From Heliopora coerulea (Eukaryota > Cnidaria > Anthozoa > Scleralcyonacea > Helioporidae), in the NCBI GenBank assembly GCA_030142905.1, contig JASJOG010000341.1, positions 124,001-188,000 on the forward strand: 64,000 bases of DNA. Reading direction: 5' to 3'. Both the position numbers and the translations under genes were made by a program. The notes under the pieces were generated by a model. That model searched no databases, was not told where the DNA came from, and was given only the letters and a program-made list of their open reading frames with translations. Numbering within the stretch: position 1 is the first letter of the stretch; every line of letters starts with the position of its first letter. Below, in pieces: positions 1 through 64,000 of this stretch.

Positions 1-2368
1 TTGCAGTGGCAAGAAAAATTATTTCTATTACCTCTACCACATCTACATAATCAAATTAAACATTGAAAGACGAAAGACAAATCTCATTTTCATATGATTT
101 GTTTATCGGTGAGAATCGATGCTCATTCTGCTCCTGATCCAAATTGGATGAACATGTCCTCGCATACGATTCCTATTTATATCTTCTAACGCCGGCTCCA
201 CTACCTCGGATTTTACATTACATTTCACTGCTATGCTAACGTTGCGGTTAGAATATTTGGTAAAAATTACTGAGCTCTGTTTGGTTCGCTGTATGTTAAG
301 GAACAATCGTCTCCTACCATTGATTGCCCTGCGCATGATGGATTAGCACATTTGCAGATTGGTGAAATAAAACAAGAGTAAAGAGACGTTCTCCATCATT
401 AAAAATTATAACAAATTAAACAGCTTCGGTACATTTGCGTTGTTTTGTGTACATTTCTAATCTGTATTAACAACTTATATGTCAACATCTTTAAACAAGC
501 AAGGAGTAAATTTACGAGTGTACCCACAAGGTGTTAGACTTAAATTCCAGCGTTTGCTTGAACTGGTTTGACTGACATCACAAGCAAGCACTCTAATCCA
601 CTAGCGCAAGCATTGGTTTGTCCGACATTTTTTGTTTCTAATCAGGGGTGGTCATAGTGATCATAAGTAAAACTAGAGTAGGCTTCGGCCCTAAATTACA
701 GTCAAACTTCTCTAAAATATTGAACGCTGCCATGTTGGATTTGGTTGGGCAGAAAATTTACGTAGCCCGGATGACGGGTTAAAGAAGCTTTGAGTTTTTC
801 GTAATCAAAAGAACTCAAATATAAATCCACACCGCGTTTATCTTCAAGTTACCAGTACAAATTTCTTAATACGCACGCTCTCAAGCTGTTCTCTCAGAAA
901 AACTTCCTGAGTCCCTGACGGGATTCGAACCCGTAACCTTCTGATCGCCGGTGAGACACTCTAAAGACCATTGAGCTACAAAGACTCAGATGGTGAGCGA
1001 AGGTTAAATTTGTATACTGGTTTGTATAGATGGTAGAAATATTTACTGCCAGTCTGCAAGTCTCGATATGTCGTCTATTCTCGTCAAGGACTCTGAAAGT
1101 TTTTCTGAGAGAACAGTTTGAGAGTGAGCGTATTAAGAATATAATTACCAAGCTACCACAATCACATCAGTACAAATTTATTGGGCACTGTCCATTTGTA
1201 TGATTTGACCGATTAGTTTGGAAGATTTTGACAAGGACCAGGTTAATTTTAAGTATCGAGTTTGGCCAGTCGCGACGAAAAGTTCGTTGTTCTCATGTAT
1301 TTTCCACAGGCCTACCTCATTTCCCAAATTCAACCTTTTCGCTCGGAAAAATTTACAACTTTTTCACAATCAATTTTGAACACCAGGGAATGGAATTTTT
1401 TATGTGTATAGCCATGGGTTTTTAACCTTTGACTCGTGTTTAACTAGCGTAACTAATGTCAGTCCAGCAGTTCAAAATCATTTTCGTATTTGGTAACTCG
1501 TGAAGTATACCTCTGATGTTCTTCGTAAAACTGGGATAGTTCTTTCAGGCTAAATACAGCTGCAGTTTACTCAATCCGGGACGAGAGGTTTCACCATCAA
1601 AAATATGAAAAACAACAGGTTTCGCCAAAAACTAAAAGAATTTCTCAATTGATTCTTCCTCAAGTTGACTCGAGGACCTCGACTTGCAAGGAAAGGTCTG
1701 GGGCATAGAGGTTTGGCCCCCTTTTCACCAAATATGGTTAAAAATGGAAGCGTTCAAGGTGTTAATAGATTTTGGGGCCAATGCCACCTCCAGTTTTACT
1801 TATGATCTCTATGGGGATCGTGCCAGATCGGTTTGGCAGAGAGGGGTACAACACCCCTGTCAAGGAAAAATTAATGCGTCGCGGAATTTTCACTAATGAT
1901 AACGCATTTATATATCGTAAAAACTATTAATACTTGTTTGTGATCTAGCCAAAAAGATAATACACTCTTCTCTCTTCATGCCAAATCTAAAACTAAACTG
2001 TTTCTAGTCACTTGTTGCGGTTGTTCTTTCGAAAAATAACATGATGTTTGACCTTCAAATAAGGATATTATAAATTGGGCGTTGTCCCGGTCCCTCTGGC
2101 TTAGCCCCCCTGTCGGGGACGTTAGCTCCTGGGTCGGGGAATTCCTGGCACCACCACTGTTTCTAAGCTAGTTTCTTAGCATATTTCTTTTCGTATCACT
2201 TCACTTGTTTCTTTTCCTGATTCTTATCTTGCTTAGTTTATATTTTACTTGCGTAGTGATGTATTCATACCCATCTTACTTTACACAACTGACGTTTGTT
2301 AGGAACAGCTAATGATTATGTATACAAGTATAGTTTCATGCCTATTGCATGTTCTTTCTCATTTCCAG
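1..2368. other. Upstream flank of the Patched-like gene, no gene recognised
   Basis: No open frame here resembles a known protein. The stretch holds one tRNA-derived element (863-1139) and otherwise unassigned AT-rich sequence. A splice acceptor (ttccag, ending at 2368) closes the stretch and suggests that a non-coding 5' exon of the Patched-like gene lies somewhere in it, but I could not place that exon. Confidence 0.4.
863..1139 (-). mobile_element. tRNA-derived SINE with inverted terminal arms
   Basis: On the minus strand, positions about 985-905 read as a tRNA-like core with a D-arm box (TAGCTCAATGG), a T-arm box (GGTTCGAATCCC) and pairing 7-nt acceptor ends. The core is flanked by about 43-nt inverted arms at 863-905 and 1097-1139 that differ at only about three positions. 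A direct repeat (cagtacaaattt) lies before the left arm and about 30 nt beyond the right arm, so the true element may extend to about 1170. The core matches the family seen at 7.2 kb and 35.1-35.9 kb, so this is a retroposon rather than a functional tRNA gene. Confidence 0.65.
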
Positions 2369-2400
2369 GGGAACTGAAAAGGAAGTCTGAGTAAACAGCT

Positions 2401-5400
2401 ATGGTCGATCAAACTCGAGCTAACATACCGATGTAAGTTTCTCTCAGTTTCTCGTCTCTATAAATATATTAACAAAAGGTTGTGTGCTCCATACCTCAAA
2501 AAATAAATACATGGTAGTTTCTCATTCGAGAAATGAAATGAAATGCTAACTGAACATAAGTAGTTTGTAGGACCAGAATTTAGATAGTTTTGAACGTGTC
2601 AGCAAGTGGATAGTGAGTATACGTGACACATTCCACGGGATATAGGTGAGTAAGTTGTTTGAATTTCGTTCTGATTACCCGTGATTCCCTGTAAGGGCGC
2701 AACATCGTCTATTCACAAATTTTATTTTTTATCAGTTTTGTAACTCTCTCTTGAACGAGTCGCACGATAAACTATGGAAATCGCAAAGCTATAATAGCAA
2801 AAAAAATCTATTCGGAGACATGCTAGTAATAGAACAATCGTTGCCTTTGGAAATCACGCTCAGCATAGCGAAGAAATCAGGGATGGTGAATTCTATAGAG
2901 TAAATAGCCGTGATTCGTATCTGAAACGCGGAACTGGACGCTAGATTGGCACAAATCTTTAGCGGAGTTGAAATATTTCATAAATAGCACTCAAGCTGGA
3001 AAAACGAAGCAGGGATGAATCGATGAGAATAACATGCAAATAACTAAACGATTTGTGACTGTAGGGAAATTTCAGAATGTGCTAAAATCGCCCCGAACTG
3101 AAAGAAGTCAGGAGACAAATGGGTTCGAGAAAGATTCTGCGACAAAGCTTCTAAAGCTTGTGTCGTCATTTCAAAATTCAATGCCATTTGCCAAGACCAT
3201 CGAAGATTCAGTTTACCTATAGGTACCATATACAAGATCAGTACATACATGCGTTGAAATGCATGGGCACTTTGCAATTGTTACCGGCATGAACGATAGA
3301 GCCATTTATGAGAGAGAAAATTAAGTTGTGACCAAAATAAGATTCGAACTCTCGTATAATTGCCCATAACGAAGTTGTTCGCCAGAAAAATAAGCTGCGG
3401 CTACGCTAAGTTGCGAAAAAACTTGCACAAATACCCTGCTCATAGCTTTTTTAAAACGTGGCTTATTTTTTCTTTTTTTAACGACCTCAACTTGTTCCGT
3501 TCTGAGACATCTTCCTTTCACTAGTAAAGTCGTCAGGGGTTTGCCAGAGTAACAATAAAAGACGGATTTAAGACTTGAAGACGGGGCCTGTGGACAAACT
3601 TTCAACTCCATAGAATCACAGCTGGCTATTAAAAACAACCAAAGAGGTAATATAAGGCCAACGGCTGTGATGCAGACAAATGGCTAAGGTTAAGCTTCAC
3701 GAAAACGTGAGGTAGGTTAAATCAAACTCCCACAAACAAGTGTAACAACTGTGGCTAACCCATGAAATATGTGATGGGTAACTGCTTTGCCGGCTTCCTA
3801 CAGGCGTTTGTACTGTTGAGAAAAAACTGCCATTGAGGGTTGACTGGCCATTCCGCTCCATCAAAACTGACCGTTATAATTGTTATTGTCATTTAACTGC
3901 GCCTTTATTCACTATTTTTCAAATATTGTTACTATTTTTTAAGAAATTCTACTTGTAACCAATACAATCCGTGGCAATTGTGGCTGAAACTCTGTCGTCT
4001 GTACAACCGTCTAATGGGAAGATTTTTCTCTGCATTGGGAGAACTAGTTGCAAATTACCCGCTGGTTATCATACTTGTATGTTTTCTAGTTATGTTTGCT
4101 CTTGCATCCGGCTTTGCTTTCATTGATACTGAAAACAGAACAGAAAAATTGTACATTCCTCAAAACAGCGAATCCATCAGCAACCTCAACAAAGCGAAGG
4201 ACTACGGCTTCTATCGTCCATCACGTCTGACTGAAGTGATCATAATTAGCAATGACGGAAGTAATGTTCTCACTAAGGATTGCTTTCAAGATGCTCTTTT
4301 GCTGCACGAAGTAATTACTAATATTTCAGGATACACTGAACTTTGTTTACCATTGGCTAAAGGCCTCAAACCTGTCGTTTCAAGTCAGTGTCTCACCGAG
4401 GAGCCTTTGGGTATCTTCAACTTCAGTTCCAATGAATTCGAAAGATTGCTATTTACTCTAAATAATCTCCAAACGTCGAAGATTGGGCTATTTCATCGAG
4501 TTTTTGGTGAAATGTTGCGTAATACTTCTGGTCAGATTATTTCTGCCAAGGCCATGCGCCTAATTTACCATCTCAAAGGTTTCAGTCTTGACGAAGATGT
4601 TTCGGAAAAAACAACTGATTGGGAAAAACAATTCCTGGATAAAATGAAAGCCTTTAATGCCAATCGTCTCAAGTGCGGTCCAATTTTTTTCACTTCTGGT
4701 CGAAGTCTTGATGACTCAATTAACGAAAGTGCGGGAGCTGACATTAAACTGGTTACAGTGACGTTCACTATAATGATTAGCTTTGCATGCTTCATGCTTG
4801 GAAAGTATCGGAATCCACTGACGGGTCACGGACTTTTGGCTGTAGGTGGCACGTTATGTGTTGGTTTTGGCATCGTGACGGCTTTTGGTCTTTCTATGCA
4901 TTCTAAAACTCCATTTGTCAGCATCGTGGGAATCCTGCCATTCTTGATCGTCGGTGTGGGGATTGACGATATGTCCATCATTGTTGATGAACTTGATCGC
5001 ACACATCCTGATCAAGCGATTCCAAAGCGTGTAAGCGAGGTCATGAGATATGCCGGGCCAGCTATTACGATGACCACGATCACCGATCTTTTAGTATTTG
5101 CAGTTGGAACAACTTCCAAGTTCCCTTCCATTACATATTTTTGCACTTACGCTGCACTTGCTATAGCGTTTGCATTTTTCTTCCTTGTCACCGTCTTTGT
5201 CGCCTTCATGACCTACGATTGCAAGCGGATGAATGCTGGACGGAGGGACATGGTACCGTGCCTAAAGGCTCCAGCGCCCGAACCTGGGAGACCGCGCTGG
5301 GATGAGCCACTTCCACAGACTTCAAACAAGATTATGACATTTTGGGGCAAGCTTTTAATGAAGCCAATTTCAAAAGGCATAGTTGTGATCGTTTCTATGT

Positions 5401-6408
5401 CTCTGCTTGGTATAGGTATTTACAGTACAACATTCATCAGTGAAGAGTTTGACCGGAGAGACCTTGCAAAAGATGGCTCAGAGTTCATTAAGTATTTAGA
5501 CACCTTAGAACATTATTTCACTGATGATCTCAAAGTTGATATAATCCTGGAATCTGGTATAAACTATTCCAATCCTTCCACGCAGCAAAAGATCCTCGAT
5601 CTTTCTCAGATTGTTGCAAGCAATGAGTATTACCGTTCGTATGTCGATTCTTGGTTTACTAACTTTCATAACTGGTCCTCTGGTGAAAACGGTATTATAG
5701 CTGCACGAAGTTTTGTTGCTTCCTTGCAGCAATTTCTGGCCATGTATCCGAGGTTCCGGTCGGATATTTTGTTCACGAAAGACAACCTGACCATTGACGC
5801 TTCTCGTCTCTATTTCTATAAAAAGGAGAGTTCAAGCTCCGTGGTAAGCCGAGATGCCATGACTTCATTGCGAAAAGATCTTTCCGAGAAATCCGACCTC
5901 CCAGTTTTTGCTAGTACTTACGAGTTTATTTTCTTTGAACAATTTGTCTCGACATTGCCAGAAACCATCCGTAATCTGGCGTTGGCGGCTTCATCAATTT
6001 TGGTTGTCACTAGTTTTTTTCTTGTAAATCCCATTGTGGTACTTCTGGTTTTCTTGGGATTCGTGTCGCTGATTTTTGAGCTACTAGGTGAGAAAACCTT
6101 AAGTTTAACATGATAAATTATAGATGCATATCTTACTGAAAAACTTGTAGATATAGATTGTTTTGAGTTCCTTTAATTATGTTTTATAAATTAACATGCG
6201 TCTTGCTGACGCTCTGATTGGACGAGCTTCATTTTCACTCAAATTGCAGCATTGAACACGAAAAAGACTGGAACGATACTTCGTCATATCAGGCCTCACG
6301 ATTGAATGAAATCGACATGGGCGCAGCCATATATATATACATATTGTATATGTATATGTATGTATATATGTACATGTGGATGTGGATGTGGATGAGGAAG
6401 TGTATATG

Positions 6409-6457
<49 letters not shown>

Positions 6458-9400
6458 TTGTGTGTGCGTGGATGTGTGTGTGTATGTCTATATATATATA
6501 ATTAACATAGCTCTACCTCTGTGGCTTTGAGCACTCTGTGAGCACATTGTGTGTGTATGTGTGTCTGTATACAAATATGAATAGAACCTGTGACTCTGCG
6601 AGTCTCGAGCATTGCTCTGGCAACTAATTTTACGAAGAAAAAGTTTGAAAATGATTTTCCATTTTATGTAATTTGAGTGTAAATGCCAAGTGTTCGTGAA
6701 ACAACAAGTTTCTGATTTGAGCTAGAACGACATAACCAGATGTTTTTTTGTGCTGCTATACGTCTTCATGGTTTCAACAATTTGGTTCATAGAGAAATAT
6801 GTTTGTGACAAAAAGGTTATCTTTTCTGAAGCCACCGTTATTCAAAGAACCGAAATTTTAATTAACAAAAATATATTTCTATTGTATCTTACGGCAGGTC
6901 TGATGCACATTTGGGGTGTGTCGCTCAACTCCATTTCCATGATTAACCTTGTCATGGCTATCGGATTTGCCGTTGATTATAGTGCCCATGTCGCACATGC
7001 GTTTGTGTTCTCTCGCAAGTCCAGTCCTGAAGAAAAAGTCATCAACTCTCTATCAACTGTTGGTGCAAGTGTGTTCATGGGAGGTATGTTCTGTCATATG
7101 ATTTTAGGCATTTCGGAAGACTGTCGTAATGCATACTAGTGTGGACGACAAAGGTGTTGGATCGATAATTTGGCTGCAGTTTGTTCTATGACAAATCAGT
7201 GCATTAAGAGAGATGATTGATCGTCAAGCCCTGTACTCAGTAAACGATTCTGAGCCCCAGACGGGGAACGAACCCGTCAAAAAAAATTAAATCAGTGCAT
7301 ATTAAAATTGGACATTTTGATTGGTAATTTATACCACTCGTCCTTCGGACTGAAACTATTTTTATAGCGTTTGAACTGCTCACTCGTTTGTGATTTTTTT
7401 CCGAATTGCACTCGAAACTATGCTATTATTTACCAGTATTAATATATGTAATATTGAACGGGGATTTGGAATCCTGCAGTAACCATAGCTACCGATGGAT
7501 TGTTTTAATACTAGGATGTGATTCTGTCATTGTCTTATGAATTTGTCTTACAAAAAACTATTCACATTTTTTTTTCTTGCATCTGTGAATCTCTAAGGTT
7601 CAAAATATTTAATTTTGAGGTCTTATGCCTTTATGCAAGCACTGCTTCTCCAGATTATGACTCAGGTTACGATTAGGGTAAGGAACCTAATCCTAAACTT
7701 AATCCTAACCGTTTACATGTCCCTCCGGTGACATTTTAATCCAAATCATTACAATTTTTTCAAAAACGTTATCAGGTAAATAGGATACTTAATTTTCCAA
7801 TCTTTGGGAAGGATTAGTTACTTGTTGAGTACTGTAACTGGTGGCCTGCGAAATTTTCACTGTGTTATATCGGTTTTTAAACAGCTAAGCGGTTGGGAAC
7901 TTTTTCTGGGATAAAATAGGGATTTGGGGGAATTTTTTTTGAAGCCTGGTGCGGATCTTTTCACATGAAAATTGAATTTAACTCAAACCGAAATGAAAAC
8001 TAATTTTCAAATGAAAAGTTTGGTCCAAGGCATGGTATTAACGTGCACCAGTTAATTAGTTTAGAAATGGGCTATTATCTACGACAACTCGATATTAAAG
8101 GATTTATCCTCAAACTAGAAGGAAAGATCAATAATCGTTTGCTGCCATATGTAATAATCTGCTCACAACGTGCAACCCATTATCGCACATCAATGACAAC
8201 GAAACTCCTCCGTTGCACTTATGGTATTTATATGTAATGGAACAGGAAAGCGAAATGGCATCCAAATGACAGCATGGTCTTATGGAAATGTTGGAGTTAA
8301 TGTGCGAAGAGCCAAGATCGAGGCGCTACTTGTATGTTGCGAAAATGTCTTTTCATCAATGCGCGAGGTTCCAAGCAATTTCTCAGAAAAGTTTCGGATT
8401 TCATGCCGGAAACCGAACTTTCTGATCATCAGTAAGGCAGCACGCTATCACAATATAATCTCTATACAGTATTGACTACTGAATCGATGGCGTACCCATT
8501 ATAATAGGCTTTCCAATTTTCTGGCGAGTATGCCCTGTGGCTGTCACACTTGACGCCTATAAAACCTGCCACATGCATGCAATTTGTCGGCAAGCTGGAG
8601 ACTAGGCGCAAATCTTTTTTCATTTTCCGAATTTTTTTTCTTTTCTGATATTTGTGTTTTAGTAAATTTCTGTCATCATTAACAAGCGGAAATTTTAGTA
8701 AAATGGTTGAAGAACATTGTCCACCTGTATGTTGTAAAAAGCATATGAATACCAGATTCCCCGAGTCTAACCCTTAACTTTCCAACGGTTTCTGAAAGTG
8801 AAGCGTTTGGCCCTTGTCTGGCACTATATACAGCATTGGAATATTCGTCACCCATGGCAAGATTTCAATTTCAGTATTTAGGAAAATATTTCATAACAAA
8901 CAGATTAAAATAACAAGGACCTTATAATTCTTTTTATTACCGCGCTAAGGAAGGGTGCATAGTCAAATAGCTATGTTTCAGGAATTATATATTACTTAAT
9001 ATTTGTTCACGTTTGCATGGATGTATGTCTTAAGTCGCCGATATTAAATTCCACTCCTGTCGTTCTTAGGTTTTAGCACATCTCTGGGGATGGTCGTTAC
9101 TGTTTTTTCTTCATCCGAGATTTTTCGTATTTTCTTCAAAATGTTTCTTGGAATAGTTGTTCTCGGCTTACTGCATGGTCTTTGCTTTCTCCCAGTATGG
9201 TTGGCGATATTTTGTCGACATCATATTACTGTCACTACTGTGAAACAGACCACAAGCCACAACTTAAATACTACGTCAGCTATGTAAGTACCAGAAACCC
9301 CATTTCCAAGAAGTAGGATAAACGTTTGTAAGTTTAACTGTAATTTGGAGGGGTATGTGGGCTTTGTTTCACATTTATAAAGCTCTGGACTTGTGAAACC

Positions 9401-9925
9401 TAAAACTGAGGGATTCAAGTCACATCCGGAGTCACGTTTTGAGCTACAGTTGTGAGCAAATGGATTTCCGTGTTTGTATACTGTGACCAAAATCAGCGGG
9501 ATTTTGCAAATCTTGGGGATAGTGCAAAACAACATGAGCCTTAAGGCGATTGTTTTCAGCTTTTCGAACACCATTAATTTTCTTTTTAATGAAGAGCAAA
9601 AGGAGTACCAATCGCATCATTCTTCCGATGATCGGCAATTTTTGTTACACGAATGTTATGTTCGTCGTAAAATGCATCAAATGTTATTCTTGAGCCTTGT
9701 TTGCTTAATTTTGCCATCCATCTAAGGTAACAAGCCATCCTTTTTCATATTTTTAGTGGCAATGGAGGTGGCTTCATTATCAGTAGAGACCACGAAATGT
9801 CTAAAGATAATCCAGTAATGAATTCAAACCAAATACTTGGAAGGTCACACCTACCATCGGATTCCTACCAAATGGCTGGTTCACCAAACACGCATGCGAA
9901 TTCTACCACAAATTATCCACCATGA
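2401..9925 (+). CDS. PTCHD3-like: Patched domain-containing (PTCHD3-like) membrane protein, five exons
   Basis: Predicted multi-pass membrane protein of the Patched/RND sterol-transporter family. Coding exons are 2401-2432, 3944-6087, 6898-7083, 9070-9283 and 9757-9925. All junctions are GT-AG and all phases agree, giving 915 codons including the stop. Exon 2 carries a first membrane helix (about residues 50-72), a large extracellular loop with NxS/T sites, and a sterol-sensing domain at about 279-434 with the RND-type GVGIDD motif near 348. Exon 3 continues the second helix bundle (IGFAVDYSAHVAHAF, the counterpart of the first motif). Exon 4 adds the last helices (GIVVLGLLHGLCFLPV). Exon 5 is a hydrophilic tail. 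The length fits the family. The small first exon rests on a start codon, a GTAAGT donor and a phase match only. If it is wrong, translation could start at the ATG at 4014. The substrate is unknown. Confidence 0.85.
6327..6505. repeat. TA/TG microsatellite in a Patched-like gene intron
   Basis: This is a mix of (TA)n, TGTA and (TG)n runs inside the intron between 6087 and 6898. The open frame across it is a translation of the repeat and not a gene. The rest of the intron holds nothing I recognise. Confidence 0.85.
7222..7285 (-). mobile_element. Truncated tRNA-derived SINE fragment
   Basis: The sequence around 7252-7279 (gagccccagacgggga then gaacccgtc) matches the T-arm/acceptor end of the tRNA-like core found at 35.2 kb. 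The preceding 30 nt also match that family's flank. The D-arm and anticodon part is missing. It lies in the third intron of the Patched-like gene. The rest of this intron (7084-9069) has no recognisable gene. Confidence 0.55.
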
Positions 9926-10112
9926 ACTCCGAACTGAGTTCAAATGAAAAGGCCGTTGTAAGCGAAAATATCTAAATGCGTTTGAGTGAAATAGATTCCG
10001 CTTTCAGTTCTGGAACCTACAGCATGCCACTGTTCGCTTCAGAGATACCACCGACTGCACAAAATTAAAATATGATACTGCATAGACAATGTTAAATAAG
10101 GTAAGAAGTTAA

Positions 10113-11060
10113 AGGGTTGTTAACTGCCGTGACTAGTCTCAAAGAATTCCAACGTTTCGAGCAAAGGACCTTTGTCACAGAAGGAAACGTGTTCTGAAAC
10201 GGTAATAGTAATTAGACTGGGTTTTACACAAAAAGGAGGCATATGACAATGTGAGGGACAATAACAAACAAATCAATGACTAGGTACCAACAAGGAAGTC
10301 ATTTGCTATTTTTAACAACAATCAGCAAACCGGCATTGGGTTAAACCCAATTTATTTCTATTCCCCTGCCGATTTAATCCAATGCCAGTTAGCTGATTGT
10401 CGTCAAAAATAGCAAATGACTTCCTTGTCGTTCCCTAGTCGTTGATTTATTATTGTTTCTCACATTTCATTGGCCAACTTTTTGTCACATGACTACTTTC
10501 CGTATAAAACCTAGTGTAGTTACAATTTAATGACGTTTAAAAAACGAGCAGGAGCGCTTTATCGGATATCAAACACAAGGCGATAGCTGAGTGTTTTAGG
10601 TCCGACAAAGCACGTTCTGCGAGTTTTTTGAACGGCTTAAAAACAAACCACTTAATACGCTAATTCGTGAAGAAAGTTTGAAAATTAACGTTTTCTATGC
10701 CGAGAAAATTGGAGCGGAAAAGTAAGCGTGTTTTTATCACGTATAAAGACAAGACACGGTTATGATTTTCTTTTGTATTTTCCTCATCAATACTTTATGA
10801 GTTTTTTTAACTGTTTGTAATGTACTGTTTCTAAATTGATGTAGCCCAGTCCCTTCTCATTGTAATTTCTATTAAATTGCATAACTTTTTTTATACACCA
10901 TTTTAACAGAATCACAATTCACTTACGTGCGATGATTTTGCATTAAATTCGAAATTTCAGTACCAAATTCCTGTTTCGGAATATGTTTCTTTCTCCGACA
11001 AATGGCTTTTGCTCGAAACGTTGGAACTCTTTGAGATCAGTGACAGCAGTTAGCAACCCC
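10113..11060. mobile_element. Non-autonomous DNA transposon with long TIRs and an inner foldback
   Basis: Terminal inverted repeats of roughly 60-70 nt lie at 10113-10180 and 10995-11060 and share the core ccaacgtttcgagcaaa. No transposase frame lies between them. Inside the left half, 10246-10340 and 10372-10470 form a second inverted repeat (core gaagtcatttgctattttt) around a spacer of about 30 nt. No clear target-site duplication was identified. Confidence 0.7.
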
Positions 11061-11564
11061 CGAGCTTTGCACAAAATTAACCTTTTCACCCAGAATTTTG
11101 CAAATATAAAATCAAATCTCGCAACTATCCAGTGAGATGGGAGTTACAGTTTATGGCTTAATTTCTATAACAAATATCTTACTGGTCCATATCATCACAG
11201 GACCTGCACCGAAGTAAAAGGTTGATATGTATTTGAAAAGCCGGAATCAGGGATCTTTGAATTGAAATAATTTGTGTTTTTATGTCTCAAATATCATACT
11301 GACATTTTAGCATGCGCAGCTGCCATCCTCGGAACTTCTCTCCTTCTCCTTTCTTTGGGCTCGAGCTGGTGAGTTCCCTTTGGGTCCAAAACGGAGTCGA
11401 TGGACACAGCTTCTGACTTCGTTTTGTCATCATGATTTTCATGAAGTGTCATTCGAGAAGGCTTGAAATCTGTAGATATTGTCATCTCTCACTAGAACAG
11501 TGGTCAGTGATGTCACCCACCTCTCCATGTACCAATCTGTCCACTCATTCATTGACCCATTCAC
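11061..11564. other. Spacer, no gene recognised
   Basis: AT-rich sequence between two transposons. Short open frames are present on both strands, but none shows a domain or splice context I recognise. Confidence 0.4.
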
Positions 11565-11842
11565 GCGCGGATCTAGGATTTTGCAGAAAGGGGGATTCGG
11601 CACGTCAAGTGTGGCTTCAGGTTTTTGAGAAAGAGGTGGTTAACCAGATTATTAATTATTCTAGTTTTTTAATGGTTTGGTTCCTGTATCGCTTAAATGG
11701 GATGTATAATCAAAGAAAGAATATGCAAATAAAGTTTATTATGTAAACAGGGACAATAGCGAGAAACCCTCTCATTGCTAGCTCAATTGGGGGGATTTAA
11801 ACTCCCTAACCCCCCCCCCCCCTCCCCCGTGGTCCGCCTCTG
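11565..11842. mobile_element. hAT-like MITE, copy 1
   Basis: The element begins gcgcggatctagga and ends gtggtccgcctctg. It has the same ends and internal blocks (caggtttttgaga; ctcaattggggggatttaaac) as the element at 21.26 kb. It contains a long C run. Flanks share at least seven bases (ccattca), which fits a hAT-type target duplication. It is non-coding. Confidence 0.55.
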
Positions 11843-12060
11843 CCATTCATCTATTCATCCATTCATCTATTCATATCTTCTTCTAGCCCTTCATCCTTCC
11901 TTCCCTCTATCCATCCACCTACCCCACCTCCCTATCACCTTTTCTTATATCACTTATTCATCCACCAAGCCTTCCTCCCTCCTTCCATCATCCACCTTCA
12001 ACATCTCTATCTCATTCCCACCAACCTACCCATCCTCAACAAGATAGACCCTACTTTTCT
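11843..12060. repeat. Pyrimidine-rich CATT/CCTT low-complexity tract
   Basis: Degenerate tetranucleotide repeats (ttcatc, ccttcc) follow directly after the MITE. The open frame across them is compositional. Confidence 0.7.
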
Positions 12061-12384
12061 ACCCTCTCACCATCACTAAAATAGGTGATACTCTCCCCCG
12101 CCAACCCTCAACGAGATGGTTCCTACTCTTCGAAACACTTATTCCCAACTACAATGGTCCTAATCTAGGTTGGCTTGAGAATGATACGGCAAAGAAACTT
12201 TATTATTTTCACAAATCAGTATAAGATTATACGTATGTCTCTATTTCTAAATCTTAATCCACACATTTTAACTTACATTACAGTTGCTTTGTGTCAAAAC
12301 TAGCCTAGAAGCAGCGCAAAATTATAATAAGGCCATGTGATGCAAACCGGAAATCTAAGGCTGAATTTCAGTTTTTGTCATTAA

Positions 12385-13045
12385 CCCTTTCGGGTCCCTA
12401 CCCGACTTTGGTATGTTACTCTGGCTAACGGCAAACGATTTTAGTCGTTAAAGGGAGCGCTCCCGCCTTGAAAGAGTCATCTCCAGGATTATTAATTCTT
12501 TCCCGGTGGCATAAGACTTGTACTATTTTACTTTGGTTAAAGTCAGACGATTTTACTCGTCAAGGAGAGACCAGATATACGTTGACCTTTTCCTTACCAA
12601 TGGGTCTCTCCTTGACTGGTAAAATCGTCTGGAGTTAGTCAGATTGTTTTCTTAAGCTTTCGTCATTAACCCTCGCGGGTCCATACCCGACTTTATTTTC
12701 CTCCTTCAAAAATTATCAACTTAACAGTTAGCGGTCGAGTGCAAATACCATAATTCTCTTTGGTGTTTTACTCTGGCTAACGCCGGACGATTTTACTCGT
12801 CAAGGAGAGACCAGAAATATGTTAACACTTTCCTGTCCACGAAGTCTTCTCTTGACGAGTAAAATCGTTTGGCGTTAGCCAGAGTAAAATACCAAAGTCG
12901 GTTATGGATCAGAAAGGGTCAGGTAGATAGCTTTTAACTCTTTCCTGTCCAAGAGGTCTCCCCTTGACTAGTAAAATTCTTTGGCGTTAGCCAGAGTAAA
13001 ATACCATAGTCGGGTATGGACCTGAAAGGGTCCGACTTTTCCTGT
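12385..13045. repeat. Cluster of foldback repeats sharing a GACGATTTTACTCGTC core
   Basis: Several units in both orientations each carry a block such as tctggctaacgc, then gacgattttactcgtc, then aaggagaga, next to a block tacccgacttt. Adjacent units form hairpins, for example 12535-12635, 12770-12900 and 12955-13040. Related single or degraded copies occur at about 46735-46765, 55605-55690 and 60250-60290. No coding capacity is seen. Confidence 0.7.
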
Positions 13046-13580
13046 CCAAAACTCCTCTTGGTTAATACAATTCACATGTTCATGTTTGTCCCATATTGTC
13101 CATTCATTTTAGCAGGGAAAGATAAATGGTAATTAACAAGCAAATAAACAATCATTAAATGGTATATGATAAATGATAATTGACAATTAAATGGTAAACA
13201 ATAAATGGGAAACGAAACGTTTCCTTGAGATCATGGTGAACCCAATTCTTGTAATTGCTTCATGAACATATTAGGCGGCGGAAGATGTTTGACATTGGGG
13301 TGGGACAAACTCTTACAAAAAGTAGGGCCAGGGGTGCATTCAGCAGCTCTCCAGCTAAAATTTCAAAAGTTAAACAACGGAATTTGTTGATAGCACTACC
13401 TTGGATTGAATTTATTAATGATGATATCGCAAAGGACAGTACTTACAAGTACTATTAGTCAAGCAAGTTGAAGAGTACGTTTTTAGCCTTGGTCTTGAAA
13501 AAATCCGCGGACCTAGTCCCTTCAACAGAAATATTGAGGACTATAATCCCAGTCCCCCAACATTCCGCCGCCAATGTTCA
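13046..13580. other. 3' flank of the OAS gene, no gene recognised
   Basis: AT-rich sequence with ATGGTAAA-like short repeats near 13140-13210. It probably includes the 3' untranslated region of the minus-strand OAS gene. No other coding evidence was found. Confidence 0.4.
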
Positions 13581-16500
13581 CTACCATGTAAGTGATGTGA
13601 TGCCGCTTAGCATGGCACTGTTAAGAGCCCGCTTTGCTTCCTCCCGAACTTCTTCCCATTCGAACCTCTTGCACACATTATTGAAAGGGTTTGCTGGGTC
13701 CATTACAAGCGGCCTTGAATTAAAAAAAACATATAAAATAAAATAAATAGTAAACATATTAGGACGTTGCTGTTTGAACTGTTAGATCGTCTTCAACAGT
13801 CAATAAACGATAGTTAGGAGCTTTTGCAAACTATTTTTCAAAATACTTAATTCTTTCCACATTTGAATTGAATCGGCGAAGCGTAACCTTGCTCAAGAAG
13901 AAATGTCATAATCTTGGAATATAAGTTTAGAAATGCCGGCAGTCAATTTGGCAACGAGAATATTTTCTTTTCATTCATATTTCTCGGCATTAGCCGTTAT
14001 AAAAATCACTAAACGTTACAGATACTATCACGTTGGCAGACAGTGCTTTTAAAAAACTCATTGAACTTTACTCTGCATATTCAGTATTAAACTTTAAATC
14101 TGCTTTTCTCAAATTTTTAAATTGGTTGGAAAGGATCATTTTTCAAAAATGAAATAAAATTTTTGTTTTTACCGAATCTTATCAAATTTTCAACCTAGAT
14201 AGCGAGCATAACAACCTAGGAACTGAACCTATTAAATCAACTCAACTTAATGTTGAAACACTTCCTAAGATTGTATATTGTGTTGTTACTTTGTCTGAAG
14301 GTTTGAATGTTTTCTGAAATAATTTGAAAAATATTTTGGAGAGCTCGGGAAAGATTTCAGTATTTTAGATTAAGTACCTGAAGTGGCGTTCTGACAATGC
14401 ATTAAAACGTTTAACAAACTTTCCTGACCATTTAGTAGCTGTATATAATGTTTGAAAGTAACAACGCTATTTCACCATTTATCCTGTATTTTTTTGGCTA
14501 CCATGGCAACTGACCAATTGAAGAGATGATTTTCATTGCTGGAATTTGATTTGTTATTACGCCTAGAAACTCATTTCACTTTACAATAAGACTTACGAAA
14601 ATTCATATTTTGAATGTAAGACCACCATAAAGCCTTCGAAAGTTGGGGCTTAATAGGAAAGGGACTAATCAAAGCATTTAGGGTAATTACATGGCCCATT
14701 TTTTCGAGGAAATTTTCATATTAAAAGAACTTATGTTTGAATTTTTTGCAACTTTTGGGCAACTTATGAGTATTTCATTGAGCAACTTTTCCACAAATTA
14801 CTTGCACAATTTATAAGGGCCTTCTCGTGAAACAAAATGAAATCTTGGTTAAATGATTTCCCTTGTACATTTCATTGCTCTAGCTGCGGGAATAATCCTG
14901 AAGATCGAATACGGGTTTTCACCAGAGTTTGTTGAAATCCTGTTTGCTGATAGACGATAGTCTGGTCGCCCCGATTCATTGTCTGATATCTTGATCGCGC
15001 ACGCGTAATACTGATCTGGTGGTATCCACATAAGTTACCGTAACAAAGATGGCGTCCTGCAGGAAGCTGTTGGAAACTTGGAAGGGAACTCGAATACCTT
15101 TACAGGTTTTGAAAGTCTGCGTTTTCGTTCACTATTCTGGTACCAAACGTGACTACTTTTGGTGTATTTCTACTGAATAAAAGGACCCTAGAATTTTATC
15201 CAGCGATACGAAGTGGAAATGAGATTCAACTTGAAAATTATCTACAACGCTCTCCTAAAACAAATTGAAGCAAAGGTGTTGACAATCTGTATTTCATGGT
15301 AGTCTTTGTTTCTTAATAGAGTCTTGCATATAGGTTCATGAAGTCTAATGCTTATGCGTTTTTCTGCTGTTCTATAAAGGACTGGTTGGCTTCGATGTTG
15401 GAAATTTTGTTACTTCAAAACAAGGGGTACGTTCAGCTGTCCTCAGCACAACTGACAATAATGAACTGTGTGACGGCATGTTATTTTGGCAGATTGAAAA
15501 TTGTAAGGAAATCTGGCGATGTCGCTCATGTATTGTTAATCTTGGTTCAAATCATTTTTTAATACGTTTCTGAGGCCTGTAGCCAGCCTGCCATGCTAAG
15601 AGGGACAATAAATTATCTAATGGGGCTCATAACATATGGACACAACTCAAATTTACAGTCAATGAACTACTAGTATTTCCTAGGCAAGTGTGAAAGAAGA
15701 AAAATATATTTTATTCAGTACGTTAGAAAATACACCTTTTGCTGTTAATTGCCGGAAAATATACTATCATTAACGTCAACCTCAAAGTCAGTAACGCATA
15801 TCGATGTTTCCCCAATAGTCTTAACTTTTAGCTGACCCATTTTAATTTCAGCATAGACCATGAATCTGTAGATCCGTCATCACAATCCAAAATAGGTCGA
15901 AATGCTTCCACCACATAACATTTAAGACATTACAGTAAGTCAATTCTAAGACAACTCCACTTTTTGAGGACATAATACCAACTCTAACAAACATCTCAAC
16001 TTTCTTTATGAGGGACTTAAATTCTGTTTGGGGAATTGAGTACCCTAATTCCCCCACCCCCTCTTGGCTACGGCCATTAGGGATAATAGAATTTCAATTA
16101 AGAATTGAAAAGAATTTAGAATTTCAATTTTATTGGTATTTCTCTTGCGTAATTGAAATCTCATTATCCCTAATGCATAATAGAATGGCGTCAATGGTCG
16201 TCTGCTGGCGCTATGGAATGCTCTTTGGTGCAAATGGTTGCGTATCTACGCTAGTGAATGTCAATTAAATAAAATGAATGTATTTTTGCGTTAATGAGTT
16301 TGAGGTTGGCGTTAATGATAGTATATTTTCCGGTAATGAACAACAAAAGGTGTAATTTTGACATTTTGTGGAAATAATCAAGGAAGGGGAAAATGCCATC
16401 TCTGACCACCCTTTGCATAGACGCCCATGCTAGGAGTAAATTCTTACCGTTGGTGGCGAATATGAAATGGTATCATATTTTCTGTATAGTTGTTCCTCCA

Positions 16501-18879
16501 AATTACACGTAGGGATTCAACATGAACCAGTGCCTCCATCACACTGTGTAAGGCTTTCACGGTGTCAAAGCGGTAGGGCCTACCTTTACTTTCCCAAAGG
16601 TGAATGACAATCAATTCCAGTACATAGGACGTTGGGAGACGTCTTCCAATTGATGCCCGTCCTACGTATTCTTTACGCCAGTACTTGACAAGGCGAATTA
16701 GATTTTTCACATTCGCTGGAATTGCACTGATGAAGTCCACTTGCATTTTAACCAGAGATGCGCTGTAAAAAGGTAACAGCCAATCTGGACCTTCTCTCAT
16801 TTGCCTGTATACATCTTGTTTGTCTAAAGTGAAGAAAAGATTAAATGCAAACAATTTTTTAAAGATTTACATCAATCTAATTGTGCGCGATTTCATCTAT
16901 AAAATTAACTTATCGTGGTTGTACCTATGAGCAAAGCTTGTCTTCCATGTAACACCTGCGACGGCTGGAATCGTTAAGAGCGCTTTTCATACAACAATTT
17001 TGTTTCCCAGCGGATGAAATTTTAGGAGATACTCCTTTTTCTGAGCATGTACATTACTGTTTATCATTGCTTCCTCTGCAGTGACTTTTCGCGAAGAAAA
17101 AGCCACTAGCGATCGTAATTGCTGTGACCTTTGTTAATATCATTGAGCGTACAACATCCATAAAATCACTGCGGCTGCCAAGTTTGTTTCTCAGTTGTCG
17201 TAAGGACCATAGGGAACCCACCCTTTAGAAATCAAGACTTGCAAATATATACTTCGTTGATTACGTCCGTTCCTTTGCCAAATTTTAGAAAAAATTTTCC
17301 AATCGAGAAACTAGCTGAAAAATGTGACATTAAGATCACAAAGTGTTAAGAGATAAAATGTTTTATATACATTGGCGAACCTCTTCTCCAGTCATTTCCT
17401 ATCTCAATTAAACCTTTGACGACTAATTAATTTTGAGATGTTTGAGGTAAATCCACTTAGCATACGATTTTGCGCAGTATCTTGATTGGAGTTGACGATA
17501 AAAGCCCCACATAAATAGGGAACTGGACCGCTTTTCAAGTATATATCAAAATCAAACTTACCTAGGGTCTTGGAATTTATTATATGGATTTTTGGTTGGT
17601 TTTCCCTCCCATTTTTAACTGATTTTTCTACGTCGGATGTTTCTGTTTTACCTTACCTGGTAAACTGTTCATTTTGCTTTTTGGTTCCTTCAGTTTAACA
17701 CTCATTTATCGTAATTCTGTACAATTAGCTTTAAACAAAACCAGTACCAGTTTAGCAGCGCGTTTAAATTATTTGAAATTTTTCAATTAAATTCTTAATC
17801 CTTTTCAAACTTCATTACAATCAGCTCAAAGATTTTCCCGCCAAAACGTACCGGTCCGAAATAAAAGCCGTACTGGACCGGTCCAGCGTCGTAAAACCGC
17901 GGAGCGTTCAGCAACCAATCAGCGTGCGTAATTTTGCGTACCAAACGGGAAACGAGCTCTTCCTTATGATAACGGTGACTAATGCATATTAATTTACCTG
18001 CAAAGTAAAACGATGGCAGAAGGTCAACCTTTATTTCTTCGGATTCTACTTTCACGGTAAACTGTACCGAAAATCTTGTTTTTGTAATTGTCGGACGAAT
18101 CACGTTGAAACCAAGGTCGTTGGCACTTTTCAGGTACTGCTCAATCTTCTTTTGAATACTTGGCAAACTCTTTTCAAGTTGTGCTGCAGTGTTTATATCG
18201 TTTAAAATAAGAACGAGGTCAATGTCTGCTTTTCCTCTCACTGCAGTTCCTTTGCCCAACGAGCCACCCTAAACGGAGGGAAATCAGTGAAGCTGAAATC
18301 TGTGTAACTTGAGAAACCCCAGAAAAAAACCAAAGAGAATTCTGCTACGGGACGTCCGGGAATCTAGTAAACCGCAAAGCCATCTGGAAAAATGTTAAAA
18401 ATGCAGGTAAGGTATGGGCATACTACTGCTGCATTCGCTTAAATTTATAAAAACCTACTACAAGCTGTGATTGATGAGACTCCCTCTTAATTTCTGGGCT
18501 ATTGCATTTATAACTAGACTTCGTTTTCCGCTTGGTTCTTCAATCTCATCGATACTCTTACACTATTGGAAATTGGTTTACCTCCCTTGTACGAGCAACT
18601 CTTACGTGGATAATAATCAGATTAGAAACAATTTTCACATTGCTATGGCAATGCCGAGAGTATTAATATAGTCTTAAAATATCTTAAATTATTAATGCAG
18701 ATTATTATTAAATCAAAGTACCTTTACAATTTCCTTTGGTGACATCTGTCCTCTGAAGAAACTGCAGATCTTACCCACAGTTTCATACATCATATCATTG
18801 AACTCCTCAGTCGGTTGCAACCTGCTAGCAATGAACCTGTTTAAGGCAACCGCGGTAGTTGGAGAGTTTAGATCAAACT
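13581..18879 (-). CDS. OAS: 2'-5'-oligoadenylate synthase-like protein (5' end incomplete)
   Basis: Nucleotidyltransferase of the OAS family. Family members bind dsRNA and polymerise ATP into 2'-5'-linked oligoadenylates. Exons on the minus strand are 18879-18722, 18268-17998, 16823-16448 and 13713-13581 (stop). All are GT-AG and join in phase to 311 codons plus stop. The first exon ends in a helix segment with IVK. The second opens with GGSLGKGTAVRGK and has the catalytic pair in ADIDL, followed by the third aspartate in IKVDLLPSF. The third and fourth exons form the OAS1_C domain (NLIRLVKYW, YVLELIVIHLWE, DPANPFNNV). OAS-type C-terminal motifs favour OAS over cGAS/Mab21. The N-terminal 30 or more residues must lie upstream because the first exon starts mid-codon; a candidate exon ends at 25127. 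dsRNA dependence cannot be judged from sequence alone. Confidence 0.9.
13747..15726. other. OAS last intron, proximal part, nothing recognised
   Basis: AT-rich intronic sequence. Short open frames on both strands have no splice context or domain that I recognise. Confidence 0.4.
15727..16359. mobile_element. Inverted-repeat element in the last OAS intron, with an inner palindrome
   Basis: Arms of about 75 nt at 15727-15800 and 16285-16359 are near-perfect reverse complements (core gccggaaaatatactatcat). The interior contains a second, separate foldback at 16076-16175. There is no coding capacity that can be supported. It lies in the intron between the last two OAS coding exons. Confidence 0.65.
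16076..16175. mobile_element. 100-bp palindromic MITE-like insert
   Basis: The ends attagggataatagaatttc and gaaatctcattatccctaat are inverted copies around an AT-rich centre (aatttcaatt repeated). It lies inside the larger inverted-repeat element. Confidence 0.6.
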
Positions 18880-19139
18880 CTAAAAGAAAACAAATGTTAC
18901 AACATAGTTAGTTGTTGATTTCAAAAGTCGTGCATAAGGTGATCTTACACGGCACAAATTTTTAACAATGATTTCTAACTAATCATGTGACCGCAAAACA
19001 TTTCGGGAAAAATCATTAGCAAGTATTTTGATGCATGCATAAACATTTTCCGCAACGTTTGCCGCGCTAAAATTCATGGTCAAAAATCATTTCTTGTAAC
19101 ATCTCTCAAAAGCTTTGTCCAAAATCAGTCACTCAGAAA

Positions 19140-19215
19140 TTCTATATAATTATAATTTAATTTAATTATAATTATAACTAAAATTATAATTGTAATTCTA
19201 ATTCTAATTGTAGTT
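19140..19215. repeat. AT-rich TAATTA simple repeat
   Basis: Degenerate taattataatt repeats. The surrounding stretch 18880-20224 has no supportable exon, although the OAS gene may span it as an intron. Confidence 0.7.
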
Positions 19216-20230
19216 ATCACTATGATCCAAATCTATCTAGTTTCGTGTGACATTCTCATTATCATTGGCATGAAAGTAAGTCTATGAGAAATTATAGTTC
19301 ATTATATCTAATAAAAATTAGGTGTGTAACGCAATATACATCCGCAGTTAACTGTTGATGCGGGTCATTATGAAGGTTTAGTTCGTTAAGGTTACTGCAG
19401 AACATGTAATACTATTTCCATCATTTTAAGATGCTTATAACAGATTCCTTACACTATTGCTTCCCTAGTCTCGGTAACAAGGTACGTCGCATGAAAAATA
19501 AGACGATATATTATATGGTTGTGGCAGCAAGCGGTCCGAATTGGGAATACGAAAATCCTGCAATTTGATTGGTTCATAAGTAGTCGGATATTTCCCGTAT
19601 TATCCGCTCAGGGAGGGAAATTTAAAAACGGCTTGCCTGGGTCGAATAAAAATTAAAACTTTTGACGATCTATGTAGTGAAAGTGTATTAAGAACAATCA
19701 GAAAAGTGAAAGTAACCATGTAGGGAGAAGCTATGGAGGAAATTGTTTATGAAATGACGACAGAATTGCAAGTGGTTGTTTGACATTGTGTACCTTTGCA
19801 CTTGTCAGTTATATCTCAGTAAAGCCATATAATAAACTACTTATTGACCTCGCTTGTTCAGTCTGTACTAGTGAAATATCGGGCTTCTGTTTTTGCATGG
19901 TCCGATATTTCCCTAGTAAAGACCTCACGCTCCGTCAACGAATAGTAAATATGCTTCAACTTAGTCTTACTGTAAAGTTCGAGAATCATACTCAGATTTT
20001 CAGTTGAAAATAATTTGATTTGATTTTGAGTGGTGACGCTATTACTGACTAATGGTAAACTCGACTTGGAAGTACAGTCAAAAGGCGTTTTTTGCAGGTC
20101 AACTTGTTGCGAAGGGATAATTTTGGTCTCTTACCTTGAAGCATAATAGACTATGACAGACGAAGCAGAGGAATTGCTTCACTTATGTGATAATGGAGTG
20201 AAAAATGAGCTTTGATTACCTTCATTGCAG

Positions 20231-20668
20231 GCATTCTGCTCGCAATTCACTCCTGTACCAAGTAGACGATGCACGTTTAGCGTTGAAAACTGCGAAGTAA
20301 CTTGGAACAAGCTGTTTTCAGCTCTTGCATACCGTATTGGTGACAAGTACGGCATCACGGGTATTGTTGCAGGTATAATAGCTGCAAAAGAAAAGACAAT
20401 TCATGACCGTCTTCCCTTCAATCTATTAAGCGTTGATGGCATGTAAGATCTGCAATCTCCATTTTGTATAATAAAAACAACAACAACAAAATATATATAT
20501 TTACCACCGTATTACATTATTTACAAGGTATTGAAAAGAACATTCTACTATTTAACAAGGAATTAGGTACATGCTGTTGTTGTTGTGTATAATAGCAGAT
20601 GGTTTGGAGAAGACAAAAGATTTCAAAGAAAGCTCTGCGGGGGATTTATTTTCAATGGCGAAGCAGAA
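20231..20668 (+). CDS. Possible two-exon fragment of an unknown protein
   Basis: An acceptor (ttcattgcag) precedes an open exon at 20231-20443 that ends at a GTAAGA donor. A second acceptor (aatagcag) at about 20598 opens an exon that joins in phase and reaches a stop near 20666-20668. The joined frame has about 95 residues, with a hydrophobic patch (GITGIVAGIIAAKEK), and ends in FNGEAE. I do not recognise the protein, and no start codon or upstream exon was found. It lies on the strand opposite OAS, perhaps inside its first intron. It may be a chance combination of splice-like sites. Confidence 0.25.
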
Positions 20669-21261
20669 TGAACAGGTAATTTTAAATTTTTCACAAGATT
20701 TTTGATACTTGCTAGATAGAGTACCTAAAACTAATATGTTTTCAGCATTGAAGTTGGCAAAACACCATATTTATACCATCTATTTTTGGCTGTTACGTAG
20801 ATGACCATCGATTGAGTTCTTCTCAGAACATATTACTCCTCCAGAAGGACAAATTAACAAAACTATGTGGATAAATGAGTAAACGTGAGTTGAAGCATTG
20901 TTGTTAGTTAAACTAATTCCATGCTCAATGTTCCATTATTCCAGAATGTTTAATTATATTCATTCCGGGCGATCGGTTGATGCGCTGCTGTGGTGTACGC
21001 AGGGTTTATGGTCAGGGCGGACAAATCAGAGACATGAATTATGTTAGTAGAATTCGTAAACCTATTCAAGTCTGAAAGTTCGAACACTTTACCACCGTAT
21101 AGATCCTTATCTAAAATCCATCAAATCGCACAATAATGTTTGGGTCATGTTAATCCATGCAGTTAAAAAAATTGCGAGAAGTGTCAAGACACAACAACTG
21201 CGATAGAGTAAGATTAGTTCATTGTTATGCAGTAACTTGCAATAATTTTGGAAAAAGGCAC

Positions 21262-21532
21262 GCCGCCAAGAGCGGATTTAGGACTTCGGGGAAGGGGGAG
21301 TGTCCCAGGCCAGTTGGAGTTCCAGGTTTTTGAGATGCCATGCCTTTAATTATTGTAGCTTTTTAAGGGATGATGGTTCCTTATCACCTATCTAAGGTGC
21401 ACAATTTACGAAAACAAAAGATGAGAGTCAAGTTCAATATGTAAACACGGAGATTATGGCGAGGAATCCCAACATTGTTTTGTGGCTCAAGAGGAGGTGT
21501 TAAACCCCCTTAACCCCACTTGGATCCGCCAC
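21262..21532. mobile_element. hAT-like MITE, copy 2
   Basis: Begins near gagcggatttagga and ends near ggatccgccactg. The interior matches the 11.56 kb element block by block (ccaggtttttgaga, caagaggaggtgttaaa). Non-coding. The flanking sequence 20670-21261 has nothing recognised. Confidence 0.55.
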
Positions 21533-21863
21533 TGGCCACGCACTGATGGAGAAAGTGGGAAAAGTGACAATCGCGAGCAACCTATTGGAAATGATGTAAA
21601 CTGAATCCTATTTTCACCATTATCTAGGGTTTCACTTACTCGCATACGATGGCATGACATAAATCAAAACGGGGGAAAAATTTGGTCTGAGGTTTTATTG
21701 AAAACACTCGTAGGTAAATTAAAACCTCAACGGTCGTGCTTCCATGACACATTTGATGTTTGATCGTTCGTGGCAACTTCCACAAGGACTACTTTAGAAT
21801 TCTAAGCAGGATTCGAAACCGTCAGGGGAGTTGGTTTCCCCCCCTGACATCCCATCGGGTACA

Positions 21864-22184
21864 CTACTGATGCACTGTACTCCAACGCTGGTGGACGATT
21901 TTCGTGTAAGAAAGCAAAATAAAATGAGACCCACCGTGTTTATCTCTTGAATGCTGCGACAAGTGACACTGACGGACAAAAGCTCTAGGGCAGGCAGAAC
22001 AATGGTAGTTGCACGATGAAGGATGACTTCGCGAGGTGTGTTTATATAAATGGTACGGATTCGTGCGACAACATCCAGGCACAACACAGCCTCGCTGACC
22101 GATGCTGTGAGAGTTGACGTGATTTAAAGCTACTTCGACCTGGGAAAACTGTTGATTGCAGGCGGGACAACAATAATTGGACAT
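21864..22184 (-). CDS. C2H2 zinc-finger coding exon
   Basis: The minus-strand frame opens MSNYCCPACNQQF nine bases after an acceptor (ctctttcag). It encodes three zinc fingers in about 80 residues: C-P-A-C with H-x3-H, C-x4-C with H-x4-H, and C-S-A-C with H-x4-H. A possible GTGGGT donor at 21934 would end the exon after the third finger. If unused, the frame stops at 21864. No partner exon was identified. It could be a small host gene or the N-terminal part of a retroelement protein. Function beyond likely nucleic-acid binding is not claimed. Confidence 0.5.
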   Translation of the reverse strand: MSNYCCPACNQQFSQVEVALNHVNSHSIGQRGCVVPGCCRTNPYHLYKHTSRSHPSSCNYHCSACPRAFVRQCHLSQHSRDKHGGSHFILLSYTKIVHQRWSTVHQ

Positions 22185-22204
22185 CTCTGAATTCTGAAAG
22201 AGTT

Positions 22205-22512
22205 AAAAGAGAGTGCACAGTAAAATAAAGTAAAGTAAAGCAAAAGGAAAGGAAAAGAAGGAAAAGAAAAGGAAAGGAAAAATAAATGAAGGGAAGGAAA
22301 GAAATGGAAGAGAAAGAAAAGGAAATAAAAGGAAAAAGAAAGGAAGGGAAAAGAAGGAAAGGAAAAAGATAGGAAGGGAAGGGAAGGAATAAAAGGAGGG
22401 GAAAGAATAAAAGAAAGGGAAGGAAAGGAAGGGAAAGAAAGGAAGGGAAAGAAAGAAAATGTAAGGAAAGGAAAACGAAAGCGAAGAAAAGGAAAGGAAA
22501 ACGAAGGGAAAA
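22205..22512. repeat. Purine-rich GGAAA/GGAAAG tract
   Basis: About 300 nt of almost pure purine on the plus strand, made of variable ggaaa and gaaagg units. The opposite-strand Phe/Ser/Pro-rich frame is compositional. Confidence 0.9.
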
Positions 22513-23279
22513 AGATCAAAGAGTCAGTTTTTGAATGTTCTCCATCAAGGTCAAGTGAGGCTTCACTTTATGAGTCCAGTGTAATGACAGAGGAAAGCCG
22601 AAGTGCCCGGAGTGCTTGGTAGAGTCAAACTGGATGACACTCCACTCACATGTGACCAAGGTAACTTTAATCAGCAATCTGCACTGATCCGAGCCCGGTC
22701 CTTTATCACGGTGATGAGACAAACTTGCACTACCACCGTGTCACCAACCCATGAATGCTTAGATTGGATTTTATCATACCTTTTTTATTTTGATAATCAT
22801 ACAATCAAATAAGATTTACAAACTGGTCTATATTTTTAGTTATGATCTCAGTTAGGCATGACCAAAAATCAACGACATTTGACCATGTGCAGCGTTCCGC
22901 AGATTTGTGTAAAATGATAAGATTAAAATGTGATTTTTATTAAAAGAAAAGCCGAAAAATGTCAGCAACATGTCCTTTGGCATTTCTCTCACGTTTAGAT
23001 GCTTTTTAAATTTCAAAAGAAAGACAACTTAATCATGATTAAAATTGAAAAATCAAATAATACGCTAAACAATACGCATGAGATTTGTAATGAAACTTGG
23101 TAAGCGCATACGGTGCCCTGTAAACCTTTCTCTGTAATATTGTTTAGCTTGTTTAGTACGAAATAGTTGGACGTTTTGATGTCATTTACTTAGAATTACG
23201 CACAAGTTATAGGTGTAGGAAGGTATAACTGACTGTGGGGGTACAGATCAAGGGGTCTGGGGGTAGCTTTCCAATCATG
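22513..23279. other. Spacer with a dispersed repeat
   Basis: No gene is seen. About 22600-22760 resembles 26500-26720 (shared gtgaccaaggtaactttaatcag-like block and a caccgtgtcacca-like end), so both are probably copies of one dispersed repeat. Confidence 0.4.
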
Positions 23280-23287
23280 CTTTAGAC

Positions 23288-23809
23288 CAGTGGTTCCCAA
23301 AGAGGGAGGTACCACACCCTCTGGGGGTGGTGAAACAATCGGGGTGTGAGGCAAAAGGGGGTGTAAGGGGGCGACAGGGAGGCATTAGGAGCAGTTAAGA
23401 AATAACTTTTTGTTTTTTACAAAATCTGAATGACAAAATATGTCATAAACACTAAGGTAAAGGAACACTTATGCAGTTTATAGAGAATAAAATTCTCTAT
23501 AAACTGATATAAACTGATATCCCTGCACCAAGAACATCCATTCCATTAATAATAACTGTGAAGACAATGAACTATGGTTACTGGTGAGATGTTGATTTAC
23601 CCTTCCATATTGCTGACACAGCTAAAACTGCTAAATAAATTGGTTTCCTAAATAAGGTTTTATTTGTGAAATACATACTTGTGTTTAATCTTATTGTTTT
23701 CAATTTGAAGCATACCAAATATAAAAAAGGGGTGTGTGAGGGGAAGGGGCGCTAGGAATTCACCTGGGAGCCAAGGGGGTGCCAGTCTGGAAAAGCTTGG
23801 GAACCACTG
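23288..23809. mobile_element. hAT MITE with perfect 8-bp target duplication
   Basis: The element starts cagtggttcccaaa and ends with its inverted copy ttgggaaccactg, the classic hAT terminus. The 8-bp duplication CTTTAGAC flanks it exactly at 23280-23287 and 23810-23817. The interior is non-coding and G-rich near both ends. Confidence 0.9.
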
Positions 23810-24059
23810 CTTTAGACCATAAAGATCATGTAGAACTAAAGGGGACATGGAGGCTGAAAATTCGATTGAAATTGAACACCGCCATTTTGAGTACATCAGG
23901 GGACAAATTACTCTTCTCCAGGCCCTTTTTCTGCTTGTTTGAGAACCTCGAGGGTCGAATAACTGAAGTTTAGGGAACTGTTTCGTGTTTGTTTCCGTTA
24001 GTTGAATAGCCGATAATCACTTCTCTGGTTATTCGTCGACTATCATATTTATTTATACG

Positions 24060-24147
24060 AAAACTCTGACTGCCCCAGCCGGGAATCGAACCCAAGGTCT
24101 CCGAATCTACGTATCGGTGCTCTGACCTCTGAGCTACTGAGACACGG
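24060..24147 (-). mobile_element. tRNA-derived repeat, second family
   Basis: The minus strand reads a tRNA-like core (GTAGCTCAGAGG D-arm box, GGTTCGATTCCC T-arm box, pairing acceptor ends). The anticodon stem pairs poorly. Short copies of its 3' flank (aaactctgac, tgccccag) recur at 24357-24395, which suggests a dispersed SINE. It could be a decayed tRNA gene. Confidence 0.5.
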
Positions 24148-27100
24148 CTATGACAGTCAGAAATTTTCATATATATTGAATTGGCCACCATTCTCAACTC
24201 TCTAACCGGTAGACATCTCATCTTCACAACGTAGAGTGGAGCCTCTCAGGCGACTTCCTCAAGTAGCGGAGTGATACACGACTCTTGTATATAGGAGGCT
24301 TTGAACAACATTTATATATGAAGAGAGGATTTTGATACGATCATAATTATATATACGAAAACTCTGACAACCCCAGAATCTGACTGCCCCAGACAAATTC
24401 ATCTTAGTCTGAAGATGAATTTGTAATAAATTCGAAATATTTCTACAACATTATAGTCTCGTCTCGTTTTCACTCAAATCTTCAGTTTCAAGATATCACT
24501 CTTATTCGGAGTATGTTTCGTATTATGCTGTTTCACTTATGAATCAGAATTATGTAAATTTCTACTCAACCCGAAAACTGTTATAAAATTCGCCTTTTGA
24601 GGGCTCAAAGTGTTTTCCATTCCGCCCTACAATTATCGCCACGCAGTTGAAATACTGAAAATTTTGCTTGAAGATGACAGACAGTGGAAGAATTAGTGAA
24701 GAATCAGTTGCTTTTAACGCCAATTGCATGATGCACGTTTTTCGTCAAGATGACAGCACATTTTCAGTCATTTGAAATTTTAAGGGTCAACCACGAAGTA
24801 AAATATGACGTCCATACCCTTTAACCACCTATCTCTGATTAAAATCAGCTGGCCATACTTTCCATACACAATTTTGGAGATAACCATAATATTTTGCCGA
24901 ACAACCACGCTAGGTAGCCTTTACTCTATAGAATTAGCAAGTTCTAACAGATTTGATGGATCAAATTGGACTTAAGCAGAATAATGCATTGAATGTAAGC
25001 CTCACGCCAATACTCGGAATCACAAGAAACATTTGCAACTCACATCATGCACTCGTGAAAGCCTAGTTATCATTTTATTCTTAATACGACATTATATTTT
25101 CTTAAAAGCTAGCAAAGTTGACATACCTGTTAGTTTTATCTCTTCGGTACTGAGGTGGAAGTTTGCAATCTGACGTTCACACGCTTTCAAATCAAAAGTG
25201 TCAGCTGACTATTGTGTATCTATATATACGCAGACTTAATGAAGGGGGTTCCCGTATAGAAGGGGTTTCCCCTTTAGAAGGAATTTCCCGTTTCCTCCAA
25301 TTACGTACTGGAGAAATTCTTAGAAGCTATTAATATTAATGATTTACAAATCAACGCCTTGAAGGTGTCAGATATTTTAGCTTCTATGTGATACATTATC
25401 AAAATGACCGGCGTTCATTCATTCATTCCGATCATTTCTATGTGTGAACGCTTAGCGAGATTGGAATATAACAATGTCACGTAATTCCATATTTACGACA
25501 ATCAGGCTGTTTTCAATAGCAGGTGGCCATGGCTGTTGCGATAGACGAAATAGATGGAAAGCGAACTCGTGAGACAAACATAACGAAGACATAATATTGG
25601 AAAAATATTCAATACTCTAGTTTCGTTAAATATCACCTGACATCACCAGAGCGCATGTTTAGGGAGACATGTTTGCATTTATCTAGCTAAATTGTGTACA
25701 TAAACAGTTGATGATGGTGGTGATGTGACAGAGCAAAGTGACAGAAATCAGAGGAGCGACACAAACATAAACGGAGGAAGGGTCAGAAAGTTGGAATTAA
25801 ATGTTGTTGTGATATCAAAAATGTGTTAACGGGAAAGATCAGGTGTCAGAGTCTAAAGAAGGTTTAAAATAAAGAAATTGGAAAGCCTTTACGTGAGAGA
25901 ACACCGGCTGATTAGAATGAGAGGAGAACATTTGATGATTGATTACCCAGGGGGAGTCGTAGGCGAAGCATAAACCAGGCAGCCCAACGTAAAATGCGTA
26001 ATATAGTACTGGTAAAAGGTTTATTAAGTCTTGCATTTCGTTACTTCACACAACATCATCAAATAATGAATAAAGGTTATATATATATATATATACCGGT
26101 ATGTGTAATGTAATATAAATATATCTCCTATAAATCATAACCTATATTCACTCTCTGATGATATTGCATGAAGTAACGCAACGCAAGATCTAATACCTTT
26201 TTACCCGCACAACATTTCGAAATCATCGAAATAAATCTCATGACAGATTAGCTTTTTAGGTGCAGAAACACTTGACCAAGCTGTCTGTTAAAGAACGTCT
26301 ACCGGGCTGACAGAAATACATGTATGTTCCGATATCCCAGGGTGTAGTAACCGACATATTTCCCCTGTATACGATCCCTGGGAGCGTTGGCACGTAAATT
26401 TATCAACAGTCTTTAGCAGTGTGATGAGTAAAAACGTGTCTTTATTTATGCTGGATAACTCTATTAGCTACATGAGCTGTTCTCCCTAGAGGTCCAGCAA
26501 GGACCACCCATCATTGGTCCAAAGTAACGACAGGAGGAAACTAGAGTAACCGGAGAAAACCTGAGATGTTTGGTCGAGTACAACTGCACCGCACTCTTCT
26601 TACAGGTGACCAAGATAATTTTAATCAGACAACTGCATGAAGACGGAATGGAACCCTAGTTAGAATAGTGAGAGACACGTACACTACCACTGGGTCACCA
26701 CGACACCTAAAGCGGGACGACAAACTGGATGAAAAGGACGCAAAATCGGCTAAATACAGCTTTAAGCCTCAAGTTCGGGATCGAACTACGACCCTACGAA
26801 TCTTAGCTATCTATGCAGCGATCTGCCAACTGCCCAACAATGCTCGTTGAAGAGAGATAGTGGACGAGTTCTATAATTACATGAAAAGGGTTATTTTGCA
26901 TTAAAGTAGAAAAACATAACTCATTTAGTTCCCGCAGCTAATGGTAGGTAGAGGATAATAAAAGATCTCGCCAGCGGACACAGGCTTTCTAGGCATGATG
27001 TTTACACTAGATACTACACTTGATAATCCCAAGTTGCCCTGGAGATATATGGTCTTGGTTTCTTTGGTGTTCATTGACCGGTGGTGAACCCAGTTGTCTT

Positions 27101-27204
27101 TGGGAGTTGTTGTCCACCACATGTCTTGTTGGGAGTGGAGGATTGGTGGAATCCTTTCCGGAGGATGTATGCAAGCCCATGGTTTGGATTACCATAAACA
27201 GGTT
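24148..27204. other. Intergenic stretch; candidate OAS first exon
   Basis: No clear gene is seen. On the minus strand a frame ending at 25127 (about 25185-25127) carries ERQIANFHLSTEEIKLT and a GTATGT donor, and leaves one base (g). This completes a glutamate codon with the first OAS exon at 18879. It has no ATG of its own, so a further exon would be needed. A (TA)n run lies at 26080-26098 and a dispersed repeat at 26500-26720. The rest is unassigned. Confidence 0.35.
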
Positions 27205-27260
27205 CACTTATGGATGACTGGCAAATTGTTTGGCGAGTTGACCTAAGTAGTCGTGAGTGA

Positions 27261-27600
27261 GTTGTTTGTAATTGTAGTATTCTGTGTTGTCACTGGTTAA
27301 TTTGGTGTTTGTAATTTGGCACGTACAAGAGAGTCTTAAAGATTTTTATTTTTCTTATATGCCACAATAGGAGCTTCTGGCCAGAGAATGCTCAGTGTGG
27401 GATCTTGCTCAATTATGTGCCAGTGTTTGCGTAGTATTTGTCCAATGTGTTTCGTGTTGTTGTTGTATGGAACAGAAAATATGGGGCTATTTCTGTTTGT
27501 TGATTGTTTTCCTTGGTTAAGTAGTTCAATTTGTGTGTATTGTTTAGCTTGTTGAAATCCAGTATTTATTGCATTTTGTTTGTTACCCTATGTGTAGCCA
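27261..27600 (-). pseudogene. Penelope-like retroelement remnant
   Basis: The minus-strand translation from about 27590 down gives a region typical of the segment between reverse transcriptase and the GIY-YIG domain of Penelope-like elements. Visible motifs are a PYNNNTKHIGQILRKHWHII-like block, then DPTLSILWPEAPIVAYKKNK, then DSLVRAKL. The frame is broken by stop codons. No GIY-YIG motif could be read downstream, and the RT core is not visible upstream, so this is a fragment. Confidence 0.5.
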
Positions 27601-27805
27601 TCCCACGCGCGTTATAGCCCGGGACCTAAGGCGCACTATATTATCACCATGTTAACTCCCAATCATTAAATTTTCACATTTACATAACTATAACACCAGT
27701 GTGGGTCCAATTACCTACTCCAAAACATAAAAAACGCCCGAGCAACTTATACTTTTTTCATGAAGCGAAGTTGGTATTTCCTATTATTTGAGACTGTAAA
27801 CATTC

Positions 27806-27970
27806 TAGCCACATTTTTTGTTACTTGCTTTGAACACAGCTTTTTGGTACGCTCTTCTTTCTTTAAGAGTTTTCCAATTTAAATCGTTCAATAGATCTAT
27901 TGATCTAGCTTCACATGATTTGCTTGTAATTATTCTTGCGGCCCTGTTTTGAATTTTCTGTAAATTTCCA
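27806..27970 (-). pseudogene. Non-LTR retrotransposon RT C-terminal remnant
   Basis: The minus strand encodes LQKIQNRAARIIT, then LNWKTLKERRAYQKAVF. This is the conserved tail after the reverse transcriptase domain in Jockey/RTE/CR1-type elements. The frame stops shortly afterwards and no RT core is found upstream, so this is a dead fragment. Confidence 0.7.
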
Positions 27971-27999
27971 TCCATAAATCGGTCAGTCTAGCCCATAGT

Positions 28000-28150
28000 C
28001 AATCAATCGATCAATCAATCATTCAATCAATCATTCAATCAATCGATCAATCAATCAATCAATCAAACAATTAGTCAAATTGATCAATCAATCAATTTAT
28101 TTATCAGTCAATCTATTAATCCGTCAATAATTCAATCAATGAAATCATTT
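28000..28150. repeat. TCAA tetranucleotide repeat downstream of KEN-NHL copy A
   Basis: Imperfect (tcaa)n and (ttca)n units. The same kind of repeat lies at the equivalent place behind copies B and C, consistent with common descent of the three units. Confidence 0.9.
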
Positions 28151-28236
28151 ATTTATTCACGCACTGCTTGGAAGCAACTAAACCCCCACGTACAAAGTGA
28201 TTAAAGTAATTATTAAGATCTCTGTTTTAAACAAAT

Positions 28237-31200
28237 CTAGCTAGTATCCGTGTTTTCTTGTGGAGTTGATTTGCGGCAAACATCGCTCTTTCTTGGGTCT
28301 GTGCCTACTGTAAGGGATACTGTGGGTTCCAAACGAAGCTCAAGCTCGACAATTCTATGTTTAAAGGTATCGCAGACATAGAATATCCCGTTACGGTCGT
28401 GGACTAAACCAGATGGATGGTCAAAACCACCCACACAGCAAATGTGTTCACCTGCAGTGGTAAGTACATGCACTTTGTCGTCGTAGAAGTCAGATACAAC
28501 CATATATTGTTCGTATATAGCAATCCCCCAGCACTCTATGAAGCTATGCTCCTTTGAGAGTTCCTGTCCAATACAGCGCACAAAATTCCCATCTTTTGAG
28601 AACACATGGATTCTGCTACCGATGGTGTCAGTAACAAAGATGTTGTCTTCCTTGTCAAAAACTGCATTTTCGTAATGTGTCTTCTGAACCTTGCCTGAAC
28701 CACTCTCGCTAATCTCGAACGTCCCATCACGATCCAACATTACAATCCGCTCGTTTCCGGCATCACAGACAAAAATCAGGCCTTTGCTGTTTATTGCGAT
28801 TCCCTCTGGTGTCCTGAAGTTTCTTCCATTAGCTTGCGTTATAATGGTCGTTTCACCTGTTGTACGATCAAGAATCTTTACGCAATTTTCTCTTGGCTCT
28901 GAAATAATAATCTCTCCCTTATGGCTAAAGGCAACACATCTCGGAGAATTAAGGCTTTTTGAGCTGGCCACTGTTCCTATGTAGTCTCCATTCTTAGCCA
29001 TTCTTATCAAACGATTGTTGTTCTTATCTGCAACAATAAGCTCATCTTTGTCGCTCTTACAAACACCCCATATGCAGTGAAGACTTCCCACTTTTTCATT
29101 TGGTCCAACGAGTGTATTAGTGGCAACAATCTCTGTACGAAAAACGAAATACAATCACCCGAAAAACAAGATATTATTGGCCAAAACGAAAACAATCGCG
29201 TAGAATAAACTGAGAAATCTGGCGTAATAACTGGTATTTCAATATGGACGAAGTAGCTGTTTTAGTTAAGAAATAGAAACTGTTTTGCCGTGTTTATGTA
29301 ACCTGATGCAAGCACAAGAAGAAGGTTGGGAGAGACCGAAAACTGTTGTGTAGGCCAGAGACCGAAAATCGAGGGCTTAAACGGCTTCTTGAGAGTTCTC
29401 CCAACCTCTCTGAGTGTTTGCATCAGGCTGCATAAACACAACAAAAACAGTTTCTGTTTCTTTTATAAAATAAGCAAAGAACTAAGCAACAATTATTGTC
29501 AATAACGAACTTTATTTCCAATATCAAATGGGACGTTTTCTATATTAGTTCGTAAACAAATCAGAGGTTCCCACTCGCGGCAAGAACAAGTTCTGGCATG
29601 AGTAAGCCAATCTGAGCTTCACATTCGTGCCAGGAACAATTACTTGTGTCAATGTAAATGTTTCCATTCGCGTCCGGAACTGATACTGGCGTCATGGGGT
29701 GCCTGTAATGTCATAACCGTGTTCGCAAAGAACAAATAGAAAATTGCTCGAGTGTCTCTGTGCTGTGATAGAAACATGAATTACATTTCAACTGGAAAAA
29801 CGCCAAGTGAAAACACGAGGCGTAACCGAGTGTTTTCTAGGTTTTTTTCCCCTTTGAAATGGCTTCATGAATATTTAATTCTATCACAGTACAGAGACAC
29901 AAAATCTATCTTTTATTTGTGTTGTAAAATAACCTAGGATTTCTCGAGTTTTCTTGACGTCAATCATATCTCTATACTTTAATACAAAATGAAAATGACG
30001 TCAGCCGTGTCTCTGTACTCTGAGAGAAAATGAGGCTCTTTCAATCAGAGCGTGCGTAGGACACGTGTTACTTTATAAAACGTATTATAATATGCCTGAG
30101 CTTGTCTTTTGGTCCATGCGCCGGCCTCCTCTTTCGAAAATTTCACATTACTTAACTTATAGAAACAGTATTTCACATGTGAAATTTTGAACAAGGTCAT
30201 TTCACATGTGAACTTGGTATTTCATATGTGAGCAAGTTCCGATTTCATAATTATAAAATGAAAACTTCATATGTGAAAATTATCCAATTCCATGTGTTTT
30301 CACCCGTGAAATAACAAAATATCTTCAAGGGTCCGTCCACTGATTGGTTGCTGGCAGTCCTTGAAATTCTCGCTCTTCCGTATCTTCCAAATGTACATGA
30401 ACCTTACACTTACTCATAACATTTAATCATGGTAACTTTTCAGACAGAACGGTTTTTAAATGGCGTGTTAACTCGCACTTTCACAGCTAAAGTTACGCCT
30501 GGTTTACACGCGTGAACATCAGTGTAAACATAAGTACAGAACAAAAGGCAAAACAGAGGAATGAAGTCAAGCCTGCAACATAAGGATCGTCGTAATCATA
30601 AGCATAAAATCATAGTTCAAGCATAAGCCAAGAGTCGAACAAAAGATGAAACAAAGAAAAATTCTTGGTTTTTTTGTTGTTGCAAGTCTCAGAGGAGATA
30701 TGCTTTGTTTTTGTGCTTGTCTTGTCCTTTTGCTTTTGTTGCTCGTGTTAACCAGGTTTTAGTGTGAATATGGAGCAAATCTTGAGCGATCTTGTTAAAT
30801 GCTGTCAGGAGCTCATCTGCCCCCTGTCTTGAGACAAAAGATATTTTAATTTAGCGAGTTCTTTCAATATAATAAATATTCAACTGAGATGTTCATTGAA
30901 TTAGGAACTATACGAAAAAATTGCCGTTGGCCTATTTGCCGCAAATTTTTTGCGTCAACTTGAGGGCTATGGCCCCTCGCATCCCGGCCCGTTCATCTAT
31001 GACGGTAACCTCATGAAAATTCCACATGCCAGATTTCGTATATGAAATTGAGACATGAGAATGACAAGCCACGGTGTAAAACATGTGTAATTTTCTTTTA
31101 TATGAAAACTGAACATGTGAGAAGACTTAAAAATGAGAAAAGTTACAACTCTTAAGTTTACATATGGGGAACTAAAAACATATTTGATCTTTGCACGTGT

Positions 31201-33466
31201 GATCACATGTGATCGCATGATATCGCATGTGTAAAATCACGTAAAATTTTCGTAAGGTAAGTCACTTACGCAAACAACGCCCGTTGCTCTCGAAAGTCTG
31301 CCTCTTGTCGTCATTCTGCAATTCCTGCAATGATATCGAAAAAACCAAACATTATTTAGGTTTTGAAATTTTTAGTCTCATTGAAAATTTTGTGAGCAGC
31401 TACATTAAATTAAAACGAAGAAAAGTTAAGTATGCGCTGAACTAATGTAAGACCAACCAAAGAATTACATACATGTATTCATATATACATATATACCTAT
31501 ATACAGCAAATTGCAAAAATTATAACACAAAACATATCAACATAAAAACATATCAAAACCATTGTATCTCCATTTTATTCTCACTTCAACGATCAGTGAA
31601 GATTTGCTATGTGTTTTTTGGTACATTATTTGGCCATTCTCTAATGTATTAAGGTTTATTAAAGTATTCATAGTTACAGATTTATCTATACATGCTTTTT
31701 TTAACGATATCTTTAGGTTTGCCAAAATTTATGCAATTTGCTGTACCTATATACCTATATTCCTATATACACATTTACACATATACACGTATATATATCT
31801 ATATATGTATACATCTAAAAATCTACACATCTATACATCTATGCATATCCATATAAATAATCATTTACACATGCATACATATACATATACATATACATGT
31901 ACATGTACATATAAAGATATCATTGTTACTAATTCGGATGTCATTGCTTTGCCTTCAAATCCAAACTACTTTACTGGTCAGATTTTAGGAATTGCATAAT
32001 TGCTAGTTTTATGATATTTATGTGAATATATGATGTACTCAACACACGATATCTGATCTGAACGTTATTTTGAAATAAAAAACGTCAGAATATCGGAATA
32101 TTTAAGTGCTTCTTTGAAACAATTGACTTGCACTTACCCGGAATTTGGGGAAGTCACATTCTGGATAAAACTCTCGTAATTTGACGTCATCTCTCCACGG
32201 TACCGCGGCCTTATATGTATGCAAAAGTAACTGAGGAAAGCTCTTGGTAAACGAGTGTAAACATTTGTGAAAATGGTCTTCTGATTCATCAAGACTTCGT
32301 AGAGGACCTACATTAAAACCCTTTGAATCACTCCCACCATGGTGTACCCAGTGATTTCTGATAACTCTAATAAGTTCCGAGACGTGCTCGGCACCGACTT
32401 CAAACGGACCGCTTCCTTTCGTTCGTTTCACAGGTTTCTGGTAATTCTTGTACCGACGTCTGAGTTCCGTGTCTAATTGGGAGAGCCAGTTGCCTTGAAT
32501 AACTTTCTTTTTATCTTTATCAAGTCTGGCCCGCAATCGTTGGGAGGCATCAAATCTGTGGTTCATTGAACGAAGACTTTCAGTGCAGTCGCCCACCACC
32601 TTGTAGAATTGGAACTGCCGGTACGCTGACCAGAAGAATGGATGCTTCACGACATCTCGGGCGTCAGGTCGCAACTCTGGATTTTTGTCCAAAAGATGGA
32701 ACAACAAGTCTTTTGCCAGAACGCCGTCTTGATCTGATTCACCAATCATTTTAAGGTCAAGCTCCACACCCTCTTTGGTACCATACGCTTTAATGCGTTG
32801 CTGGGCTTCCTGAAGTTTATCTGGAACAATCTTCGAATGGCAAGAAAACGGATGTGAACCATGAGTCAGGACATAATGTACAAGGAGTCCAAACGAGAAA
32901 ATGTCCGCCTTTCTCGTCAGTCGGTGTTCACATTCGTGAAAGTACTCAATTTCTGGTGCTATCCAGCCAATCGTTCCACCAAACGTTCTTGTCCTTATGG
33001 ATTCCTTTCCATCATAGACTTTCTTACTCACTTCGAAATCCGCCAAAACAACCCTTTTTTGGATACCACACGATATGAGAATATTACTTGGCTTTAAGTC
33101 TAAGTGATAGATGCCATTTCGATGAATGTGTTCAAGACCAAGTGCAATCTGCTTCACAGCCGTCTTTTGATCCAGTCCACCGCGGTCAAACCTTGGATCT
33201 TCGACGAAATCGCAGAGATTTCCACTGCAAAGCTCAAGGTAAATGAAGCAGTAAGGATCTTGCTGTTCGATTAAAAAGTAGCGGATGACATTCTCGTGTT
33301 GTTTGTGCTTCGATAGTTCAATAAGTTTATTGACTTCGTTTATGTCTGTAGTCCCAGTGATTACTCTCTTTACAGCTGCAACTCGTCCATCGTTCATGGT
33401 GCGTTTAAAAATGAGAGAATACCCATCCAAAGATCCAGCAAGCGTTTCATCGCCTGCTTCTGCCAT
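28237..33466 (-). CDS. Kinase-KEN endoribonuclease fused to NHL propeller, copy A
   Basis: Predicted RNA-cleaving stress or immune effector. Exons: 33477-32138 (first in-frame ATG at 33466), 31324-31270 (55 nt) and 29132-28237 (stop). GT-AG sites join in phase to at least 759 residues. Residues about 10-279 are a protein kinase fold: AVKR (K33), HLDLKPSN (D123) in place of HRD, ADFE (D143) in place of DFG, and GWIAPE. HPFFW at 275 starts a KEN RNase domain as in IRE1 and RNase L, with RNHWVH at 370-375 keeping the Arg-Asn and His spacing of the known active site. KEN ends near 440. An 18-residue linker is followed by about 297 residues of NHL repeats ([37 protein letters not shown]), probably a six-bladed propeller. 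There is no membrane helix, so it is not a full IRE1. An acceptor lies 11 nt before the ATG, so upstream exons are possible. Confidence 0.82.
29140..31269. other. KEN-NHL copy A intron: mobile elements and palindromic motifs
   Basis: The intron between the linker and NHL exons holds a short inverted pair at 29280-29450 (ctgatgcaa / ttgcatcag blocks), ttcacatgtgaa palindromes at about 30165-30310 and 31010-31235, and a MITE at 30497-30757. Nothing coding is supported. Confidence 0.5.
30497..30757. mobile_element. MITE with gcctggttyacac ends, copy 1
   Basis: The ends gcctggtttacacg and cgtgttaaccagg are inverted copies. The interior (gaatgaagt, aagcctgcaacataag, catagttcaagcataagcc) matches the element at 38502-38763 nearly base for base. 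Non-coding. Confidence 0.65.
31440..31920. repeat. ATACAT/TATACC microsatellites in KEN-NHL copy A intron
   Basis: Two tracts of atatac, acatct and catata units at about 31468-31505 and 31738-31915, in the intron between the KEN exon and the linker exon. The plus-strand open frame across them is compositional. Confidence 0.8.
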
Positions 33467-33499
33467 GTCAAGAACATCTGAATTATTTATTGCTTTCGT

Positions 33500-34027
33500 A
33501 TTCGTCCTCTAGAAGTGGAATCACTAATGAGATGTCCAGCTGTTCTCAACGTTAACCACAAACACACGTTTAGTTGGAACAATACTTTGTCGTAAGATGG
33601 TGTCATCATTTTAAAATGTAATTAATAGTGACGAATGATCATGAAATATGTAACTCACAAGTCACAACCCATGGAAAACAACTGTACGATTTGACTGTTT
33701 GGTTATGCATGGTTAAAGCATTGTCTCAAATTGAATTTTCTAAGTCGAAAGCTGGTTTCGTGAAAGCTTGCTCATATGTCGATGCATGCTGATTGCAAGA
33801 ATTGAAAAAAGTGAAGGATTAAATCAAAATTTAGATTTTAATCAATTTAATCCTCGCTATTAAGTTTACAAGTCGCTTTCCTTTGTTTCTTGACCGGAAA
33901 CAAAGCAAACAGATTAACTGAATGCATGGATAACGTCAAATGAATAGCAAAAAGTATCGTGACAAGGTCAACATCGTTCAACATTGTTGAATGCAACATG
34001 TTGAACTCGTTTAACCACCATAATGCA
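33500..34027. other. 5' flank of KEN-NHL copy A, nothing recognised
   Basis: Could hold the promoter, or an intron leading to an upstream exon of the kinase-KEN gene. No exon was identified. Confidence 0.35.
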
Positions 34028-34112
34028 TCATGTTGTATGATGTTGCATCATGTTGCATCATGTTGCATCATGTTGCATCATGTTGCATCATGTTGCATCA
34101 TGTTAAAAGAAG
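34028..34112. repeat. TGTTGCATCA decamer tandem array
   Basis: About eight near-identical tandem copies of the decamer tgttgcatca. Related single units (caacatgttgaa, tgttgaatgatgttgca) lie on both sides at 33970-34020 and 34130-34370, so the array expanded from a local palindromic repeat. Confidence 0.9.
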
Positions 34113-34587
34113 TTTGACTTCCATCAAACATTTGATGCAACGTTGTTCAACATTTTTGCGCTCGCGCAGGCGTTGCAAGTCATCTCTTAGGCAAGGGCAA
34201 CGGGTAGTTTGGCCTAAAATTCGGGATCATTATTCGTCCCGTATCTTTGATATCCACAATTCGGGTCCGCACCACACAACATGTTACATTTGTTTGGCCA
34301 AGCAGTCCAACATCATCCAACAAAGCTGAATTCAACAATGTTGAATGATGTTGCATTCGTTTGGCCAGGGCTTAACCTCATTTGTTCGGTCTTCACGGGA
34401 AAGAATTTGCCTGGGAAAGTGTTTTAGCAAGCAATAAATGACGTTTGTATATCAGCATATACACACATAATACATGCAAATATAGTATATACCAAGGAAT
34501 ATCTCACTGACGAGAAATATTGCCTAATGAATAAGAGATGCTCAATACCGTAAGCAGTAGAAGGTGTAGAAAAGAATAGCTTATAAC

Positions 34588-37470
34588 CAGGTCCGGAGCT
34601 AGGGGGGTATGGGGGGTGCGACACCCCCCAAATTTTTTTCACGACTTTCAGTCGACAGAAATTATGTTTTAGTCGGCAGACTGCCAACTAAAACATAATT
34701 TCTGCAGACTGAAAGTCGTGTTATTCAAGTTGTCAAGGAATTAGAAGAAGCACCAGCATTCTTGGTGATGGCCGACACGACTCCCGATTCGAGCAATAAA
34801 GAGCAGATGTCTATCGTTGTGATGTACGTCGCAGATAACAAACCGGTGGAACGTTTGCTTCTTTGACGGTGCTTGGAGATAAATCTGGTGATGGACATGC
34901 AACAGAGATATTGACATGTCTCAACGAGCATAGTGTCGATGCGGGGAAGCTCTTTTCCAGTCCTATGACTTCACGGCGTGTATGTCTGGAGAGTACAACG
35001 GTTGTCACAAGAAGCTTAATGAGAAGATCAAAAAAGATTTCCCCGAGAAGGAAGTGCCTTACATTCCGTGCCAATCTCATCGGTTGAATACATTTGTAGA
35101 GCGAAGTTGCAAAGCTTGTATCAGTTTGATGTTTGAGAAACGTGAGAGCTTGGACATATTAAGGTACGTGAACGATCTTCAAGCTCGATACTCAGAAAAT
35201 GATTTCTAAGCCCCAGACGGGGATCGAACCCGCAACCTTCTGATGACCGGTTAGACGCTCTAACCATTGAGCTACCGAGACTCAGATGGTGAGCTAAGCT
35301 GCAAATTCGATATATATGTGCGACCTAAGCGGAAGCCACTATATATTACTAATGATTGAAGCAGTTTGATGTTTGAGAAACGTGAGAGCTTGGACATATT
35401 AAGGTAGATGAACGATCTTCAAGCTCGATACTTCGAAAATGATTTCTGAGCCCCAGATGGGGATCGAACCTGCAACCTCCTGATGACCGGTTAGACGCTC
35501 AATCTGCTTCAATCATTAATAATATATAGTGGCTTCCACTTAGGTCGCACATATATATCGAATTTGCAGCTTAGCTCACCATCTGAGTCTCGGTAGCTCA
35601 ATGGTTAGAGTGTCTAACTGGTCATCAGAAGGTTGCGGATTCGATCCCCGTCTGGGGCTCAGAAGTCATTTTCTGAGTATCGAGCTTGAAGATCGTTCAT
35701 CTACCTTAATATATCCAAGCTCTCACGTTTCTCAAACATCAAACTGCTTCAATCATTAATAATATATAGTGGCTTCCGCTTAGGTCGCACATATATATCG
35801 AATTTGCAGCTTAGCTCACCATCCGAGTCTCGGTAGCTCAATGGTTAGAGCGTCTAACCGGTCATCAGAAGGTTGCGGATTCGATCCCCGTCTGGGGCTC
35901 AGAAGTCATTTTCTGAGTATCGAGCTTGAAGATCGTTCATGTACCCTAAAGCTTGTATCATCGTGTCATCAATGTTTGTCGTCCTACAATCATTGTACTC
36001 GTTTTTCTCAAGCAGTACCAAGCGGTCTGAAGCACTTACAAATGCGTAAGAGGGCGTCGAAAGAGCATTAAAACTACAAAATCTTTCCCAAACTTGGTGG
36101 ATAGCCAGATCGGAGTCCATCGACAGTGTTTGGATCTCCTCAGTCGATAGTCTCTCTGCTTCAGAAAAGTATCAACAAAGAGCTGGATTCGGACACGAAC
36201 ACCCGTGAAAAGGCCAAGGCACTTTTGAAGAAAATGAAAATGTACGACTTCATTTTCAGCCTGGAAATAATGAGATTTATTATGCGTCATTGCAAGGTGC
36301 TCGTCGTTCAGCTTCAGGAAGAAGGTTTGAACTTGCTTGATGCGCTTACTTTGTTGTCCACAACAACAAAGGCTTTGGAAAGGATTCGCAATGACGTTGA
36401 TGTAGATAAGCAGGTGAAGGCTACAGCAGTGATGGCAAGACATGTTGGATGCGACCCGGAAGAAGAATTCAGTCAACATCACAGGAGAAGAGTGCTCCAA
36501 AGGAGGCTGGATGATACGTGTGAAAACGAGGTTGATGTTGGTTTCGCCATTTTTTACAGGAAGGAAACGTTCTTTGTTCTTGACCAGATTGTTACAGATT
36601 GTAGAGAGAGCTGGAATCGGGTTTTTATGAACATAAAATCCTTTTCTGTCTTGCTGTCATTGTGGGAAGAAATCAGTGAAGAATTAGCGGAGAGTTTGTG
36701 CAGGTTGTTGGGCGGAAGCTTAACAAGTGAAAGCCTTGTCGGAGAGCCCATTTTCTTGAGAGAAGAGTCTGTCGATGGAAATCCGTTGAAAACCAAGTCA
36801 GTCCGCGAAGTTGCTGCCTTCGTCAGTAAGAGAAAGCTTGTCTACCCCACCTGCAACATGGCGTTCACGTTTCTTCAAACGGCACCAGTCACTGTGGCTT
36901 CAAATGAATGATTATTCAACAAACTGAAAGTGGTCAAGAACAAGCTAAGAAGCACTATGCTCCAAGATCGCCTGGAATCTCTTATGTTGATTTCATGTGA
37001 AAGAGATCTTTCAGAGGGGTTTGACCTGAAAACCATTATTCAAAACTGGGTTTATTTGAAGAAAAGACGTGTTCGATTTAACACGGATAAGTAGAATCAT
37101 TAAAGCCCGGACAAATGGAATCATTAACTTTTAACACTTATCAATTTAAATTAATTTCAAACTACCAAATTTAATACTCACAAATCTAAAGTTGATGTTA
37201 AATGTCTTGCTTACATGTAATCTACGAGAGATCACCAAGACATGAATTTTAATATTAAAATACCATCATGTTTTCATTTCGTATTGATAGTGCGTACTTA
37301 TTAACGTAGGACTAATTGACCATTTTACCACCTGACAAGCGTCATTTTAGTAGGCACTCGACCGAAAGACAAAAGCTTCGATTGATAGGATATAGTCGGT
37401 ACAAGCTCGTGCGTCAGTCGGTTGAAGTGAGCTTACACCCCCCCTGGGGAATTTTCTGAGTACGGCCCTG
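34588..37470 (+). mobile_element. hAT transposon (ZMYM1/DUF4371-like transposase), decayed
   Basis: The ends caggtccgg and cggccctg are imperfect hAT termini. The flanking octamers CTTATAAC (34580-34587) and CTTATAAG (37471-37478) differ at one base. The plus strand encodes broken transposase blocks: MADTTPDSSNKEQMS near 34770; FTACMSGEYNGCHKK and IPCQSHRLNTFVERSCKAC near 34975-35120; FFSSSTKRSEAL after the SINE insert; then 36126-36911, and a C-terminal hAT dimerisation-like block past a stop at 36909. A hairpin lies at about 34641-34721. Frames are disrupted by stops, by apparent loss of the N-terminal part and by the 824-bp SINE cluster, so it cannot be active. Confidence 0.85.
35124..35947. 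mobile_element. Four-unit tRNA-SINE cluster in head-to-head array
   Basis: Four copies of one tRNA-like SINE: two read on the minus strand (cores about 35212-35285 and 35450-35505, the second truncated) and two on the plus strand (cores about 35586-35661 and 35826-35901). They form a palindrome centred near 35508 with arms of several hundred bases. Each core has GTAGCTCAATGG and a GGTTCGATCCCC-like box. The whole cluster is flanked by a 13-bp duplication (AAAGCTTGTATCA at 35111-35123 and 35948-35960), so it entered or grew as one insertion in the hAT transposase. Confidence 0.85.
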
Positions 37471-37564
37471 CTTATAAGCTTCGAATTGTTGTAGCCATTG
37501 TTAGAGTTCGACGCGTCTATGTGATCATCAGGCAACTGAGGGCATCGAGGCTTATATATATAGT

Positions 37565-38036
37565 GAACTCCCTCAAAGACGGACACCCTCGAGGCCACTC
37601 TCAATAACCGGTGTCCGTCTTAGAGAGAGATGACGTAATCTGACAGAGGAACATCAGTATTGAACCAATTAAAACTTCGGTCGCTTAGCGCTCGTCTTTC
37701 TGCAGCGAGAGAAAGATACTGACGTTTCGAGTGAACGCCTTTCAATGTATGTCAGGTAGTTAAGTCCACTGGACTTAAAATTTGTTAATTTTTCGAACAG
37801 AAATTGTGTTCGTTATCGTGACATATTCAAATTTCGTCATCCGATTCAATTAGTCGGGCCATTGACTGTCCTCTCTGGGAGATATTTCGAACCTTTTTCC
37901 ACCTTGAAGAGTGTTCGTTGTCCGTCTTAGAGTAGTGTCCGCCTTAGAGAGAATTTATTTATGGCAAAACAATGTATAAACGGCCTATTCCAAAGGTGGT
38001 GTCCGTCTTTGAGGGGTGTTCGTTAAGAGGGAGTTC
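37565..38036. mobile_element. Non-autonomous DNA transposon with gaactccctc ends
   Basis: The left end gaactccctcaaagacgg and the right end ccgtctttgagg followed by aagagggagttc are inverted. Sub-terminal ggtgtccgtctt blocks repeat in both orientations. No transposase is present and no target duplication was determined. Confidence 0.6.
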
Positions 38037-38501
38037 CCTGTATCTGTGTTCGGTGAATTCAGTATATTCAGACTCATATCAAAGTTATCTAGGGAAAAAC
38101 CAGAGCGAAAGGCAGATAGTGGTTTGTAGTTCATCAAAGTATATAACAAGGGGCACTTCTTTCGAGAACTGAAATGTGTTTTTGAAGAATTTGAAATAAG
38201 CTTTTGAGTAAGGCGGTCTCGCAGGAACTTTTTTCATGACAACTTTTCTTTTAACCCCTGCAATGTATGATTTAGTAGCACGACTTTACAAACTTAGCCC
38301 AAATGTCAGAGCCTAGAATTTTTAACTAATATACATACCTCTCAACTCCATATAATAATTATCATTGAAAATAATGGAAATTTAAATTGAAAATGGAACT
38401 TCTTCACATCATTGAAAAATTACGTACGTCATGCAGTTAGCAACCTTACATTTCCGAACCCAGTGTGTTGCAAATGTTAATCTCCATTTGTGCTACCTAT
38501 G

Positions 38502-38763
38502 GCCTGGTTCACACGTGAGCATAAGCATAAGCATAAGCATAAGGACAAAACAAAATGTAAAACAAAGGAATGAAGTTAAACCTGCGACATAAGAATGGTT
38601 GTGATCATAAGCATAAGATTATAGTCCAAGCATAAGCCAAGAGCCGAAAAAAAGACGAAACAAAGACAAATTCTTGTTTTACCTTCGCAAGTTCAAGAGG
38701 AGATGCCATCCTTTGTTTTCGCATTGATCTTGTCCTTATGCTTATGCTGCTCATGTGAACCAT
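38502..38763. mobile_element. MITE with gcctggttyacac ends, copy 2
   Basis: The ends gcctggttcacacgtgagc and gctcatgtgaaccatgc are inverted. Sub-terminal (ataagc)n blocks lie on both sides. The interior matches the 30.5 kb copy. Confidence 0.7.
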
Positions 38764-38952
38764 GCTTATCCACAGTTATTTGTTGGACATGTTTGGATGC
38801 CCACTCTGCATGATTGTAAAAGTTTGGCCAAGGTACAATACAAAAATGTCCAGGATAGCAAAATTTGAAGGTAACATGGAGTCCAAGGGCATTGCCGTCC
38901 CTGAAGTGAAAATTTTTAATTAGACCCCTGCAAGCAACGCTGTTTTTATAAA

Positions 38953-39719
38953 GCCTGGTGTCCATATAGTTGTAATCGTTGTAGTTCAGTCGGTGACTGT
39001 CAGCAATTTCATTACAACAATTGTGTTTCCATATAGTTGTAATTGTTGTAATTTAGGCATCGATTTCCCTCTAGTACACAGGACGTCTTGGTTTAGTGAT
39101 TGCCGATTTATCGTTGAAACTGCGCAAGCGGTTGGTTAGGAAAAATTTAGACCCGGACGAGAGCCAGAATTTGGCTTCGAACACGTTGTCGTAAAATATT
39201 CCTCACATTAAAACGCTGAACGTAGATGGTACAGTTAAGTCGAAGGTTACAGGTACAATACAAAAAGATGTTGTTGCTTGCTTTAGCAAGGGTTCGCAAA
39301 AAATTAAGGAAGATAAAACATAAATTGATTCAGTGCTTTTTTTCGCAAAACAAAACTGATGATCTTTGGAAGGTGTCTGGGTATACACGAACAACATCCA
39401 TGAACCGCTCGTCAGTTTAAGTAAAACTCTGCGTTTGACTCATCATTACATAATATATAAAATATTATTCTGTGACTGTGGTCTTGTAGGCACTTTTGTT
39501 GCAGACATTCGGCCACGAACGTTCCATTAAATGGTGATTTGTCAGCGATTGTTGTAACTGTTGTAGACGTTGAACCTGATTCAACTTCTACAACAATCAC
39601 CGACTAATCGCCGATAGAATTATAACATTTACGACTTGCGTTCCCATTTAATCGTAATTGTTGTAAGACTCGATCGGCGATCATCGTCGACAACCATTAC
39701 AACTATATGGAAACCAGGC
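38953..39719. mobile_element. Non-autonomous element with gcctggt ends
   Basis: The left end (gcctggtgtccatatagttg, then taatcgttgta) is inverted at the right end (acaaccattacaactatatg, then gaaaccaggc). Inner ttgtaatygttgta motifs are repeated. Non-coding. Confidence 0.7.
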
Positions 39720-39821
39720 TTAAATGCAAGAGATTATAATTCAAAATATAGCAATGACCGCTTCACTTTATACATCCGCTGAATACAACTACCAGAATTC
39801 CTTTCGAAATATTGTTTGTAA

Positions 39822-40640
39822 CAGAGGCGGCGGAACAACATTTCTTTTCGGGGGGCTAATTTTCAACTAAGCCAAAGAAAAATTTTAATTGAGTTTGGAG
39901 TATTAGCTATGAAACATTTCTTAGTGCGCATCCGAACATAAAATTAGTACCCGGTTGTTTCGTATACATAAAGCCTAAATGAATTTTTCTTTGCATTCTG
40001 ACAATCATTAACAAGATATATTAGCATAAGCCAAATGTAAGACCACTTTCATTTTCTACAGTTAATACTTCGTTTTGCCTGTATTCAGAATTTTGGTTTT
40101 CTTAACCCCTTTGCCACTTCCATGGAAAAGGTGAAAAGAACTTAAATGGTTTTGACTGCTCCATTGATCACTATTTATTTTTATTAAAATTATTTTAATA
40201 TTCATGCAGGTTTTTGACTTTTTTCTCACACCATGTGGATTTGTTTAGAAGGATTATGGCTTGTTTTGGATCGGTAACAAAATTTATTGTTATCCTTAGA
40301 TCTCTGAGTTTCAGTTTTACATGAAGAATTTACTCCAAATAAACGAATTCAATTTATGCAAGATGGCAGTCGGAAATTTCGAGATGTGAGACAATATTAA
40401 CCAATTTAGCTCATGAACTTTTTATCAATGCTTCAGATTTAATGGTAAAGATAGGTAAAAAAAAAATTAATGTAAATACACTTTTTGCTTACTCAAATCT
40501 TGATTGAATCACAATGTCTGTTATATTGTCTATTTCGTAATTTTATATTTTTCCAGTAAATATCTTGGGGGGCTAGGCACTCCACTTTTACTTTTGGGGG
40601 GCCTGAAGCCCCCCTAAGTCCCCCAGTTCCGCCGCCACTG
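39822..40640. mobile_element. 819-bp hAT non-autonomous element, perfect target duplication
   Basis: Starts cagaggcggcggaac and ends gttccgccgccactg, matching hAT termini. It is flanked exactly by GTTTGTAA at 39814-39821 and 40641-40648. G/C-rich ends surround an AT-rich, non-coding core. Confidence 0.92.
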
Positions 40641-41334
40641 GTTTGTAATGTTAATTGTAGCAATTTTCTTTCCATTAACGTTGGGAATTCAATGTTTGCA
40701 CGAAAACGAGAAGAACAAATAGTGTTCCAGTAGTTGTATTCAGCTGACGTAATAAGGCAAACAGACTGTTCTATAACTTTTATTTTTTTAGGAGGTAGGA
40801 GATTCACCTCCCATTCGCTCTTTGGTTTCTCCTTACTCACCCTCTTCCAAAGTAAAAAGCTCGATTTAGAACTATGTCTGGTATCTGGGTCTTATGCATC
40901 CGATGATCGGTAGGAGAGAGTTTCAATCTTAGTTGAAGGTTCTCTAATCTTCAAGTACCATTGCTCAAAACCTATATCCTGTCAGAGAATTTCATAACGA
41001 AAGCATTTGAGGAATCACATTTTTGACGCGATACTCTCGTTCTCTCAATACAATATTCCATGCATGACTCACATGCTGCTGAGATAACTACTAAATCATA
41101 AGGACGGAAGGGGAACTACGGTTTTCTTTGTGGCGACTTGAACTGATCAAATTCAGTACCAAACATTTTTGTCCACGATTGTTGGCATGGAAACGACAAT
41201 GATGGTTGCCAAGTGACTTCCGGTCGTACTTATCAGTTATCTTGCTGGTAAGTTAATAACCTCAAGGCCGAAGACCACGGTGCAATATTTAAGAAAGGTT
41301 ACCGTGATATTGTATCGGTTTTAGTTCCACAAGG

Positions 41335-41799
41335 ATGGCTTATCAAGAGCTTAAAGCTGTTACAAACAAAGACATTGGTCGTTTTACGTTCAAAGGTAAA
41401 CGAACCAATGCGAAGGTGATTCATATTCACGACGGAGATACTTGCGACTTAGTATTCGAACACAATGGCGAATTGATGAGATTCAAATATCGTTTGGCCG
41501 GCGTAGACACCCCGGAGCTTGGAATAAAGGACATTCTAGGTCGGGATGCAAGGATAGCCCGTGATTACTTGGCTCACCTCAGTACTGGTGAGGATCCTAA
41601 CGATTTTGACGATGAATATGGTTCGTTAAAGAAATCTGAACTACAAGAACATTTGGATAAGAACAAGAAATTGGTCTATGCAACATTTGGTGATTTCGAT
41701 AAGTACGGAAGGCCACTCGTTACATTAAAGAGTCCAAAATCGATGAAAAAATCGTTTAGTGGTTGGCTTGATGACGAAAGATATGTAAAAGTAGAGTAA
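41335..41799 (+). CDS. Staphylococcal nuclease-like protein (154 aa), gene 1
   Basis: Single-exon gene for a small SNase (thermonuclease, OB-fold) domain protein. Family members cleave DNA or RNA using calcium. The core begins VIHIHDGDTCDL (residues about 29-40). KYRLAGVDTPEL near residue 58 supplies the arginine and glutamate matching Arg35 and Glu43 of the bacterial enzyme. FDKYGRPLVTL supplies the Arg87 counterpart. The ATG follows ttccacaagg. A tttag acceptor 14 nt upstream and a GTAAGT at about 41250 hint at a short 5' UTR intron. No signal peptide is seen, so it is probably intracellular. A diverged, equally long relative lies at 54113-54577 on the other strand. Both sit next to kinase-KEN-NHL copies. 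Confidence 0.85.
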   Translation: MAYQELKAVTNKDIGRFTFKGKRTNAKVIHIHDGDTCDLVFEHNGELMRFKYRLAGVDTPELGIKDILGRDARIARDYLAHLSTGEDPNDFDDEYGSLKKSELQEHLDKNKKLVYATFGDFDKYGRPLVTLKSPKSMKKSFSGWLDDERYVKVE

Positions 41800-42454
41800 T
41801 ATTTTTGTGAACGGAAAAATCGATTGAAAGCGGAAGGCTTGTTTGGATCGAGGTTTCGTAGTGAATCTTTGACACGAGTACAGAGTCCTGTTCCATCTTC
41901 ACCATGTAATTTTTATTTTTTTAGTCTCTTAGTGAAGAGTAAGTGACTTAGCTTAATAAAAAGAAGACGCTAAACTTAAATGGAACTAGCTTGCTCTGAA
42001 AAAGTTCGCGTGGTGAAAAATACGTATGTGATACCTAATTCACACGTGAGATCAACTGGCTTAAATTTCACTTGTGAAATCTTGGTGTACGAGACACGTA
42101 TTTCACATATGAAATGGAAGATTAATTTCACTTTTGAAATTTTCATTTCACATATTAAATCGAAACAATTCACATGTGGAATACTATTTTCATATGAGTA
42201 AGAGAATACTTGGCGTAAGTTGAAGGATAGTAATCCACAACTCAGCTTGTCGCTATGGAAGCCTGAAAATAGCTCTGATTGGTTAATACCCGTGTTTGGA
42301 TAAGAGTATCCAAACACAGAAAATTTCCCGCCAAAAGTATACTGAAGTTTGTTTTCCACGTTTAGTCTTATTATTTCATGAAAGGAACACGTAACAGCTT
42401 TGTGCGTTTGAACACTGATTCAAACACTTGGTGCGTTGCAGGACTTTCAAATAG
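41800..42454. other. 3' flank with ttcacatgtgaa-type palindromes
   Basis: Between 41995 and 42200 the sequence repeats ttcac-a/t-tgtgaaat motifs in both orientations, as in the intron of KEN-NHL copy A. No gene is seen. Confidence 0.5.
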
Positions 42455-43429
42455 CTTATAAAAAAAACAAGCTTGTTTTTCCTCTTTGTCACTGCGTTGA
42501 AGTGGCTTCGCTTTGTTGACCAGAGTTTGATCTTCATAAGCTTGGCTCTGATTGGTGCGTAGTTGATGATTTTCGGGAGAATTGCTTACTTTATCACTGT
42601 GTTTATTAACTGCATTTTATCTGTCGTTATTTTATAAAAGAAATTCCAAATTCACTTCCATTTTTAGATACTATGATCCAAACACTTGGGATATTGCTCG
42701 ACTTTCGAAAACCTAAAAACATTTGCCTAGCGACTCATGTTTTATGACGTTTTTCTCAAGTCTCGCAACATCCCGCGCATTTGGATCAGTCTCTAAACAC
42801 GGGAATTCATTTGGTATTTCGTAATTGATGATTATAAGTAACGAAAACGGGACTTTCTATGTTTTTTGCTTCTTTTTGGAGAGACATGCAGACCTCGAAA
42901 TCAACGTTCAGAAAATATGCATCAATTTGTTGGCTGTTTTTTCTAGGTCAAAATTTTTGCAGGCTGTTTCCCAAGCAGCAAAGTTACGTTCTGGACATAG
43001 GCCCAAATAAAAAGTAATGTAAGCCAAAATTAAATACTATTTTGTAATTTTGTAAATATTATTTTGTAATGTAAAAATACTTTAACAAGTTTGATGCTAT
43101 TGTCTTTGTCTGTTGAACTAACAATTTTGATATTCTGGTATACTCAATATGTCAGTGTTACTGTACTAAATAAATTTATACTTGATCTGATCACATGTAA
43201 AGTTCTTCGGCAGTCAGATGTAAGCTTACTGACAGCTCTGCTGCTGAGTTCGTGTTACATATCTCATCTTACGGTACCTAACTATTTTGTAAGAATAATT
43301 ACAACATTTTATTTTGTACAAAAACAGACAAGTTCTGTTCAGTTAAGACAAGTTATATATTATATATTAAATAATATTAATGCATACGTAACGACAAGTT
43401 GGTCTCCTAGTATAAAACTAGTACTCAGT

Positions 43430-45870
43430 TTATTCTTCATCACTATAGTTCGAATCAATACTTCTCATTCCACCCAGGAGAGGATCTTCACGATCACTGT
43501 CGTCCAAGCCTTCTGACAATTCCAACTGAGAAGAGTTGGCTGGTGGGTTTTCTTGGCTTTGTTCTCCTTCATCTTCCTCCGGTAAATCAGCTTCCATCTC
43601 TTCTTCCTCTCCATCTTCCTCGCATTCAGATTATCCAAAAGATGTTGGAGGTGAGTCACTTCCATCTTTTAACCAATCCCTTAGGAATTCTTCCTTCTCC
43701 GTCTCTCTTGTTCTCTTTGATGCGCTTCCTTTTGGTTCATACTGCTTTCGTTTTCCTTGGGTTTTCATCCATAATTCATCACTGTTCCAGAGTTCTACAG
43801 CAAGCTCACCGAAACGTTCACGGAAAACATGGAGGGATGGGTCTCTCACTTTGATGCGCATCAAATCAATCAAGTTGCTTTCATTCAACCTGTTCCGACA
43901 GTCAGTCTTGACTACACTCAAGTATGAGATAAACGACTCGCACACTGCATTGCCGTATGCGGAGCAGCAAAGACACAGCTCGATTAGTGCCCAAAGTTCT
44001 GGTGCTTCGTCCTTTTTTAATTTCCAGAGCCTTGGCCACAGATCCATGAAGGCGATAACAGCAACGTCAATGTATGAAGTTGCCCACTGCACAAGCACAA
44101 CATACCGCGCTTGTAACAGTTGCTTGTTGGTCTGGCGTAGTGAGTCGATGTCTTTGAAGCTCTTGAAAACATTGGAGATTGTTTCCATTTGTACTAACAG
44201 CTTGTCTTCAGTCGCATCCTTCATCCAAACGCGAGTATACAATAATTTGGCGATGCTATGTGCTACTTCATCTGCATCCTTTGTTTCTTTGGACGATTCA
44301 TCCTTGTCAGCATCCACCAAACATCCGTAACTGAGTGCCAGTGACTGGTTGATGGCTACAACATTGGGATGCACCAGGGAGTTAACTGCAGCCTTGCCTT
44401 GCTGGAGATGTGTTACGGCGACACCCTGATACTGATGCTGTTGGCTGACTGACAGGCCTTCCTGTTGGATCATAGAGAGCACATGTTTTATAGTTGGCAG
44501 CACGGATGTAGCAGTCGCATCTGATTCTTGTACTCTACGTTTCATGATCTGATATTCATTGAGAGTTTTGTCAACTGCCTCAACTTGTTTGATGAGGTCA
44601 GCTCGGCTTGTCTTCTGAGTGATCAAGGAAAGTAGCCGAGTTGATTCCAGGATGTCAGCATACGTTACACATTTTAGCAACATGGTAGCTTTTGCTATGC
44701 GCAGCCTTGTCATTCTGTTTGCTTTTGCCAGCAACGACATTCTGAATGTAGGCCAAGTACAGTCCCCTCTTGTCGACGAAAGCTTTCATGGCTCGCAACT
44801 TGTGGTCAATCCAGCGGGTACCACTCGATTTGGAAGGCTTGATTTGTCTGTTCTCAAAGCTGTACACTTCTTTCAGGATTTCATGCAAACTCCTTAGTTC
44901 TCTCAGTCGCCTTGCAGAGTTCTGATAAATACAATACAGATCCCGCATTGCAGTTTCAACTTCCTTCATGTCGTTCTGAATCGCGTCCTTTATAGCCAGT
45001 TCAAGTCGATGGGACAAACACCAAAACAATTTGATGTGCTTGCCAAACTTTCGCTGCAGTATGGAATTAACACCATCTCGCAGACCTGAATTAACTGCAG
45101 TACCATCAGACTCAAAAAAGACAATTCTTTGCAGTTTCTCTGCAATGTCACAATCTTTAAAGGCATCAATAGTAGCACTTGTAATCCCTTACGCTCTTGT
45201 GATTCCACCGGCTTCAAACTTAGAAAAGCAAGTGAAGCTTTAAATTCGTCTGGATCTAGAAACAGTATGTAGATAGCTTCCTTCTCTTTGCTCGCTGCAT
45301 CAGTCGCCCCGTCAGCTAACACAGTTACAAAATTAGCTCTCTTGACTTTATCCTTGACTTGCCTCTCATACAGCACCTTGGCAGCAAAGTGAATGAATAA
45401 TTTGCTGCCCTTGTCATTCTCGTATGTACCTCCAGGCATGAACTTGATTCCATTTAACTTTTCAATCCTTACGTGATCAATGAAGTTAGAATAAGGCCGT
45501 TCCTTTTTTCGGGTGTAAGCCGTCCCATATTGCCGGCTGCCTGGGCAATGAGGGCATCAGGTGGTACTGGTGGTAATTGCACTCGTACATTCCTGTCCTC
45601 GGTGGCTGCCTGCCCCTGCTCTTCAAGTCGCAGAGCTTGTTTATGAAGCTTACTTTGAACGTGTTTTGTAACAGCCGATGATTTTAAATTGGGCGATCCA
45701 GTATTAAAAGCGTTTGTCCCATGAAGTTTGGTTTTCCACTTCACGCAAATATGGCAAGTCAAAACTTTTCGGGTTATATCAACTCGAAAATACTTGTTCA
45801 TCTGTCTCCAATTCTCAAAAGTTGCTGGTTTCACTCCCCGACCCGACTTCATGATATTTGTGCATACCAC
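43430..45870 (-). pseudogene. hAT transposase (ZNF862/KIAA1586-like), unit 1, frameshifted
   Basis: The minus strand encodes, in broken frames, an N-terminal BED/TTF-like finger (TCHICVKWKTK with a KHVQSKLHKQ pair), a catalytic-core region (NFVTVLADGATDAASKEKEA, FWCLSHRLELAIKDAI, SSGTRWIDHKL) and a C-terminal hAT dimerisation region (ESFISYLSVVKTDCRNRL) with an acidic tail. It would be roughly 750-800 residues. Frame breaks near 45480, 45250, 45000 and 43630 show it is dead. Terminal repeats and target duplication were not found. Confidence 0.75.
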
Positions 45871-47214
45871 ATTTCTACAGCTATTTATAAATTAATGCAA
45901 GAGCACAACTCCGTAGGCGTCTACGTTTTGGAATTGATTCATTGCTGCCGATCGAGCGAAGCGAAACAGGGATCCCACTGAGACGTTAGTCATTTTTTCC
46001 AGGGCACTATGGTCTGCGGTCTCCTGTTCGCTTATGTGCGCGCTCCATGAGCTGTAATGAAGTCGCTGTAAAAAGGAAAATGCGGGCTCCATTACAACTT
46101 AAAAATAAAAATGGCGGCAATAATAAAGACGGCAGGATCAGGAAAACTGGACAGCAATTCGGATCTTTACTTTTCGGCACTAGATTGAACTGCAGCTTGA
46201 TCACTGCATTTGTGCAACGGAAAATCACAGGACAAAGTTATGATCCATATATTGTAATTTAATATATAACTAAAAGGTACGTGTACCGGATGTTGTTGTA
46301 ATTATAATTTGTCCTGCAGTGTAATCGATCAAGTAAGCGACCAATTTCTATCTTTCGTCACGTTCGTTCATCTTCCCAATGGCGCCATTAGTCTGGCCCT
46401 TGTTTACACAATCTGGCTAAGCGAATACTTTTTTCTTTTGCGATCATATGTAGAGAAATCAAAACAAATTACCATAATTGATTTTGATCTTGGCAAAAGC
46501 AATTTCGCCAATAGCCCAATGTTGTGTTATATTTTGAAATTAGAAGTCGCCGGCATGGTCCTAAAACTATTGCCGGCTGCTATTTCGAACCCTGACATGG
46601 CTTGAATGGCTTTGGCCTGGATCTGCCAGTGAGAGTTGTGCTGTGTTGAACATTTTGCGTAAAAATTAAGCAGTCAAACATATGAAGTTCCCAAACTCAA
46701 TAAAACTGTACGGGTGGGAACTCTCCCCTTGACAAATAAGGTCGTCTGGCATTAGCCAGGTTAAACTGAGACGAGTTTTATACCTCCTGGAAACAGATAA
46801 TAATTCATGAATTAACCTGGCCAATCCATGAAAGTCTACCACATCTCATGGAAGCATTTTGATGCCCAAAGAAAACTTGTGGGTAGATCACTAGCAATCT
46901 GGATCACATTCTTTAATTTACATATTGAAATCAATGCAAGAAACATGTAGTGAATCAATGAGAAAGCTCGTTTGAGAAACTAGTTCAAAAACTCGTTTAT
47001 CATCAGGTGGACCCGAACACTCGAAAGCAAAAAATTCTCGTGGTAACACCCTTCGGTTTTCGTTATTTACTCGTGGCTCGACCCCTGATGAAACACTCAA
47101 TCTCGTATTTTGAGTTATTGCATCAAACATGCTCCAGAATGAACGCAGGAATCTTGGCGGCATAAAAAAAGTTATTGCAATTCTTTTGGATAAACGGAGT
47201 AGGACATTTTACAG
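45871..47214. other. Spacer of unit 1, no host gene
   Basis: Probably includes the 5' end of the hAT element and unassigned AT-rich sequence. A remnant of the gacgattttactcgtc foldback family (about 46735-46765) is present. The equivalent stretch of unit 2 is about 59380-60750. Confidence 0.5.
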
Positions 47215-47350
47215 TAAGTCAATCAACCAATCAATCGATGGACAAATCATTCATTCAATCATTCAATCAATCAGTTAATCAGTCAATCAATTAATCTATT
47301 AATCTATCAATCTATTAATCTATCAATCAGTCTCAATAAATCAATCAATC
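47215..47350. repeat. TCAA repeat downstream of KEN-NHL copy B
   Basis: Imperfect (tcaa)n and (atct)n run in the same relative position as at 28000 and 60755. Confidence 0.9.
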
Positions 47351-48044
47351 AAATCTCTTATTTCTTCACGTTATTCTCTACTCCTAGAGGCAAGTAAAAC
47401 GTTGAAACTCACACGTGTAAAGTTATCAAAATCATTATTAAAATCTCTGCTTTAAACTAATTTAGGAAGTATCTGTATCCTCTTGCGGATTTGATTTGCG
47501 GCGAACATCACTTTTTCTTGGATCTGTGTCTGCTGCACGCAAAAGCATAGGTTCCAAACGTAGCTCAAGCTCAGCAATTGTATGGTTGTAAGTGTCGCAG
47601 ACGTAGAATATTCCGTCATGGTCGTGAACTATACCAGAAGGATGATTTAAACCACCTACACAACAAATATGCTTACCAACTGTGGTAAGGACATGCACCT
47701 TGTCATTGTACCAATCAGAGACCACAACATATTGATCATATATTGCAATCCCCCGGCATTCAGCGAAGCTATGTTCCACCGAGAGTTCAGGCCCAATGCA
47801 TCGTATGAAATTACCATCTTCTGAGAAGACCTGGATTCTATTGAGAACCATGTCGGTAACATATATGTTACCCTGCTTGTCAAAAGCTGTATTCAAACAA
47901 TGTTCCATTGATCTAGTGCCGACCCCTCCTCGCCAATATCGAATTGCCCATCACCACTCAACATCACTATCTTATGATTTCCGGTATCATAGACAACAGC
48001 TTGACCCTTGTGGTTTATAGCAATCTCATGTGGTATCTTGAAAT

Positions 48045-48497
48045 TTTTTCAAATAATAAAACAGCGATTTTGTCGTGGTAACAAATTTAAACACAGTTTT
48101 TAAATACGTAGATACCAAGGTGATTGGTAATTTAAGATAGAGTAGGAGAAGATGAAGAGTAATATACGCTTTAAAGAGGTATACAAAGACTGTTGGATAG
48201 TTTAGTTCTTAAGAAAACTGATGACATCGACCCATATGTTTCTTTAGTTAGCAGACGTATAGCACTTGATAAGTGGTCTGCTGAAATGCATCGTGCTTTT
48301 TTCTAATTCATTAGGCTTATTCTTTACGTAGAATTTTACCTCTTTAAGTTTCAAGTAGTTCTTTTAAGAACTAAACTATCCAACAGTCTTTGGTAACTGT
48401 GTATACCTATTTAAAGCGTATATTACTCTTCATCTTCTCCTACTCTATCTTAAATTACCATTCACCATGGTATCTACGTATTTAAAAACTATCTTGA
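48045..48497. mobile_element. Foldback element inserted in NHL exon of copy B
   Basis: Arms of about 130 nt (core taagatagagtaggagaaga and its inverted copy) surround an AT-rich centre. Short flanking repeats (atcttgaa) lie at both ends and match the uninterrupted sequence of copy C. It splits the propeller frame. Confidence 0.85.
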
Positions 48498-49089
48498 AGT
48501 TCCTTCCATGCACTTTCGTTATAATGGTCGTTTCATCTGTCATCGCATCAAGAATCTTTATGCGATTTGCCCTCGGCTCGGAAATGATAATCTCTCCCTT
48601 ATGGCTACAGGCAATATTTGTAGGAAAATTAAAGCTCTCTGAGCTGGCCACAGTTCCGATGTAGTCTAAATTCTTGGCCATTCTTATCAAACGATTATTA
48701 TTCTTATCCACAACGATAAGCTCATCTTTGTTACTTATACAAAGGTCCCATATTCGATGAAAACATCCTACTTCCTTACTTGGTCCAATGAGTTTATTGG
48801 TGATAACATATCTGAATAATGAAAAGTATTCAATCGTTAGAAGGAAGGAAAACGTCATCCAAGTCATTCAAGACGTACAAGGTGATTTGATTGCGGAACT
48901 AATACATTCCTGTGCCAGTCAATCCATTGTTATAACCTAAACGTTTAAAGATTTGCTCGTTCAAGAAACTTCTTGCTTGGATTATGCTTCCAGTTGTTTG
49001 AGGATACAAACGTTTTATTTTGTGTCTTTTTCATACATCTTATTTTCTAAATCCATGCATGACGAAAATCCTATTACAAAATTAACGTT

Positions 49090-49292
49090 AATGCTAAAAA
49101 CTTTCTCTCTTTCTTTCTTTCGTTCGTTACTTCTTGCTCTCTTTTCTTTCTTCCTCTCTTCTTCCTTTTTCTCTTTTTCCTTTCTCTCTTCTTCGTTTCT
49201 GTCTTTCTTCCTTTCTCTCTTCCTTTCACTTTTCCTCTCTTTCTCTGTTTCTTTCTCTCGTCCTTTCTTTCTCTGTTTCATTCTCTCATTTT

Positions 49293-49327
<35 letters not shown>

Positions 49328-49445
49328 CTCTTTCTTTTTACTTTCTTTGTTCCTCTCTTTCTTTCCTTCTTTCTTCTTTTCTTCCTTTCTTCCTTTCTTT
49401 CTTTCTTTCTTTCTTCCTTTCCTCCTTTCTTTTACTTTCTATGTC
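49090..49445. repeat. CTTT-rich pyrimidine tract 1 (copy B intron)
   Basis: About 350 nt of (ctttc)n/(ttct)n. The Phe/Ser/Leu-rich plus frames and Lys/Glu/Arg-rich minus frames here are compositional. Confidence 0.92.
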
Positions 49446-49727
49446 TTATTTAATATCTTGTTTAAAAAGATAATTACATAAAATATGTTCAGGGCTCTAA
49501 TCGAGTAGCCTGAACACATTTAACCAACTATACTAAATATATACATGTTAAAATTCCTAAGGTCTAACAGATTTAAAAAGGTTCTTTATACGAATCGAGC
49601 CAAATATAACTGCTTTTTGCATTCTTTTCAAAACACTCTCTACTAATTTGTCCTGTTGTAATAACTTATTTAACAAAGTTTTTAAGCACTTTAAGTATCG
49701 TCCCAACGCACCCAGCAGCACGTATCC

Positions 49728-50160
49728 ACTTTCTTTCTTTCCTTCTTTCTTTCTTTCCTTCTTTCTTTCCTTCTTTCCTTCTTTCCTTCTTTCTTTTTTT
49801 CTTTCTTTCCTTCTTTCTTTCTTTCCTTCTTTCTTTCTTTCCTTCTTTCCTTCTTTCTTTCTTTCCTTCTTTCTTTCCTTCTTTCTTTCCTTCTTTCTTT
49901 CTTTCTTTCTTTCTTGCTTTCTTTCTTTCTTTCTTTCCTTTTTTTGCTTTCCTTCCATCATCCCACCCTTTCTTTATTTATGCCGTGCTTCCTTCCTTCG
50001 TCCCTTCCTTCCTTTCTTCCTTTCCTTCATTGTTTCATTGCTTTCCTTCCTTCCTTTCTTTCTTGTCGTACTTCCTTCCTTCTTTCTTTCTATTCTCTCT
50101 TCTTTCTCTTTTTTTCCTTCCTTCCTTCTTTCTTTTCTTTACTCCGCTTCTGCCATTCAT
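49728..50160. repeat. CTTT/CCTT pyrimidine tract 2 (copy B intron)
   Basis: About 430 nt of (ctttctttc)n and (ccttc)n in the intron between the linker and NHL exons. The single matching tract in unit 2 is at 62155-62930. Confidence 0.92.
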
Positions 50161-50613
50161 TCCCTTCTTTTCGCTCATACAACTTATAATTGATTCTTAC
50201 ATTTAAGTCACTTACTTTATAAAGTCATTCCACTCGTTTGCTTTTTTTTATTCGTTCCGTCAGTCGGTCGTTCATCCGTTCGATCGTTAGGTCATTCAGT
50301 CGTTCGTTCGGTCGTTTGATCGTTCGCTCGTTAGTTCTTTAGTTTGTTTCCAAATTCGTTCGTTCATTTATCTTCAATATGTTTTGTAACACCTAGTAAA
50401 GAGGCTGGGTGGTCACATTTAGTATCGTTATTCTCCCTGTCTTAATGAATTACAAATAAAATCTAGCTAGCCCAAAAAATGTAGATTTTTTTTTAATCTC
50501 AGAGCCCAAGAATAAAATTTAACCCGATAACAAGTCACTTACTCAAAGAAAATCTGTTGCTTTCGAGAGTCTGCAACTTGTGATCATCCTGTAGTGACTG
50601 TAACAATTCAAAA

Positions 50614-50655
50614 TAAATAAATATATAAATAAATAAATAAATAAATAAATAAAAC
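50614..50655. repeat. AAAT microsatellite
   Basis: (aaat)n run next to the linker exon of copy B. A shorter version is at about 63384-63410. Confidence 0.85.
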
Positions 50656-50984
50656 CCAAATTTTTGTGGTTTGCAAAAAATTTCTTGAAGTTTGTCTTAT
50701 TTATAAAGTTTCAAGGGAATCAGGATAAAAGTGAGAAAACGTAAGTCTTGGAAAGTTACCGCGTTCGTCATAATAATGATAAGATATATAATGATAATAG
50801 AGAAAATAAGTCGCTTCGAGTTTGTGATTGGCTAGAGGACGTTTTCGGTTCAATTATTTTATAGACAGCTTATTGGTTCATAATATTTACTAATTCTTGA
50901 TTTAACCGGGGTCCCCTTTGATAACAGCATTAGTTCTGTTGTAAGGCTTACTTTAGGTAAAAGTGATTCAATTAATAAAATTGT

Positions 50985-51430
50985 TATTATTATTATTATC
51001 ATTATCTTTTTATTGATGATATCATAATCATTCTTATTGTTATCATTAGCATTATAATTAGCACTGTTATTATCATTATCAATACCATTATCATTACAAT
51101 CATCATTATCATAACCATTACCATTATCATTATCATTATCATTACCATTATCATTACCATTATCATTACCATTACCATTACTATTACCATTATCATTATC
51201 GTTACCATTATCATTATCATTATTACCATTCTCATTACCATTACCATTACCATTGCCATTATCATTATCATTACCATTATCATTACCATAATCATTACCA
51301 TTGTCATTACCATTATTATTATAATTTACCATTATCATTTTCGTCACCATTATCATCACCATTACATGACCTTTATCATTACCATTATCATTATCATTAT
51401 CATTATCATTGTCATTACCATTATTATTAT
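50985..51430. repeat. CATTAT/CATTAC hexamer array (copy B intron)
   Basis: About 440 nt of (cattat/cattac)n between the linker and kinase-KEN exons. The Asn/Asp/Gly and Met/Ile/Val frames on the minus strand are artefacts of it. A parallel array is at 63745-64000. Confidence 0.95.
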
Positions 51431-52599
51431 TATGTATAAAATCAACTTAAATAAACTTAAGTCAGGAGTGTTACTTTAAACGTTGATTGTATTGATCCTT
51501 TTGAAAAATAAATTATGACCAAATTAAATGTGCATTAATTTCCATAAAGTGTAGAATATTACAGTGCTCGCTCACTTACACCTACTCAAAATTTTGGGAA
51601 GTCTCCTTTTGGATAAAATTCCCGTAATTTGACGTCATCTCTCCAAGGAACAGCGGCTTCATACGTGTGCAAGAGCAATTGGGGAAAGTTCTTGGTAAAT
51701 GAATCTAAACTTGTGTAACCAGTGTTTTCTGATTCATTGGGGCTTCGCAGAGAACCCACATCAAAAACTTTTTGATCAGCCTCGGAATAATGTCTCCAGT
51801 AATTTCTGATTGCCTTAATAAGCTCAGAGATGTGCTCAGCACCAATTTCAAACCGACTACTTTCTTTGCTGAGTTTCACAGGTTTCTGGAAATTCTTGTG
51901 AGAAAACAGATGTGAACCATGAGTCAGGACATAATGTACAAGGAGTCCAAACGAGAAAATGTCCGCCTTTGTCGTAAGTCGGTGTTCACATTCGTGAAAG
52001 TATTCAATTTCTGGTGCTATCCAGCCGATCGTTCCTCCAAATGTTCTTGTCCTTATGAACTCCTTTCCATCGTAGACATATTTACTCACTTCGAAATCCG
52101 CCAAAACAATCCTTTTCCGGCTTCCACACGATATAAGAATATTACTTGGTTTTAGATCTAAGTGATAGATGCCATTTCGATGAATATGTTGAAGACCAAG
52201 TGCAATCTGCTTTACAGCCGTCTTTGATCCAGTCCACTGCGGTCAAAGCTTGGATCTTCGACGAAATCGCAGAGATTTCCACTGCAAAGCTTAAGGTAAA
52301 TGAAGCAGTAAGGATCTTGCTGTTCGATTAAAAAGTAGCGGATGACATTCTCGTGTTGTTTGTGCTTCGATAATTCAATAAGTTTATTGACTTCGTTTAT
52401 GTCTGTAGTCCCAGTGATTACTCTCTTTACAGCTGCAACTCGTTCATCGTTCATGGTGCGTTTAAAAATGAGAGAATACCCATCCAAAGATCCAGCAAGT
52501 ATTTCATGGCCTGCTTTCGCAATGTCTACAACAGCTGAATGAATTATCTATTTTGCACTGTTTATTGTGGTTGTCGTTTTCGTTCGGGTGGCGGCAAAA

Positions 52600-54112
52600 G
52601 CTCTGGGAACGAGATTGACGTGCATTTCTCGTGACTTTACCAGCAGTTTGTGCATTTTTATCAGTTGAATTTTAGCTGTAGCCTTTTATTAGAGATTTTC
52701 AATTAGCTGGAATGTGAAGAGTAGTTTTCTAACGTTTCGAGCGACTCTTCACATTTCGGCACTACTCAGGCCTATCCGATCATCTCACTAAGATTTCAAC
52801 AGTGCCTACGCAGCACTCTATTTTATCTCATATCCTCTTGGTTTGTTCTTGTCCTCTTGTAATGTTTGTTCTTCGTACATTGCACTTGACCCAAGTTTCA
52901 AATGCAAATGGTTTAGAGATAAAAATCCTGTTTCGTGAACCATTGGGGGAAATGGCAAAGGGTGAGGGTTATTTTAAATTGCCTAATGCAATCAAAATAA
53001 TTTTGGTTTGTTTCAAAGAGCGCTTACAATGGCAAAGAATGAAAGTTCGCTGTCATTCGATACCTATTCAAGTTCTTGAATAATACAGCTTTTTGAGACA
53101 TGCAAAAAAGTATATCGTTTCTGTCAAATCAGTCAAATTATCTTAAATCGATTATTTCTTCAACATTATCACCCGGATCCAATTAAAACATTGTACATGA
53201 ACGTGTGTCACAAAACTGAGGAATACTGTTAAATTCAGACCTCTTACTCTGTTTTCTGTCATATGTCAAGACCTCTCAATATGGGTTCTCTGACACTGCC
53301 AAGCATTTTGTTACGTGTGAAGGAACTTTGGGTGAAAGAATCAGGCCCATGGTACCGCGATTCAACATCGTTTAACAAAGGTTACTTAAAGCATGTTGCT
53401 GTGTGTTGCCTCATCCTGAAGCAACAATTGATTAATTCATGGCCTTCGACAAGTTCCAATTTGTCTAATACAATAGAACGTCTCGCTTTTTCGTTCAAAT
53501 GTAGAATCTCTTCTTTGGATTATATTCAACGCCGTAAATGGTTCAACATTTGTAGTCTACAAATGAGTATACGAGTAAACATGATACACAAAGTAAACTC
53601 TTTCTTTAACAATTCTAGAACCAAAATAAAGACCAAGCATACAAAGGTGCTTCTCAGCAGATATTATACCATGCACACTGTTATTTTTTTAATTTCTACG
53701 AAAGAGGCAAGATTTAAAAATAAAAATTAAGAGTGATCAAGAACTTACAACACTACACATATCTTAACTGTTTACAAACGATCTCAAGTCAATGTTTCGT
53801 TGTTAACAATTGCCTAGATAAACTGCGACTTTACGACATTACGATGAATTATTTAACGTCAAAGGTTCAGAAATTGCTGTTGATGTTGTTACGACACGTA
53901 GGCTCGCTGACGGGATCTTTATTCAGTCAAACAAAACTACCAAAGAATATACTCTGCAAGACAACACTAACAGTGCCAAGTCTACTGTAATCTGACACGT
54001 ATCGCAAAGTGACAAATAATATTTAGCATTGTTAGAGCTTAAAAATGTCAGTCCCTAGAGTAACTAGTAAAATGTTTGAGCAAACGGCGCATTCTTTAAG
54101 ATAAAAGTACTT
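52600..54112. other. Spacer between copy B and SNase gene 2, unrecognised frames
   Basis: Plus-strand frames at 52802-53083, 53263-53730 and 53733-53990 have no recognised domain and no convincing splice or start context. A promoter for copy B could lie here but is not identifiable. Confidence 0.3.
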
Positions 54113-54577
54113 TTAAGTGTATTTACTGGCGTAGCCGTACTCCATCAGTATTTGATTAAACGACTTGGTCGATCCAGGTCCTCTTTTGAGGGTGACTAGA
54201 GGTCTTTCATATCCTCCAAGCCCATCAAACTCAGCATATACCACCTCTTCGCTTCTGTTCAATGAATTCTGAAGTTTAACCTTCGTCCAAGGTTCGGTTT
54301 GACGTGGAAAGCTACCAGGGTCACCACCAAGACACAACCAGGCTAAAAAATCGCGCGATTTCTTGGCACTGGAACCTGTTTCTAACTCCGGTGAATTTAT
54401 TCCCAACAAACGGCTTTTAAAACGTTGAAGCGTGCCATTGCGATAGAATGCCAAGTCACAGGTATCCCCATCGTGAATGGTTACCACCTTGGCGTAAACG
54501 TTCACGTATGTCGGTGGACTTGAAGACGAACGAGTAACGTCTCTTTCAGTAATTTTCTTCAACTGTTGAAGACTCAT
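54113..54577 (-). CDS. Staphylococcal nuclease-like protein (154 aa), gene 2
   Basis: Single-exon SNase-domain protein. The start at 54577 (MSLQQLKKITERDV) is chosen over the upstream ATG at 54685 because it aligns with gene 1 (MAYQELKAVTNKDI) and gives exactly the same length, 154 residues. Core: VVTIHDGDTCDLAF; KSRLLGINSPELE with the Arg35 and Glu43 counterparts; GGYERPLVTL with the Arg87 counterpart; and a more typical C-terminal helix (FNQILMEYGYASKY) than gene 1. It lies between KEN-NHL copy B and unit 2. Substrate and regulation are unknown. Relationship to gene 1 is by family, clearly diverged. Confidence 0.85.
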   Translation of the reverse strand: MSLQQLKKITERDVTRSSSSPPTYVNVYAKVVTIHDGDTCDLAFYRNGTLQRFKSRLLGINSPELETGSSAKKSRDFLAWLCLGGDPGSFPRQTEPWTKVKLQNSLNRSEEVVYAEFDGLGGYERPLVTLKRGPGSTKSFNQILMEYGYASKYT

Positions 54578-54699
54578 TGTTAAACTTGTTATCGTACAAC
54601 AGCTGCTCTCATCAACTGGACTTCGTTCCAAGCTTGCCCGTGGCGTTTGAAGCTGTAATGTGCTTTGTAAGCAATATTTAGCCAAAATATTCGCCCAGT

Positions 54700-55945
54700 C
54701 ATTATTTTACTTTCGTTTTCAGCTCTTCTAAGTAAACAACTTAGGTCACCAGCCAAGAGGGAGATCCCCTTGGCGGGAACATTAATGTGATTGGTCGGTA
54801 GCCTTCCATTTGTTAAACCAGAATTAGACGAAGCTTTTTGGACAACAAGAATTGTCAAGGTCGCAAACTGGGTTGTCAACCCGAATCCAAGATTATTTTA
54901 TTGGATACTCTGAATTAGCAACCAGCTAATTACTAAACTGTCTAAAATTGTAAAACATTGCCGGATAAGCCTCATGCCTTGCTGAGGCAGAACAGCTTAG
55001 CTGGGACGTGTCGCCAGCACATGACATTACATCGCTTTGTTTACAATGGTGGTGTTTCTATGGAAGCTAACCAGCTCTACTAGTAAGGTGGCCCTTTTTT
55101 GGCGAAATTTCCCCTCCATGTGAAATCCCTTGAAGAAATTGTTTTTGTTTACATGAGAGGAGAGACAGCCCTGCTACGAAAGATCTCGCTATTGATTACC
55201 CGAAATGTCGCCTAGCACAAAGGGGCGGCGGCCCTCTCATTACTATAGCGTGCTCGACCCAGCCCTGCTAGAGGGCCAAGAAAATTCCCATGTAAAAGCG
55301 AGTTCGTCTCCTTATAAACACCTCCTAGGAAAATGCCTACGGATAATAGCATCATCGGCTGTCAACATCTCAATCTCTGCGGTTTACAGGACTAGAAGTG
55401 CAGATCTAGGGAATTCTCTGGACGTTTTTGACCGATCATTGTCAAGAATTTCGAAAAAATATATAAGAAAATAGATTGGAGCTGAAAATGCTGTCTCTGA
55501 AAGACAATATTAACACTGGACTGAACGTTAAATTAGGAACTATTTAAACGAGGCCGGACTTGGCCGAATGATCGCAGGTTAGCTGGTATCTCTTTTAACC
55601 CTTTCCGCTCCATACAAGGCTTTAGTATTATACTCTGGCTAACGCAAGACGATTTTACTCGTCAAGGGAAGACGTCTTCGACAGGAATGGTTTAAGCGAA
55701 GCGATGAGGCTGGTTAGCATGGCAGAAATATTCCTGTGTGAACTGTTGGGGCCAGGTTGAAAAATCTTATGCTTCAGTGTTATGATAATAACTACAAAAA
55801 AACTTCGCAGTTCCCTCATTCATCTGAATCAGAAAAGACAAATTTGTTTTTAGAATGGTCGAAATAAAATCCAAATTCACTACCACAGTTCACAATTTCC
55901 TCGCCAAGTACAGGGAGTGTGAATTCAGTTGGGTCGTGCCCCCCA
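54700..55945. other. Spacer, one foldback-family copy
   Basis: A copy of the gacgattttactcgtc repeat family lies at about 55605-55690. No gene is recognised. Confidence 0.4.
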
Positions 55946-56890
55946 AAAAACAAGCTTGTTTTTCCTCTTTGTCACTGCGTTGAAGTGGCTTCGCTTTGTT
56001 GACCAGAGTTTGATCTTCATAAGCTTGGCCCTGATTGGTGCATAGTTGATGATTTTCGGGAGAATTGCTTACTTTATCACTGTGTTTATTAACTGCATTT
56101 TATCTGTCGTTATTTTATAAAAGAAATTCCAAATTCACTTCCATTTTTAGATACTATGATCCAAACACTTGGGATATTGCTCGACTTTCGAAAACCTAAA
56201 AACATTTGCCTAGTGGCTCGTGTTTTATGACGTTTTTCTCAAGTCTCGCAACATCCCGCGCATTTGGATCAGTCTCTAAACACGGGAATTCATTTGGTAT
56301 TTCGTAATTGATGATTATAAGTAACGAAAACGGTACTTTCTGTGTTTTTGCTTCTTTTTCGAGAGACATGTAGGGTTCGAAATAACGTTCAGAAAATATG
56401 CCTAAATTTGTAGCCTGTTTTTTGTAGGTCAAAATTTTTGCAGGCTGTTTCCCAAGCAGCAAAGTTACGTTCTGGACATAGGCCCAAATAAAAAGTAATG
56501 TAAGCCAAAATTAAATACAATTATTTTGTAATGTAAAAATACTTTAACAAGTTAGATGCTACTGTCTTTGTCTGTTGAACTAACAACTTTGATATTCTGG
56601 TATACTCAATATATCAGTGTTACTGTACTAAATAAATTTATACTTGATCTGATCACATGTAAAGTTCTTCGGCAGTCAGATGTAAACTTACTGACAGCTC
56701 TGCTGCTGAAGTCGTGTTGCATATCTCATCTTACGTACCTAACTATTTTGTAAGAATAATTACAACATTTTATTTTGTACAAAAACAGACAAGTTCTGTT
56801 CAGTTAAAACAAGTTATATAATATATATTAAATCATATTAATGGATACGTAACAACAGGTCCGTCTCCGAGTATAAGACTAGTACTCAGT

Positions 56891-59378
56891 TCATTCCTCA
56901 TCACTGTAGTTAGAATCACTGCTTCTCATTCCACCTAGGGGAGGGTCTTCACGATCACTGTCGTCCAAGCCTTCTGACAATTCCATGTGAGAAAAGTCGG
57001 CTGGTGGGTTTTCTTGGCTTTGTTCTAAGGCATCTTCCTCCAGTACATCAGCTTCCATCTCTTCTTCCTCTCCATCTTCCTCGCCCTCAGATTCTCCAAA
57101 ATATGTTGAAGGTGAGTCACGTCCAACATCTTTTAACCAATCCCTTAGGAATTCTTCCCTCTCCGTCTCTCTTGTCCTCTTTGGTGCGCTTCCTTTCGGT
57201 TCAAACTGCTTTCGTTTTCCTTGGGTTTTCTTCCTTAATTTATCGCTGTTCCAGAGGTCCACAGCAAGCTCACCGAAACCCTCACGGAAAACGTGGAGGG
57301 TTGGGCCTGTTACTTTGATGTGAATCAAATCAGTCAAGTTGCTTTCATTCAACCTGTTCCGACAGTCAGTCTTGACTACACTCAAGTATGAGATAAACGA
57401 CTCGCACACTGCATTGCCGTATGCGGAGCAGCAGAGACACAGCTCGATCAGTGCCCAAGGTTCTGGTGCTTCGTCCTGCTTTATCTACCAGAGTATTGGC
57501 CACAGATCCATGAGGTCGATAACAGCAACGTCAAAGTATGAGGTTGCTCATTGCACAAACACAACATACTGCTCTTGTAACAGTTGCTTGTTGGTCTGGC
57601 GTAGTGGGTCGATGTCTTTGAAGCTCTTGAAAACATTGGAGATTGCTTCCATTTGTACTGACAGCTTGTCTTCAGTCCCGTCCTTCATCCAAACGCTAGT
57701 ATAGAATAACTTGGCGATGCTGTGTGCTACTTATAAGAGAAAGCAAATTCCGAAAAAGAAAGCCATCTTTTAATTTAAGATTTAAGTTAATGAAAGATGA
57801 AACTGTGAATTAGTGATATTTCGATTTTATTGCAAAATCATCTTCAGACTAAGTGAACCAACATAAGCGGACCTAAGGTTTATATATACATGTGAAAGTG
57901 ATTGCATCATCGATGAAGAATTGAGGAAACGCCTACTCTATTTACAATGATTGATTGTGTCAGTAAGTGACAAGTGTTGACGCCTAAGGATGAAATGACA
58001 AGATGTCGATGAATAAAAGATCGACATCTGATATTCGTTGACAGTTTTGTCAACTGCCTCAACTTGCTTGATGAGGTCAACTCGGCTTGTCTTCTGAGTG
58101 ATCAAGGAAAGTAGCCGAGTTGATTCCAGGATGTCAGCATTCGTTACACATTTTAGCAACATGGTAGCTTTTGCTATGCGCAGCCTTGTCATTCTGTTTG
58201 CTTTTGCCAGCAACGACATTCTGAATGTAGGCCAAGTACAGTCCCCTCTTGTCGACGAAAGCTTTCATGGCTCGCAACTTGTGGTCAATCCAGCGGGTAC
58301 CACTCGATTTGGAAGGCTTGATTTGTCTGTTCTCAAAGCTGTACACTTCTTTCAGGATTTCATGCAAACTTTTCAGTTCTCTCAGTCGCCTTGCAGAGTT
58401 CTGATAAATACAATACAAATCTCGCATTGCAGTTTCAACTTCCTTCATGTCGTTCTGAATTGCGTCCTTTATAGCCAGCTCAAGTCGATGGGACAAACAC
58501 CAAAAGAATTTGATGTGCTTGCCAAACTTTCGCTGCAGTATGGAAATAACACCATCTCGCAGACCTAAATTAACTGCAGTACCATCAGACTCAAAAGAGA
58601 CAATTCTTTGCAGTTTCTCTGCAATGTCACAATCTTTAAAGGCATCGATAGTAGCACCTGTAATCCCTTGCGCATCTCGTGATTCCACCGGCTTCAAAAT
58701 TAGAAAAACAAGTGAAACTTTAAATTCGTCTGGATCTAGAAACAGTATGTAGATAGCTTCCTTCTCTTTGCTCGCTGCATCAGTCGCCCCGTCAGCTAAC
58801 ACAGTTACAAAGTTAGCTCTCTTGACTTTATCCTTGACTTGCCTCTCATACAGCGCCTTGGCAGCAAAGTGAATGAATAATTTGCTGCCCTTGTCATTCT
58901 AGTATGTACCTCCAGGCATGAACTTGACTCCATGTAACTTTTTAATCCTTACGTGATCAATGAAGTCAGAATAAGGCCGTCCCTTGTAAGCTAGCAGATA
59001 TCCAATGTCGAAGAGGTTCTGCATGGCAGTTCTTTTTTCGGGTGTAAGCCGTCCCATATTGCCGACTGCCTGGACAATGGGGGCACCAGGTGGTACTGGT
59101 GGTAACTGCACTCGTACATTTCTGTTCTCGGTGGCTGGCTGCTCCTGCTCTTCAAGTCGCAAAGCTTGTTTATGAAGCTTACTTTGAACGTGTTCTGTAA
59201 CAGCCGATGATTTTAAAATGGTAGATCCAGTAATAAAAGCGTTTTTCCCAAGAAGTTTGGCTTTCCACTTCACTCAAATATCACAAGTCAATACTTTTCG
59301 GGTTGCATCAAGTTGAAAATACTTGTTCGTCTGTCTCCAATGGTCAAAAGTTGCTGGTTTTACTCGCCGACAGGACAT
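56891..59378 (-). pseudogene. hAT transposase (ZNF862/KIAA1586-like), unit 2, broken
   Basis: Second copy of the unit 1 transposase, with a longer intact acidic C-terminus (SNYSDEE). It has an early TGA within the N-terminal finger near 59274, a TAG near 58900, and about 285 nt of the coding sequence replaced by about 295 nt of unrelated sequence at 57732-58027. The C-terminal and core motifs match unit 1. Confidence 0.78.
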
Positions 59379-60754
59379 CGTGATTTTTGTGGATACCGCA
59401 TTTCTACAGCTATTTATAAATTAATACAAGGGTAGAAGTCCGTAAGCGTCTACGTTTTGGAATTTACTCATTGCTGCCGATCGAGCGAAGCGAAACAGGG
59501 ATTCCACTGAGACGTCAGTCGACGTCCATCACTTCTACCACGATACTGTGGTCTGCGGTCTCGTGCTTGCTCATGCACCCGCAGGATGCGCTGTTATGAA
59601 GCTGCTGTATAAAGCGAAAAGTGGGCACCACTACAACTTAAAAACAAAAATGGCGACTATAACAAAGATGTCAGGATCAGGAAAACTGGACAGCGATTCG
59701 GATCGTTACTTTTCAGCACTGAAGTGAACTGCAGCTTGATCACTGCATTTGTGCAAAGAAAAATCACAGAACAAAGTTATGATCCATATATTCTAATTTA
59801 ATATATAACTACAAGGTACGTGTACCTGATGTTATTGTAATTATAATTTGTCCTGAAGTGTAATCGATCAAGTAAGCGACCAATTTCTATCTTTCGTCAC
59901 GTTCTTTCATCTTCGCAATGGCGCCATTAGTCTGACCCTTGCTTACACAATCTGGCTAAGCGAATACTTTTTTCTTTTGCGATCATATACAGAGAAATCA
60001 AAACAAATTACCATAATTAATTTTGATCTTGGCAAAAGCAATTTTGCCAATAACCCAAAGTTCAATAACCGGCAAGGTCCTAAAATTATCACCGACAACC
60101 GGCTGCTATTTCGAACCCTGACATGGGTTGAATGGCTTTGGCCTGGATCTGTCAGTGAGGGTTGTGTTGTGTTAAACAATTTGGATAAAAATTAAGCAGT
60201 TAAACATTTGAAGTTCCTAAATTCAATAATACTGTACAGGTGGGAGCTCTCCCCTTGAAGTAAGATCGTCTGGCATTAGCCAGGTTAAATTGATACGAGT
60301 TTTATTCCCCCGGGAAACAGGTAATAATTTATGAATTAACCTAGCCAATCCATGAAAGTCTACCATACCACACGCAGGTATTTTAATGCCCAATGAAAAC
60401 TTGTGGGTAAATCACTAGTAATCTGGACAACATTCTTTAATTTACATGTTGAAATCAATGCAACAAACATGTAGTGAATCAATGGGAAAGTTCGTTTGAG
60501 AAACTAGTTCAAAAACTCGTTTATCATCAAATGGACCCGAACACTCGAAATCAAAAAGATCTCGTGGCAACGCCCATCGGTTTTTATTATTTACTCGTGG
60601 TTCGACCCTCAGATGAAACATTCAATCTCGTATTGTGAGCTATTGCGTCAAACATGTTCCAGAATGAACGCAGGAATCTTGGTGGCATAGAAAAAGTGAT
60701 TGCAAATTCTTTTGGATAAACAAAGTAGGACATTTTACAGTAAGTCAATCAACA
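59379..60754. other. Spacer of unit 2, no host gene
   Basis: Parallel to 45871-47214 of unit 1. Contains a remnant of the foldback family at about 60250-60290. No supportable gene. Confidence 0.5.
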
Positions 60755-60885
60755 AACCAATCGACGGGCAAATCATTCATTCAATCATTCAATCAATCAA
60801 TCAATCAATCAATCAACCAATCAATCGGTCAATTTATCTATTAATCTATCAATCTATTAATCTATCAATCAGTCTCAATCAAATC
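60755..60885. repeat. TCAA repeat downstream of KEN-NHL copy C
   Basis: (tcaa)n then (atct)n units, third instance of the repeat behind an NHL exon. Confidence 0.9.
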
Positions 60886-60991
60886 TCTTATTTCTTCACG
60901 TTATTCTCTACTCCTAGAGGCAAGTAAAACGTTGAAACTCACACGTGTAAAGTTATCAAAATCATTATTAAAATCTTTGCTTTAAACTAAT

Positions 60992-63366
60992 TTAGGAAGT
61001 ATCTGTATCCTCTTGCGGATTTGCTTTGCGGCGAACATCACTTTTTCTTGGGTCCGTATCTACTGCACGCAAAAGCATAGGTTCCAAACGTAGCTCAAGC
61101 TCAGCAATTGTATGGTTGTAAGTGTCGCAGACGTAGAATATTCCGTCATGGTCGTGAACTATACCAGAAGGATGATTTAAACCACCTACACAACAAATGT
61201 GCTCACCAACTGTGCTAAGGACATGCACCTTGTCATTGTAGTAATCAGAGACCACAACATATTGATCATATATTGCAATCCCCCGGCATTCAGCGAAGCT
61301 ATGTTCCACCGAGAGTTCAGGCCCAATGCATCGTATGAAATTACCATCTTCTGAGAAGACCTGGATTCTATTGAGAACCATGTCGGTAACATATATGTTA
61401 CCCTGCTTGTCAAAAGCTGTATTCAAACAATGTTCCATTTGATCCAGTGCCGACCCCTCCTCGCCAATATCGAATTGCCCATCACGATCCAACATCACAA
61501 TCCTATGATTTCCGGTATCGCAGACAACAGCTTGACCCTTGTGGTTTATAGCAATCCCATGTGGCATCTTGAAGTTCCTTCCATTCGCTTTCGTTATAAT
61601 GGTCGTTTCGCCTGTCATCGCATCAAGAATCTTTATGCGATTTGCCCTCGGCTCGGAAATGATAATCTCTCCCTTATGGCTACAGGCAATATTTGTAGGA
61701 AAATTAAAGCTCTCTGAGCTGGCCACAGTTCCGATGTAGTCTCCATTCTTGGCCATTCTTATCAAACGATTATTATTCTTATCCACAACGATAAGCTCAT
61801 CTTTGTCACTGATACAAAGGTCCCATATGCGATGAAAACATCCTACTACCTTACTTGGTCCAATGAGTTTATTGGTGATAACAATATCTGAATAATGAAA
61901 GGTATTCAATCGTTAGAAGAAAGGAAAACGTCATCCAACTCATTCAAGACGTACAAAATGATTTGATTACAAAACTAATACATTACCATGCCAGTCAATT
62001 CATTGTTATAATCCAAACATTTAAAGATTTGCTAGGATTATACTTCCAACTATTTCAGGATGTCAACGTTTTATTTTGTGTTTTTCATACATCTTATTTT
62101 CTAAATCCAGGTATGACAAAAATCCTATCCCAAAATTAACGTTAACATCAAAAACTTTCTTTCTTTCTAAAATTCGTTCGTTCTTTCTTTCTCTGTTTTA
62201 TTTCTTTCTCTGTTTTATTTCTTTCTCTCTTTCTTTCGTTCTTTGTTTCTCTCTTTTCTTTCTTTCTTTTCTTTCTTTCTTTTCTTTCTTTCTGTCTTTT
62301 CTTTCCTTTCTTTCTCTCTTTTCTTTCCTTCTTTCTTTTCTTTCTTTCTCTCTTTTCTTTCTTTCTCTCTTTTCTTTCTTTCTCTCTTATTCCTTTCTCT
62401 CTTTCTTTCTTTCTCTCTTTCTTTCTATCTTTCTTTCTCTCTTTCTTTCCTTCTTTGTTTCTTTCTTTTTTTCCTTCTTTCTTTCCTTCTTTCTTTCCTT
62501 CTTTCTTTCTTTCCTTTTTTCTTTCTTTCCTTCTTTGTTTCTTTCTTTTTTTCCTTCTTTCTTTCCTTCTTTCTTCTTTCCTTCCTTCTCTCTTTCCTTC
62601 TTTCTTTCTTTCTTTCTTTCCTTCTTTCCTTCTTTCCCTCTTTCCTACTTGCCTCCTTTTTTTCTTTCCTTCTTTCCTTCTTTATTTCTTTCCTTTTTTC
62701 TTTCTTTCCTTCTTTCTTTCTTTCCTTCTTTTTTTGCTTTCCTTCCATCATCCCTCCCTTCCTTCATTTATATCATGCTTTGTTCCTCCCTCCCTCCCTT
62801 CCTTCCTTCCTTCGATCCTTCCTTCCTTGCTTCCTTTCTTGTCCTACTTCCTTCCTTCTTTCTTTCTATCCTCTCTTCTTTTTCTTTTTTTCCTTTCTTC
62901 CTTCCTTCCTTCTTTTCCTTATTCCGCTTCTACCATTCCTTCCCTTCGTTTCGTTCATAAAATTTATAATTGATTCTTACATTTACGTCACTTGATAAAG
63001 TCATTCCGCTCGTTTTCCTTTTTTTTATTCGTTCGGACAGTCGGTCGTTCATCCGGTCGATCGTTGGGTTATTCATTCGGTCATTCGATCGTTCGTTCGT
63101 TAGTTCTTTAGTTTCTTTGCAAATTCGTTCGTTCATTTATTTTCAATATGTTTTGCAAAACCTAGTAAAGAGGCTGGGTGGTCACATTTTAGGGTCGTTA
63201 TTCTCTCAATCTCAATGAATTACAAATAAAATCTAGCTAGCCCAAAAAGGTAGATTTTTTGTTGATCTCAGAGTCCAAGAATAAAATTTAACCCAATAAC
63301 AAGTCACTTACTCAAAGAAAACCCATTGCTTTCAAAAGTCTGCCACTTGTGATCATCCTGCAGTGA
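60992..63366 (-). CDS. Kinase-KEN-NHL copy C, linker and NHL exons (5' part off window)
   Basis: Linker exon 63366-63312 (55 nt) and NHL exon 61887-60992 (stop), joined by GT-AG sites in the same phases as copy A. The NHL exon is fully open, with about 298 residues of propeller repeats ([52 protein letters not shown]) and the same tail as copy A (DTDPRKSDV, then QEDTDTS). It lacks the frameshifts and the insertion of copy B. The kinase-KEN exon should lie beyond the window end, past the CATTAY array, so whether the full gene is intact cannot be seen here. Confidence 0.82.
62155..62930. repeat. CTTT/CCTT pyrimidine tract (copy C intron)
   Basis: About 775 nt of variable (ctttc)n/(ccttc)n within the intron between the linker and NHL exons. 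All long frames across it are compositional. Confidence 0.93.
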
Positions 63367-63744
63367 CTGTAACAATTCAAAATAAAAAATAAGTAAATAA
63401 ATAAATAAAAATAATAAACCCCCCAAAATTTTTGTGGTTTGCAAAAAATTTCTTGAAGTTTGTCTTATTTATAAAGTTTCGGGGGAATCAGAATAAAAGT
63501 GACAAAACATAAGTCTTGGAAAGTTACCGCATTTGTCATGATAATGATAAGATATATAATGATAATAGAGAATAAGTCGCTTCGAGCTTCTGATTGCCTG
63601 GAGGACGTTTTCAGTGGAATAATTTCATACCCAGCTTATTGGTTCATAATATGTACTAATCCTTGATTTAACCAGGGCCCCCATTGATAACAGCATTAGT
63701 TCTGTTGTAGGGCTTACTTCAGCTAAAAGTGATTCAATTTTTAC

Positions 63745-64000
63745 AATTATTACAATTATTATTATTATCATTTCATTAACAATATTATCTTTTCTATTTT
63801 TATCATTAGCATTATCAGTAGCACTGTTATCATTATCAATGCCATTATCTTTACCATCATCATTATCGTCATCATAACCATTATCATCATTATCGTCATC
63901 ATTACCATTATCATCATTATCATAATCATTACCATTATCATTGTCATTACTATTATCATTATGATCACAATTACCATTACCATTACCATTATTACAAGTA
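63745..64000. repeat. CATTAT/CATTAC hexamer array (copy C intron, cut by window end)
   Basis: Parallel to 50985-51430. It continues to the last base of the window. Confidence 0.93.

Follow-up and report, generated by a model that had tools for sequence, protein, structure and literature searches.

A predicted kinase-KEN protein with a C-terminal NHL propeller, encoded next to an OAS gene in Heliopora coerulea

Organization of the locus

The window, meaning the whole stretch of 64,000 nucleotides of Heliopora coerulea DNA that was analyzed, carries on its minus strand a three-exon gene, two further copies that share its 55-nt exon and NHL exon, and a zinc-finger OAS gene (Table 1). Joined in silico, the three exons give an open frame of 759 codons, and splicing is predicted to yield a single kinase-KEN-NHL protein. 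In Pfam searches, the ORF at 33508-32102 matched Pkinase (8.2e-36) and Ribonuc_2-5A (9.7e-10), and the ORF at 29154-28237 matched NHL (1.4e-21). Exon 2 lies between the acceptor ttgcag/GAATTG and the donor TTTGC/GTAAGT, and the acceptor of exon 3 is tacag/AG at 29132. The original prediction had described a kinase plus KEN exon, a 55-nt exon and an NHL exon with matching splice phases, and the in-frame junctions, the Pfam domains and the RN-x3-H motif all agree with it. As a whole it was partly confirmed, in that the fusion holds and the number of paralogs had to be corrected.

The frame of exon 1 is open up to 33508, 14 codons ahead of the ATG at 33466, and closes there at a possible acceptor. 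An upstream exon encoding an N-terminal sensor was considered and found to be unsupported: the relatives P0001-P0004, described below, share the same start Met. Copy 2, itself a pseudogene, has an in-frame stop eight codons before the aligned start position. Judged from these sequences, a 5' coding exon upstream of this ATG is unlikely. At the other end of the exon, retention of intron 1 leads to a stop after 11 extra in-frame codons, and because of this a kinase-KEN-only isoform is possible.

The 55-nt exon was followed through the window by blastn with a 221-nt stretch in which it occupies positions 97-151. Paralog matches were obtained at 101-162 and 103-162 (82 and 78%), covering the exon and about 11 nt on its donor side, ahead of both other NHL copies. 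Because it recurs in these two places, the predicted exon is no chance match; one further match in the window is weak (23 nt, E 0.038). Copy 2 (52562-47462) is classed as a pseudogene: its frame is shifted, some 391 nt have been lost, a TGA stands at the donor and the NHL region is broken. Copy 3 (63366-60992) has exon 2 and the NHL exon inside the window and its kinase beyond it. The three paralogs originally proposed are therefore an intact gene (copy 1), a pseudogene (copy 2) and a gene that the window covers in part (copy 3). An SNase-like ORF at 54706-54113 was considered as an extra domain of copy 2 and rejected, as it has its own stop about 1.5 kb upstream of that copy.

Table 1. Features of the kinase-KEN-NHL gene, its copies and the OAS gene (positions in the window)
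Feature	Position	Strand	Evidence or remark
Exon 1: kinase + KEN, 443 codons from ATG 33466	32138..33466	minus	PF00069, PF06479; PDB IRE1 match 4e-46; donor CGG/GTAAGT
RN-x3-H, KEN active-site motif	32342..32359	minus	5/5 aligned family kinase-KEN sequences
12-residue insertion (9 in P0001) at the RNA-reading element of IRE1 and the catalytic Tyr; Tyr not kept	32384..32440	minus	alignment
Exon 2 (55 nt): linker, leading into first propeller strand	31270..31324	minus	paralog matches; peptide in P0001
Exon 3, encoding the NHL propeller with the C-terminal tail (stop at 28237)	28237..29132	minus	PF01436 1.4e-21; PDB NHL proteins
AATAAA, candidate poly(A) signal, ~80 nt past stop	28152..28157	minus	
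Copy 2 kinase-KEN exon, pseudogene	51589..52562	minus	
Copy 2 55-nt exon	50543..50597	minus	
Copy 2 NHL exon, in broken pieces	47462..48811	minus	
55-nt exon of copy 3, joins its NHL exon in frame	63312..63366	minus	
Copy 3 NHL exon, intact	60992..61887	minus	PF01436 2.9e-23
Zinc-finger OAS gene	13584..22184	minus	OAS1_C 9.4e-31, NTP_transf_2 1.2e-4; exon mapping
OAS exons	~22184-21909 (zinc finger; alignment ends), 18879-18722, 18268-17998, 16823-16448, 13713-13584	minus	

The kinase-KEN domain

The predicted protein has a protein kinase domain directly followed by a Ribonuc_2-5A/KEN domain, which is the arrangement of the kinase-KEN (IRE1/RNase L) enzymes. The HEPN RNase motif R-x4-6-H is present as RNHWVH and is kept in 5/5 family sequences, and in the alignment R, N, H and Trp are likewise kept in all five. 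The catalytic Tyr, Y1043 in yeast, is found in 0/5 family sequences vs 16/16 other aligned rows, and an insertion occupies the corresponding region. According to the available text of the study of yeast Ire1, the His provides the bulk of catalysis, and the Y1043 hydroxyl contributes about 10-fold (PMC3149027). The same text describes the role of the RNA-reading element and notes that Y1043 also aids RNA binding; it calls a loss beyond Phe potentially far more disruptive (PMC3149027).

The alignment also shows HLD and DFE in place of HRD and DFG, and kinase activity is uncertain because HRD is HLD. Taken alone, the KEN domain is diverged, matching IRE1 with an E of 3.4e-5 and RNase L with an E of 0.12. 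No hydrophobic stretch is strong enough for a membrane span (maximum hydropathy 1.05), and no ER-lumenal sensor was found before the kinase in the predicted protein. Ankyrin repeats gave no match in the two large exons (E 0.1) or in P0001 (E 0.001). Among the best 25 of 33 matches per protein to bacterial defence profiles (PADLOC), the kinase or the propeller was covered and nothing else; the NCBIfam matches were also to the kinase or propeller only, all below their cut-offs.

The NHL propeller

The NHL repeats follow KEN and are modelled as a six-bladed propeller, as expected of an NHL propeller. No match to RING or B-box was found, and the NHL is preceded by kinase-KEN, which places the predicted protein outside the TRIM-NHL group. 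In the structural model of P0001, pLDDT falls under 50 at residues 349-357 and 383-399 in KEN and at 437-461 in the hinge, and is mostly under 50 in the exon 2 stretch; the model therefore does not define the insertion or the position of the propeller relative to KEN.

All three propellers that were examined are net acidic, with a pI of 5.47-5.95. Copies 1 and 3 have C-terminal tails without basic character (pI 6.2-6.3), and P0001 has a basic one (pI 10.4). Identity to P0001 is 78.2% in the kinase, 63.2% in exon 2, 58.6% in the propeller and 48.3% in the C-terminal tail. The propeller is the fastest diverging of the three domains, as a sensor might be. The NHL dN/dS of copy 1 vs copy 3 is 0.22 (297 codons), and the propeller is therefore maintained. 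For the piece of copy 2, the ratio is 0.17 vs copy 1 and 0.64 vs copy 3 (154 codons each), the latter of which fits decay of copy 2.

Relatives of the predicted protein

A search of 5.8 billion proteins returned P0001, a protein of 764 residues encoded on a 3,029-base contig and 67% identical over 99% of the gene model. It has the kinase, KEN, the peptide of the 55-nt exon and NHL in one intronless frame. The lack of introns in this contig implies that a relative has the spliced mRNA or a copy made from it, and P0001 could itself have arisen by retrocopying of such an mRNA.

Three additional relatives, P0002 (97% identity), P0003 (85%) and P0004 (67%), consist of kinase and KEN only, and their tails depart from P0001 right past the exon end. 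The tail of P0002 is the same 11 residues as the intron 1 read-through of the window, and the tails of all three are read as genomic read-through into the intron. With scoring limited to 7,996 candidates, PF06479 was present in at least 19 of the 84 relatives listed, and among the matches listed only P0001 also had NHL; the Pfam annotation of six of the 84 is incomplete, so these counts are lower bounds. With the KEN region of P0001 as the query (408 candidates), P0001-P0004 were returned and no others. The viral contigs scanned with P0001 gave no match, although close records may lie outside that set.

The neighboring OAS gene

The next gene found downstream, after the gap was examined for ORFs, is the OAS (2'-5'-oligoadenylate synthetase) gene, which starts 6.05 kb past the kinase-KEN-NHL stop on the same strand. 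In mammals, OAS signals the presence of a virus. Its product has an NTase core with GGS and three Asp, together with OAS1_C, as OAS proteins do. The PDB matches were OAS2 (4.9e-53) and OAS1 (4e-28), and the three Asp align with those of OAS1, which are presumably the catalytic residues. The best 12 of 102 relatives (715 candidates) include ten with a named source, all octocorals (Dendronephthya gigantea, nine; Paramuricea clavata, one) and 45-53% identical, which points to an octocoral origin of the DNA.

The neighbor matters because OAS occurs in animals in which RNase L has not been found. In the available text of a 2018 survey, OAS was present without RNase L in 12/12 cases, of which four were sponges and eight were further lower metazoans such as Nematostella (PMC6307210). 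The survey also infers a regulatory role for ancient OAS, outside the RNase L pathway and with product made without dsRNA. Elsewhere, the poly(I:C) response genes of Nematostella are listed as including homologs named RNase L and OAS1 (PMC8476169). As far as their available texts go, the two papers differ on what counts as RNase L. An OAS beside a KEN nuclease is a single, suggestive instance of linkage. It hints, short of proof, at viral double-stranded RNA or an OAS product as the trigger.

Proposed mechanism and alternatives

With moderate confidence, the protein is regarded as a soluble relative of IRE1, spliced as one kinase-KEN-NHL protein, in which engagement of the C-terminal propeller would set off RNA cutting. 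The domains, their order, the residues kept and lost, and the lack of a membrane span are read directly from the sequence, and the activation scheme is inferred. In its resting state the protein would be a latent monomer. The propeller, most likely a sensor or recruitment arm, would gather kinase-KEN units on binding a ligand or a partner protein, a task that IRE1 gives to its lumenal domain and RNase L to its ankyrin repeats, but from the opposite end. Once the kinases had paired with nucleotide bound, two KEN domains would be aligned and would cleave RNA via the conserved Arg-Asn-x3-His. Cleavage would probably be slower than that of IRE1, with other RNA preferences, given the absence of the catalytic Tyr and the insertion in the RNA-reading loop. 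Such cutting would likely occur during stress or infection, and the protein is perhaps antiviral. The points that count against this explanation are the Tyr loss, the diverged KEN, HLD, the low-pLDDT regions, the possible retrocopy origin of P0001 and the single OAS linkage.

If the locus held two separate genes, with the kinase-KEN protein ending in intron 1 and the NHL exon belonging to another transcript, the in-frame stop 11 codons into the intron and the apparent read-through tails of P0002-P0004 would be accounted for. This is highly improbable given that a single frame on the 3,029-base contig of P0001 runs through kinase, KEN, the 55-nt peptide and NHL, and that all three copies have retained the 55-nt exon with AG before it and a GTAAGT-type or near donor after it. 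Separate kinase-KEN and NHL genes were rejected because P0001 spans all domains. It is also quite doubtful, although somewhat less so, that the RNase is degenerate and the kinase-KEN portion serves as a scaffold or RNA-binding dimerizer, with the protein signaling through the propeller. The absence of the catalytic Tyr from all five family sequences, the change of HRD to HLD, the loop insertion and the pseudogene state of copy 2 would suit such a role. However, R, N, H and W are kept in all five, and it is His that carries most of the catalysis in the available account of yeast Ire1 (PMC3149027). As for the propeller, the NHL domains of Brat and TRIM71 bind RNA, and by analogy the propeller may dock the RNase on particular RNAs, governing target choice and not activation. 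This is considered unlikely: the propellers are net acidic by whole-domain pI, and of the C-terminal tails only that of P0001 is basic. The suggestion that the propeller places the RNase on RNA or a protein is partly supported overall, with its RNA half weakened by the acidity.

An alternative trigger is offered by the neighboring gene. The kinase-KEN-NHL protein may be the effector of this OAS in an RNase L-like pathway, in which dsRNA activates OAS, the resulting 2'-5' oligonucleotide or related product is bound by the propeller or the kinase pocket, and KEN dimers cut RNA, the propeller replacing the ankyrin repeats. The proximity and shared strand of the zinc-finger OAS and the alignment of its three Asp with OAS1 favor this possibility. 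In addition, an effector is missing in the 12/12 sponges and lower metazoans with OAS and without RNase L, in the text available (PMC6307210), and homologs named RNase L and OAS1 occur in the Nematostella response (PMC8476169). Against it, the linkage is seen in one instance, the 2-5A-binding ankyrin repeats of RNase L are absent, and the survey's ancient OAS would act without dsRNA and not via RNase L (PMC6307210). Moreover, there are at least 10 Dendronephthya OAS entries, yet no Dendronephthya protein is among the 84 relatives listed in the kinase-KEN search, which hints that OAS does not need kinase-KEN-NHL. On balance, this possibility is unlikely. The fuller proposal of an octocoral OAS-controlled RNA-cutting pathway without RNase L, in which the zinc-finger OAS would sense dsRNA and kinase-KEN-NHL would read the oligonucleotide through a propeller standing in for ankyrin, is the boldest of the readings and likewise improbable. 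If true, kinase-KEN-NHL would be the missing OAS effector in animals without RNase L. For animals in which RNase L was not found, kinase-KEN-NHL is a concrete candidate for the OAS target.

Comparison with known systems

Activation of IRE1 and RNase L comes from sensor domains at the N-terminus. Compared with IRE1 (ERN1/ERN2), the predicted protein has no lumenal domain or membrane span and carries its NHL after KEN; it also lacks the catalytic Tyr, has an insertion of 9-12 residues in the RNA-reading loop, and has HLD/DFE for HRD/DFG. It resembles RNase L, in which the x of HxD is also not Arg, in being a soluble kinase-KEN protein, and its gene adjoins an OAS gene. It differs from RNase L in the absence of ankyrin repeats, the C-terminal propeller and the KEN match of only E 0.12. 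Overall, the predicted protein belongs among the kinase-KEN enzymes, outside IRE1 proper and RNase L proper. In a 20-row tree, the family forms one clade (100/100) on a long branch (2.1) inside a group of 17 rows, among them those of IRE1; the tree took in no RNase L row and did not resolve the branching inside this group, and it therefore does not place the origin of the family. Outside the group, on a long branch, fall P0025, P0026 and their relative P0020, and the program warned that long branches meet. These also join kinase-KEN to an added repeat domain, ankyrin by Pfam in P0025 and P0026, but the repeats are N-terminal and the tree branch is separate.

Among other proteins, TRIM2/TRIM3/TRIM71, Thin and Brat share the NHL, whereas the predicted protein lacks RING, B-box and coiled coil and is net acidic. 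The bacterial PknD also has a kinase with a C-terminal NHL propeller (1rwi match 6.8e-17), but is membrane-spanning and has no KEN. The KEN line of the 2013 HEPN survey names ankyrin, CCCH, UBI and BRCT partners and does not contain the kinase-KEN-NHL order, and "NHL" is absent from the main text as available (PMC3710099). Title listings of the literature on NHL joined with KEN, IRE1 or RNase L contained no kinase-KEN-NHL paper, and the statement that no such protein had been described holds within these sources. The parts are known and their order is new, making this a new architecture in a known enzyme family. A kinase-KEN protein with an extra domain after KEN would show that a new input can be coupled to the RNase from its opposite end.

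Sequence identity and genomic context of the kinase-KEN copies

The start of the kinase exon (33490-32843 and 52547-51901, respectively) is 93.5% identical over ~648 nt between the intact predicted gene, copy 1, and the pseudogene, copy 2, whereas identity in KEN and NHL is only 73-81%. This difference suggests that the 5' part of the two copies underwent gene conversion.

The OAS gene lies downstream of the kinase-KEN-NHL gene and on the same strand. Both staphylococcal-nuclease-like ORFs are located between kinase-KEN copies 1 and 3; their matches to NCBIfam EcnA are weak (1.2e-4 and 5e-5), and a Pfam scan at 0.01 returned no match for either. The two transposase-like groups, also sited between KEN copies, are mutually related, and ORF 44785-43631 had no match in Pfam.

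Other features in the window
Feature	Coordinates	Strand	Remarks
Patched-like gene with sterol-sensing domain	3897-7139	plus	PF12349 2.5e-37 in 3897-6113
Zinc-finger OAS gene, octocoral-type	22184-13584	minus	N-terminal exon C2H2-like
Staphylococcal-nuclease-like ORF	41308-41799	plus	HDGDT motif; weak NCBIfam EcnA match
Transposase-like ORF group	45891-43631	minus	hAT-like by eye
Staphylococcal-nuclease-like ORF	54706-54113	minus	HDGDT motif; weak NCBIfam EcnA match
Transposase-like ORF group	59273-56891	minus	hAT-like by eye

Among the matches listed in the protein search with the kinase-KEN-NHL model, four Daphnia proteins (P0005, P0015, P0017 and P0021), which carry no KEN call in their Pfam annotation, combine ankyrin repeats with an IRE1-like kinase.
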